DNA of 42,760 nt, from positions 1 through 42,760 of the forward strand of contig LNEZ01000040.1 in assembly GCA_001464215.1 (NCBI GenBank), in the 5' to 3' direction. Under the pieces are notes generated by a model that saw nothing but the letters and a program-made list of their open reading frames with translations, had not been told where the DNA came from and ran no database searches. How positions within the stretch are numbered: the stretch's first letter is position 1; every line of letters starts with the position of its first letter. The DNA comes from Rhizobiales bacterium Ga0077548. Lineage in GTDB: Bacteria; Pseudomonadota; Alphaproteobacteria; Rhizobiales; Xanthobacteraceae. Both the position numbers and the translations under genes were made by a program. Of this stretch, positions 1 through 42,760 are shown piece after piece.

Positions 1-22
1 ATCCGGACAGGGCAACAGAGAT

Positions 23-38
23 ATAAAGATTTCTTTAT
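23..38. promoter_or_regulatory. 16-bp inverted repeat upstream of the MFS gene
   Basis: ATAAAGATTTCTTTAT is a perfect 7-bp inverted repeat around a 2-nt spacer. It lies in an unusually A+T-rich stretch about 75 bp before the MFS transporter start. A dimeric repressor or activator site is plausible. No regulator gene is visible inside the window, so the partner is unknown. The symmetry is seen directly; the operator role is inference. Confidence 0.35.
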
Positions 39-113
39 GTCGTTTATTCAAGGGTCTATGGGGCTATAAGCGGCCCCGAAAGCGCAATTCCGGCGTCCCC
101 AAGAACCGAACAA

Positions 114-1322
114 GTGACAAAAACCTTCAAAAAACCCGCAGCCGGCACGTTCTTGCTGGTGGCTGCGATCATCCTGATCTCGATGAACCTGCGGCCAGCC
201 ATTACCGGCGTCGGCCCGGTGTTGGAGTTCATCCGTGCGGATACGGGTCTCTCGGCGGTGCTGGCAGGCGTGCTGACCTCGATCCCGCTCGCGGCCTTCG
301 CATTCATGTCGCCGTGGGCCGCCGCGATCGGCAGCAGGCTCGGCATGGAACGCGCAATCTTCATTGCGTTGCTCGTGCTGGCGATGGGCGTGCTGCTGCG
401 TTCCGTTCCGTCGCTTTTCTTTCTGTATGCGGGGTCGATCCTGCTCGCAGCGGCAATCGCCGTCGGCAATGTGCTGGTGCCCGGCCTCATCAAACGCGAT
501 TTCCCGGACAAGGTTGGTCTGATGACCAGCGTCTATGCGACGACGCTCGCGACCTTCGCTTCGCTCTCTTCCGGAATTTCGGTGCCGCTCGCGCAGACCT
601 TGCCGGGCGGATGGAAGGGGGCGCTTGCGGTCTGGTGCATTCCGGCAATTATCACTGCGCTCATTCTGCTGCCGCAACTCAAGAACGCGACCAAGCCAGT
701 TCCGCAGCCCGGCGAAAAGGTGACGCAAAGTGTCTGGCGCTCGAAGCTCGGCTGGAACGTGACGCTGTTCATGGGCTTGCAGTCCATGAGTTTCTACACG
801 GTCTTAAGTTGGCTCTCTTCGATCTTGCAGGATCAGGGTTATTCGCCGGTAACGGCGGGATGGATCACTGCGATGTTTCCGGCGCTCGGCATTCCGGTCG
901 GCTTTGTCTTCCCGGCGATGATGTCGCGCTTCAAGGATCAGCGCGCGATGAGTGTGTTCTGGAGTCTCGCTATGCTCGCGGGCTATCTCGGCATGATCGT
1001 ATTGCCGCAGTTCACGGTGTTCTGGGTGATCGTTTCCGGTATTGCGCTCGGCTTCTGCTTTCCGTTGGCGCTCGCGTTCTTCGCACTCCGCGCTTCCGAT
1101 GCCAAGCAGGCGGCGGCACTTTCCGGCATGGCTCAATCCGTCGGCTACGGTATTGCCGCGATGGGTCCGGTGCTGTTCGGCGCGCTGCACGACTGGACTC
1201 ATGGCTGGACGGCAGCGCTCTGGATGATCGCGGTTTGCGCCTTCTTGCAGGCTTTCGTCGGCTGGTCCGCGGGAAGAAAAGCTCATATCGGAGATAGTTC
1301 CGATATGCGCATAAGCCGCTAG
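114..1322 (+). CDS. MFS transporter, CynX/NimT-like
   Basis: A 402-aa inner-membrane protein with about 12 hydrophobic segments, typical of the major facilitator superfamily. The N-terminal signature around residues 22-45 (SMNLRPAITGVGP) and the following VLAGVLTSIPLAAFA resemble CynX/NimT transporters, which handle cyanate, 2-nitroimidazole or related small compounds. The substrate cannot be read from sequence. The start is a GTG at 114; no strong Shine-Dalgarno is visible, so a slightly different start is possible. The gene ends in a 4-bp stop-codon overlap (CTAG) with the convergent small gene on the minus strand, leaving no room for a terminator between them. Confidence 0.85.
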   Translation: MTKTFKKPAAGTFLLVAAIILISMNLRPAITGVGPVLEFIRADTGLSAVLAGVLTSIPLAAFAFMSPWAAAIGSRLGMERAIFIALLVLAMGVLLRSVPSLFFLYAGSILLAAAIAVGNVLVPGLIKRDFPDKVGLMTSVYATTLATFASLSSGISVPLAQTLPGGWKGALAVWCIPAIITALILLPQLKNATKPVPQPGEKVTQSVWRSKLGWNVTLFMGLQSMSFYTVLSWLSSILQDQGYSPVTAGWITAMFPALGIPVGFVFPAMMSRFKDQRAMSVFWSLAMLAGYLGMIVLPQFTVFWVIVSGIALGFCFPLALAFFALRASDAKQAAALSGMAQSVGYGIAAMGPVLFGALHDWTHGWTAALWMIAVCAFLQAFVGWSAGRKAHIGDSSDMRISR

Positions 1323-1765
1323 AAGTTTTCGCGGTCAGGCAGTCGCCAGTTTTTCAGGCGCGGATAGAGCATACTCAACGCGCTTAATTCTTGTCCGTCG
1401 ATCTTGCGCATTGAGCCGTCGTCGAATTCGACCAGAACATTCCCGGTGAAATCGTCCCGCCCTTGTAGCGCAATTCCGTCCTGAACCAGAAAATAGCGAC
1501 GATACCGCCGCGGTCTTGGCGGCGCGATTCCTCGAACGATATGAGCCGCTGTGATGGTCGGGTTTATACCCTCCCAAATCATGCTGAAAGCACCGATCGC
1601 CTGGCCGGCATTTTCAAATCGTTTCCCGTCGCAGGTCACATCCGCTGCGTTGACTTTGCGCCAGCCATTGTCGCCCAGAACGAAGGCGTGATTATCCACC
1701 ACCGCCGCGAGACGGTGATCCCAGTCATACCAGCCGACTTCGATCGGCTGCTTATTGTCGAGCAT
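1319..1765 (-). CDS. Hypothetical protein downstream of HPr
   Basis: A 148-aa soluble protein that I do not recognise. It begins MLDNKQPIEVGWYDWDHRLA, is rich in aromatic and charged residues, has a basic patch (PPRPRRYRRYF) near residues 89-99 and lacks a signal peptide or membrane segment. The ATG at 1765 is chosen because longer readings on this strand run into the HPr gene, which ends at 1809. It lies 43 nt downstream of HPr in the same direction, so it may be the last gene of the chvI-PTS operon. A function in that pathway is only an inference from position. Confidence 0.65.
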   Translation of the reverse strand: MLDNKQPIEVGWYDWDHRLAAVVDNHAFVLGDNGWRKVNAADVTCDGKRFENAGQAIGAFSMIWEGINPTITAAHIVRGIAPPRPRRYRRYFLVQDGIALQGRDDFTGNVLVEFDDGSMRKIDGQELSALSMLYPRLKNWRLPDRENF

Positions 1766-1808
1766 GGAAGAATTATTCCGCCGGATCGCGGCGAAATGTT
1801 GGTAAGCG

Positions 1809-2141
1809 CTACTCGTCTTCGCCGAATTTGGTGGCCAACAGCGTTTCAAGCGCCGAAAGTGCTTCTTTCGCCTGCTCGCCGGAGCAGGTGACCTGAATCG
1901 TAGTGCCGGGGCCGGCCGCCAGCATCAAGAGACCCATGATCGAGTCGCCGTTCACCGTTTCGCCGCAACGCGTGACCTCGATCTTGGCGTCGAACTTCTC
2001 CGCCATCTGCACGAATTTGGCGGAAGCCCGCGCATGAAGCCCACGCTTGTTGATGACGGGTAATTCCTTCGAGAGGGCGCCTGCGGGCACCGTCGCATTC
2101 GGCTTGCAGTCGTCCTCGGGCGGAAGTTCGGAATTTGTCAC
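1809..2141 (-). CDS. HPr family phosphocarrier protein
   Basis: A 110-aa HPr of the regulatory (nitrogen-type) phosphotransferase chain. The active-site segment NKRGLHARASAKF carries the phosphoryl-accepting His at residue 36. The segment NGDSIMGLLML holds the regulatory Ser (residue 67), the target of HPr kinase. Compared with the usual 85-90 residues it has about 20 extra polar residues at the N terminus. The GTG at 2141 is preferred because it sits one base after the stop of the EIIA gene (2143); an ATG at 2177 would overlap EIIA by 35 nt. It is expected to receive phosphate from EI(Ntr), encoded elsewhere, and pass it to EIIA proteins. It is cotranscribed with hprK and EIIA. Confidence 0.9.
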   Translation of the reverse strand: MTNSELPPEDDCKPNATVPAGALSKELPVINKRGLHARASAKFVQMAEKFDAKIEVTRCGETVNGDSIMGLLMLAAGPGTTIQVTCSGEQAKEALSALETLLATKFGEDE

Positions 2142-2142
2142 G

Positions 2143-2550
2143 TTACTTGCCTGTGCCCGCAAGCACGCGGCTCGCAATGTTGATGTATTTGCGGCCCGCG
2201 TCCTGCGCGAGAGCGACCGCCTGCGTCAGCGGCGTGTCGTCGCGTACTTTTGCGAGCTTCACCAGCATCGGCAGGTTGATCCCGGCAACGACCTCGACGT
2301 TGGGTGTGTTCATCACGGAGATCGCGAGATTGGAGGGCGTGCCGCCGAACATATCGGTGAGGATGGCGACGCCATCGCCGGTATCGACCTTCTTCACCGC
2401 CTCGATGATCTGCTTGCGGCAGCCCTCGATGTCGTCGTCCGGACCGATGGTCACGCTTTCGATCTGCTTCTGCGGACCGACAACGTGCTCGAGCGCCGAG
2501 CGGAACTCGACGGCAAGACGGCCATGGGTGACGAGAACGAGACCGATCAT
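2143..2550 (-). CDS. PTS EIIA component, mannose/fructose family
   Basis: A 135-aa cytoplasmic EIIA of the mannose (ManX/AgaF-like) class. The phosphorylated His is residue 9 in MIGLVLVTHG. GVAILTDMFGGTPSNLA is the typical family core. No IIB, IIC or IID gene is present, so it probably acts as a regulatory phosphate sink rather than in sugar uptake, as is known for the PTS of rhizobia and Brucella. The ATG at 2550 has GGAG four bases upstream (GGAGCCTG-ATG) and puts the His at the standard position; a longer reading to 2574 would add eight residues. It lies between hprK and HPr, about 97 nt after hprK. Confidence 0.9.
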   Translation of the reverse strand: MIGLVLVTHGRLAVEFRSALEHVVGPQKQIESVTIGPDDDIEGCRKQIIEAVKKVDTGDGVAILTDMFGGTPSNLAISVMNTPNVEVVAGINLPMLVKLAKVRDDTPLTQAVALAQDAGRKYINIASRVLAGTGK

Positions 2551-2646
2551 CAGGCTCCGCCGGGAAAGGTACAAAGGGAACCCCGGCTCCTCCGCGGTCG
2601 ACGCGGGAGGCGCATATTCATTAGGTGCAGTGCGGAATGCAAGCCG

Positions 2647-3102
2647 TCATGCCGCAAACGGTTTCCGCGCCAGTGCTTCCAGCACCAAAGGTAGCGGCGC
2701 ATCGCCTTTTGCAACCGGAATACGCGGCAATCTGACGCCGAGAATCTCGCAACGAAGCGACTCCGCTGCCGGGACCCGTTCGGCGTCTTCCGCAGCGAGA
2801 TCGACCACCAGTCCAACCGCCGCGAAGCGTTCGAAGGGAACCGAATGCACGCCGATGCCGCGCAGTTCGATCTTGCCCTCGATGGTTTTCGGCACCGAGG
2901 CGATCAGCCTGCCGTTCACCGCGGAAAGAGCGACGCGGTCATCGGCGACGAGACGTGCAAAATGCAGTCTGCCTTCGCGTGCAGCGGTCAGAAGATCCCA
3001 AGCGAGTTTCGATTTACCCGCGCCCGAAGGTCCGCGGATCAGAATTGCGCGTGGGCCGGCAAGCACGGCCGTCGCGTGTTCGCTGGAGCTTCCTTTGTGC
3101 AT
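2647..3102 (-). CDS. hprK: HPr kinase/phosphorylase, short alphaproteobacterial form
   Basis: A 151-aa protein equivalent to only the catalytic C-terminal domain of Gram-positive HprK (about 310 aa). The Walker A loop is GPSGAGKS at residues 24-31, a DD pair follows in LVADDRV, and IELRGIGVHSVP matches the HprK signature. It is expected to phosphorylate or dephosphorylate the regulatory Ser of the neighbouring HPr. The ATG at 3102 overlaps the chvG stop as TGATG, indicating translational coupling; a GTG three bases earlier is possible. This truncated kinase next to chvG is the known arrangement in Agrobacterium, Sinorhizobium and Brucella. Confidence 0.92.
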   Translation of the reverse strand: MHKGSSSEHATAVLAGPRAILIRGPSGAGKSKLAWDLLTAAREGRLHFARLVADDRVALSAVNGRLIASVPKTIEGKIELRGIGVHSVPFERFAAVGLVVDLAAEDAERVPAAESLRCEILGVRLPRIPVAKGDAPLPLVLEALARKPFAA

Positions 3103-5054
3103 CACGTCTTCGCGGCGGGAAGCCGCATGACAAAGCGCGCACCTGCGACCTGCGGCGCTTCACCGGCGGTGGCGGCGGACGAAAGTCTGTTCTCAGCCCA
3201 GATACGTCCGCCATGCGCTTCGACGATCTGTTTTGAAATAGAGAGACCGAGCCCGGAATTCTGGCCGAAGCGATGCGCGGGACGGTCGGTATAGAAGCGC
3301 TCGAAAATGCGCGTGAGCGCTTCCGGACGCACGCCGGCGCCTTCGTCTTCGACTGCGATTTCGATTTCGTTCCCGGTTCGCTTGCAGAGCACGCGTACCT
3401 TGCCGTCCTGCGGCGAGAACGAGCGCGCGTTCTCGACGAGGTTGTCGATGACCTGCCCGAGCCGCGAGTCGTTGCCGAGAATCGTGAACTGAGAGTCCGG
3501 TGCATCTTGCGGCTCGAACGCAAGATCGACCTTCACGCCGTCGTCGCGCGGTACGTCGTTTGCAATATCGGAAACGGCGGTCAGCAACTTCCGCAGATCG
3601 ACGGCCCCGGCTTCGTGGCGCAGAAGGTCCGCGTCGAGGCGGCTCGCGTCCGAGATGTCCGAGATCAGCCGGTCGAGCCGTCTGATGTCGTGCTGGATGA
3701 CGTTCAGCAATTTCTGCCGCGACTCCTCGCTTTTTGCGAGCGGCAGCGTTTCGATCGCCGAACGCAGCGAAGTAAGCGGGTTCTTCAGCTCATGCGCCAC
3801 ATCGGCTGCGAAGCTTTCGATCGCTTCGATGCGCGAATAGAGCGAATTCGTCATTTCGCGGAACGCGCCGGACAGATGCCCGATTTCATCCGCGCGTGAC
3901 GTCATGTCGGGAATTTCAACGCGCGAGTGCGTGCGTTTGCGCACGTGCTCGGCGGCCTCCGCAAGCCTTCGCATCGGGCGGGCGATAGTGCCTGCAAGGA
4001 ACAGCGAAAGCACGATCATGACGGCGGCTGCGACCAGAAACACGCGGACGATGACGAGACGCTCGGCTTCCACCGCGTTGTCGATTTCGCCGCTCTGCGT
4101 CTGCAACATCAATACGCCGAGCACGCCGCGGAAACGCTGCACCGGGATTGCAACCGAGACAATGACTTCGCCGCGCTCATTCACGCGCACTTCCGAGTCG
4201 CTCTGCCCGGTCATGGCGGTGGCGACTTCCGTATATTCCTTGCCGTTCGCGGCACCGATCTCCTTGTAGATCGGTAGCCCGCCGGAGCGGAAATAAAGCC
4301 GCACACGGCGCCACCATGCGCGCACCGGATTGATCTGCGGTTGCTCGGTGAGCGCGGGTAGGTCGAAGCGCAGGATTTCGCCGGTTACGCTCAGCGTGCG
4401 GGAATCGATCAGCAATCCGCCGTCGCGGTCGTAGATGCGTGCACGCGTATTGGTTGGCACGATCAGACGGCGCAAGAGCGGCGCCACCGTTTCCGGGTTG
4501 ATCGGAAATTCCAGCGCCGTGTAGTCGTCGCTCGGGATGTAGCTTTCGCCGGCCTGCAATTCGAGAAGCTTTTCCGGGTCGATCGGAATGTTGCTTGCGT
4601 CCGAGCGCGAAGTACTCGCGATCGCGGCGGCCATGATCTCGCCCTGCGTGATCAAGCTTTGCACGCGCGCCTCGATAAGGCCCGCGCGATATTCCGAGAG
4701 ATAAAGAATTCCGGAGACCAGCGAGACAAGGCCGAGAAGATTTAGGAGAACGATGCGCCGGCGAAGCGAGGAAAAACCCTGATAGGCAAGAAAACTTCTG
4801 AAGCGGCGGAGCAACCCGGCGTTTTCAGGAAGCGCGGATTCCGGGCGCGGTTCGTCCGCGGGCCGCTTCGCATAGCCGAGCCAGTAACGCAGGCCCAGCG
4901 GATCGAGGATACGGCCGATGAGCCAGAGAATCCCACGCTTGCCCGGAAGATCGGACGGACTTTGCACGGGCTTTTCGACGTCAGCCTTCATCGGCGAACT
5001 GATCGCGGGAGCACCCGCGCTTTCGTTAGGCTTCCTTGAAGCGGTAGCCGACAC
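3102..5054 (-). CDS. chvG: Sensor histidine kinase ChvG (ExoS/BvrS-like)
   Basis: A 650-aa inner-membrane kinase. In order: a cytoplasmic N-terminal tail of about 100 residues, membrane segment 101-121, a periplasmic sensor region about 122-333, membrane segment 334-356, HAMP, a dimerisation domain with His421 ([15 protein letters not shown]), the N box NLVENA near 538, and the ATP-lid motifs DEGAG (570) and GLGLSI (601). It partners ChvI, encoded immediately upstream. In Rhizobiales the ChvG-ChvI pair controls envelope, exopolysaccharide and acid or host responses. The start is uncertain: the GTG at 5054 overlaps chvI by 29 nt, while an ATG at 4991 gives 629 aa and no overlap. Neither has a strong ribosome-binding site. 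Confidence 0.93.
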
Positions 5055-5730
5055 CGTACAACGTTTCGATCATTTCGAAATCGTCGTCGACGGCTTTGAA
5101 CTTCTTGCGCAGCCGCTTGATATGGCTGTCGATAGTGCGGTCATCGACATAGACCTGATCGTCATAGGCGGCATCCATCAATGCGTTGCGGCTTTTGACG
5201 ACGCCGGGGCGCTGCGCGAGCGCCTGCAGGATCAAAAACTCGGTGACCGTGAGCGTGACGGGATCACCCTTCCAGGTGCAGGTGTGGCGCTCGGGGTCCA
5301 TCTTGAGCTGCCCGCGCTCGAGTACCTTGGCTGCTTCTCCGGTTTCCTTCTGCGGGAGCTGATCTTTCGGGATGAAGCGGCGCAGTACGGCTTTGACACG
5401 CTCGACAAGCAGGCGCTGCGAAAAGGGTTTGCGGATGAAATCGTCGGCGCCCATCTTGAGGCCGAACAATTCGTCGATCTCTTCGTCCTTGGAGGTGAGG
5501 AAGATCACGGGCAGGTCCGATTTCTGGCGGATGCGGCGCAGGAGCTCCATGCCGTCCATGCGTGGCATCTTGATATCGAGGATCGCGAGATCCGGCGGGC
5601 TCGATTTGAAGCCTTCGATCGCGGAGGCACCGTCGGTGAAGGTGAGGATCCGGTAGCCTTCGGCTTCGAGTGCGATCGAAACGGAGGTCAGAATGTTGCG
5701 GTCGTCATCCACAAGCGCGATGGTCGGCAT
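5026..5730 (-). CDS. chvI: Response regulator ChvI (BvrR-like)
   Basis: A 234-aa OmpR/PhoB-family regulator. The receiver domain holds the acidic triad DDD at 8-10, the phosphoacceptor Asp52 ([13 protein letters not shown]) and Lys101 (IRKPF). A winged-helix DNA-binding domain covers about residues 140-234, ending [15 protein letters not shown]...GVGYRFKEA. The ATG at 5730 has a perfect AGGAG five bases upstream. It is the first gene of the chvI-chvG-hprK-EIIA-HPr operon. The 144-bp gap to the divergent HugZ-like gene must hold its promoter. Confidence 0.95.
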
Positions 5731-5874
5731 ACAATCTCCTGTCCGGACCTATCTAGCGCCGGAATCAAAGGGAACTGGAACTGTTGGGGCCGTTCAAACA
5801 ATTATGGCGGGGCCGAAATGTGACGAGGCGACCCATAAGCCCCCTAGAAATATTACATTTTCTTCAGATTCTCG
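5731..5874. promoter_or_regulatory. Divergent chvI / hugZ-like promoter region
   Basis: This 144-bp gap separates two divergently transcribed genes and must contain both promoters. The chvI ribosome-binding site is at its left edge. The right half is A+T-rich (around 5845-5872, including attacattttcttcag). I could not assign convincing -35/-10 elements. Autoregulation by ChvI is plausible but not shown here. Confidence 0.4.
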
Positions 5875-6357
5875 ATGTCGCAGGACGTTTTTCAGTCTCC
5901 CAAAGCCTTAGGACGCTTCATTTTGCGGGAGGCGCTCTTTGGCTCGCTCGCATCCGAGGGTGAGGGCGGCTACCCCTATGTTTCCTTGGTTGGCGTGGCC
6001 GCCATGAGCAGCGGGGCTCCAGTCATGCTGCTTTCGAACCTCGCCCGCCACACCATCAACGTCCGGAAAGACCCAAGGGTTTCACTGCTTCTGACGGAGA
6101 GATCCAAGGCCCACGACCCGCTGCAAGCGGCCCGTCTGACCGTGACTGGCAAGGTGACGCCGGTCGAGAAAAGCGAGATTCGCGCGCGGTATCTGGTCCG
6201 TCATCCGGAGGCTGCGAAATACGTGGATTTCGCGGATTTCGGTTTCTGGAGCATCGCGATCGAGCACGGTCATCTGGTCGCGACTTTCGGCAAGATCGCC
6301 GACCTTACCGCCGAAGAATTACTCGGCAGCGGCGGGCTGAACTGGCCAGCGAATTAA
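5875..6357 (+). CDS. HugZ-like pyridoxamine 5'-phosphate oxidase-fold protein
   Basis: A 160-aa soluble protein with a split-barrel flavin-binding fold, judged by similarity of YPYVSLVGVAAMSSGAPVMLLSNLARHTINVRKDPRVSLLL to the HugZ / pyridoxamine phosphate oxidase-related family. Members bind FMN or heme; HugZ itself degrades heme. This protein has only the core domain and lacks the C-terminal DUF2470 extension found in longer HugZ homologues, so heme oxygenase activity is not established. The ATG at 5875 has no strong Shine-Dalgarno. It is transcribed divergently from chvI and in the same direction as pckA, but a 245-bp gap before pckA suggests a separate promoter for the latter. Confidence 0.82.
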   Translation: MSQDVFQSPKALGRFILREALFGSLASEGEGGYPYVSLVGVAAMSSGAPVMLLSNLARHTINVRKDPRVSLLLTERSKAHDPLQAARLTVTGKVTPVEKSEIRARYLVRHPEAAKYVDFADFGFWSIAIEHGHLVATFGKIADLTAEELLGSGGLNWPAN

Positions 6358-6389
6358 CCGTAAAGGCCTTGCCACGCATGGAGTTACCC

Positions 6390-6486
6390 GTCGGTCACTG
6401 TTGTTTCGCGCTGCAATGAAACTTCAGCCTTTGGCGTTGACATAAAGGCTTCACAACGCGGAGGTCGGTCACTATGGTCCCGCGCT
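6390..6486. promoter_or_regulatory. Imperfect 23-bp direct repeat upstream of pckA
   Basis: Two copies share the 10-mer GTCGGTCACT and a trailing CGCGCT: copy 1 at 6390-6412 and copy 2 at 6464-6486, identical at 19 of 23 positions and 74 bp apart (about seven helical turns). A weaker match to the 10-mer, GTGGGCCACT, lies at 6495-6504, 31 bp further on. A TTGACA hexamer at 6437-6442 lies between the copies, without a clear -10. The arrangement fits tandem binding sites for a regulator of pckA. ChvI is a candidate because it is the neighbouring regulator and pckA has been linked to ChvG-ChvI in Agrobacterium. Confidence 0.45.
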
Positions 6487-6602
6487 TTCCGGGGGTGGGC
6501 CACTGGGGATAGGCGTTTTCGCCCATTTACCGCCCTCTTGTTCGAGAAAAAGCAATGCGATCGAAGCTCCGGCGGGTGTCCGGGTGATCGGGAGGAAGTT
6601 TC

Positions 6603-8177
<1,575 letters not shown>

Positions 8178-8195
8178 TCGCGCTAAAAAACAGAA

Positions 8196-9041
8196 TTAGT
8201 TCGTGCGCGCCGGTGGTTGAACAGCCGCCGGCGCGTTCGGATTCGTGTCCGGCTCCTGAATGACCTGAGAGGTAGCCGGCGGCACCTCGGTCGTTGCGGC
8301 CGGCGTTGCCTGTACCACCGGCATCGTCACCGCGAAGGTCGCGTGCGGATTATTCGGCAGGATTTTGATCGCGATCAGTTGCTTTACAAAGGCCGGGCTC
8401 ATGCCTGATCTCTCGATCGGCACATAGTCACGCGCGCCGCGATAGACTGAAAATCCGGTTTCCTGCACGACGAGATCGCCGCTCTGCAGCGTCGGGTCGT
8501 TCTCCAGATCGACATTTGCAACACCAAACGGATCGCGGCCGTTGCAACTGCAATTATCTACGATTTTGGTGCGGTAGGCGAAGGCGTTAGGGATCGCGCT
8601 ATATTTCTGGCCGTCGGTTGCAAACGAATTCTCGATCCCCTTGCCGCTGAAAATCTTGGTCTGCGCGGCCGGGCACATCGCGCTGCAAATCTTGTCGAGC
8701 GAAAGGTCCTTGCGGCCGCCGCGGCTGACCGGGAAAAACTTTCCGTCGCAGGTCCGCACGCAATGATTGGCGAAGGCGCTATTCTTTTTCTTCTCGTCTT
8801 CATCGTCATCATAACGGCGGTCGCCGAACAGCGAGCCGAAAAAGTCGGTGAAGGGGTTGCCGCTCGAGCGGGGCCGGTCGTCGCGATAGGGCGCCGGCGG
8901 CGATGTCCGGTAGCCGCCATAGATGCTGTAAAACACCTGCGCTGCGGCGGGGGCTGGCGAGACGAGCATAAGGGGAACGGCAAAAAAAGCCGCGGCGGCG
9001 GCGCAGGAGAGGGAACGGGCCGCGAAATGAAGCGCCGTCAC
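8196..9041 (-). CDS. DUF2865 domain-containing secreted protein
   Basis: A 281-aa protein of unknown function common in Hyphomicrobiales. Residues 1-35 form a signal peptide ending near PAPAAAQ. An acidic and basic low-complexity stretch (DDDEDEKKK) lies around 78-86. Then come paired cysteines, C94/C98 in HCVRTCDGKFFP, C119/C123 in ICSAMCP and C164/C166 in NCSCNG, suggesting disulfides in the periplasm. The tail is Pro/Ala/Thr-rich. The GTG at 9041 is preceded by GGGAGG nine bases upstream. It is convergent with pckA (18-bp gap) and follows pyrE on the same strand after 131 bp. Confidence 0.85.
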   Translation of the reverse strand: MTALHFAARSLSCAAAAAFFAVPLMLVSPAPAAAQVFYSIYGGYRTSPPAPYRDDRPRSSGNPFTDFFGSLFGDRRYDDDEDEKKKNSAFANHCVRTCDGKFFPVSRGGRKDLSLDKICSAMCPAAQTKIFSGKGIENSFATDGQKYSAIPNAFAYRTKIVDNCSCNGRDPFGVANVDLENDPTLQSGDLVVQETGFSVYRGARDYVPIERSGMSPAFVKQLIAIKILPNNPHATFAVTMPVVQATPAATTEVPPATSQVIQEPDTNPNAPAAVQPPARTN

Positions 9042-9172
9042 TGTACCAAGCCTCCCACGCCTTACTTTTTAAGTGGCTCTTCTAAGCCGCCTTGATTACC
9101 AGCCGACTAAACGCACCACCCGGAGGAAAGTTGCAAGTAACATTCCGCCAGAGTGGCCGTCTTTTGGGTAGG

Positions 9173-9757
9173 TTACCGGTTCAAGAATTCGTCAGCCGTA
9201 AAAAGCGCATGAAAACGAAGGCCCGCTTTAGAAAAGGTCTCGGTTGCCCCTTCCTGGCGGTCCACGATGGTCAGGACTAGGGAGACTTTCGCGCCGGATT
9301 CCTGCGCGGCCTGGGCTGCCTTGAGCGCTGACTCGCCGGTTGTAGTGACATCCTCGACGATGGCGACCGTCTTGCCCGAAAGGTTTTCGCCTTTGGTCAG
9401 CCCCTCAACCAGAAGCTTCGCGCCATGCTCCTTCGGCTTTTTGCGCACGAAGAAATTCGGCAGCGGGGCACCCGAAATCCAGCTTAGCGCCGCGACCGCT
9501 CCCGAAATCGGCACCGCGCCCATCTCCAGACCGCCGATTGCATCGAGCTTTTCCGAAGCCAGCGCCGCGAGCGTAAGCTGCGCGAGCAAGGCAGCACCCT
9601 CCGGGTCGAGCATCGTGGGCTTCAGGTTGAAATAGAAATGGCTCTTGCGGCCGGATGCGAGCGTCACCTCGCCAAGGCCGAACGAGCGCTTGGCGATGAT
9701 TTCTTTGAGCCGCACGCGGGCGGCTTTGGAGTCCGGGAGCGCGATTGTTTGGGCCAC
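9173..9757 (-). CDS. pyrE: Orotate phosphoribosyltransferase
   Basis: A 194-aa cytoplasmic enzyme that joins orotate and PRPP to make OMP in pyrimidine synthesis. The PRPP-binding motif [13 protein letters not shown] is at residues 131-143. The catalytic loop lysines are in [10 protein letters not shown] (103-112), and the substrate-binding segment SHFYFNLKP is at 39-47. The length is normal for bacterial PyrE. The start is a GTG at 9757; no in-frame ATG lies just upstream. The gene is divergent from the nitroreductase gene (96-bp gap). Confidence 0.95.
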
Positions 9758-9853
9758 TGGCTATGTCCGTCTGGAGCGAATGCTGAGACTTGCTATCATC
9801 GCGGGACGCTAGCGCCAACGCAGGCCACCAGCCCATCAACAGCGGATCGGACC

Positions 9854-10522
9854 ATGACCGGGCCTCTTTATCATTCTCTCGATTTCAAGCCTCGCGATGA
9901 AGCCGAAATGCTCGCGCGCGCGTCGAATTTTCGCGCGCTGATGAAGGGTCGGCGTACGGTCCGGGATTTCTCCGATAAGCCGATCCCGCGCGCGATCATC
10001 GAAGATGCGGTGATGACGGCAGCCTCTGCGCCTTCCGGCGCCAACCAGCAGCCGTGGACTTTTGTGTGCATCTCGGACGCAGACGTAAAATCGAAAATCC
10101 GCGCGGCGGCGGAAGAAGAAGAGCGCGAATTCTACAAAGGCGGCAAGACGCCCGGGGAGTGGTTGGACGCGCTATCGCCTCTCGGCACCGACGAACACAA
10201 GCCGTTTCTCGAAGTGGCGCCCTGGCTGATTGTGATTTTCGGCCAGCGCTACGGCGTGGCGGCAGATGGCTCTCATGTAAAACACTATTACGTGCCGGAG
10301 TCGGTCGGCATCGCCATGGGCTTCCTGATCGCCTCACTGCATAATGCGGGGCTTGCGACGCTGACGCATACGCCGTCGCCGATGGGCTTCCTGAACGAAA
10401 TCTGCCGGCGGCCCGTGAACGAAAAACCTTATGTCTTGCTGGTCGCGGGCCATCCGGCGGATTCGTGCCGCGTGCCGGTGATTACGAAGAAGAAGCTGGA
10501 AGAAGTGTCTAGCTGGATTTAG
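9854..10522 (+). CDS. Nitroreductase family protein
   Basis: A 222-aa FMN-dependent oxidoreductase. The FMN phosphate-binding pattern is KGRRTVRDFSDKPIP, followed by ASAPSGANQQPWTFV and, near the C terminus, GFLNEICRRPVNEKPYVLLVAGHP. This overall pattern resembles the subgroup that includes iodotyrosine-deiodinase-like proteins; the electron acceptor is unknown. The ATG at 9854 gives a family-length protein. A longer reading to 9638 would run across the divergent pyrE gene and has no family match, so it is rejected. The stop codon overlaps that of the convergent LysE gene. Confidence 0.88.
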   Translation: MTGPLYHSLDFKPRDEAEMLARASNFRALMKGRRTVRDFSDKPIPRAIIEDAVMTAASAPSGANQQPWTFVCISDADVKSKIRAAAEEEEREFYKGGKTPGEWLDALSPLGTDEHKPFLEVAPWLIVIFGQRYGVAADGSHVKHYYVPESVGIAMGFLIASLHNAGLATLTHTPSPMGFLNEICRRPVNEKPYVLLVAGHPADSCRVPVITKKKLEEVSSWI

Positions 10523-11148
10523 CGCGCGGTCGCGAGCAGAAACCAGACCGCGACGGCGACGAGCGCGAGCGCAAGTCCGCGGCGTACCGGCACCCGCCAG
10601 CCCGGATCGGCAAGCAGGCGGTGCAGCCGCCCGGCGAGTAGCACGACTGCGATATGCGTTAACGTGGCCACCGAAACGAAGATCGCGGAAAGCACCGTAG
10701 TCTGCACGAATACAGATGCGGCGCCCGGCACGATAAATCCCGGCAACACGCTAACGTAGAAAATCGCAGCTTTCGGATTTAGCAAATTGGTGATCAGGCC
10801 TCGCCGGAAGGACTGAATGGCGCGATCCTGCCGTATGGCTGTGGCTTCGCTATCCGTTTCGTCGCGCCAACTCTCCCACGCAAGCCAAAAGAAGTAGAGC
10901 GCACCTGTCCAGCGCAGCACTTGATAGAGCAGCGGAGACTCGTTGATCAGCGCGGCAACACCAAGCGCTGCGGCAAAGCCATAGATCGAGAGTCCGAGTG
11001 CGATTCCGGCAACTGCGGAAAACCCTGCGCGCATACCGCGATCGAGCGTAAGCGCTGCGAGATAGGTCTGGTTCGGTCCGGGGATCAACTCGATAACGAG
11101 AGATGCGAGTGCGAAGGCCCAGAACGAGGAAAGCAAGGCATCGCTCAT
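10519..11148 (-). CDS. LysE family translocator
   Basis: A 209-aa inner-membrane protein with about six hydrophobic helices, matching the LysE/RhtB amino-acid exporter family. The signature ELIPGPNQTYLAALTLDRG lies near residues 19-37, and FRRGLITNLLNPKAAIFY near 114-131 is equally typical. The exported compound cannot be deduced. It starts 15 bp after the polA stop in the same direction, so it may be the distal gene of a polA transcript. Its stop overlaps that of the convergent nitroreductase gene by 4 bp. Confidence 0.88.
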   Translation of the reverse strand: MSDALLSSFWAFALASLVIELIPGPNQTYLAALTLDRGMRAGFSAVAGIALGLSIYGFAAALGVAALINESPLLYQVLRWTGALYFFWLAWESWRDETDSEATAIRQDRAIQSFRRGLITNLLNPKAAIFYVSVLPGFIVPGAASVFVQTTVLSAIFVSVATLTHIAVVLLAGRLHRLLADPGWRVPVRRGLALALVAVAVWFLLATAR

Positions 11149-11163
11149 AACCGGCCACCGCGC

Positions 11164-14121
11164 CTAATGCGCCTCTTCCCAGTTCGATGCTGCGCGTGCA
11201 TCTACGGAAAGCGGAATCGAAAGTGCCACCGCCGGCAACGGCGCTTCTTCCATTACCTTCTGCACGAGCGGCAGCGTCTTCTTCACATCTTTCTCCGCCA
11301 CTTCGAAGATCAGTTCGTCGTGGACTTGCAGCAGCATTCTCGCGTCCACCTTCCCTTTTGCGAGCGCGCCGTCCATGCGGATCATGGCGCGGCGGATTAT
11401 GTCGGCGGCGGTGCCTTGTAGGCGCGCGTTGATCGCCGCGCGCTCGTTGAAGCCACGCACTGATGGATTCTGATCCTTGATACCGGGGTAATGAACCTTG
11501 CGGCCGAACAGCGTGACCACATAGCCGTTCTCGCGTGCGAACTTCTTGGTCTCTTCCATGTAGTCCTGGATGCCGGGAAAGCGTTCGAAATATTTCTTGA
11601 TGTAAGCGCCTGCTTCTTCGCGCCCGATGCCGAGCTGGTTCGCAAGCCCGAACGCCGAGATGCCGTAGATGATGCCGAAGTTGATTGCCTTCGCGCGGCG
11701 GCGCACTTCGCCAGGCATATCTTTGACGGGCACGCCGAACATCTCGCTTGCCGTCATTGCGTGAATATCTAGGTTTTCGCGGAAGGCTTTTTTCAGCTGC
11801 GGCACGTCGCCGATTTCCGCGAGCAGGCGCAATTCGATCTGCGAATAATCCGCCGAGACGAGCTGGTTACCCTTCTCCGCAACGAAGGCCTTCCTGATCT
11901 TGCGGCCTTCCTCGGTGCGAACCGGGATGTTCTGCAAGTTCGGCTCCGACGAGGCGAGGCGGCCAGTCGGGGTTGCGGCCAGCGAATAAGAAGTGTGAAC
12001 GCGTTTGGTTTCAGGGTTCACATATTCCGGCAGCGCGTCGGTGTAGGTCGATTTCAGTTTCGAAAGCTGCCGCCATTCGAGAATCTTCTTCGGCAGTTCG
12101 TGACCTTCTTCGGCCAGATCTTCGAGCACTTTGGCGCCAGTAGCCCAGGCACCGGTCGCGGTCTTGGTGCCTCCGGGCAATCCCATCTTGCCGAACAGGA
12201 TGTCGCCGAGTTGCTTTGGGCTGCCGGGATTGAATTTCTCTCCAGCAATTTTGGAAATCTCGTCCTCCAGCCGCGCGATTGTTTGCGCGAAATCGCCGGA
12301 GAGCCGCGACAGCATCTGCCGGTCGATGGCGATGCCGCGCTTTTCCATGTCGGCGAGCACCTGCACCAGCGGGCGCTCAAGCGTCTCGTAGACATTGTTC
12401 ATGTTCTCGGCGATGAGGCGGGCTTTCAGAAAAAGCCACAGCCGCAGCGTGACGTCCGCGTCTTCGGCAGCATATTCGGTGGCGCGGTCGAGCGGCACGC
12501 GCGAGAAACTCAACGCATTCTTGCCTTTGCCCGCGACGTCTTCAAAAGCGATCGGCTTATGGCCGAGAAACTTCTGCGAGAGGTTGTCCATGCCGTGCCC
12601 CCCGCCGGAGCGTCCGGCGTCGAGCGCGTAAGACATCAGCATGGTGTCGTCATAAGGGGTGACGCGAATGCCATAGCGCGAGAGCACGAGCGCGTCGTAC
12701 TTCAAGTTCTGGCCGATCTTGAGAATCGATTGATCCTCAAGCACGGGTTTCAGTTTCTTGCAGGTCTCCTCGACCGAAAGCTGCCCCTTGAGGAGACCGC
12801 CCTCGAACAGGCCTTCATCGCCGCTTAAATGTCCGAGCGGAATGTAGCAGGCCTCGCCCGGCGTGACCGACATCGACACGCCGCAGAGATCTGCCTGCAT
12901 CGCATCGAGCGCACTGGTTTCGGTATCGACCGCGACATAGCCGGCCTCACGCACGCGGGCAATCCAGTTGTCGAGTTGCTTTGCTGTCATGACGGTTTCG
13001 TAGTTCTTGTGGTTGAACGTAATTTTCTTGAGCGCAGCCTCGCGCGAAGCAAGCAGCGCGGCAGGTGTGAGTTCGCCAGAAGCCGCTGTAGCTTTCTTGC
13101 CGGCAACAGGCGCAGCTTCTTTCGTTGCGGCTTTGCTGGTTGCGCTTGCCGCGCCCGCCGCAAGCGCGGGGTCCGGCTCGATGCTTGCGGAGTCGATGCC
13201 TGCGGCCTTTGCAACGCTCTCCGTGAGCCGCGTGAATTCCATCGCCTTCAGGAAGGCGACGACCTTCTCAGGATTGCCGCCGTCGAAACCAAGCTGTTCA
13301 AGCGGAATCTTGAGCGGCGCGTGATCGTCCAAGAGCACCAATTTCTTTGAAATGCGCGCAAGCTCGGCGTTGTCGATCAGGGTCTGGCGGCGCTTGTCTT
13401 GTTTGATTTTCTCGGCGTTCTTCAAGAGCGTTTCGAGATCGCCGTATTCCTGAATAAGTAGTGCCGCGGTCTTGATACCGATACCCGGCACACCCGGCAC
13501 GTTGTCGGTCGAGTCTCCAGCAAGCGCCTGTACATCGGGCACCCGCTCCGGCTCGACGCCGAATTTTTCCTCGACTTCCTTTTCGCCGATCTTGCGCTCG
13601 TTTCCCGGCATCGGGTCGTACATGGTGACGCCTTTGCGCACGAGCTGCATCAAGTCCTTGTCGCCGGCGATGATGAGCACTTCCGCACCTGCTTCTCGCG
13701 CCTCACGCGAATAGGTCGCGATCAGGTCGTCGGCTTCAAAGCCTGTTTCTTCGATAGGTTTGAACCCGAAGGCTTTCGCAGCATCGCGCATCAGCGGAAA
13801 TTGCGGGATCAGGTCCTCGGGCGGCGCTTCGCGGTTCGCTTTGTATTCGGGATAGATTTCGTTCCGGAAACCGTCGCCCGGCGCATCGAAGATGCAGCCG
13901 ACATGGGTAGGCTTCTTGCCGTCGATGCCTTCGCGCATCAGCTTCCACATCATCGAGCAGAAGGTCATCACCGCGCCGACCGGCATCCCGTCGGAGCGCG
14001 TGAACGCCTTGCCGCGCGACTGCGCCGCTTTGAACATCGCAAAATAGGCGCGGAAGATGAAAGAAGAGCCGTCGATCAGAAAGACGCGGTCGCCCTTCTT
14101 CAGGGGACGAATTTCGGACAT
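11164..14121 (-). CDS. polA: DNA polymerase I
   Basis: A 985-aa repair and Okazaki-fragment polymerase. An N-terminal 5'-3' exonuclease domain (about 1-300) begins DRVFLIDGSSFIFRAYFAM. A central 3'-5' proofreading domain keeps its metal residues: DTET in YVAVDTETSALDA, a later NLKYDAL and YAAEDADVT, so proofreading looks intact. The polymerase domain has motif A DYSQIELRLLAEI, motif B RRAKAINFGIIYGIS and motif C QVHDELIFEV (near 933-942). The ATG at 14121 (GAGG four bases upstream) is chosen over the 14340 extension, which would run into the acyltransferase gene and lacks polymerase sequence. Confidence 0.97.
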   Translation of the reverse strand: MSEIRPLKKGDRVFLIDGSSFIFRAYFAMFKAAQSRGKAFTRSDGMPVGAVMTFCSMMWKLMREGIDGKKPTHVGCIFDAPGDGFRNEIYPEYKANREAPPEDLIPQFPLMRDAAKAFGFKPIEETGFEADDLIATYSREAREAGAEVLIIAGDKDLMQLVRKGVTMYDPMPGNERKIGEKEVEEKFGVEPERVPDVQALAGDSTDNVPGVPGIGIKTAALLIQEYGDLETLLKNAEKIKQDKRRQTLIDNAELARISKKLVLLDDHAPLKIPLEQLGFDGGNPEKVVAFLKAMEFTRLTESVAKAAGIDSASIEPDPALAAGAASATSKAATKEAAPVAGKKATAASGELTPAALLASREAALKKITFNHKNYETVMTAKQLDNWIARVREAGYVAVDTETSALDAMQADLCGVSMSVTPGEACYIPLGHLSGDEGLFEGGLLKGQLSVEETCKKLKPVLEDQSILKIGQNLKYDALVLSRYGIRVTPYDDTMLMSYALDAGRSGGGHGMDNLSQKFLGHKPIAFEDVAGKGKNALSFSRVPLDRATEYAAEDADVTLRLWLFLKARLIAENMNNVYETLERPLVQVLADMEKRGIAIDRQMLSRLSGDFAQTIARLEDEISKIAGEKFNPGSPKQLGDILFGKMGLPGGTKTATGAWATGAKVLEDLAEEGHELPKKILEWRQLSKLKSTYTDALPEYVNPETKRVHTSYSLAATPTGRLASSEPNLQNIPVRTEEGRKIRKAFVAEKGNQLVSADYSQIELRLLAEIGDVPQLKKAFRENLDIHAMTASEMFGVPVKDMPGEVRRRAKAINFGIIYGISAFGLANQLGIGREEAGAYIKKYFERFPGIQDYMEETKKFARENGYVVTLFGRKVHYPGIKDQNPSVRGFNERAAINARLQGTAADIIRRAMIRMDGALAKGKVDARMLLQVHDELIFEVAEKDVKKTLPLVQKVMEEAPLPAVALSIPLSVDARAASNWEEAH

Positions 14122-14169
14122 GGAACCTCGCGGGAGCGGCACGATGCCGAAGCGAGGAGGGCCCGGCAA

Positions 14170-14203
14170 GCGAAACTGCTCCCTAATGTGGGGACAGTTT
14201 CGC
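14170..14203. repeat. Inverted repeat in the polA leader
   Basis: GCGAAACTG (14170-14178) and CAGTTTCGC (14195-14203) form a perfect 9-bp stem, extendable inward by about five pairs with one mismatch and one G-U. It lies between the acyltransferase stop (14219) and the polA start (14121). No T-run follows it on the minus strand, so it is not a standard intrinsic terminator. A leader-RNA hairpin or Rho-dependent end is possible. Confidence 0.5.
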
Positions 14204-14218
14204 CGCGGAAAAAAGAGC

Positions 14219-15256
14219 TTATTCGGCGGGCTGCAACGGCGTCTTGCGTGCGCCGCCGATCTGAAATGCCGCAGGCCGCACGAACAGGAAATCGAAGCGC
14301 GTGCCGCGCACGGCCGCGTGGAACATGAGCGGCACCACAACGCCCATCGTGGTCACGATTAGCGCGACCGTTCCGATATCGGGAATGACGCCGGTTTTAA
14401 GCAACACCATCCGCGTCGCCGCCATCGGCAGGAAGAACGCGAGATAGACGACGATGGAATTCTCGCCTGCGTAGCGCAGGAGCTTGAACCAGTCGACCTT
14501 CGCGAGCAGTGCCGCGATCGCGACGATCGCACCTGCACCCACGAAGCCTAAGCTAAGCGAAACGAACGGCATCTCGCTGTAGCCTTTGATGACCAGAAGG
14601 TCGTTCGCGACTACCCATGCGCCTAGACCCGCGAGCGCAACCCACGGGTCTTTTTGCACGCCGACGGCAAACGTAAAGATATAATTTGCGAGCCAATAGC
14701 CCGCGAAGAAATAGACGAAGCGCGCGGCGAACTCGTCGATCATGATCCAGCCGGTGTGGATCGGGGCGATTTCGAGTGCTGCTGCGACCACGAAGATTGC
14801 AAGCGGCGGCACGCGCTTGGTGAGTTTCGTTAGCACAAAGAAGAGCGGAAGAATATAGATGAACCAGAGCGTGCCGAACGGCTCGATAAAAGCCAGCGCA
14901 TATTGCGTGGCGACGTTTGTCACACCGCCCTGCGCCAGAAATCCCGGCGCCTTGAACACGAACTGGATCGTGACCCAGAGCACGTAGAAATAAAGGAAGT
15001 GGACGACCTTCTTGTCGAGATAATCGCGCCAGTTGCGGTCGATGACGCGCGCGAGAAACAGGCCAGAGATCAAAAAGAAGTCGGGCATACGGAACGGCTT
15101 CGCGAAAGCGACGAGATAGCCCATCCAGCTTTCCTTGCCGGCGGCGTGCTCGACGCCTAGCGTGGAGTGCATCATCACCACCATGATGATGCAGAAACCC
15201 TTGGCGTAATCGACCCAGTCGATCCGCGGCTTCTCGTAGGTTGCTATCGCGCTCAT
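14219..15256 (-). CDS. Acyltransferase-3 family membrane protein
   Basis: A 345-aa integral inner-membrane protein with about ten hydrophobic segments. The N-terminal RIDWVDYAKGFCIIMVVMMH (residues 11-30), with D, KG and a His at the end of the first helix, and FRMPDFFLISGLFLAR (55-70) are typical of the acyltransferase-3 / OpgC-like family. This family moves acetyl or succinyl groups to cell-surface sugars. The acceptor is unknown and no sugar-synthesis genes adjoin it. The ATG at 15256 has GGAG six bases upstream. It lies upstream of polA on the same strand, and the 155-bp gap to hrpB is a divergent promoter region. Confidence 0.85.
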   Translation of the reverse strand: MSAIATYEKPRIDWVDYAKGFCIIMVVMMHSTLGVEHAAGKESWMGYLVAFAKPFRMPDFFLISGLFLARVIDRNWRDYLDKKVVHFLYFYVLWVTIQFVFKAPGFLAQGGVTNVATQYALAFIEPFGTLWFIYILPLFFVLTKLTKRVPPLAIFVVAAALEIAPIHTGWIMIDEFAARFVYFFAGYWLANYIFTFAVGVQKDPWVALAGLGAWVVANDLLVIKGYSEMPFVSLSLGFVGAGAIVAIAALLAKVDWFKLLRYAGENSIVVYLAFFLPMAATRMVLLKTGVIPDIGTVALIVTTMGVVVPLMFHAAVRGTRFDFLFVRPAAFQIGGARKTPLQPAE

Positions 15257-15411
15257 AACCGTCTCCGCACCAAAGGGTGCGGCTCGTGCCTGTTTGGGAC
15301 ACTAGCCGCTGCATATTAAATTCAGGTGCAAACCGGGGGCCGGATTTCCGGCTTTTGACCGGGTAGAGTGCAACGGCTATTTCGCGGACGATTTTAGCGA
15401 ACCCATTAAGA

Positions 15412-17895
15412 ATGAATTCACCACGAGAGCCGAACCACGGCACCTTTCCGGTCGATGAAGCGCTGCCGGCGCTCAAAGACGCGTTGCGTGCGCGCAAGGC
15501 CGCCGTGCTCGTGGCGCCGCCGGGTGCGGGCAAGACCACGCGCGTGCCGCTGGCACTTCTTAACGAACCCTGGGTCAAGGGCGGAAAAATTCTCGTTCTG
15601 GAACCGCGCCGGATCGCGGCGCGTTCGGCAGCCTCGTTCATGGCGAATTCCATTGGCGAGAAGCTCGGCGACACCGTCGGCCTGCGTGTGCGTTTCGGCT
15701 CGAAGGTGAGTGCGAAGACCCGGATCGAAATGATCACGGAAGGTATCTTCACGCGGCTCGTGCTCGACGATCCGGAATTGAAGGAGATCGCCGCCGTCAT
15801 CTTCGATGAGTTTCACGAGCGTTCGCTTGATGCCGATCTGGGCTTGGCGCTCGCGCTCGATGCACAGCGTGGATTGCGCGACGACCTGCGTATTCTTGTG
15901 ATGTCGGCCACGCTTGATGGCGCGCGGGTGGCGAAGTTGCTGGGCGATGCGCCGGTGATCGAAAGCGAGGGCCGCGCGTTTCCGGTCGAAACCAAGTATC
16001 TCGGGCGTGATGTGCGTACACCGATCCATCAGGAGATGGCGGATACACTCGCGAAAGTCGCATCGAACGAAGCAGGCTCGCTGCTCGCATTCTTGCCCGG
16101 CGTCGGCGAAATCCGCCGCACTGCGGATTTTCTTTCCGAGCGCATCCGCGACAAGACCATCGACATCGTTCCGTTGTACGGCGCGCTCGATAGCGACGTG
16201 CAGGATAAAGCAATCGAGCCGTCGCTAGCCGGGCGCCGCAAGATCGTGCTCGCAACCTCGATTGCGGAAACCTCGATCACGATCAAAGGCGTGCGTGTGG
16301 TGGTCGATTCCGGCCTCGCGCGCGTGCCGCGTTTTGAGCCCGATCTCGGTCTGACGCGGCTCGAAACCGTCCGGGTCTCGCGCGCTTCCGCCGATCAGCG
16401 CCGAGGTCGCGCGGGCCGCACCGAGCCTGGCGTTTGTTATCGCCTCTGGGACGAAGAGCAGACGCGGAGCCTGCTTCCCTTCGCGACACCCGAAATCCTT
16501 GCCGCCGATCTGACAAGTCTTGTGCTCGATCTGGCGCAATGGGGCGTGCATGACCCGGCCCAACTCTTATGGCTCGATCCGCCGCCGGTCGCTGCCATCA
16601 ATGAAGCGAAATTGCTGCTCGCTTCGCTCGGCGCCATCGACAATAGCGGCGCGATTACTGCGCTCGGCAAAAAGCTCGCGAAGTTGCCCCTGCATCCGCG
16701 CCTCGCCGCGATGATTGTGGCGGCTTCAGAAGAAGATAACGCGCTGCTTGCCGCCGAAATCTCAGCCGTCGTTTCCGAGCGCGGCCTTGGCGGCAACGAT
16801 CCTGATCTTTCTCACCGCATTTCCGAGTTTCGCCGCGACAGGTCCCGGCGTGGCGATGAGGCGCGCAATCTTGCAAAGCGCTGGGCCGAGTCCGCAGGCG
16901 GAAAAATGCGCGAGACCTCTCCTGCCCACGCCGGAAGCCTGATTGCGCTCGCCTATCCCGATCGTATCGCCAAGCTTCGCGCCGAGCGCGGCGGGGCGTT
17001 TTTGCTCGCCAACGGCCGTGGCGCGAAAGTTGAGCTGACCAACGCGCTTTCCCGCGAGGAGTATCTCGCCGTCGCTGAAATCGCAGGAGCCGCACAGGAA
17101 GGCCGCGTTCTGCTTGCCGCGAAGATCAGCGAAGCTGAAATCGCTTCGCGCTTTGCAAACAAGATCACGCAAACAGAAGAATCCGTCTTCGATACCAAAT
17201 CCCGTGCAGTTCGTTGCCGTGCAGCGAAGAAGTATATGTCGCTCGTTCTCAGCGAGCGTCCGCTGAAAGTGCAAGCGAACGACGAGACTGCGAAAGCCTT
17301 GGCGCAAGGCGTTGCATCGCTCGGCATTGAAGCACTTTCTTTTTCTGCCGCCGCCGCACGCTGGCTGGAGCGCGTTCGCTTTCTCCGTAACGCCGAAGGC
17401 GAAGAATGGCCCGACCTGTCGCCGCAAACGCTCACGCAGAGTACTGAGACATGGCTTGCACCTTTCCTTGCCGGGAAAACCTCACTCAATGAAATTTCCG
17501 CTGGCGATGTTTCAAATGCGCTTCACGCGCTGATCCCGCACGATCTCGCGCGCCGTCTTGATGCCGAAGCGCCGGATCGTTTCGTAGCACCTACCGGATC
17601 GGAACTGGCCATCGATTATTCGGCGGAAGCCGGCCCCACCATCTCCGTCAAAGTGCAGGAATTGTTTGGGCTCTCGAAGCATCCTTCCGTCGCCGCGGGG
17701 CGTATCCCGCTTGTGCTTTCGCTGCTCTCTCCCGCTGGCCGCCCGATCCAGGTGACCCGCGATTTGCCGGCCTTCTGGCGCGGCTCATGGGCCGACGTGA
17801 AGAAGGAAATGCGGGGGCGTTATCCACGCCATGTCTGGCCTGACGATCCGGCCGCGGCCGCGCCGACGCGACGCGCCAAGCCGCGCGGAACTTGA
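15412..17895 (+). CDS. hrpB: ATP-dependent helicase HrpB
   Basis: An 827-aa DEAH-type helicase of unknown cellular role in most bacteria. Walker A is APPGAGKT (35-42), the Walker B box is DEFH (132-135), motif III is SATLDG (165-170), and motif VI is QRRGRAGR (329-336). A helicase-associated HA2 region and the HrpB-specific C-terminal domain follow. The length matches the family (800-850). The start is an ATG at 15412 without a strong Shine-Dalgarno. It is probably transcribed alone or with the downstream protease gene 97 bp away. Confidence 0.95.
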   Translation: MNSPREPNHGTFPVDEALPALKDALRARKAAVLVAPPGAGKTTRVPLALLNEPWVKGGKILVLEPRRIAARSAASFMANSIGEKLGDTVGLRVRFGSKVSAKTRIEMITEGIFTRLVLDDPELKEIAAVIFDEFHERSLDADLGLALALDAQRGLRDDLRILVMSATLDGARVAKLLGDAPVIESEGRAFPVETKYLGRDVRTPIHQEMADTLAKVASNEAGSLLAFLPGVGEIRRTADFLSERIRDKTIDIVPLYGALDSDVQDKAIEPSLAGRRKIVLATSIAETSITIKGVRVVVDSGLARVPRFEPDLGLTRLETVRVSRASADQRRGRAGRTEPGVCYRLWDEEQTRSLLPFATPEILAADLTSLVLDLAQWGVHDPAQLLWLDPPPVAAINEAKLLLASLGAIDNSGAITALGKKLAKLPLHPRLAAMIVAASEEDNALLAAEISAVVSERGLGGNDPDLSHRISEFRRDRSRRGDEARNLAKRWAESAGGKMRETSPAHAGSLIALAYPDRIAKLRAERGGAFLLANGRGAKVELTNALSREEYLAVAEIAGAAQEGRVLLAAKISEAEIASRFANKITQTEESVFDTKSRAVRCRAAKKYMSLVLSERPLKVQANDETAKALAQGVASLGIEALSFSAAAARWLERVRFLRNAEGEEWPDLSPQTLTQSTETWLAPFLAGKTSLNEISAGDVSNALHALIPHDLARRLDAEAPDRFVAPTGSELAIDYSAEAGPTISVKVQELFGLSKHPSVAAGRIPLVLSLLSPAGRPIQVTRDLPAFWRGSWADVKKEMRGRYPRHVWPDDPAAAAPTRRAKPRGT

Positions 17896-17992
17896 TCGAG
17901 TTTATTGAAAAAGCCGCAATCGTGCCCATCTACTTCGCGTTAACGTGCTTCTCATTGCTTCGCGCGAGTATTCCGCACGCAGGGCTTCTTTG

Positions 17993-18526
17993 ATGTTTCG
18001 CTTTCTCCTTCTCGTTGCCGCGGGCTTTATCGCTCTCTCGGTTTATGCGCCGGATCAGGCGCAGGATCTGCTGCGCCGTGGCCGCGACGCCTTTCTGGCC
18101 TTTCAGCAGAGCGAGCCGGTTCAGGTGGAGCCCACCGTCAAGGACAACGACGCCGGCGGCTATGTCCGCATCCGGTCGGACCGTTCGGGCCATTATGTAT
18201 CCGAGGTCGATTTCAACGGCCGCCGCTTCCGCGCCATCGTCGATACCGGCGCCACGCTCATTGCGCTTCGTTACGAAGACGCCCGCGCGCTCGGCCTGAT
18301 CACGCCGACCGACCGCTTCGATATCAAGGTAAGCACTGCGAACGGCACCGCGCGGGCAAAGCGCGTGACGCTGCGTTCGGTTCGCATCGGTTCGATCCAG
18401 ATCGAGAATGTCGAGGCCATGGTGCTCGACGAAGGCGCGCTCGGCCAGAACCTCTTGGGCATGAGTTTCTTGAAGCGCCTCGCCCGTTTCGAGTTCAAGA
18501 AGGGCGTCCTCGAACTCGAGCGTTAG
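17993..18526 (+). CDS. TIGR02281-like retropepsin-type aspartic protease
   Basis: A 177-aa protein with an N-terminal membrane anchor (residues 2-18, FRFLLLVAAGFIALSVY) and a single retropepsin-like domain. The catalytic motif is AIVDTGATLI with Asp84. The flap and floor regions appear as GHYVSEVDFNG and GQNLLGMSFLKRL. Such proteins act as homodimers in the periplasm; substrates are unknown. The ATG at 17993 is preferred over a GTG at 17945, which would put sixteen charged or polar residues ahead of the hydrophobic segment. It lies downstream of hrpB on the same strand. Confidence 0.85.
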   Translation: MFRFLLLVAAGFIALSVYAPDQAQDLLRRGRDAFLAFQQSEPVQVEPTVKDNDAGGYVRIRSDRSGHYVSEVDFNGRRFRAIVDTGATLIALRYEDARALGLITPTDRFDIKVSTANGTARAKRVTLRSVRIGSIQIENVEAMVLDEGALGQNLLGMSFLKRLARFEFKKGVLELER

Positions 18527-18527
18527 A

Positions 18528-18580
18528 GCGCAATCCCGAAAAGTGGGTACCGGTTTTCGGATAAGATTATGCTCAAACAA
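18528..18580. repeat. REP-like palindromic intergenic repeat
   Basis: Beginning right after the protease stop, this element has the core CCGAAAAGTGGGTACCGG followed by TTTTCGG. CCGAAAA (18536-18542) and TTTTCGG (18554-18560) form the stem, and the flanks include GCGCAAT on the left and AAGATTATGCTCAAACAA on the right. I recognise this pattern as a short palindrome scattered through intergenic regions of many Rhizobiales genomes. It could act as an RNA hairpin after the protease gene. I see only this one copy in the window. Confidence 0.75.
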
Positions 18581-18668
18581 GAAGCCGCTACTTAAATCCG
18601 CCCGCTTTCGTGCTAGATCGCTTGCCCAGCCGGCGTCCGCCGGAGTTTGTGCCAGCACGGAATTCTAG

Positions 18669-20168
18669 ATGTTTCCCAAGCCGAAGGCCGCGATTGCCCC
18701 GAATACCTACGAGTATGAGACAACCCCGCTGGTGAAGCCGACCGGCTTTCGTGAATATGACGCGCGCTGGTTGCTTGAAAAAGAAATCAACCTGATCGGC
18801 ATTCAGGCGCTGGGCCTCGGCATGGCGACGCTGTTTCATGAGCTCGGCGTGCGCCCGGATATCGTCGTCGGTCACGACTTCCGCGGTTACTCGCTGTCGG
18901 TGAAGGCCGCGCTGACGACCGGCCTCATGGCGGGTGGTATGCGCGTGCATGACGTCGGCCTCGCGCTTTCGCCGATGGCCTATTTCGCGCAGTTCGAACT
19001 CGATTGCCCATGTGTTGCGATGGTCACGGCCTCACACAACGATAATGGCTGGACCGGTGTGAAAATGGGTGCCGCACGCCCGCTCACCTTCGGGCCGGAT
19101 GAGATGGGCCGTCTGAAAGAGATCGTGCTCGAAGCGAAATCGAAAGCGCGCGAGGGCGGCACCTACAAATTCATTCCAGGCTTTGCCGAGCGCTATATGG
19201 CCGATCTCGCCAAGCGCCCGAAGCTGAAGCGCAAACTAATAGTCATCGCCGCTTGCGGCAACGGCACCGCGGGCGCGTTCGCGCCGAAGGTGCTGGAAGC
19301 CATCGGTTGTGAAGTCGTGCCGTTAGACGCCGAACTTGACCACACCTTCCCGAAATACAATCCGAACCCCGAAGACCTGAAGATGCTGCACGCCGTGCGC
19401 GACGCGGTACTCGCGCACAAGGCCGATGTCGGTCTTGCCTTCGATGGCGACGGCGACCGCTGTGGTGTGGTGGACAATCTCGGAGAGGAAATTTTCGCGG
19501 ACAAAGTAGGTGTGATGCTGGCGCGCGACATCTCAGCGGGCGGCAAGGGCGGTCAATTCATCGTTGATGTGAAGTCAACTGGTCTCTGGCATACCGATCC
19601 GGTCCTGAAGCAGAACGGCGTCAAGGTCGATTTCTGGAAGACCGGCCATTCCTACATCAAGCGCCGTGCGAACGAACTGAACGCGGTTGCCGGTTTCGAA
19701 AAATCCGGACACTTCTTCTTCGGTCCGCCCTTCGGCCGCGGCTATGACGATGGACTGCTCTCCGCGATCGCAGTTTGCGAAATGCTCGACCGCAATCCGG
19801 ATAAGAAAATGTCTGATCTGCGTGAGGCGCTGCCGCGCACCTGGCAGTCGCCGACAATGTCGCCGCATTGCGACGACGAGAAGAAATACGGTGTCGTCGA
19901 TAAGATCGTGAAGCACTTCGAGGCCGCCCAAGCGAAAGGCGAGAAGGTGTCCGGTCAGCCGATCCGCGATCTTGTTACCGTGAATGGCGTCCGCGTAACG
20001 GTCGAGGACGGCACCTGGGGTCTCGTCCGCGCGTCGTCGAACAAGCCCGAACTCGTGGTGGTGGTGGAAAGCCCCGCTGCCGAAGCGCGGATGAAGGAAA
20101 TGTTCAAGGCGCTGGATGCGGTGATCCGCACCCATCCCGAAGTCGGCGAATACAACCAGAAGATCTGA
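18669..20168 (+). CDS. Phosphomannomutase/phosphoglucomutase
   Basis: A 499-aa cytoplasmic enzyme of the alpha-D-phosphohexomutase family, interconverting the 1- and 6-phosphates of mannose and/or glucose for surface polysaccharide precursors. The phosphoserine loop is VTASHNDNGWTG with Ser122. The Mg-binding loop is FDGDGDRCG (258-266). The sugar-binding segment AGFEKSGHFFFG is near 343-354. A C-terminal phosphate-binding domain includes LVRASSNKPELVVVVES. Specificity (ManB- or AlgC-like) cannot be decided. The ATG is at 18669, after the REP-like element. It ends 9 bp from the convergent pilus gene. Confidence 0.93.
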   Translation: MFPKPKAAIAPNTYEYETTPLVKPTGFREYDARWLLEKEINLIGIQALGLGMATLFHELGVRPDIVVGHDFRGYSLSVKAALTTGLMAGGMRVHDVGLALSPMAYFAQFELDCPCVAMVTASHNDNGWTGVKMGAARPLTFGPDEMGRLKEIVLEAKSKAREGGTYKFIPGFAERYMADLAKRPKLKRKLIVIAACGNGTAGAFAPKVLEAIGCEVVPLDAELDHTFPKYNPNPEDLKMLHAVRDAVLAHKADVGLAFDGDGDRCGVVDNLGEEIFADKVGVMLARDISAGGKGGQFIVDVKSTGLWHTDPVLKQNGVKVDFWKTGHSYIKRRANELNAVAGFEKSGHFFFGPPFGRGYDDGLLSAIAVCEMLDRNPDKKMSDLREALPRTWQSPTMSPHCDDEKKYGVVDKIVKHFEAAQAKGEKVSGQPIRDLVTVNGVRVTVEDGTWGLVRASSNKPELVVVVESPAAEARMKEMFKALDAVIRTHPEVGEYNQKI

Positions 20169-20177
20169 CCAGCGAGG

Positions 20178-20771
20178 TCAGGTGCAGCCTTGCAGCGTGC
20201 CTTTGTCGCGGGTGATGCAGGTCACGAGGCGCGGGCGGATATAGAGTTGGTCCGTCAGCGTCAGCGTGCCGCCCGTGAAGGCGCCGCCGATGGTCGGCGT
20301 GAAGTTATAGCTGACCTCTGCCCAGATCACCGTAGTGTTCGGCGTATTCAAGCCGGTCGGCAGAACCACGGTCGAGTTTGTCACGCGCGCGGTATCCTGA
20401 AAGCCTTCGCCCCAGCCGACGGTCGCAGTGCCGGCGGCGTTGATTCGCACGCTGGTAATCTTGATCTTGAGCAGGTTGCTCCAGGTATTCGGTGCGAACA
20501 CTGCCTTAGCAGCGTCGAAGATCGCTGTGACCTCCGAGTCCGTAAGGCTGTTATCGCGCGCAACCAGGTCGCCGACCGTATGCGTAACGAGGACGACCTT
20601 GCGTTTTGCGATGATCGCTTGCGTGATTGCGGTGCCGCCCAGATAGAGCACGGCCATAAACGGCAGGATGATCGCGAATTCTACCGCGGACACGCCGCGT
20701 TTATCGCGCGCAAAGCGCGCGAGCTTTCCGCGCAGCGTGCCAAAAAATGCCGAGAGTTTAAGCGGGGTCAT
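20178..20771 (-). CDS. TadE/TadG-like pseudopilin (second of pair)
   Basis: A 197-aa protein with a class III-type prepilin leader: RDKRG cut before VSAVEFA, with Glu31 at position +5, followed by a hydrophobic helix (about 32-52). The rest is a periplasmic domain with predicted beta structure. TadE-like pseudopilins are processed by the same peptidase as the Flp pilin and are needed for pilus assembly. At this size it lacks the von Willebrand-like domain of long TadG proteins. The ATG at 20771 overlaps the upstream gene's stop as ATGA, indicating translational coupling. Confidence 0.87.
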   Translation of the reverse strand: MTPLKLSAFFGTLRGKLARFARDKRGVSAVEFAIILPFMAVLYLGGTAITQAIIAKRKVVLVTHTVGDLVARDNSLTDSEVTAIFDAAKAVFAPNTWSNLLKIKITSVRINAAGTATVGWGEGFQDTARVTNSTVVLPTGLNTPNTTVIWAEVSYNFTPTIGGAFTGGTLTLTDQLYIRPRLVTCITRDKGTLQGCT

Positions 20772-21343
20772 TGATAGGGCTCATTACGGAATGCGACTGC
20801 GGACATCAGCAGGCGCTTGCCGCTCGGCGTATCGGCGAGATCGAGACCGAACGTGCGGAGAATAAGCGGCCACTCGTACATGACGCGCACGACAACGATG
20901 TCGCCGGGACCGCCGGTTTGAAAATGAAACCCGGTATCGTCGACCTGACCGTTAGCTTTGAAGGTAGGCTTGCTGAGGTTCGCGGTCGCGAAAGCGCCGG
21001 ACGTGCGCACGTCGATGATCATGCCGGTACTGCAGTTGAACAATCCGAGCACGCGCGCACACAGCTCCTGCTTGAAGCGGGTCTGATCGAAAGTCTGCTT
21101 CTGCGCCTGTCCGGTCATAATGAGCCGGCTGGTGTCGTGTACCGCCGTCTCGAGTACCTGACTTGCCCAGAATACGAAGGCGAGTTCGATGATCGCGAAC
21201 AGCATCGCGATGAACGGCACGGCGACGATCGCAAACTCGACCGCCGCGGCACCATCGTTCTTTCGGCCGAAGCGAATGACCAGACGGCGCAGGCCGCGCG
21301 TCGCGCCGGTAGCCTTCTCTTTGCGAATTTCAATGCCGAACAT
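20768..21343 (-). CDS. TadE-like pseudopilin (first of pair)
   Basis: A 191-aa pseudopilin. The basic N-terminal tail RLVIRFGRKNDG is followed by the processing site G31 before AAAVEFA (Glu36 at +5) and a membrane helix at about 37-59. Two cysteines in the periplasmic part (LCARVLGLFNCS) may form a disulfide. It is first in a two-gene operon with the 197-aa partner and is transcribed opposite to the main pilus genes. The 117-bp upstream gap holds a CtrA-like site. Confidence 0.88.
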   Translation of the reverse strand: MFGIEIRKEKATGATRGLRRLVIRFGRKNDGAAAVEFAIVAVPFIAMLFAIIELAFVFWASQVLETAVHDTSRLIMTGQAQKQTFDQTRFKQELCARVLGLFNCSTGMIIDVRTSGAFATANLSKPTFKANGQVDDTGFHFQTGGPGDIVVVRVMYEWPLILRTFGLDLADTPSGKRLLMSAVAFRNEPYQ

Positions 21344-21433
21344 GACCTGGGGTCCGCGCTCTATAATGACGCGCTTGTAGCGGATACCGCTTGAAAATTT
21401 GTTGAACCGCCCATCCGGAAGGCGCGGGCGGTT

Positions 21434-21449
21434 GTTAGCGATCTGTTAA
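21434..21449 (-). promoter_or_regulatory. CtrA-like box upstream of the tadE pair
   Basis: On the minus strand this reads TTAA-CAGATCG-CTAAC, one mismatch from the CtrA consensus TTAA-N7-TTAAC. It lies about 91-106 bp upstream of the tadE start at 21343. CtrA is the alphaproteobacterial cell-cycle regulator known to activate pilus genes in Caulobacter. The match is seen directly; the function is inferred. Confidence 0.4.
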
Positions 21450-21460
21450 CGAAACACGCC

Positions 21461-21925
21461 TCAGCGCGCCTGCGCCGCGGCCGGAGTACCTGCCGAAAGA
21501 CCGTTGCGCGTGCCATTCTGCGTAACTACAGCGTCAAAAACAGCGGTGGCATCGCCGGGAACCAGCGTGCGCTGGCAGTTTGGAGCGCAGCTCAGGGTCT
21601 CTCGTTCGGCACCGCGGAAAACGGTGAGGCCGCTGACCGGCGCAGAAACCGTGATGGTGTGTTCGGCAATCACGGTGCCTTTGCTGTCCAGCACCATGAG
21701 ATTGGTCGTGCCGTAGCCTTTGCCGGTTACGACGAGAAGTCCGCCGGCCTGCAACGTCCCGTCGGCGATCGAGGGATTGCCGATAATGATGGTGGAGACA
21801 CGATCGGGCAGGCGCAAAAGGCGAGCCTGATCCAGAATAACGGAGACTACTTCGGCCAATGCGAGGTTGGGTGCGATGACAAGGCCGCACAAGACGAACA
21901 GGGTCTTGATCTGATTACGCAGCAC
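21461..21925 (-). CDS. Stand-alone secretin N-domain pilus protein
   Basis: A 154-aa exported protein with an N-terminal signal peptide (KTLFVLCGLVIAPNLALA, cut near residue 24). It is followed by one domain that aligns by eye with the N-terminal pilus domain of CpaC: LRLPDRVSTIIIGNPSIADG here against DLPRDAKDVLIANPAIANAV there, and GTTNLMVLDSKGTVIAEHTITV against QTNIVFFDESGQQIAAYDIEV. It lacks the secretin pore domain. The GTG at 21925 is chosen because GGAGG sits five bases upstream. It lies 117 bp ahead of the tadE pair on the same strand and may share its regulation. Confidence 0.85.
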   Translation of the reverse strand: MLRNQIKTLFVLCGLVIAPNLALAEVVSVILDQARLLRLPDRVSTIIIGNPSIADGTLQAGGLLVVTGKGYGTTNLMVLDSKGTVIAEHTITVSAPVSGLTVFRGAERETLSCAPNCQRTLVPGDATAVFDAVVTQNGTRNGLSAGTPAAAQAR

Positions 21926-22232
21926 GATTGCCTCCAGCACTGACGCGACGAATGCAGCCAATCTCGCCGATAATGGTGAACGAACTCCAAACGAAAGGCG
22001 CCTGCAGCGGCCGGCGCGAACGGTTCGAACCGCGCGAAACCACGCCCCTCAACGATTCTCGGATCGGCTCAGTGGAACGTTAACTCTGTTTCATTTCGCC
22101 CTGAAAACATGGGATTTCTACGATCAGATTAACCGTGGCGAAATCGGACCACTGTAGTTTCACCCTCGTTCGATCGGGCAAAAAGTCCGACGGATTTGCA
22201 GAGAGCCAACTAGGTTCAAGGAGCCTTGAAAC
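21926..22232. promoter_or_regulatory. Divergent promoter region of the Flp pilin and N-domain gene
   Basis: This 307-bp non-coding stretch separates the minus-strand N-domain gene from the pilin gene. It contains a perfect 12-bp palindrome CGGTTCGAACCG (22021-22032) and two TTAAC half-sites (22080-22084 and 22129-22133) that could be CtrA half-boxes, though neither has a second half at the right spacing. An AAGGAG ribosome-binding site at 22219-22224 precedes the pilin ATG. I see no convincing gene in it; the pilin promoter must lie here. Confidence 0.5.
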
Positions 22233-22397
22233 ATGAAGAATATCGCTCGTTTTCTTAAGGACGAGTCCGGCGCGACTGCCATCGAGTATGGCCTGATCGC
22301 CGCCTGCATCTCGGTCGCAATCATCGCGGTCGTGCAGGGCGTCGGCACCAAGCTGACCAACACGTTCACCTCGATCTCGAACGGCCTGGGCAACTAA
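22233..22397 (+). CDS. Flp family type IVb pilin
   Basis: A 54-aa major pilin subunit of the Tad/Flp pilus. The short basic leader MKNIARFLKDESG is followed by ATAIEYGLIAA; cleavage after Gly13 leaves Glu at +5 and Tyr at +6, the diagnostic Flp motif. The remaining hydrophobic helix (CISVAIIAVVQGVG) packs the fibre core. Processing is expected from the prepilin peptidase encoded 157 bp downstream. The ATG at 22233 has AAGGAG upstream. A terminator right after the stop implies that the pilin is made from its own abundant transcript. Confidence 0.96.
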   Translation: MKNIARFLKDESGATAIEYGLIAACISVAIIAVVQGVGTKLTNTFTSISNGLGN

Positions 22398-22419
22398 CAC
22401 CAGCCTTCGAAACCGAAAC

Positions 22420-22457
22420 GAAGGCCCCGGCGCAAGCTGGGGCCTTCCGCTTTTTTA
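22420..22457 (+). terminator. Intrinsic terminator after the pilin gene
   Basis: GAAGGCCCC (22420-22428) pairs with GGGGCCTTC (22439-22447), giving a 9-bp G+C-rich stem with a 10-nt loop, followed after CG and C by six T residues (22451-22456). It lies 22 bp beyond the pilin stop and separates the pilin from the assembly genes. Confidence 0.9.
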
Positions 22458-22554
22458 GTTCCCGTCACGCTTCAATCTCTCGTTTCGATTCACGCTTCCC
22501 TTAGGCTTTACCGATTAGATCGCCTTCAGTTTCCCGGCAGCCGGTTTGAGCCAG

Positions 22555-23061
22555 ATGATCCTCGAAATCCTCGTACTCGGTCTTTTTCCCGCGGCCATGG
22601 CTTTTGCCGCGGCGAGCGATCTCGTCTCGATGACGATCTCGAATCGCATTTCGCTGGCGTTAATAATTGGTTTCTTTTTGATGGCCTGGCTGACTGGCAT
22701 GGGCTGGAGCGATGTCGGCCGTCATCTCCTTGCCGGCGTTGTCGTTCTGGTTGTTGCCTTCGGGTTCTTTGCGCGCGGCTGGATCGGCGGCGGCGACGCG
22801 AAGCTTGCAGCGGCGACGGCGCTCTGGCTCGGGTTCTCGCATCTCATGGAATATCTGCTGATCGCGTCGATTGCGGGCGGCATCCTCACCTTGCTGTTAT
22901 TGCAGCTCCGCACGCTGCCGATGCCGCAAGTCTTGGCCAGACAGAAGTGGATCGCACGGCTCCACAATTTCGAGACCGGCATTCCCTATGGAATCGCACT
23001 CGCGATTGCGGGCCTTTTGGTCTACCCGGAGACCTCATTCATGAGGGCGCTTACGGCCTGA
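22555..23061 (+). CDS. cpaA: Prepilin peptidase, A24 family (CpaA/TadV)
   Basis: A 168-aa integral membrane aspartic peptidase that removes the leader of the Flp pilin and of TadE-like pseudopilins. The two catalytic aspartates are Asp22 in AASDLVSMTISNRIS and Asp81 in GGGDAKL (78-84). About five membrane helices are predicted and there is no N-methylation domain, as usual for TadV/CpaA. The ATG at 22555 is preferred; a TTG at 22546 would add three residues. No strong ribosome-binding site is seen before either. It begins the assembly-gene series. Confidence 0.92.
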   Translation: MILEILVLGLFPAAMAFAAASDLVSMTISNRISLALIIGFFLMAWLTGMGWSDVGRHLLAGVVVLVVAFGFFARGWIGGGDAKLAAATALWLGFSHLMEYLLIASIAGGILTLLLLQLRTLPMPQVLARQKWIARLHNFETGIPYGIALAIAGLLVYPETSFMRALTA

Positions 23062-23104
23062 CCCTAAGTGCAAGTTCCCGTTAATTAAATTCCTCTACTG
23101 CTCA

Positions 23105-23120
23105 TTAACCATAAGTTGAC
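23105..23120 (+). promoter_or_regulatory. CtrA-like box upstream of cpaB
   Basis: TTAACCATAAGTTGAC fits TTAA-N7-TTAAC with one mismatch and also contains the CtrA half-site TTAACCAT. A TTAATTAA lies 16 bp further upstream (23081-23088). The box is 82-98 bp before the cpaB start, in a 141-bp gap after cpaA, suggesting a second promoter inside the locus. Confidence 0.45.
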
Positions 23121-23163
23121 CCTTAGCTGGTGAAATCCGGCAAGTGGCAGCCCCGCGACCCAC

Positions 23164-23178
23164 ATCCGGGTCCCGGAT
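23164..23178. promoter_or_regulatory. 15-bp palindrome in the cpaB leader
   Basis: ATCCGGGTCCCGGAT is a perfect 7-bp inverted repeat around one base, ending 24 bp before the cpaB ATG. It could be an operator or a small leader-RNA hairpin. No T-run follows, so it is not an intrinsic terminator. Confidence 0.35.
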
Positions 23179-23202
23179 CAGCACGAGTGGAAGAGTGAGC
23201 GT

Positions 23203-23991
23203 ATGAAACCCGCGCGTTTAATTGTTCTCGGCATCGCCGTCACGGCAGGTGCTGCCGCCTTCATGTTGTCGGGCAATCGTTCACCTGCGCCGATTGTGCA
23301 GCAGATCGTCCGTCCCGTATCCGAAACCGTCGAAATCCTCGTCGCGAAGAACGACATCGCTGTCGGCCGCGCGCTTTCGCCGGAGGACATTACCTGGCAG
23401 GCCTGGCCGGTTGCCGCCGCAGGCCCGCTCTTCATCCGCAAGACCGCGCGTCCGGACGCGCTCAACGAATTCAAAGGCACGGTTGCTCGCGCGCCTTTCG
23501 TTGCCGGCGAACCGATGCGTGAAGAAAAACTGATTCGTGCCGACGGCTCGGGTTTCATGTCTGCGATCTTGCCCGCCGGTATGCGTGCGGTATCGACCGA
23601 AATTTCCGCGGAAACCGGCGCCGGCGGTTTCATTCTTCCGAACGATCGCGTGGACGTTCTGCTTACCCGGCGCGAACAGGGGCAGGGAAGCGCCGAGTCG
23701 ATCCTGACGGAAACGATTCTCCGCAACATTCGCGTGCTCGCCATCGATCAGACCGTCGAAGAAAAAGGCGGCCAGAAAGTTGTCGTCGGCAAGACCGCGC
23801 TGCTCGAGCTCGGACCGCAGCAGGCCGAGACACTCGCAATGTCGCGCCAGCGCGGCACGCTTTCGCTAGCACTCCGCTCGCTCGCGGATGCCAAGCCGAA
23901 CGTTGCCAGAGACAGCGAAGAACAAGAACGCAATTCGAGCCGCGTGAACTTCGTTCGCTTCGGCATCAACTCAACGCAGACCACGAAGTAA
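23203..23991 (+). CDS. cpaB: Flp pilus assembly protein CpaB (RcpC)
   Basis: A 262-aa periplasmic protein with an N-terminal signal or anchor segment (RLIVLGIAVTAGAAAFML, 5-22). It has a SAF domain (about 42-110, VEILVAKNDIAVGRALSPEDI), then the CpaB/RcpC domain (about 115-235) with NDRVDVLLTRR and ILRNIRVLAIDQ. CpaB is thought to help the secretin channel, possibly by binding peptidoglycan or gating. The C-terminal 25 residues are polar. The ATG at 23203 has only a weak GAG upstream. It is followed 21 bp later by cpaC. Confidence 0.93.
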   Translation: MKPARLIVLGIAVTAGAAAFMLSGNRSPAPIVQQIVRPVSETVEILVAKNDIAVGRALSPEDITWQAWPVAAAGPLFIRKTARPDALNEFKGTVARAPFVAGEPMREEKLIRADGSGFMSAILPAGMRAVSTEISAETGAGGFILPNDRVDVLLTRREQGQGSAESILTETILRNIRVLAIDQTVEEKGGQKVVVGKTALLELGPQQAETLAMSRQRGTLSLALRSLADAKPNVARDSEEQERNSSRVNFVRFGINSTQTTK

Positions 23992-24012
23992 GCGAAGGGA
24001 TCGAGGCTGACG

Positions 24013-25467
24013 ATGCAAATGCCGCTAGCCGCAAAAGCAGGGTTAACATTCGCTTTCCTGGCGCTGACGCTATCTTCCGTTTTGCACGCGGCCGAGCCGC
24101 AGCTTGCCGGTCCGCCGAATGCTGCGCCGGCGATCCAGCGTGCGCAGCCGCAGGCGCCGGTGATCCATACGCGCGGCAACTTTTTGGCGCTCGGGGTCGG
24201 CAAGTCGATCGTGGTCGATCTGCCGCGCGATGCCAAAGACGTACTGATCGCAAATCCGGCGATCGCCAACGCCGTGATCCGTTCCGCGCGCCGCGCCTAC
24301 CTGATCGGCGTGAAAGCAGGGCAGACCAATATCGTCTTCTTCGACGAAAGCGGCCAGCAGATCGCGGCCTACGACATCGAGGTCGCGCTCGATGCGGTTG
24401 GTGTGCGGGCGGCAATCCAGCGGCTTGCGCCGACTGCGCAGGTCAAGGTTGATTCGATCGGCGACAGTATCGTGCTCTCCGGCTCGGTCGCCTCTGCCGC
24501 CGAATCTCAGCACATCTTCGACACCGCCGTGCGCATGGTCGGCGATGTCAACAAGGTCGTGAACGGCCTTACCATCCGCGACCGCGAGCAGGTGATGCTG
24601 AAGGTGACCGTCGCCGAAGTGCAGCGGAATATCCTGAAGCAGCTCGGTGTCGATCTGAATGGCGCCAGCATTAATGTCGGCAGCGCGGTTGTGAATTTTG
24701 AGAACACCAATCCGTTCTCGGCGCAGAACACATTGCTTTCGACGAGCAACATCCGCCCGACATTGACCTTGCCGAATGGCGGCACCGTCAGCGCGACCAT
24801 TCGCGCGATGGAGCAGGCCGGCGTCATGCGCACGCTTGCAGAACCCAATCTCACCGCCATCAGCGGTGAATCCGCGCGCTTCCTCGCGGGCGGCGAGTTT
24901 CCGATTCCCGCAGGGCAAAGCTGCGATGCCAACACCGGTCAGTGTCAGGTGCAGATCCAGTTCAAGCAGTTCGGTGTCGCGCTCGAGTTCACGCCGGTCG
25001 TGCTTTCCGAAGGCAAGATCAGTATGCGGGTCTCTACCGAAGTCAGCGAGCTTTCCTCGGAAGGCGCGATCCGTCTTTCCAGCGTGACGATCCCGGCACT
25101 TCGCGTTCGCCGCGCCAACTCGACCGTTGAGCTTTCCTCGGGCGCTTCGCTGGTGATGGCCGGCCTTTTGCAGGAGCAGACCAAGCACAATCTCAACGGT
25201 CTCCCAGGGCTGATGAATCTTCCCGTGCTCGGCACGCTGTTCAAAAGCCGCGACTATCTCTCCGGCCAGACCGAACTCATGATCATGGTGACGCCGTATG
25301 TCGTGCGCGGGGTTGCGCAGCAGGAAATCGCCCGCCCTGACGATGGCTTCTCCAATCCTTCCGATCAGTCGGCTGTTCTGCTCGGGCGTCTCAATCGAAT
25401 CTACGGCGTGCCCGGTTCGAACGAGAAGAATCGTCTGAAGGGCAACTACGGTTTCATCCTGGATTGA
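24013..25467 (+). CDS. cpaC: Tad pilus secretin CpaC (RcpA)
   Basis: A 484-aa outer-membrane secretin. It has a signal peptide (residues 1-26, ending SVLHA), an N-terminal pilus domain (about 48-125), a BON-like segment (about 130-195, VKVDSIGDSIVLSGSV), and the secretin pore domain (about 240-430). The last contains MRTLAEPNLTAISGESARFLAGGEFPIP and LMIMVTPYVV. It forms the ring through which the pilus leaves the cell. The ATG at 24013 has GAGG six bases upstream. cpaD follows within 17 bp. Confidence 0.95.
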   Translation: MQMPLAAKAGLTFAFLALTLSSVLHAAEPQLAGPPNAAPAIQRAQPQAPVIHTRGNFLALGVGKSIVVDLPRDAKDVLIANPAIANAVIRSARRAYLIGVKAGQTNIVFFDESGQQIAAYDIEVALDAVGVRAAIQRLAPTAQVKVDSIGDSIVLSGSVASAAESQHIFDTAVRMVGDVNKVVNGLTIRDREQVMLKVTVAEVQRNILKQLGVDLNGASINVGSAVVNFENTNPFSAQNTLLSTSNIRPTLTLPNGGTVSATIRAMEQAGVMRTLAEPNLTAISGESARFLAGGEFPIPAGQSCDANTGQCQVQIQFKQFGVALEFTPVVLSEGKISMRVSTEVSELSSEGAIRLSSVTIPALRVRRANSTVELSSGASLVMAGLLQEQTKHNLNGLPGLMNLPVLGTLFKSRDYLSGQTELMIMVTPYVVRGVAQQEIARPDDGFSNPSDQSAVLLGRLNRIYGVPGSNEKNRLKGNYGFILD

Positions 25468-25483
25468 GTGTTTGGAGCGTAAG

Positions 25484-26206
25484 ATGTCAGTAATCAGCGT
25501 CCTTCCCAGCCGTGTTCGCGCGGCACTCCTGATCGGGCTCGGCTCGTTCGCGCTCGTCGGCTGTCAGACCGACCGGATCGTGACCGGCACGGTGCCGTCG
25601 GACTACCGCGACCGCCACCCTATTCAGGTGAATGAAGGCACGCGCTCGGTGCAGATGTTCGTAGGCTCCGGCCGTCTGGGCCTGACGCCCGAACAGCGGG
25701 CGCTTGCCGGCGGTTTTGCTTCGCAATGGCGCCGCCACGGTTCAGGCCCGATGACGATCGAATTGCCGGCCAATGTCGCGAACGAAGTTTCGTCAAGCCG
25801 TACCGTGCGCGAATTGCGCAGCTTGCTCGTTTCTTCGGGCGTCCATCCGCGCGCGATCCAGATTCAGGCTTATCAATCCGATTCACCGTCGAATGTCGCA
25901 CCGATCCGGCTGACCTTTGCGGCGATCACCGCGCAGGTCGCAAGCCGCTGCCACGCCGGTCAGGAAAATCTAGGCACCAGTCAGAATTTTGAAGGCCAGC
26001 AGAATTACTCGATGCGTAACTTCGGCTGTGCGACCCAGCATAATCTCGCTGCCCAGGTCGCCAATCCGGAAGATCTCGTGCAGCCGCGCGCCGAGCAGCC
26101 TTCTTACGCTGCGCGCCGCAAGACTGTTATCGAGAAGTACCGTCAGGGTCAGGACCCTTCGACGAATTATCCGAACTCCGCAAAGGCGAGCTCGATAGGT
26201 CAGTGA
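25484..26206 (+). CDS. cpaD: Pilus lipoprotein CpaD
   Basis: A 240-aa lipoprotein of the CpaD family, likely the pilotin or partner of the CpaC secretin. The signal ends in the lipobox LVGC with Cys27. The mature part begins QTDRIVTGTVPSDYRDRHPI and contains CATQHNLAAQVANPEDLVQPR near the C terminus, which is characteristic of the family. The ATG at 25484 is supported by GGAG six bases upstream; a TTG at 25472 would add four residues but overlaps this ribosome site. It sits between cpaC and cpaE. Confidence 0.92.
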   Translation: MSVISVLPSRVRAALLIGLGSFALVGCQTDRIVTGTVPSDYRDRHPIQVNEGTRSVQMFVGSGRLGLTPEQRALAGGFASQWRRHGSGPMTIELPANVANEVSSSRTVRELRSLLVSSGVHPRAIQIQAYQSDSPSNVAPIRLTFAAITAQVASRCHAGQENLGTSQNFEGQQNYSMRNFGCATQHNLAAQVANPEDLVQPRAEQPSYAARRKTVIEKYRQGQDPSTNYPNSAKASSIGQ

Positions 26207-27471
26207 TGAGAGCCACTCCCGTACTCGACACTCATATCCCTGCGATCGAACCGGAGCGCCACATCGCTCCGGTGCCGCGCATCACGATTCAGGCCTTCTG
26301 CGAAACGCCGGAGCTCGCACACGCCGTCCAGGGCGGTGCGGCGGACCGGCGCATGGCTCGCGCGCACGTGAAAGTTTCGATGGGCGGGCTGCCGGCTGCG
26401 GAAGAAGCCTATCGCGGCTCGGCTACGCCGAACGTAATTTTCATCGAGTATAACGGTCACGCCAACGCGCTCTTGGAAGGCCTCGATCGGCTTTCGCAAA
26501 GCTGCGACGCGGGGACCAAGGTCGTTGTCGTCGGCCGCGTGAACGACATCATTCTCTACCGCGAACTCGTGCGCCGTGGCGTGAGCGATTATCTTGTCGC
26601 GCCGCTTGCTCCGCTCGACATCGTCGCCTCGATCTCCGGTCTTTACGGCGCTTCCGACGCAAAGCCGGTCGGGAAGGTTGTCGGCGTGATCGGTGCTAAA
26701 GGCGGCGTCGGCGCTTCGACGGTCGCGCACAATATCGGTTTTGCGATCGCCCGCGATCTTTCGATCGACGCGGTCGTTGCCGATCTCGATCTCGCTTTCG
26801 GTACCGCCGGTCTCGACTTCAACCAGGACCCGCCGCAGGGAATTGCCGACGCGGTGTTTTCGCCGGATCGCGTGGACGGCGCTTTCATCGACCGCCTGCT
26901 TTCCAAGTGCACGGATCACCTGAGCCTGCTCGCAGCGCCCGCGACGCTCGATCGCGAATATGACATTTCGCCGGAAGGTTTCGAGCCGATCTTCGATACC
27001 TTGCGCGCGTCGGTGCCCTATATCGTTCTCGACATCCCGCATATTTGGAGCGGCTGGGCCAAGCGCGCGATGCTCGGCGCCGACGATATTCTGATCGTGG
27101 CTTCCCCGGACCTCGCCAATCTTCGCAACGCGAAGAATATGTTCGATCTTGCGAAATCCTCCCGGCCGAATGACCGCGCGCCGATGTATCTCTTAAATCA
27201 AGTCGGTATGCCGAAGCGCCCCGAAGTGAAGACCGCGGATTTTGCGAAAGCCTTGGGCGCGGAACCGATTGCCTCGATCCCGTTTGAACCGCAGCTTTTC
27301 GGCACCGCCTCCAATAACGGCCAGATGATCGCGGAAGTCGCAGCCAAGCATAAGACCGCGGACACTTTCCTTCAGATCGCGAAATCCATCACCGGCCGTA
27401 CTGAATCGAAGAAGCAAAAGAACGATCTGCTTTCGCCGCTGCTCTCGAAGATCAGAGGCCTGCGGAAGTAA
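26206..27471 (+). CDS. cpaE: Pilus localisation ATPase CpaE/TadZ
   Basis: A 421-aa protein with an N-terminal atypical receiver-like domain (about 27-145) and a MinD/ParA-type ATPase domain. The deviant Walker A is VIGAKGGVGASTVAHN (KGGVGAST, 165-172), and VADLDLAFGTAGLDFNQDP follows. TadZ/CpaE proteins place the pilus machine at a cell pole. The ATG at 26206 overlaps the cpaD stop as TGATG, showing translational coupling; a GTG at 26203 is an alternative. cpaF begins 21 bp downstream. Confidence 0.93.
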   Translation: MRATPVLDTHIPAIEPERHIAPVPRITIQAFCETPELAHAVQGGAADRRMARAHVKVSMGGLPAAEEAYRGSATPNVIFIEYNGHANALLEGLDRLSQSCDAGTKVVVVGRVNDIILYRELVRRGVSDYLVAPLAPLDIVASISGLYGASDAKPVGKVVGVIGAKGGVGASTVAHNIGFAIARDLSIDAVVADLDLAFGTAGLDFNQDPPQGIADAVFSPDRVDGAFIDRLLSKCTDHLSLLAAPATLDREYDISPEGFEPIFDTLRASVPYIVLDIPHIWSGWAKRAMLGADDILIVASPDLANLRNAKNMFDLAKSSRPNDRAPMYLLNQVGMPKRPEVKTADFAKALGAEPIASIPFEPQLFGTASNNGQMIAEVAAKHKTADTFLQIAKSITGRTESKKQKNDLLSPLLSKIRGLRK

Positions 27472-27492
27472 TTCGCGAGTTCGGGGTCCGGA

Positions 27493-28998
27493 ATGTTCGG
27501 TAAACGAGGAAACAGCGACGGCGGCGTGCGGGAAATGCCGCACGTACCGGCACAGCCGGCACCAGCTGCCGCGCCTGCGCAGATGCTGCCGCCTGCGACG
27601 GTCTCTGACTTTGCGCCGAAAAACGGAGCGAGCGCTCCCGCCATGCAGTCGCCGCCGTTGGCGCCGGCAGCACCTCCGCCGCCGATGATGAGCAACCAGC
27701 GCTCCGAGACCTTCTACGAGGTCAAAGGGCAGATTTTCGGTGCGCTGATCGAAGCGATCGATCTGACGCAGCTCGCAAAGCTCGAGCCGATTGCCGCGCG
27801 CGAAGAAATTCGCGACATCGTCATCGAAATCATCACCATCAAGAACGTCGTGATGTCGATCGCCGAGCAGGAAGAACTGCTCGACGATATCTGCAACGAC
27901 GTGCTCGGTTATGGGCCGCTGGAGCCGTTGCTCGCGCGCGACGACATCGCCGATATCATGGTGAACGGTGCGAACACCGTTTACATCGAAGTCAAAGGCA
28001 AAATTCAGCAGACCGGAATCCGGTTCCGCGATAACCAGCAGCTTCACAATATCTGTCAGCGTATTGTGAGTCAGATCGGCCGCCGCGTCGACGAATCGTC
28101 GCCGATATGCGATGCCCGCTTGCCGGATGGTTCCCGTGTCAATGTGATCGTGCCGCCGCTCTCGATTGACGGGCCCGCGCTTACCATTCGTAAGTTCAAA
28201 AAAGACAAGCTCAAACTCGCCGATCTCGTAAAATTTGGCTCTGTCTCGCAACAGGGCGCGGAACTTCTGCGTATCATCGGCCGCTGCCGCGTGAACACGC
28301 TGATTTCCGGCGGCACCGGTTCCGGCAAGACCACGCTCTTGAATTGCCTCACCGCGCATATCGATAACGACGAGCGTATCATTACCTGCGAAGACGCAGC
28401 CGAGTTGCAGCTGCAGCAGCCGCACGTCGTGCGCCTCGAAACGCGCCCGCCAAATCTCGAAGGCGAGGGTCAGGTAACGATGCGCGATCTCGTGCGCAAC
28501 TGTCTGCGTATGCGCCCGGAACGCATCATCGTCGGCGAAGTCCGCGGCCCCGAAGCGTTCGACTTGCTGCAGGCTATGAACACGGGCCACGACGGCTCGA
28601 TGGGTACGCTGCACGCGAATAGCCCGCGTGAGGCGCTTTCGCGTCTCGAATCCATGATCACGATGGGCGGCTTCGCGCTTCCGCCGCGTACGATCCGCGA
28701 AATGGTGGTGTCTTCGATCGACGTCATCATTCAGGCGTCGCGTATGCGCGACGGCTCGCGCCGCATCACGCACGTCACCGAGGTGGTAGGCATGGAAGGC
28801 GAGGTCGTCACCACGCAGGATCTCTTCGTGTTCGACTATCTCGGCGAAGATCAGAACGGCAATATGCTCGGCCGCCACCGCTCGACCGGCATCGGTCAGC
28901 CGCGCTTCTGGGATCGTGCGAAGTACTACGGTGAGCAGAACAAGCTCGCGTCGGCGCTCGATGGTGCCGAGATCGACGATGTGTTGGGCCGCTCATGA
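27493..28998 (+). CDS. cpaF: Pilus assembly/retraction ATPase CpaF/TadA
   Basis: A 501-aa cytoplasmic hexameric ATPase that powers pilus extension (and retraction in Tad systems). Residues 18-67 are a disordered Pro/Ala-rich tail. The N-terminal domain (about 75-230) precedes the motor domain with Walker A GGTGSGKT (273-280), the Asp box, and Walker B with RIIVGEVRGPEAFDLLQAMNTGHDGSMGTLHAN. The length is typical. The start is an ATG at 27493. Its stop overlaps the tadB start by 4 bp (ATGA). Confidence 0.96.
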   Translation: MFGKRGNSDGGVREMPHVPAQPAPAAAPAQMLPPATVSDFAPKNGASAPAMQSPPLAPAAPPPPMMSNQRSETFYEVKGQIFGALIEAIDLTQLAKLEPIAAREEIRDIVIEIITIKNVVMSIAEQEELLDDICNDVLGYGPLEPLLARDDIADIMVNGANTVYIEVKGKIQQTGIRFRDNQQLHNICQRIVSQIGRRVDESSPICDARLPDGSRVNVIVPPLSIDGPALTIRKFKKDKLKLADLVKFGSVSQQGAELLRIIGRCRVNTLISGGTGSGKTTLLNCLTAHIDNDERIITCEDAAELQLQQPHVVRLETRPPNLEGEGQVTMRDLVRNCLRMRPERIIVGEVRGPEAFDLLQAMNTGHDGSMGTLHANSPREALSRLESMITMGGFALPPRTIREMVVSSIDVIIQASRMRDGSRRITHVTEVVGMEGEVVTTQDLFVFDYLGEDQNGNMLGRHRSTGIGQPRFWDRAKYYGEQNKLASALDGAEIDDVLGRS

Positions 28999-29975
28999 GT
29001 TCGGTCGCATTCGCATTCCTGATTACGGTCGCAGTCGGCGGCGTGCTCTATGTTTTCATCTATCCGATGATCTCGGGCGAAAAACGCGTCGAACAGCGGA
29101 TGAAGGAAATTTCTGCGGACGAAATCCAGGCGAAGCGCGGACGTAAGGCTGCGGACGCCGTGACGTCGCGCCGGCAGCAGGTCGAAGACTCGCTGAAGCA
29201 GCTTGAAGCCAAGCAGAAGAACGCGAAGAACCCTCCGATCGAGATCCGGATCCAGCAGGCGGGCCTCTCTATCTCCAAGCGCCAGTTCTACATTTTCAGC
29301 GCGCTCGCAGGTGTCGTGAGTTTCGTCCTGATGATGTTTACCTCCGGTATGGGACTTATGCTTGCCGTTCCCGCCGCTATTGCCGGCGGTTTTGGTATTC
29401 CGCGCTGGGTCATCGGCTTTCTGAAGAAGAAGCGTGAGAGCAAGTTCATCAATGAATTGCCGAACGCGATCGACGTGATCGTGCGCGGCGTCAAGGCGGG
29501 CCTGCCGATCGGCGACTGTATCCGAATCATCGCGAACGAAACCTCCGAGCCGGTGAAGGGCGAATTCCGCCAGATCGCCGAAGGGCAGGCGGTCGGTATG
29601 TCGCTGTCGGATTCGGCCGCAAAACTATACGAGCGCGTTCCGCTTCCCGAAGCGAATTTCTTCGGCATCGTGCTTGCGATTCAGCAGCAGGCCGGCGGCA
29701 ATCTCTCCGAAGCGCTCGGCAATCTTTCGCGCGTTTTGCGCGAGCGTAAAAAGATGTCGGCCAAGATCAAGGCGATGTCGATGGAGGCCAAGGCGTCCGC
29801 GGCCATCATCGCTTCGCTCCCCTTTGCCGTTATGGCGCTGGTTTACCTCACAAGCCCCGGCTACATCGAACTGTTGTGGACCACGCCCACAGGCCGCGTG
29901 CTGATGGCTGGCTCGGCGGTGTGGATGCTCATGGGCGTGATGGTCATGCGCAAAATGATCAATTTCGATTTCTAA
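28995..29975 (+). CDS. tadB: Tad inner-membrane platform protein TadB
   Basis: A 326-aa polytopic inner-membrane protein of the GspF/T2SSF superfamily. There are hydrophobic segments near residues 5-25, 98-135, 265-285 and 300-320. The cytoplasmic GspF domain (about 150-275) includes NELPNAIDVIVRGVKAGLPIGDCIR. A Lys/Glu/Gln-rich region (about 35-80) is likely coiled coil. It forms the platform with TadC that the CpaF ATPase drives. It is translationally coupled to cpaF by an ATGA overlap. Confidence 0.94.
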   Translation: MSSVAFAFLITVAVGGVLYVFIYPMISGEKRVEQRMKEISADEIQAKRGRKAADAVTSRRQQVEDSLKQLEAKQKNAKNPPIEIRIQQAGLSISKRQFYIFSALAGVVSFVLMMFTSGMGLMLAVPAAIAGGFGIPRWVIGFLKKKRESKFINELPNAIDVIVRGVKAGLPIGDCIRIIANETSEPVKGEFRQIAEGQAVGMSLSDSAAKLYERVPLPEANFFGIVLAIQQQAGGNLSEALGNLSRVLRERKKMSAKIKAMSMEAKASAAIIASLPFAVMALVYLTSPGYIELLWTTPTGRVLMAGSAVWMLMGVMVMRKMINFDF

Positions 29976-29988
29976 AGGCGAGATTCCG

Positions 29989-30963
29989 ATGGTCGATCTG
30001 ATCTACGAAAGACTTGCCGACGCGCGTTTCATGACGACGCTGTTCACCGCAATCGCGGTGATTGCGACGATCTATACGCTCGCGATGCCCTACATCTCCG
30101 GCGACGGTCTCGACCGGCGCATGAAGACGCTCGCAGTTGAGCGCGGTCAGATTCGCGCCCGCGAGCGCGAGAAGCTTGCGCGCGGCGAGAAGGTCAACCT
30201 GCGGCCGACGCCGAAGGCGTTCATGCAGAATATCGTCGAGAGCCTCGACCTGAAAAAGTGGCTCGGCGAAGAAGAGGCAAAGGCAACGCTGGTGCAGGCG
30301 GGTTATCGAGGGCAGGGACCGCAAGTCACCTTCCTCTTCTTCCGCATGGTCGCGCCGATCGCGATGTTTTTCTTCGCGGTGTTCTACATTTTTATTCTGG
30401 TGCCGATTGCCCAGCCGACGACGGTGAAGATCGGAATGTGCATCGGGGCCGCTTATCTCGGCATCAAGTTGCCGCAGCTCTTTCTGAGAAACGTGATTAC
30501 GCGCCGCCAGCAGTCGATCCGCCGCGCCTTTCCCGATGCACTCGATCTTCTCCTGATCTGCGTGGAGTCCGGTATGTCGATCGACGCCGCCTTCAAGCGC
30601 GTCAGCCAGGAAGTAGGCTCGCAATCGGTGCCGCTCGCGGAAGAGCTCACGCTGACGACCGCGGAATTGTCTTATTTGCAGGACCGCCGTATGGCGTTTG
30701 AGAATCTTGCGAACCGCACCGGCATCGACGGCGTAAAGGCGGTCTGTACTGCGCTGATTCAGGCGGAGCGCTACGGCACGCCGCTCGCGCAGGCGCTTCG
30801 TGTGCTGGCGCAGGAAATCCGCGACCAGCGTATGTCGGAAGCCGAGAAGAAAGCAGCAGCGCTGCCCCCGAAGCTCACTGTGCCAATGATCCTGTTCTTC
30901 CTGCCGGTGCTCTTCGTCGTCATCATGGGTCCGGCCGCGATCCGGGTGATGGAGCTCAAATAA
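29989..30963 (+). CDS. tadC: Tad inner-membrane platform protein TadC
   Basis: A 324-aa paralogue of TadB in the GspF superfamily. A membrane segment near 13-33, a charged region (about 40-100), two helices near 118-160, and a GspF domain with FPDALDLLLICVESGMSIDAAFKRV. The C-terminal helix is FFLPVLFVVIMGPAAIRVM. It starts 13 bp after tadB with AAGGCGAG upstream and is the last gene before a strong terminator. Confidence 0.94.
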   Translation: MVDLIYERLADARFMTTLFTAIAVIATIYTLAMPYISGDGLDRRMKTLAVERGQIRAREREKLARGEKVNLRPTPKAFMQNIVESLDLKKWLGEEEAKATLVQAGYRGQGPQVTFLFFRMVAPIAMFFFAVFYIFILVPIAQPTTVKIGMCIGAAYLGIKLPQLFLRNVITRRQQSIRRAFPDALDLLLICVESGMSIDAAFKRVSQEVGSQSVPLAEELTLTTAELSYLQDRRMAFENLANRTGIDGVKAVCTALIQAERYGTPLAQALRVLAQEIRDQRMSEAEKKAAALPPKLTVPMILFFLPVLFVVIMGPAAIRVMELK

Positions 30964-30992
30964 AAAACGCCCGCGCGAAGCGGGCGTTTTTA
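30963..30992. terminator. Terminator between tadC and tadD
   Basis: ACGCCCGC (30967-30974) pairs with GCGGGCGT (30980-30987) around a GCGAA loop, flanked by an A-run on the left and a T-run on the right. The symmetry lets it serve both the plus-strand tadC transcript and the convergent tadD transcript, which ends at 31012. Confidence 0.92.
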
Positions 30993-31011
30993 TTTAGTCA
31001 ATCCCACGAAT

Positions 31012-31815
31012 TCAGGATTGAGTGCGTGGTGTATTCCGCGGCTGCTGTTGCTGCTTGATGAGATCGCGCAGCGCCGCGATATTTGCGTTGGCTTCTTCCG
31101 GCGGCAGGTCGCCGGCCGCGATCTTCTCCGCTTCATCGAACTTGCGCTGCAGTGCCAGCGAGAGAGCGAGATTCTGTCTCACGCGCTTGTCCGCGCGCGG
31201 GCTTGCTGAAGCGCGGCGCAGGGTGCTTTCCGCGAGCTTCAGTTCTTTCGAGAGAATGTAGGACAGGCCGAGGTTGGAGAGTACCGAAGGTTCTTCCGGC
31301 ACGATCTTGAGCGCGGTCTGATAATAGCGGCGCGCGGCCTTGTAGTTGCCGAGCTGGTCGTTGATTGCGCCTTGCGCGTTCAGGATGCGCCAATCGGGCT
31401 GGTCGGGCGTATGCGCGCGGGAAAGCACGTCAAGCGCCTGTTGCAGCCGGCCGGATTCGGCAAGCGCGCGGCCATATTCGCCGGCGAGCGCCTGATGCTT
31501 AGGATTCTTGATCGTTGCCTGTTCGAGCACGGCGACCGCCTGTGCGTTCTGCTCGGTGCGGCGGAGCGCCTGGGCATAGGAAATCGCGATCTGCGGGTCG
31601 GCGGGTTTTGCCTTGTATTCCTCGCTGAGCCGGTCGAGATCGTCGCGCGGGTTCGGCGCGGCCGTCGAAAACGGGTTCCGGATCGAGCCGGTGATGTCGC
31701 TGCTATTCGGCTTGTTCGCACAGGCGCCGAGCGTAGCTGCGAGCGCCACGACGACGGCGAGCTTTGAAACGCTGCCTTGCAGGCGCTGTTTCGGGGTGGC
31801 GGGATTACACTGCAT
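31012..31815 (-). CDS. tadD: TPR pilus lipoprotein TadD
   Basis: A 267-aa lipoprotein: signal segment about 15-31 with the lipobox LGAC (Cys32), then tetratricopeptide repeats from about 55 to 235. Recognisable units are ISYAQALRRTEQNAQAVAVLEQA, ALAESGRLQQALDVLSRA, LGNYKAARRYYQTALKIVP and SNLGLSYILSKELKLAESTLRRA. The C terminus is Gln/Pro-rich. TadD is needed for Tad pilus assembly and may help position the secretin. The ATG at 31815 has GGAG eight bases upstream. It is transcribed opposite to the main pilus genes from its own promoter. Confidence 0.9.
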   Translation of the reverse strand: MQCNPATPKQRLQGSVSKLAVVVALAATLGACANKPNSSDITGSIRNPFSTAAPNPRDDLDRLSEEYKAKPADPQIAISYAQALRRTEQNAQAVAVLEQATIKNPKHQALAGEYGRALAESGRLQQALDVLSRAHTPDQPDWRILNAQGAINDQLGNYKAARRYYQTALKIVPEEPSVLSNLGLSYILSKELKLAESTLRRASASPRADKRVRQNLALSLALQRKFDEAEKIAAGDLPPEEANANIAALRDLIKQQQQPRNTPRTQS

Positions 31816-31886
31816 ACAAATTACTCCGCACGGGCACGGCCGACGCGCGGCGCCGGAATGCCCGGCAAAGCAATAGAGAATTAACC

Positions 31887-31901
31887 CTAACGGCCAGTTA
31901 A
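31887..31901. promoter_or_regulatory. CtrA-like box upstream of tadD
   Basis: CTAA-CGGCCAG-TTAA on the plus strand (TTAA-CTGGCCG-TTAG on the minus strand) resembles the CtrA consensus TTAA-N7-TTAAC with two departures. It is 72-86 bp upstream of tadD and also lies before the divergent aminopeptidase gene. A further TTAACCCT is at 31881-31888. This is weaker than the boxes near cpaB and tadE. Confidence 0.3.
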
Positions 31902-31954
31902 GCCCGCTTTCATGGGGTTTTTGGGCGTGTTACAGGGCAAAACCACTGGAATCC

Positions 31955-33349
31955 TTGCCCTTGCCAACACCCCTGCACTCCGCCTTGTCCGCCGCAAGCG
32001 CCGCCGCGAAACCCGTCTGGTGCGTGGACGATCAGAACTGGAAATCGGTCAGCGAAAAGCTGCCTTCCGCGGCACGCGCCTTTGCCGAGGCTTCCGGCTT
32101 CAAGCCCGATGAGGGGCGACATCTGATCCTGCCCGATGCCAAGGGCAGCATTGCCGGGTGCCTATTCGGCCTCGGCAAGCGCGGCGACAAGAATGTCGAT
32201 CTGTTGCTCGTGGGTAAGCTTGCGGGGCTTCTTCCGGAAGGCGATTGGAAGTTTTCGGAAGCGCCAACGGACGCAAGACTCGCGACGCTGGCTTTTGCGC
32301 TAGGTTCGTACCGCTTCGCGAAATATCGCGAAAACAAGAAAAAGAAGCCGCGCCTTGTGGTGCCTGCCGGCGTCGATGCGAAAGAGATTACGCGCATTGC
32401 CGAAGGTATGTCGCTCGCACGCGATCTCGTGAACACGCCCGCGAACGATCTCGGTCCCGCCGAACTCGAGGCTGCGATCCGGTTGCTCGCGAAAAAACAT
32501 GGTGCCAAGGTTTCGAGCATTGTCGGCAAGGATCTGCTCAAGAAAAATTTTCCGCTGATCTATGCCGTGGGCCAGGGTAGCGAACGTGCGCCGCGTCTCG
32601 TTGAGTTCTCCTGGGGTAAGCCCGCGCATCCCAAGCTGACTTTGGTCGGCAAGGGTGTCTGCTTCGATACCGGCGGTCTCGACATCAAGCCCGATGCGGC
32701 GATGCTCTTGATGAAGAAAGACATGGGTGGTGCAGCGGCAACGCTTGCGCTGGCGTATATGATCATGGACGCGAAGCTGAAGGTTCGTCTGCGCGTGATT
32801 ATTCCCGCGGTCGAGAATTCGATTTCCGGCATTGCGTTCCGGCCCGGCGACATTTTCAAAAGCCGCAAGGGCATCACGGTAGAAATCGGCAACACTGATG
32901 CCGAAGGCCGTCTCGTGCTTGCCGACGCGCTTGCGCTCGCGGACGAAGAAAAGCCGGAGCTGATGATCGATTTCGCAACGCTGACAGGTGCCGCGCGCGT
33001 GGCGCTCGGTCCGGAAATTCCACCCGCATTCACGCATGACGACGCGCTATGGAACGCACTCGCAAAACATTCCGCGAAAGAATCCGATCCGCTTTGGCGT
33101 CTGCCGCTGTGGCAGCCTTATATGGAAATGCTCGGCTCCAAGGTTGCCGACACCAACAATGTCGGTGGCGGTCATGCCGGTGCGATCACGGCCGCACTCT
33201 TCCTCTCGAAGTTCGTCGCGCAGGCAAAGAGCTGGCTGCACCTCGATATCTTTGCGTGGAATCCGAAAGAGCGGCCGGGAAGGCCCGAGGGCGGCGAGGC
33301 ACATTCCGTCCGTGCGCTGTTTGCGCTGTTAACCGAGCGCTACGGCTGA
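31955..33349 (+). CDS. Leucyl aminopeptidase family protein (M17)
   Basis: A 464-aa cytoplasmic metallopeptidase of family M17 that releases N-terminal residues from peptides. Metal and catalytic motifs: VGKGVCFDTGGLDIKP (Lys233, Asp238), and the signature NTDAEGRL (313-320). The substrate-pocket segment LTGAARVALGP follows. It resembles the shorter PepB-like alphaproteobacterial branch. The start is uncertain: a TTG at 31955 is the only nearby start in frame; an ATG at 31912 lies in another frame. The first clearly conserved region begins around residue 20. Confidence 0.9.
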   Translation: MPLPTPLHSALSAASAAAKPVWCVDDQNWKSVSEKLPSAARAFAEASGFKPDEGRHLILPDAKGSIAGCLFGLGKRGDKNVDLLLVGKLAGLLPEGDWKFSEAPTDARLATLAFALGSYRFAKYRENKKKKPRLVVPAGVDAKEITRIAEGMSLARDLVNTPANDLGPAELEAAIRLLAKKHGAKVSSIVGKDLLKKNFPLIYAVGQGSERAPRLVEFSWGKPAHPKLTLVGKGVCFDTGGLDIKPDAAMLLMKKDMGGAAATLALAYMIMDAKLKVRLRVIIPAVENSISGIAFRPGDIFKSRKGITVEIGNTDAEGRLVLADALALADEEKPELMIDFATLTGAARVALGPEIPPAFTHDDALWNALAKHSAKESDPLWRLPLWQPYMEMLGSKVADTNNVGGGHAGAITAALFLSKFVAQAKSWLHLDIFAWNPKERPGRPEGGEAHSVRALFALLTERYG

Positions 33350-33383
33350 GACTTGCGCCGCTAAGCGCAGCCTGAAATGATAC

Positions 33384-33411
33384 GGCTCCGAAACGATTTT
33401 TCGAGTGAGCC
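33384..33411 (+). promoter_or_regulatory. Hairpin covering the marR ribosome-binding site
   Basis: GGCTC-CGAAA (33384-33393) can pair with TTTCG (33399-33403) and GAGCC (33407-33411) around a CGATT loop with a 3-nt bulge. The right arm contains the purine-rich GAGTGAG and ends directly before the GTG start of the MarR gene. It could dampen translation of the regulator. The pairing is seen; the effect is inferred. Confidence 0.35.
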
Positions 33412-33762
33412 GTGGCCGTCGACCTCCGCCCATCGCAAGCGCTGAAGCTCCTGCACGATTTCAACTACGAAATGGTGCGCGATGACGATCGCGATTTGAC
33501 TGCACGGCAAGTCACGATTCTGCTGACTGTTTATCTCGAGCCTCCGCCGCACACGGTGCGTGGGCTGGCCGCGAAACTGAACGTGACGAAGCCCGTGATC
33601 ACGCGCGCACTCGACACCATGGGCCGCATGGAGTTGCTCCAGCGCCGCCGCGATCCGGCCGACCGCCGGAACGTACTTGTGCAGCGAACTGTGAAGGGCG
33701 CGCTTTATGTCGAGCGTCTCGCCGATCTCATGGTCGCAAAATCGAAAGCACTGCCGTTATGA
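33412..33762 (+). CDS. MarR family transcriptional regulator
   Basis: A 116-aa DNA-binding protein, shorter than typical MarR (about 140). The winged helix-turn-helix is clear: LTARQVTILLTVYLEPPPHTVRGLAAKLNVTKPVITRALDTMGRMELLQRRRDPADRRNVLVQRT. The dimerisation helices at both ends are short. The GTG at 33412 is the plausible start. It is translationally coupled (ATGA overlap) to the NlpC/P60 peptidase gene, which it may regulate. No ligand can be predicted. Confidence 0.88.
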   Translation: MAVDLRPSQALKLLHDFNYEMVRDDDRDLTARQVTILLTVYLEPPPHTVRGLAAKLNVTKPVITRALDTMGRMELLQRRRDPADRRNVLVQRTVKGALYVERLADLMVAKSKALPL

Positions 33763-34607
33763 GCGGCTTCGACAAACGCCTTACACCGGCGCGGCCTGAT
33801 CTCGCGGCTTCTTCTTTGCGCGGCAAGATCAACGCTGCGCGTTACGCCGATGGCGTCGTCATGCAGGTCATCGACGTTTCCGCGCCGCTCAGGAATGCGC
33901 CGACTTCGGAGGCCTCGCTCGATACCGAAGCGCTGCATGGCGAGCGTGTGACGGTTTACGAAGAAACTGACGAAGGCTGGTGCTGGGGCCAGCTTGCGCG
34001 CGACGGCTATGTCGGCTGGCTGCCGTCGAATGCGCTCGCAAAGGAATCCTTGGCATCTACCCACCGCGTAAAGGCGTTGCGGACGTTCGTGTTCTCAAAA
34101 CCCGATATCAAGTCGCCGCCGATCGCCGCGCTGTCTTTCGGCAGCGAATTCTCGGTAATGCGAGAAGAGGGAGGCTTTGCCCTTGCCGCGAATGGCGGCT
34201 TCATTGCGAGACAGCATATTGCGCCGAAAGATTATCGGGAAAGCGATCCGGTCGAGGTTGCAAGACGCTTTCTCGGAACACCCTATCTATGGGGCGGGAA
34301 AACTTCCGCGGGCCTCGATTGTTCGGGCCTGGTACAACTCGCGCTGCAAAGCACCGGCATCGAATGCCCGCGTGACAGCGATATGCAACAGAAGATTGCA
34401 GGCGCCGTTTCCTTCTCAGGCGACGAGAAAACACTTAAGCGCGGCGATCTGGTTTTCTGGAAAGGCCATGTCGGCTTTTACGCAGGCGAGGGAAAGCTCC
34501 TACACGCCAATGCGTTTCATATGGCAGTCGCGGAAGAGCTGCTTCGATATGCGATAGAACGCATCCGCGCCGGCGGTTCTGAAGTATTGGAAGTGCTTAG
34601 GCTCTAG
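33759..34607 (+). CDS. SH3 and NlpC/P60 (C40) peptidase
   Basis: A 282-aa cell-wall peptidase. Two SH3-like segments lie at about 38-92 (DVSAPLRNAP...GYVGWLP) and 100-155. The C40 papain-like domain is at about 162-282, with Cys188 in GLDCSGLVQLAL, His237 in KGHVGFYAG and a polar third residue at His249 (LLHANAFHM). The family cuts gamma-D-glutamyl-diaminopimelate bonds. No signal peptide is evident, so it may act on recycled muropeptides in the cytoplasm, or be exported otherwise. It overlaps marR at the start and the yejF stop at its end. Confidence 0.9.
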   Translation: MSGFDKRLTPARPDLAASSLRGKINAARYADGVVMQVIDVSAPLRNAPTSEASLDTEALHGERVTVYEETDEGWCWGQLARDGYVGWLPSNALAKESLASTHRVKALRTFVFSKPDIKSPPIAALSFGSEFSVMREEGGFALAANGGFIARQHIAPKDYRESDPVEVARRFLGTPYLWGGKTSAGLDCSGLVQLALQSTGIECPRDSDMQQKIAGAVSFSGDEKTLKRGDLVFWKGHVGFYAGEGKLLHANAFHMAVAEELLRYAIERIRAGGSEVLEVLRL

Positions 34608-36220
34608 CTGGTTTGCTCAGTTTCAAGCGAGAAAGCAGCGGCGAATAGCGCGCGGGTATAATCGCTTACCGGTGCCTTGAAGAGCTTTTCCGCCGGACCC
34701 TGTTCGACGATCTTGCCGTCTTTCATCACCATCACATGGCTTGCAAGGGCCGCGACCACGCGCAGGTCGTGGCTGATGAACAGATAGGTCAGTTCGCGCT
34801 TCTTCTGTAAGTCGCGCAACAGATCGACGATCTGCGACTGCACCAGCATATCGAGCGCGCTGGTCGGCTCGTCCAGCACCACGAAAGTCGGCTCAAGCAC
34901 CATCGCGCGCGCGACCGCGATGCGCTGGCGCTGACCTCCAGAAAATTCGTGCGGATAGCGGTGCCGGGTCGCGGGATCGAGCCCAACATCCTTGAGGGCC
35001 GCGGCCGCGCGCTCGTCGCGCTCCTCCGGGCTCATCTTGGGTTGATGCACGCGCAGGCCCTCGGACACGATGTCGGTGATCGACATACGGGGCGAGAGCG
35101 AGCCGTAAGGGTCCTGAAACACAATCTGCATATCGCGCCGGAATGGGCGCATCGCCTTAAACTTAAGTCCTTGAATGGGCTTGCCGAGAAATACGATCGG
35201 CCCTTCGCTAGAGATCAGGCGCAGGAGTGCGAGACCCAGCGTGGTTTTGCCGGAGCCGGACTCGCCGACCACGCCAAGCGTTTCGCCGCGGCGGATGTTG
35301 AGCGTGACGCCATCGACCGCCTTGATATGGCCGACAGTCTTTTTGAACAACCCGCGCTTGATCGGATACCAGACCTTGAGGTCGTTCGCCGAAATCATGC
35401 TCGGCGCGTCGGGTTGCGGCGGTGCGGGCTGTATCTTTGGCTCAGCCGCGAGTAGCGCCTTGGTATAAGGATGCTGGGGGTTCTTGAAGATTTCCTCGAC
35501 CGGTCCCTGCTCGACGATCTTGCCCTGCTTCATCACACAGACACGGTCCGCGATCTTGCGGACGATATTGAGATCGTGCGTGATGAACAGCATCGCCATG
35601 CCGAGACGGCCTTGCAGTTCTTTCAGTAGCTTCAGGATTTGCGCCTGCACGGTCACGTCGAGCGCGGTGGTAGGCTCGTCGGCTATGAAAAGCTCGGGCT
35701 CGTTTGCGAGCGCTAACGCGATCATCACGCGCTGACGCTGGCCGCCGGAAAGCTGGTGCGGGTAGGAGCCGAGCCGTTCTTCCGCGTTCGGAATACCGAC
35801 TTCTTTCAGCAATTCGATCACGCGCTTGCGCGCGGCTTCACCGTGCATCCCGCGATGGACTTCTAGCATTTCAGTGATCTGCTGACCGATCGGATGCAGC
35901 GGATTGAGCGAGGTCATCGGCTCTTGAAACACCATCGTGATGTCGTTGCCGCGTACGCCGCGAATTTCCTGCTCGGGCAACTTCAGGAGATCGCGGCCCT
36001 GAAACAGCACTTCGCCGCTCGGGTGGCTCGCCGACGTTGGCAGAAGGCGCAGCACAGAGAGGCCCGTGACGGACTTGCCGGAGCCGGACTCGCCGACTAC
36101 CGCAACCGTCTCGCCCTTCTTGATGTTGAAAGAAATGCGGTCGACCGCGAGCGTTTCGCGCCCGCTTTGCCGGAATGCGACGGAGAAATCCTTGATTTCG
36201 AGAAGCGCGGTCCCGCTCAT
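34604..36220 (-). CDS. yejF: Peptide ABC transporter, fused ATPase YejF
   Basis: A 538-aa protein with two ABC ATPase halves. The first has Walker A GESGSGKS (43-50), signature [11 protein letters not shown] near 154-164 and Walker [10 protein letters not shown]. The second has Walker [10 protein letters not shown] near 318, signature [15 protein letters not shown] near 430 and [12 protein letters not shown]. Each half ends with an oligopeptide-transporter-type motif. The ATG at 36220 overlaps yejE as ATGA; a reading to 36325 would run inside yejE and is rejected. It energises the YejB-YejE permease. The tail overlaps the convergent C40 peptidase by 4 bp. Confidence 0.95.
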
Positions 36221-37380
36221 GAGAAGGTCTTTCGCGGGTCGAAGGCGTCGCGGACCGCTTCGCCGATGAAAATCAGAAGCGTGAGGAGCGTCGCGACCGT
36301 GAAGAAGCCGGTAATCCCGAGCCACGGCGCCTGCAAGTTATTGCGGCCCTGATTGAGCAATTCGCCGAGCGACGGCGAGCCGGGCGGCAGACCATAGCCG
36401 AGATAATCGAGTGCCGTCAGCGTCATCACCGAGCCCGAAAGAATGAACGGCATGAAGGTGAGGGTCGCCACCATCGCGTTCGGCAGAATGTGACGATACA
36501 TCAGAACCGAGTTGGAGACGCCGAGCGCGCGCGCTGCCTGCACATATTCGAAATTGCGTGTGCGAAGAAATTCGGCGCGCACCACGCCCACTAGAGACGT
36601 CCATGAGAACAAGAGCAGGATTCCGAGCAGGATGAAGAATCCTTGCGGCAGCACCGCCGCGACAATCAGCAAAACATAAAGCGTCGGTATCGACGTCCAG
36701 ATTTCGATGAAGCGCTGGAAGGTGAGGTCGACCCAGCCGCCAAAATAGCCCTGCACAGCGCCCGCGGCGATACCGATGATGGAAGACAGTATCGTCAGCG
36801 TCAGCCCGAAAATCACGGAGATACGGAAGCCGTAAATCATGCGCGCGGTCACGTCGCGGGCCGCCGTATCAGTGCCGAGCCAGTTCTGGTCGAGGTCGCG
36901 GCAGCTCTTTGCGTCAGCTTTCTTAGCGACGGCGGCCTTGCACTCCTCTTCCGTGTACATCCATGTCGGTTTCGATGGCGCCGGCGTCGGCACGTCGTAG
37001 TTGATCGTGGAGTAATGAAACGGAATAAGCGGCCACAACATATAGCCGTTTTTTTCCTTGATCAGCTTCTGCACTTCCGGATCGCGATAATTCGTTTCCG
37101 TTTCGAAGTCGCCGCCGAAGGCCGTCTCCGGATAGAACTGGAAAATCGGGTAGTGCCATTTGCCGTCATAGGAAACGAGGAACGGCTTGCTGTTCGCAAT
37201 CAACTCGGCGCCCAATGAGAGCACAAAAAGAAACGAGAAAATCCAGAGCGACCAGTACCCGCGGCGGTGACTCTTGAAGTTCTGCCAGCGCCGCTTGTTG
37301 ATCGGAGAAAGTCGTTCCTGCTTCGTCTCCACTTTTTCCTTGTGCTGCTCGAGCACCGGCGTCTGCGTGATCTGCTCCAT
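36217..37380 (-). CDS. yejE: Peptide ABC transporter permease YejE
   Basis: A 387-aa inner-membrane permease. The basic N-terminal tail (about 1-40) precedes a first helix (43-62). A large periplasmic insert (about 65-170, with ECKAAVAKKADAKSCRDLDQNWLG) typical of YejE follows, then a binding-protein-dependent transport domain with about five helices and the ATPase-contact loop AARALGVSNSVLMYRHILPNA. The start ATG at 37380 has GAGG upstream. It is 3 bp after yejB and coupled to yejF. Confidence 0.95.
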   Translation of the reverse strand: MEQITQTPVLEQHKEKVETKQERLSPINKRRWQNFKSHRRGYWSLWIFSFLFVLSLGAELIANSKPFLVSYDGKWHYPIFQFYPETAFGGDFETETNYRDPEVQKLIKEKNGYMLWPLIPFHYSTINYDVPTPAPSKPTWMYTEEECKAAVAKKADAKSCRDLDQNWLGTDTAARDVTARMIYGFRISVIFGLTLTILSSIIGIAAGAVQGYFGGWVDLTFQRFIEIWTSIPTLYVLLIVAAVLPQGFFILLGILLLFSWTSLVGVVRAEFLRTRNFEYVQAARALGVSNSVLMYRHILPNAMVATLTFMPFILSGSVMTLTALDYLGYGLPPGSPSLGELLNQGRNNLQAPWLGITGFFTVATLLTLLIFIGEAVRDAFDPRKTFS

Positions 37381-37383
37381 GGC

Positions 37384-38508
37384 TCAGACCTCGCGCGATT
37401 CGAAGTCGATGCGCGGATCGACCCACGTGTACATGAGGTCGGAAACTAGGTTCACGGCGAGGCCGAGCAGCGAGAATATATAGAGTGTCGCGAATACCAC
37501 CGGGTAGTTTCGCTTCTCGACCGCTTCGAAGCCGAGCAGACCGAGCCCGTCGAGCGAAAAAATCTGCTCGATCAGAAGTGAGCCAGAAAAGAATGCGCCG
37601 ATGAAGGCGCCTGGAAATCCGGCGATGATGATGAGCATCGCGTTCCGGAATACGTGACCGTAAAGCACGCGCCGCTCCGAAAGGCCCTTCATGCGTGCGG
37701 TGACGACATACTGCTTGCGGATTTCGTCGAGGAACGAATTTTTCGTGAGCAAGGTCATGGTCGCGAACGAGCCGAGCAGCATCGCCGTGATCGGCAGCGT
37801 GAGGTGCCAGAAATAGTCGCCGATCTTCGCGTACCACGACATCTGATCCCAGTCGGGCGAAGTGAGGCCGCGCAGCGGGAAGGCGGAGCTAAGCCCCCAC
37901 GGCAGATTGAGCGAACCGCCTGCGAACACGACGATCAGGAAAATTGCGAACATAAACGCCGGAATTGCGTAACCGATGATGACGATGACCGAGGTCCAGC
38001 CGTCGAAGCGCGTGCCGTCGCGGACTGCTTTGGCGATCCCCAGCGGAATCGAAATGAGATAGGTAAGCAGCGTCAGCCAGAGCCCCAGCGAAATCGAAAC
38101 CGGCATCTTCTGAATAATGAGATCGAGCACTTGCGCATCGTGGAAATAGCTGCGGCCGAAATCGAAGCGCGCGTAATTCCACAACAGTAGCAAAAAGCGT
38201 TCATGCGCCGGCTTGTCGAAGCCGAACTGCTTTTCCAGATCCTTGACGATCTGCGGGTCCAGACCCTGCGCGCCGCGATAACGCGAGGAGGTCGTGTCGA
38301 AGGTGCCGCCCGGATTGTTTTGCCGGTAAAGCTCGCCGCCAGAGCGATTGAGCCGGTCGGAGGTCGAGACATCGGCGCCGGTGAGCTGCGCGATCGCCTG
38401 TTCGACCGGGCCGCCCGGCGCAAACTGAATTACCAGAAACGAGACCAGCATGATCCCGAGAATGGTCGGAATGATGAGGAGCAGGCGGCGAACGATATAG
38501 GCGAGCAT
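37384..38508 (-). CDS. yejB: Peptide ABC transporter permease YejB
   Basis: A 374-aa inner-membrane permease of the DppB/OppB type. A first helix (about 9-29, LLLIIPTILGIMLVSFLVIQF) is followed by a periplasmic region (about 35-140) and five further helices. The EAA-like contact loop is TARMKGLSERRVLYGHVFRNA. It pairs with YejE. The ATG at 38508 has AGGAG five bases upstream. It follows the binding-protein gene after 53 bp. Confidence 0.95.
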   Translation of the reverse strand: MLAYIVRRLLLIIPTILGIMLVSFLVIQFAPGGPVEQAIAQLTGADVSTSDRLNRSGGELYRQNNPGGTFDTTSSRYRGAQGLDPQIVKDLEKQFGFDKPAHERFLLLLWNYARFDFGRSYFHDAQVLDLIIQKMPVSISLGLWLTLLTYLISIPLGIAKAVRDGTRFDGWTSVIVIIGYAIPAFMFAIFLIVVFAGGSLNLPWGLSSAFPLRGLTSPDWDQMSWYAKIGDYFWHLTLPITAMLLGSFATMTLLTKNSFLDEIRKQYVVTARMKGLSERRVLYGHVFRNAMLIIIAGFPGAFIGAFFSGSLLIEQIFSLDGLGLLGFEAVEKRNYPVVFATLYIFSLLGLAVNLVSDLMYTWVDPRIDFESREV

Positions 38509-38561
38509 TCAGGCTCCTGCGGCAATATCTATAAACAAACTGCGCGGGTTACGGCTGCCGG

Positions 38562-40406
38562 TCAATCGGCGCGGGCGCGCCACCATGTCTCGGGGATTGC
38601 GCGCCCATAACGCGGCTTTTCTTTGGGTCGCGCGAACACGTCCCAATACGCAATCCAGTGGGTGCCTTTGTTCCACTGCGGAATCCAGTAATGGCTCGCC
38701 CGCAGTACGCGGTCTAGCGCACGGCACGCCGAGGTGAGCGATTCGCGCGTCTTCGCCTCTACGATCTTCTCGATCAGCGCATCAACGACCGGATCGGAAA
38801 TGCCGGGGAGGTTTCGCGAGCCCGTCAGCTTCGCCGCGTCCGACGAGAAGAACGTGCGGAGCGATTCTCCCGGCGTGGCGCTGGTCGAAAAACGCTGCAC
38901 GGTGATGTCGAAGTCGAAGGTCTGGATGCGCAGCTGGAACTGCGCCGGATCGACCAGGCGCATATTCGCGTCAATGCCGAGACGGCGCAGGTTGGAAATG
39001 ATCGCGCTGTGATGCGGTTCGAACGAAGTCGAGTTGTTCAGGAACTCGATCGTGAACGGCTCGCCTTTGGCGGTCATCCGCTTGCCGTCTTTAATCTCGT
39101 ATCCGGCTTCGCGAAGCAAAACGCCTGCGCGGCGAAGAAGATTGCGGTCCTGACCCGAGCCGTCCGCCTGTGGTGGCACATAGACCTCGCCGAAAACCGC
39201 TTCATCGATCTTGCCGCGAAACGGCTCGAGCAATGCGAGTTCTTCAGGCGAGGGCTTGCCCTGTGCCGCCATGTCCGAGTTCTGAAAATAGGAAAAGGTG
39301 CGGTCGTAGGAACCGTACATGAGGTTCTTGTTCATCCATGGAAAATCCATGGCGAGCCCGAGCGCCTCGCGCACGCGCTTGTCCGAAAACTTTTCGCGGC
39401 GCGTATTGATGAACCAGCCTTGCGCGCCCGAAGCGGTTTGATCGGGCAGGATTTCCTGCTTCACGCGACCGTCGCGTGCCGCGGGAAAGTCGTAGCTCGT
39501 TGCCCAGATGCGCGAGGTAAATTCCTCGCGGAAGAGGTAATTTCGCGCTGTGAAACCCTGAAAGCCGACGTCGCGGTCGCGATAGAATTCGTAACGCACG
39601 GTCTCGAAATTGTGCAGGCCGCGGCTGACGTTCAGCTTTTCGCCCCACCAGTTTGTAACGCGGTCATATTCGATGAAGCTGCCGGGCTTGAGGCGTCCGA
39701 CGCGATAGGGGCCGGAGCCCAACGGCGCGCTCAGCGTCGCGTCGTCGAAATTGCGCCCTTCGTAATATTTGCGCGAAAGAATGGGTAGTGCTGCGACAGT
39801 CAATGGGGTCTCGCGTCCGCGGGCCTTGATGAAGCGAACGGATAAAATGTCGTCACCCGCGGCTTCCGCGCTTTCGACGTCTCTCAGAATGATGCGAAAG
39901 AGGTTGTGGCCGATGGTCCGGAGCGTGTTGATCGACCAGGCCGCGTCATGCGCGGTGAGCTTGGTGCCGTCGTGGAATTGCGCTTCCGGCCGGATGCGAA
40001 AGCGATAGGTTAGGCCGTCTTCGGAAGCCGCGACCGAACTTGCAGCCAGTCCATACATTGCGTCGGGCTCGTCGAGTGCGCGTACCATCAGCGACGCGAA
40101 TGTTAGCTCCATGCCGAGCGCGCCGTCGTTCTTCTGCGAGTAGATATTCAGCGTGTTGAACGTCTCGAGATTCTGGTTGAACTGACTGGACGAACCGATC
40201 TGCGAGAACGCGCCGCCCTTCGGCGCGTTGGGGTTCACGTAATCAAAATGCGAGAATCCCGCCGGGTATTTTAGATCGCCGAACGCCGAAATGCCGTGGC
40301 GCTCGGTCTGCGCATTCTGTGCGCGCAGTGGAAAGGCCGCCGAAACGCCGGTTGCTGCACCAAGCACGAGCAGCGAGCGGCGCGAGAGACGAGAGCGTGA
40401 CGTCAC
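38562..40406 (-). CDS. Extracellular solute-binding protein, YejA-like, Tat-type signal
   Basis: A 614-aa family 5 peptide-binding protein. The N terminus has SRRSLLVLGAATG (residues 8-20), a twin-arginine-type motif ahead of a hydrophobic stretch, then a signal-peptidase site near LRAQ. The mature part begins with the YejA-family pattern FGDLKYPAGFSHFDYVNPNAPKGG. The GTG at 40406 overlaps the upstream yejA stop by 4 bp (GTGA), indicating coupling; a reading to 40565 lies inside yejA. It is a paralogue of the upstream gene, with which it shares many motifs, and it delivers ligand to YejBEF. Confidence 0.92.
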   Translation of the reverse strand: MTSRSRLSRRSLLVLGAATGVSAAFPLRAQNAQTERHGISAFGDLKYPAGFSHFDYVNPNAPKGGAFSQIGSSSQFNQNLETFNTLNIYSQKNDGALGMELTFASLMVRALDEPDAMYGLAASSVAASEDGLTYRFRIRPEAQFHDGTKLTAHDAAWSINTLRTIGHNLFRIILRDVESAEAAGDDILSVRFIKARGRETPLTVAALPILSRKYYEGRNFDDATLSAPLGSGPYRVGRLKPGSFIEYDRVTNWWGEKLNVSRGLHNFETVRYEFYRDRDVGFQGFTARNYLFREEFTSRIWATSYDFPAARDGRVKQEILPDQTASGAQGWFINTRREKFSDKRVREALGLAMDFPWMNKNLMYGSYDRTFSYFQNSDMAAQGKPSPEELALLEPFRGKIDEAVFGEVYVPPQADGSGQDRNLLRRAGVLLREAGYEIKDGKRMTAKGEPFTIEFLNNSTSFEPHHSAIISNLRRLGIDANMRLVDPAQFQLRIQTFDFDITVQRFSTSATPGESLRTFFSSDAAKLTGSRNLPGISDPVVDALIEKIVEAKTRESLTSACRALDRVLRASHYWIPQWNKGTHWIAYWDVFARPKEKPRYGRAIPETWWRARAD

Positions 40407-42223
40407 TTCTGCGATCCCACCTTCGCGGCGCGATCCTTGTCGAACCACCAGATGTCGGGGAAGCCGATGGAATAGTCCGGCAGCTTGTCTGGTTTCCCGA
40501 AACGGTCCCAGCGTGCGACGCGCGAAACCCCGATGCTCCACATCGGCACGACATAGTGATTCCACATCAACACGCGGTCGAGCGCGCGGGTCGCGGCAAT
40601 CAGTTCGGCTCGGTCTTTCGCAAACACCACGCGGTCGATCAGCGTATCGACCGCTGCGTTCTTGATGCCTGGATAGTTCTGCGAGCCCTGCCGGTCCGAG
40701 GACTCTGTGCCGAAGTAATTGCGCTGCTCGTTGCCAGGCGAGAGCGACTGTCCCCAGCCGCCGACAAAAGCATCGAAGTCGCGCGAGCGGACACGGTTCT
40801 GATATTGCGAAACGTCGATCTGGCGGATCGTGAACTGGATGCCGAGCCGCTTCAGGTCTTCTCCGTAGAACAGAATGACACGGTCGAAGCTCGGGCTCGC
40901 TATGATGAATTCGATCGTGAAAGGTTCGCCCGTCTTCTTGTTGACGAGTTTGCCGTCCTTCACTTCGTAACCGGCTTCCCGGAACAGTCTTGCGGCTTCG
41001 CGCAAGTTAGCGCGGACCGATTCCTGCGTGTCGTAAACCGGGTTTTTGAAGACAGTCGTGAAAACCTCGGCGGGTACCTTGCCGCGCACGGTTTCCAGAA
41101 TCTCCAGCTCTTTTCCTTCCGGCAGTCCGGAAAAGGAAAGCTCCGTGCCGCTGAAGTAGGAGTTGACGCGCTGATACTGTCCGAAGAAAAAGTTCTTGTT
41201 CATGTTCTCGAAGTTCATCGCGTAATTCAGCGCCAGCCGGACCCGCGGATCGGAAAACTTCTCGCGCCGCAGATTGAAGATGAAAGCCTGCATCACGCCG
41301 CGCGCACGATCAGGAAATGCTTCGAGCAAAAGGCGCTTATCCGTCACCGCGGGAATGTCGTAGGCGGTCGCCCAGTTCTTGGCGACGTTCTCCACCCGGA
41401 AGTCGTATTCGTCCGCCTTGAAAGCGATGAGTTCGGCCGAGTCGTCACGGAAATACTCGTAGCGGATCTCGTCGAAATTATCGGAGCCGGCTTTCACCGG
41501 CAGCGAAGCGGCCCAGTAATCTTTCACGCGCTCGTAAACCACCGTGCGGCCAGCAATAAAGCTCTTGATCTTATATGCGCTCGATCCGAGCGGGGGCTCC
41601 AGCGTGCCGTTTGCGATGCTGCGCTCTTTTCCCTGCGCATCTTTGCCGGTCCACCAGTGTTTCGGCATCGGCGCGATCTGCCCGACGATCTGCGGCAGTT
41701 CGCGGTTGCCGGGCTTGTCGAAAGTAAAGGTGACTTCGCGCTCGCCGGTTTTTTCCGCCTTCACGACATGGCTGTAATAAAAGCGCTGCGTCGGGCTGTG
41801 CTCTTTGAGCATTTCAAGAGTCCAGATCACGTCTTCCGGCGTGATCGGCTTGCCGTCGTGCCAGCGCGCATTCGCCCGGAGCTTATAGGTCACTGAGGAA
41901 TAGTCGGCGGGATAGCGCACCGATTCCGCGATCAAGCCGTACTCCGTCGCAACTTCGTCGAGCGACGCGGTCATCAGGGTGTCGTAGAGATTGGTGATCC
42001 CGTGATTGAAGCTATCGAAGTTGCCGTCTTGCCCGAGGCGAAGCAGGCCACCCTTCGGCGCTCTCGGGTTCACATAAGAGAAGTGCTTGAAGTCCGCCGG
42101 GTACTTCACATCGCCCATCAGCGAGAGCGCGTGGCGCCAGGGCGTTTCCTGGGCGCTCGCTTGCAATGGTGCCGCGAAGGCGAGGAAAGCGAGAAGGAGA
42201 GTCCGCGTAAGATTCGGCGTCAC
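40403..42223 (-). CDS. yejA: Extracellular solute-binding protein YejA, Sec-type signal
   Basis: A 606-aa periplasmic binding protein of the oligopeptide/microcin C type. The signal peptide (1-24, LLLAFLAFAAPLQASA) is Sec-type without an RR pair. The mature start HALSLMGDVKYPADFKHFSYVNPRAPKGG is the family hallmark; EKFSDPRVRLALNYAMNFENMN and DFDAFVGGWGQSLSPGNEQ follow. The GTG at 42223 has GGAGG five bases upstream. It is first in the yejA-yejA2-yejB-yejE-yejF operon. In Sinorhizobium and Brucella the Yej system is linked to resistance to host antimicrobial peptides. Confidence 0.94.
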   Translation of the reverse strand: MTPNLTRTLLLAFLAFAAPLQASAQETPWRHALSLMGDVKYPADFKHFSYVNPRAPKGGLLRLGQDGNFDSFNHGITNLYDTLMTASLDEVATEYGLIAESVRYPADYSSVTYKLRANARWHDGKPITPEDVIWTLEMLKEHSPTQRFYYSHVVKAEKTGEREVTFTFDKPGNRELPQIVGQIAPMPKHWWTGKDAQGKERSIANGTLEPPLGSSAYKIKSFIAGRTVVYERVKDYWAASLPVKAGSDNFDEIRYEYFRDDSAELIAFKADEYDFRVENVAKNWATAYDIPAVTDKRLLLEAFPDRARGVMQAFIFNLRREKFSDPRVRLALNYAMNFENMNKNFFFGQYQRVNSYFSGTELSFSGLPEGKELEILETVRGKVPAEVFTTVFKNPVYDTQESVRANLREAARLFREAGYEVKDGKLVNKKTGEPFTIEFIIASPSFDRVILFYGEDLKRLGIQFTIRQIDVSQYQNRVRSRDFDAFVGGWGQSLSPGNEQRNYFGTESSDRQGSQNYPGIKNAAVDTLIDRVVFAKDRAELIAATRALDRVLMWNHYVVPMWSIGVSRVARWDRFGKPDKLPDYSIGFPDIWWFDKDRAAKVGSQK

Positions 42224-42343
42224 AAGTACCTCCGTCGAACCCCCGTCGGTGAGGGGTCAATTTCGGGGGCGATTATGACCGTTTTGCGCGGGCGCGCCAA
42301 AGCGCCCACGCAATCTCGCGATGATTTGAGGAAAAACCGGCTT
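42224..42343. other. Gap between cytochrome c gene and yejA
   Basis: This 120-bp non-coding stretch holds the likely yej promoter. A small hairpin GGGCGC-GCCAAA-GCGCCC lies at about 42290-42307. No T-run follows on the minus strand, so termination of the cytochrome gene here is unproven. Confidence 0.35.
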
Positions 42344-42760
42344 TTATTGCTTGGCCGGAGCGTCTTTCTTCTCGCCGTCCTTTTTCTGCCCATCGGGAGC
42401 GGAAACGGCGACCGGCTTCGGCAGTTCGGCCGGCGAGTCGGACTGTTTGTTCAGATAGACGATGACGGCCGCGCGATCGGTCGCACGGCGGATGCCGAGG
42501 AAGGTCATCGACGTTCCGGGCACTACCTTGCTCGGATTCTCTAGATACCTGTCGAGCTCTTCGAAGGTCCACTTGCCCTTCTTGTTCTTCATTGCGTTCG
42601 AATAGGTGAAGCCGCCATGCGTCCCGACGTCGTTGTTCACGACGCCATAAAGGCCGGGGCCGACTTTGTTGGCGCCGCCTTTTGCGAATTCGTGGCAGGC
42701 AACACACTGGCGCGCGACCGACGCGCCCTTTTCAGGATTGGCTTCGTTGAGCAGGTTCGC
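42344..42760 (-). CDS. Cytochrome c family protein, partial (CycM-like)
   Basis: The frame is open to the window edge, so the 5' end is missing; 138 codons are visible. The heme-binding motif CVACH appears in RQCVACHEFAKGG (42693-42707 for the five residues), and the axial Met is in VVPGTSMTFLGIRR, typical of class I cytochrome c. The tail is Lys/Pro/Ala-rich (KKDGEKKDAPAKQ). Similarity to CycM-type membrane-anchored cytochromes that feed the aa3 oxidase is likely, but the anchor would lie outside the window. It is upstream of yejA on the same strand. Confidence 0.9.
   Translation of the reverse strand, partial: ANLLNEANPEKGASVARQCVACHEFAKGGANKVGPGLYGVVNNDVGTHGGFTYSNAMKNKKGKWTFEELDRYLENPSKVVPGTSMTFLGIRRATDRAAVIVYLNKQSDSPAELPKPVAVSAPDGQKKDGEKKDAPAKQ

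Follow-up and report, generated by a model that had tools for sequence, protein, structure and literature searches.

Control of pilus genes by CtrA is already known in Caulobacter, Hyphomonas and Sinorhizobium. The published CtrA motif is TTAA-N7-TTAA, with the variant TTAACCAT, and activating sites have been placed near -35 (PMC6180460). In Caulobacter crescentus the Tad pilin gene pilA carries a -35 CtrA site together with upstream sites, and although the -35 site matches the consensus best, its affinity in EMSA is the lower one, while the upstream sites diverge more (PMC11264516). CtrA occupies the cpaB promoter as well as that of cpaA, and more of it has been found at both in a cckA mutant (PMC6169604); CtrA governs the production of CpaA, and GcrA that of the pilus base (PMC11264516). 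In Hyphomonas neptunium the direct CtrA regulon comprises 14 pili genes, with the motif TTAA-N7-TTAAC (PMC7200025), and pilA1 of S. meliloti is bound and directly controlled by CtrA (PMC4433202). The evidence in the latter two species comes from ChIP-seq, whereas ours is sequence conservation alone. While this type of control is known, a layout with two promoter types has not been found described in the literature, and the available text of the Hyphomonas (PMC7200025) and S. meliloti (PMC4433202) reports does not describe a core with a distal site. We predict here CtrA control with a fixed spacing rule for the Xanthobacteraceae, and a predicted extension of the Caulobacter pilA-like layout to pseudopilins, by which a guess of three sites from one sequence turns into a testable family-wide promoter pattern.

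The locus studied lies in a stretch of 42,760 nucleotides from Rhizobiales bacterium Ga0077548 (Xanthobacteraceae), called the window in the following (Table 1). The Pfam TadE match is clear for 20768-21343, and for 20178-20771 its score of 22.1 falls just below the cut-off of 22.9; cpaE has been named from a sub-cut-off ParA match and its position only, and we infer from its place that the TPR gene is tadD. A sequence-only reading had proposed CtrA-like boxes 70-110 bp before the starts of the tadE pair, cpaB and tadD, in DNA poor in TTAA. All three boxes are present, at about 70-105 bp before 21343, 23203 and 31815, and TTAA occurs 32 times in the window against 61.9 expected from dinucleotides. 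The intergenic DNA of the window holds four spacer-7 matches (≥7/8), all of them at Tad promoters and two overlapping at tadD, compared with 0-3 matches at other spacers, none at a Tad promoter.

Table 1. Genes and predicted promoter elements of the Tad pilus locus in the window
Feature	Position	Strand	Basis
TadE-type pseudopilin pair (20178-20771 + 20768-21343)	20178..21343	-	Pfam TadE
Candidate tadE core promoter, degenerate TCAAC-N6-TCAA-N11-TACAAG	21374..21405	-	CAA spacing in relatives
Distal CtrA-type box of tadE pair, TTAACAGATCGCTAAC	21434..21449	-	one mismatch to TTAA-N7-TTAAC
Distal TTAA half-site, pilA	22080..22083	+	49 bp upstream of core
Candidate pilA core promoter TTAAC-N6-GAAA-N11-TAGTTT	22129..22160	+	conserved -10 offset; GCAA or GAAA in relatives
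pilA, Flp/Fap pilin	22233..22397	+	Pfam Flp_Fap 1.9e-21
cpaB CtrA-type box TTAACCATAAGTTGAC	23105..23120	+	one mismatch to TTAA-N7-TTAAC
cpaB-cpaC-cpaD-cpaE-cpaF-tadB-tadC	23203..30963	+	Pfam and gene order in relatives
tadD-like TPR gene	31012..31815	-	Pfam TPR repeats
Probable -10-like element TATTGC, tadD	31870..31875	-	loose -10 pattern at offset 26
Third TTAA half-site, tadD (GGTTAA)	31881..31884	-	kept in 49/49 genomes
tadD CtrA-type box TTAA-N7-TTAG	31887..31901	-	two mismatches among nine fixed bases

A background-level matrix score had been named as evidence against the boxes, and plain consensus counts in the window, the genome and a 400-kb sample do lie near background. The window contains five one-mismatch matches to TTAA-N7-TTAAC against 1.84 (sd 1.52) in shuffles, and 8 of 100 shuffles gave as many. 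Of the five, two represent a single site seen on either strand, another, at 15406, is located elsewhere, and the match in the tadD gap (31897-31912) stands in another register than the box first proposed there. Genome-wide, 63 forward and 71 reverse one-mismatch matches are exceeded by the 102 and 78 of a reversed-pattern control, and in the 400-kb sample of the same genome eight intergenic matches (≥7/8) at spacer 7 compare with 1-10 at other spacers. By score alone the sites are therefore barely above chance in their own genome. The geometry shared between promoters has likewise been rejected as a genome-wide signature by itself, as the strict pattern TTAAC-N6-KYRR-N11-TAnnnT gave one match, the same as its reversed control; this match lies elsewhere, with none at the Tad promoters, and the pattern misses even the window's own pilA (GAAA) and tadD (TATTGC). 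What lifts the Tad sites above chance is their conservation in relatives, and a single-genome score alone would discard cpaB and tadD sites that nearly all relatives have kept. Chance matches in AT-richer promoter DNA would agree with the near-background counts, but the spacer-specific conservation in up to 29 genera, outside the family and in hold-out loci makes such an origin improbable in the extreme, and the GC content of the promoter gaps is just below that of the window (0.53-0.57 vs 0.60). In our view chance is no longer tenable at cpaB, tadD or the pilA core, and it is still conceivable for the tadE box when genomes are taken singly.

A CpaB match was present in 96 genomes (own genome included), of which 81 entered the comparison, with Rhodopseudomonas and Afipia among the named loci. 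A gene entered the upstream sets when its alignment began at most 25 residues from the start and 250 bp upstream were present, which gave 70 (cpaB), 49 (tadD), 61 (tadE) and 74 (pilA) Xanthobacteraceae genomes, the window included. Gene order deviates or is incomplete in some loci, e.g., L084, L088 and the six (L124, L132, L133, L138, L141, L142) that were excluded from the alignments only. A non-family set comprised 36 cpaB loci, some near-identical pairs among them. For a hold-out, 22 of 48 loci were taken, leaving aside 18 loci whose contig names or lengths pointed to contigs already used, seven loci of other families that belong to the non-family set, and one fragment; after removal of three duplicates, 19 loci with CpaB identities of 54-92% remained, which are relatives of the first set and not independent lineages.

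The sequence-only reading had looked to relatives for confirmation, and conservation has turned out to be strong at cpaB and tadD. Upstream of cpaB, TTAA-N7-TTAA (≥7/8) is found in 67/70 Xanthobacteraceae genomes (other spacers 1-34), its second half departing from consensus: the exact motif occurs in 0/70, the second half being TTGA, and TTAAC-N6-TTGA is present in 65/70 genomes and 28/29 genera. The alignment of relatives shows TTAACCATnnnTTGAC conserved. Outside the family the box recurs in 24 of the 36 cpaB loci (1-6 at other spacers), and in the hold-out the element is present in 11/15 and absent in 4/15. The placement of a -10 element at cpaB is ambiguous, with the loose pattern at offset 26 in 38/64 and at offset 19 in 44/64. 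Reading the TTGAC of this box as an ordinary sigma-70 -35 element has been rejected, as no conserved -10 lies 17 bp downstream. The tadD site, described at first as the weaker one, is instead the most conserved of the three: the box (≥7/8) is present in 49/49 genomes, against 0-13 at other spacers, TTAA-N7-TTAG-N2-TTAA in 47/49 and TTAA-N7-TTA(A/G)-N2-TTAA in 49/49, and TTAACCnnncnTTAGGGTTAAC is conserved in the alignment of relatives. A -10-like element at offset 26 is probable here, since the loose pattern stands there in 41/44, though fits at offsets 12 and 18, inside the half-sites, are obtained as well; in the three hold-out loci, all with the box, TA was found at offset 26 and at no other offset tried. 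Four tadD loci outside the Xanthobacteraceae comprise two with the full element, one variant and one with none. Upstream of cpaA, taken as a negative control, spacer-7 matches occur in 4/77 genomes, compared with 1-6 at other spacers; this gap without a conserved box is unlike the CtrA-bound cpaA promoter of Caulobacter (PMC6169604).

At tadE conservation is divided: the box (≥7/8) is kept in 30/61 genomes and 17/30 genera, against 0-6 at other spacers. Taken before as the promoter box, it is rather a distal site, with a second and weaker core 43-44 bp downstream. This core is recognised in 34/61 genomes, with a CAA-to-CAA distance of 11 in 36/61 (other distances ≤15) and TA at +25 in 31. Start to start, the box lies 44 bp upstream of the core in the window, and all 16 distal boxes among the 34 core-bearing genomes lie at 43 or 44 bp. 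The hold-out contains the core in 13/16 loci (absent in 3/16), with GTTA at 44 bp in 13/13, while a control distance of 8 was seen in 6/16. An inverted repeat at 21405-21433 has been rejected as part of this promoter, being absent by eye from L064, a relative of the same genus. The pilin promoter, to which half-sites only had been attributed, instead carries a conserved degenerate core: TTAA-N7-G(C/A)AA-N11-TAnnnT occurs at offset 26 in 58/74 genomes (other offsets ≤6), in 15/18 hold-out loci (absent in 3/18), and outside the Xanthobacteraceae in 14/33 against 0-6 for controls. The -10-like element at offset 26 is clear at pilA and at the tadE core. A distal TTAA stands exactly 49 bp upstream in 29/58 and 60 bp upstream in 18/58 core-bearing genomes, the window's own pilA having a single distal half-site. 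Neither 49 nor 60 bp is seen again among the 14 core-bearing pilA promoters outside the family, so that this spacing looks like a trait of the Xanthobacteraceae. The pilA core reaches at best 6/8 to TTAA-N7-TTAA (TTAA + GCAA), and neither it nor the tadE core attains the consensus-box threshold.

The genome encodes CtrA (G000:C77:1075-1770), 81-83% identical to Caulobacter CtrA and matching it without change over long stretches of the DNA-binding half, and also ChpT (family HPTransfase). It holds 18 distinct exact TTAA-N7-TTAAC sites, nine of which adjoin flagellar, c-di-GMP, kinase, ParA-like or AFG1 genes (flagellin, flgI, fliO, GGDEF and EAL genes among them); the other nine adjoin genes without evident CtrA link or not identified. 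Another regulator, e.g., one of OmpR/PhoB type reading TTAAC with gene-specific second halves, would account for second halves that are conserved yet non-consensus (TTGA, TTAG, GCAA, ACAA), the likeness to CtrA sites being partial, and the genome does encode further response regulators partly similar to CtrA, one in the window at 5026-5730. We consider it unlikely, given that TTAACCAT and TTAA-N7-TTAA are published CtrA motifs (PMC6180460), that exact boxes adjoin the flagellar and c-di-GMP genes just named, and that in three other genera CtrA has pili genes among its targets (PMC6169604, PMC7200025, PMC4433202). The boxes are very probably sites at which phosphorylated CtrA switches on separate Tad pilus promoters. 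The earlier proposal of such control gains support from the family-wide conserved spacing and from CtrA in the genome; binding, activation and timing by CtrA at these promoters are what we infer. The conserved boxes at four promoters suggest that the cell cycle sets the time of pilus building in Xanthobacteraceae, where all four would be expected to fire solely while CtrA is active.

Alternatively, the pilus base genes might be driven by GcrA with CcrM methylation, as in Caulobacter, where the base is GcrA-induced (PMC11264516) and cpaB and cpaD-F have been named (PMC7987155), leaving CtrA a minor part. GcrA is encoded in the genome, but Brevundimonas counterparts are not GcrA-regulated (PMC7987155), and a conserved GANTC is missing at all four promoters, a shared position near the promoter being found in at most 2/65 cpaB, 3/49 tadD, 2/58 pilA and 1/31 tadE genomes; this scheme is accordingly very unlikely. 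Under CtrA control, one near-consensus box would replace the -35 element at cpaB and tadD, from which direct recruitment of RNA polymerase by CtrA is proposed. At pilA and tadE, a degenerate box (second half GCAA, GAAA, ACAA or TCAA) would cover the -35 region, with a better box or half-site upstream of it at a constant distance, 43-44 bp for tadE and 49/60 bp for pilA. The four layouts thus seemingly form two types, and the single near-consensus site would seem to belong to the machine genes cpaB and tadD, the degenerate core with distal site to the pilin and pseudopilins, whose expression may be adjusted or restrained in comparison with the machine genes. That one organelle uses two CtrA promoter types, of which a delay type at pilA and the TadE pseudopilins would put the machine first and the filament later by means of CtrA sites only, without a GcrA step, is a tentative idea that we hold to be rather doubtful.

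It is also somewhat unlikely, though compatible with activation, that CtrA binds and partly represses, chiefly by way of the distal boxes of tadE and pilA. Upstream CtrA sites lower and delay pilA expression in Caulobacter, where Site 2 precedes Site 1 by 31 bp (PMC11264516), close to the tadE gap of 28-29 bp (43-44 minus 15); the cores, however, cover what is presumed to be the -35 region, where activating sites are located, and repression alone leaves their conservation unexplained. A degenerate core is no proof of low affinity, because the lower-affinity pilA site of Caulobacter is the one nearer consensus. Likeness to Caulobacter extends to the CtrA-occupied cpaB promoter (PMC6169604), resembled by the predicted cpaB box, and to pilA, a Tad pilin gene whose -35 site and upstream sites (PMC11264516) stand at a distance comparable to that of the predicted core and distal elements here. 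In the present locus, as judged from the letters, from which affinity is not readable, it is the core that is degenerate and the distal tadE box that is near consensus, and the layout is shared by pilA and the tadE pair.

CtrA-like boxes (near-matches to TTAA-N7-TTAAC) had been proposed by the sequence-only reading before tadE, cpaB and tadD of the Tad pilus locus, and all three have been found to be intergenic at the positions proposed. The tadE box is flanked by tadE (20768-21343, -) and a small gene (21461-21961, -) whose sole domain is the pilus-formation N-terminal domain PF13629, also present in secretin CpaC; this gene adjoins tadE in most loci compared for gene order. The cpaB box lies between a prepilin peptidase gene (22546-23061, +) and cpaB (start 23203, +), and the tadD box between a divergent pair, the TPR gene named tadD by place and inference (31012-31815, -) and an M17 aminopeptidase gene (31955, +).

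Positions of boxes and promoter cores in the window
Feature	Position	Strand	Sequence
tadE core promoter	21374-21405		
tadE box	21434-21449	-	TTAACAGATCGCTAAC
pilA core	22129-22160		
cpaB box	23105-23120	+	TTAACCATAAGTTGAC
Third TTAA of tadD promoter, after TTAA-N7-TTAG	31881-31884	-	TTAA
tadD box	31887-31901	-	TTAA-N7-TTAG

On plain score in a single genome the finding is undecided. The window holds five one-mismatch matches to TTAA-N7-TTAAC versus 1.84 expected (at least five in 8 of 100 shuffles); one site is scored twice, once per strand, and in the tadD gap the match stands in a different register from the tabulated box. One of the five falls, perhaps by chance, in a TTAA-containing stretch at the start of an HrpB-type helicase gene (15393-15421). 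The own-genome assembly spans 2.62 Mb in 109 contigs and is 90.7% complete. One-mismatch matches in it number 63 forward and 71 reverse, with 102 and 78 for the reversed-pattern control, and 400 kb of the assembly contain 8 intergenic matches to at least 7 of the 8 bases of TTAA-N7-TTAA at spacer 7 versus 1-10 at other spacers.

Conservation has been assessed in cpaB regions from 80 Xanthobacteraceae relatives, where gene order around cpaB is the same in most loci, using 250 bp upstream per gene and including the own genome in the counts. At the same 7-of-8 threshold, the boxes of cpaB (67/70 genomes; other spacers 1-34) and tadD (49/49; 0-13) are retained in related genomes, and that of tadE in part (30/61; 0-6). 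The gene cpaA has a box in just 4/77 (1-6), and the Flp/Fap pilin gene pilA in 41/74, yet other spacers reach 35 there and the figure alone says little. Counted by genera, boxes occur in 29/29 for cpaB, 23/23 for tadD, 17/30 for tadE, 19/31 for pilA and 4/32 for cpaA. Beyond the family, spacer 7 is retained at cpaB in 24/36 loci (other spacers 1-6).

In the relatives, the tadD element reads TTAACCnnncnTTAGGGTTAAC, followed by a TATTGC-like -10, and the cpaB element TTAACCATnnnTTGAC, inside a longer conserved block; the cpaB -10 is ambiguous, a loose pattern fitting 38/64 at offset 26 and 44/64 at offset 19. With at most one mismatch, the cpaB element TTAACCATNNNTTGAC has one other match in the own genome (G000), TTAACCATCTGTTAAC before a flagellin gene (locus L008, G000:C24:17666-17681). 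Immediately 5' of the cpaB box the relatives conserve a ATTCGATAC-like block (23081-23100; ATTCCTCTAC in the window), and a TTAA stands 24 bp upstream in 46/65 genomes. Several carry an inverted repeat, TTGACC-N7-GGTCAA, over the second half of the box (23116-23134; the window has GGTGAA), which could be a second binding element. The own genome also encodes a further CpaB-like protein, distant from the first (29% identity, G000:C78:102291-102938), and many relatives likewise give a second match of this kind.

The pilin promoter, previously credited with half-sites only, has turned out to possess a conserved core, TTAA-N7-G(C/A)AA-N11-TAnnnT: TAnnnT follows TTAA at an offset of exactly 26 in 58/74 genomes (other offsets at most 6), and either GCAA or GAAA forms the second half in 58/58. 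A distal TTAA lies exactly 49 bp upstream of this core in 29/58 genomes and 60 bp in 18/58, and boxes of at least 7/8 begin at 60 in 24 genomes and at 61 in 3; the window has a distal half-site at 49 bp only (22080). Downstream of the tadE box, a second conserved block, CAA-N8-CAA, occurs in 36/61 genomes (no other distance above 15); in 31 genomes with the block, TA follows 25 bases beyond. The tadE core shares the geometry of the pilA core, its halves being more degenerate. In the 34 genomes with the tadE core, every one of the 16 boxes that reach 7/8 is placed 43 (n=3) or 44 (n=13) bp upstream of it, and the tabulated tadE box is therefore a distal site at fixed distance; a GTTA half is found at 44 bp in 24 and at 43 bp in 5. 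Between this box and the core lies an inverted repeat, AACCGCCC/GGGCGGTT (21405-21433), possibly the terminator of the upstream gene and not retained in the same-genus relative L064.

With patterns fixed beforehand, 19 further loci, related to the first set, have given the cpaB box in 11/15 (0 at each of nine other spacers), the tadD element in 3/3, the pilA core in 15/18 (other offsets at most 1) with a distal TTAA at 49 bp in 7/15 and 60 bp in 6/15, and the tadE core in 13/16 (no control distance above 6), all 13 of these having a distal GTTA at 44 bp.

As described in excerpts of the papers cited here, CtrA recognises TTAA-N7-TTAA, TTAACCAT and single TTAA, with activating sites near -35 (PMC6180460); the promoters of cpaA and cpaB are more heavily occupied by it in a Caulobacter cckA mutant (PMC6169604), its direct regulon in Hyphomonas includes 14 pili genes (PMC7200025), and it binds S. 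meliloti pilA1 (PMC4433202). From their predicted sites, cpaB and tadD would be simple CtrA-activated promoters, and pilA and tadE would combine a degenerate core with a distal site. The latter layout resembles Caulobacter pilA, in which, according to a further excerpt, the -35 site is nearest to consensus yet of lower affinity, and upstream sites reduce and delay expression (PMC11264516); the relative affinity of core and distal sites is not readable from sequence. The degenerate cores could instead be read by another protein. If CtrA acts at pilA and tadE, their distal sites may likewise have a delaying role. The Caulobacter pilus base is induced by GcrA (PMC11264516, excerpt); no GANTC position is common across genomes at the cpaB, tadD, pilA and tadE promoters, and a GcrA/CcrM route is therefore without a visible conserved site at these four. 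No title dealing with CtrA sites at Xanthobacteraceae Tad promoters was among the literature matches listed (including the best 15 of 35 and best 10 of 36), which does not prove that none exists.

One clear CtrA is encoded in the own genome (83% over residues 1-226; 188/232 in a second comparison; next best protein 39%), as are a ChpT-family protein and GcrA. Exact TTAA-N7-TTAAC occurs there at 18 distinct sites (24 strand-matches), of which 9 adjoin genes encoding FliO, FlgI and flagellin, two GGDEF proteins and one EAL protein, a histidine kinase, a ParA-like ATPase and an AFG1 ATPase, whose gene shares its gap with one for an acetyltransferase; the remaining 9 have neighbours without evident link or not identified. 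TTAACC half-sites, GTTAACCATTGCTGGTTAGC among them, lie 5' of ctrA (locus L031, start 1075), as expected for autoregulation.
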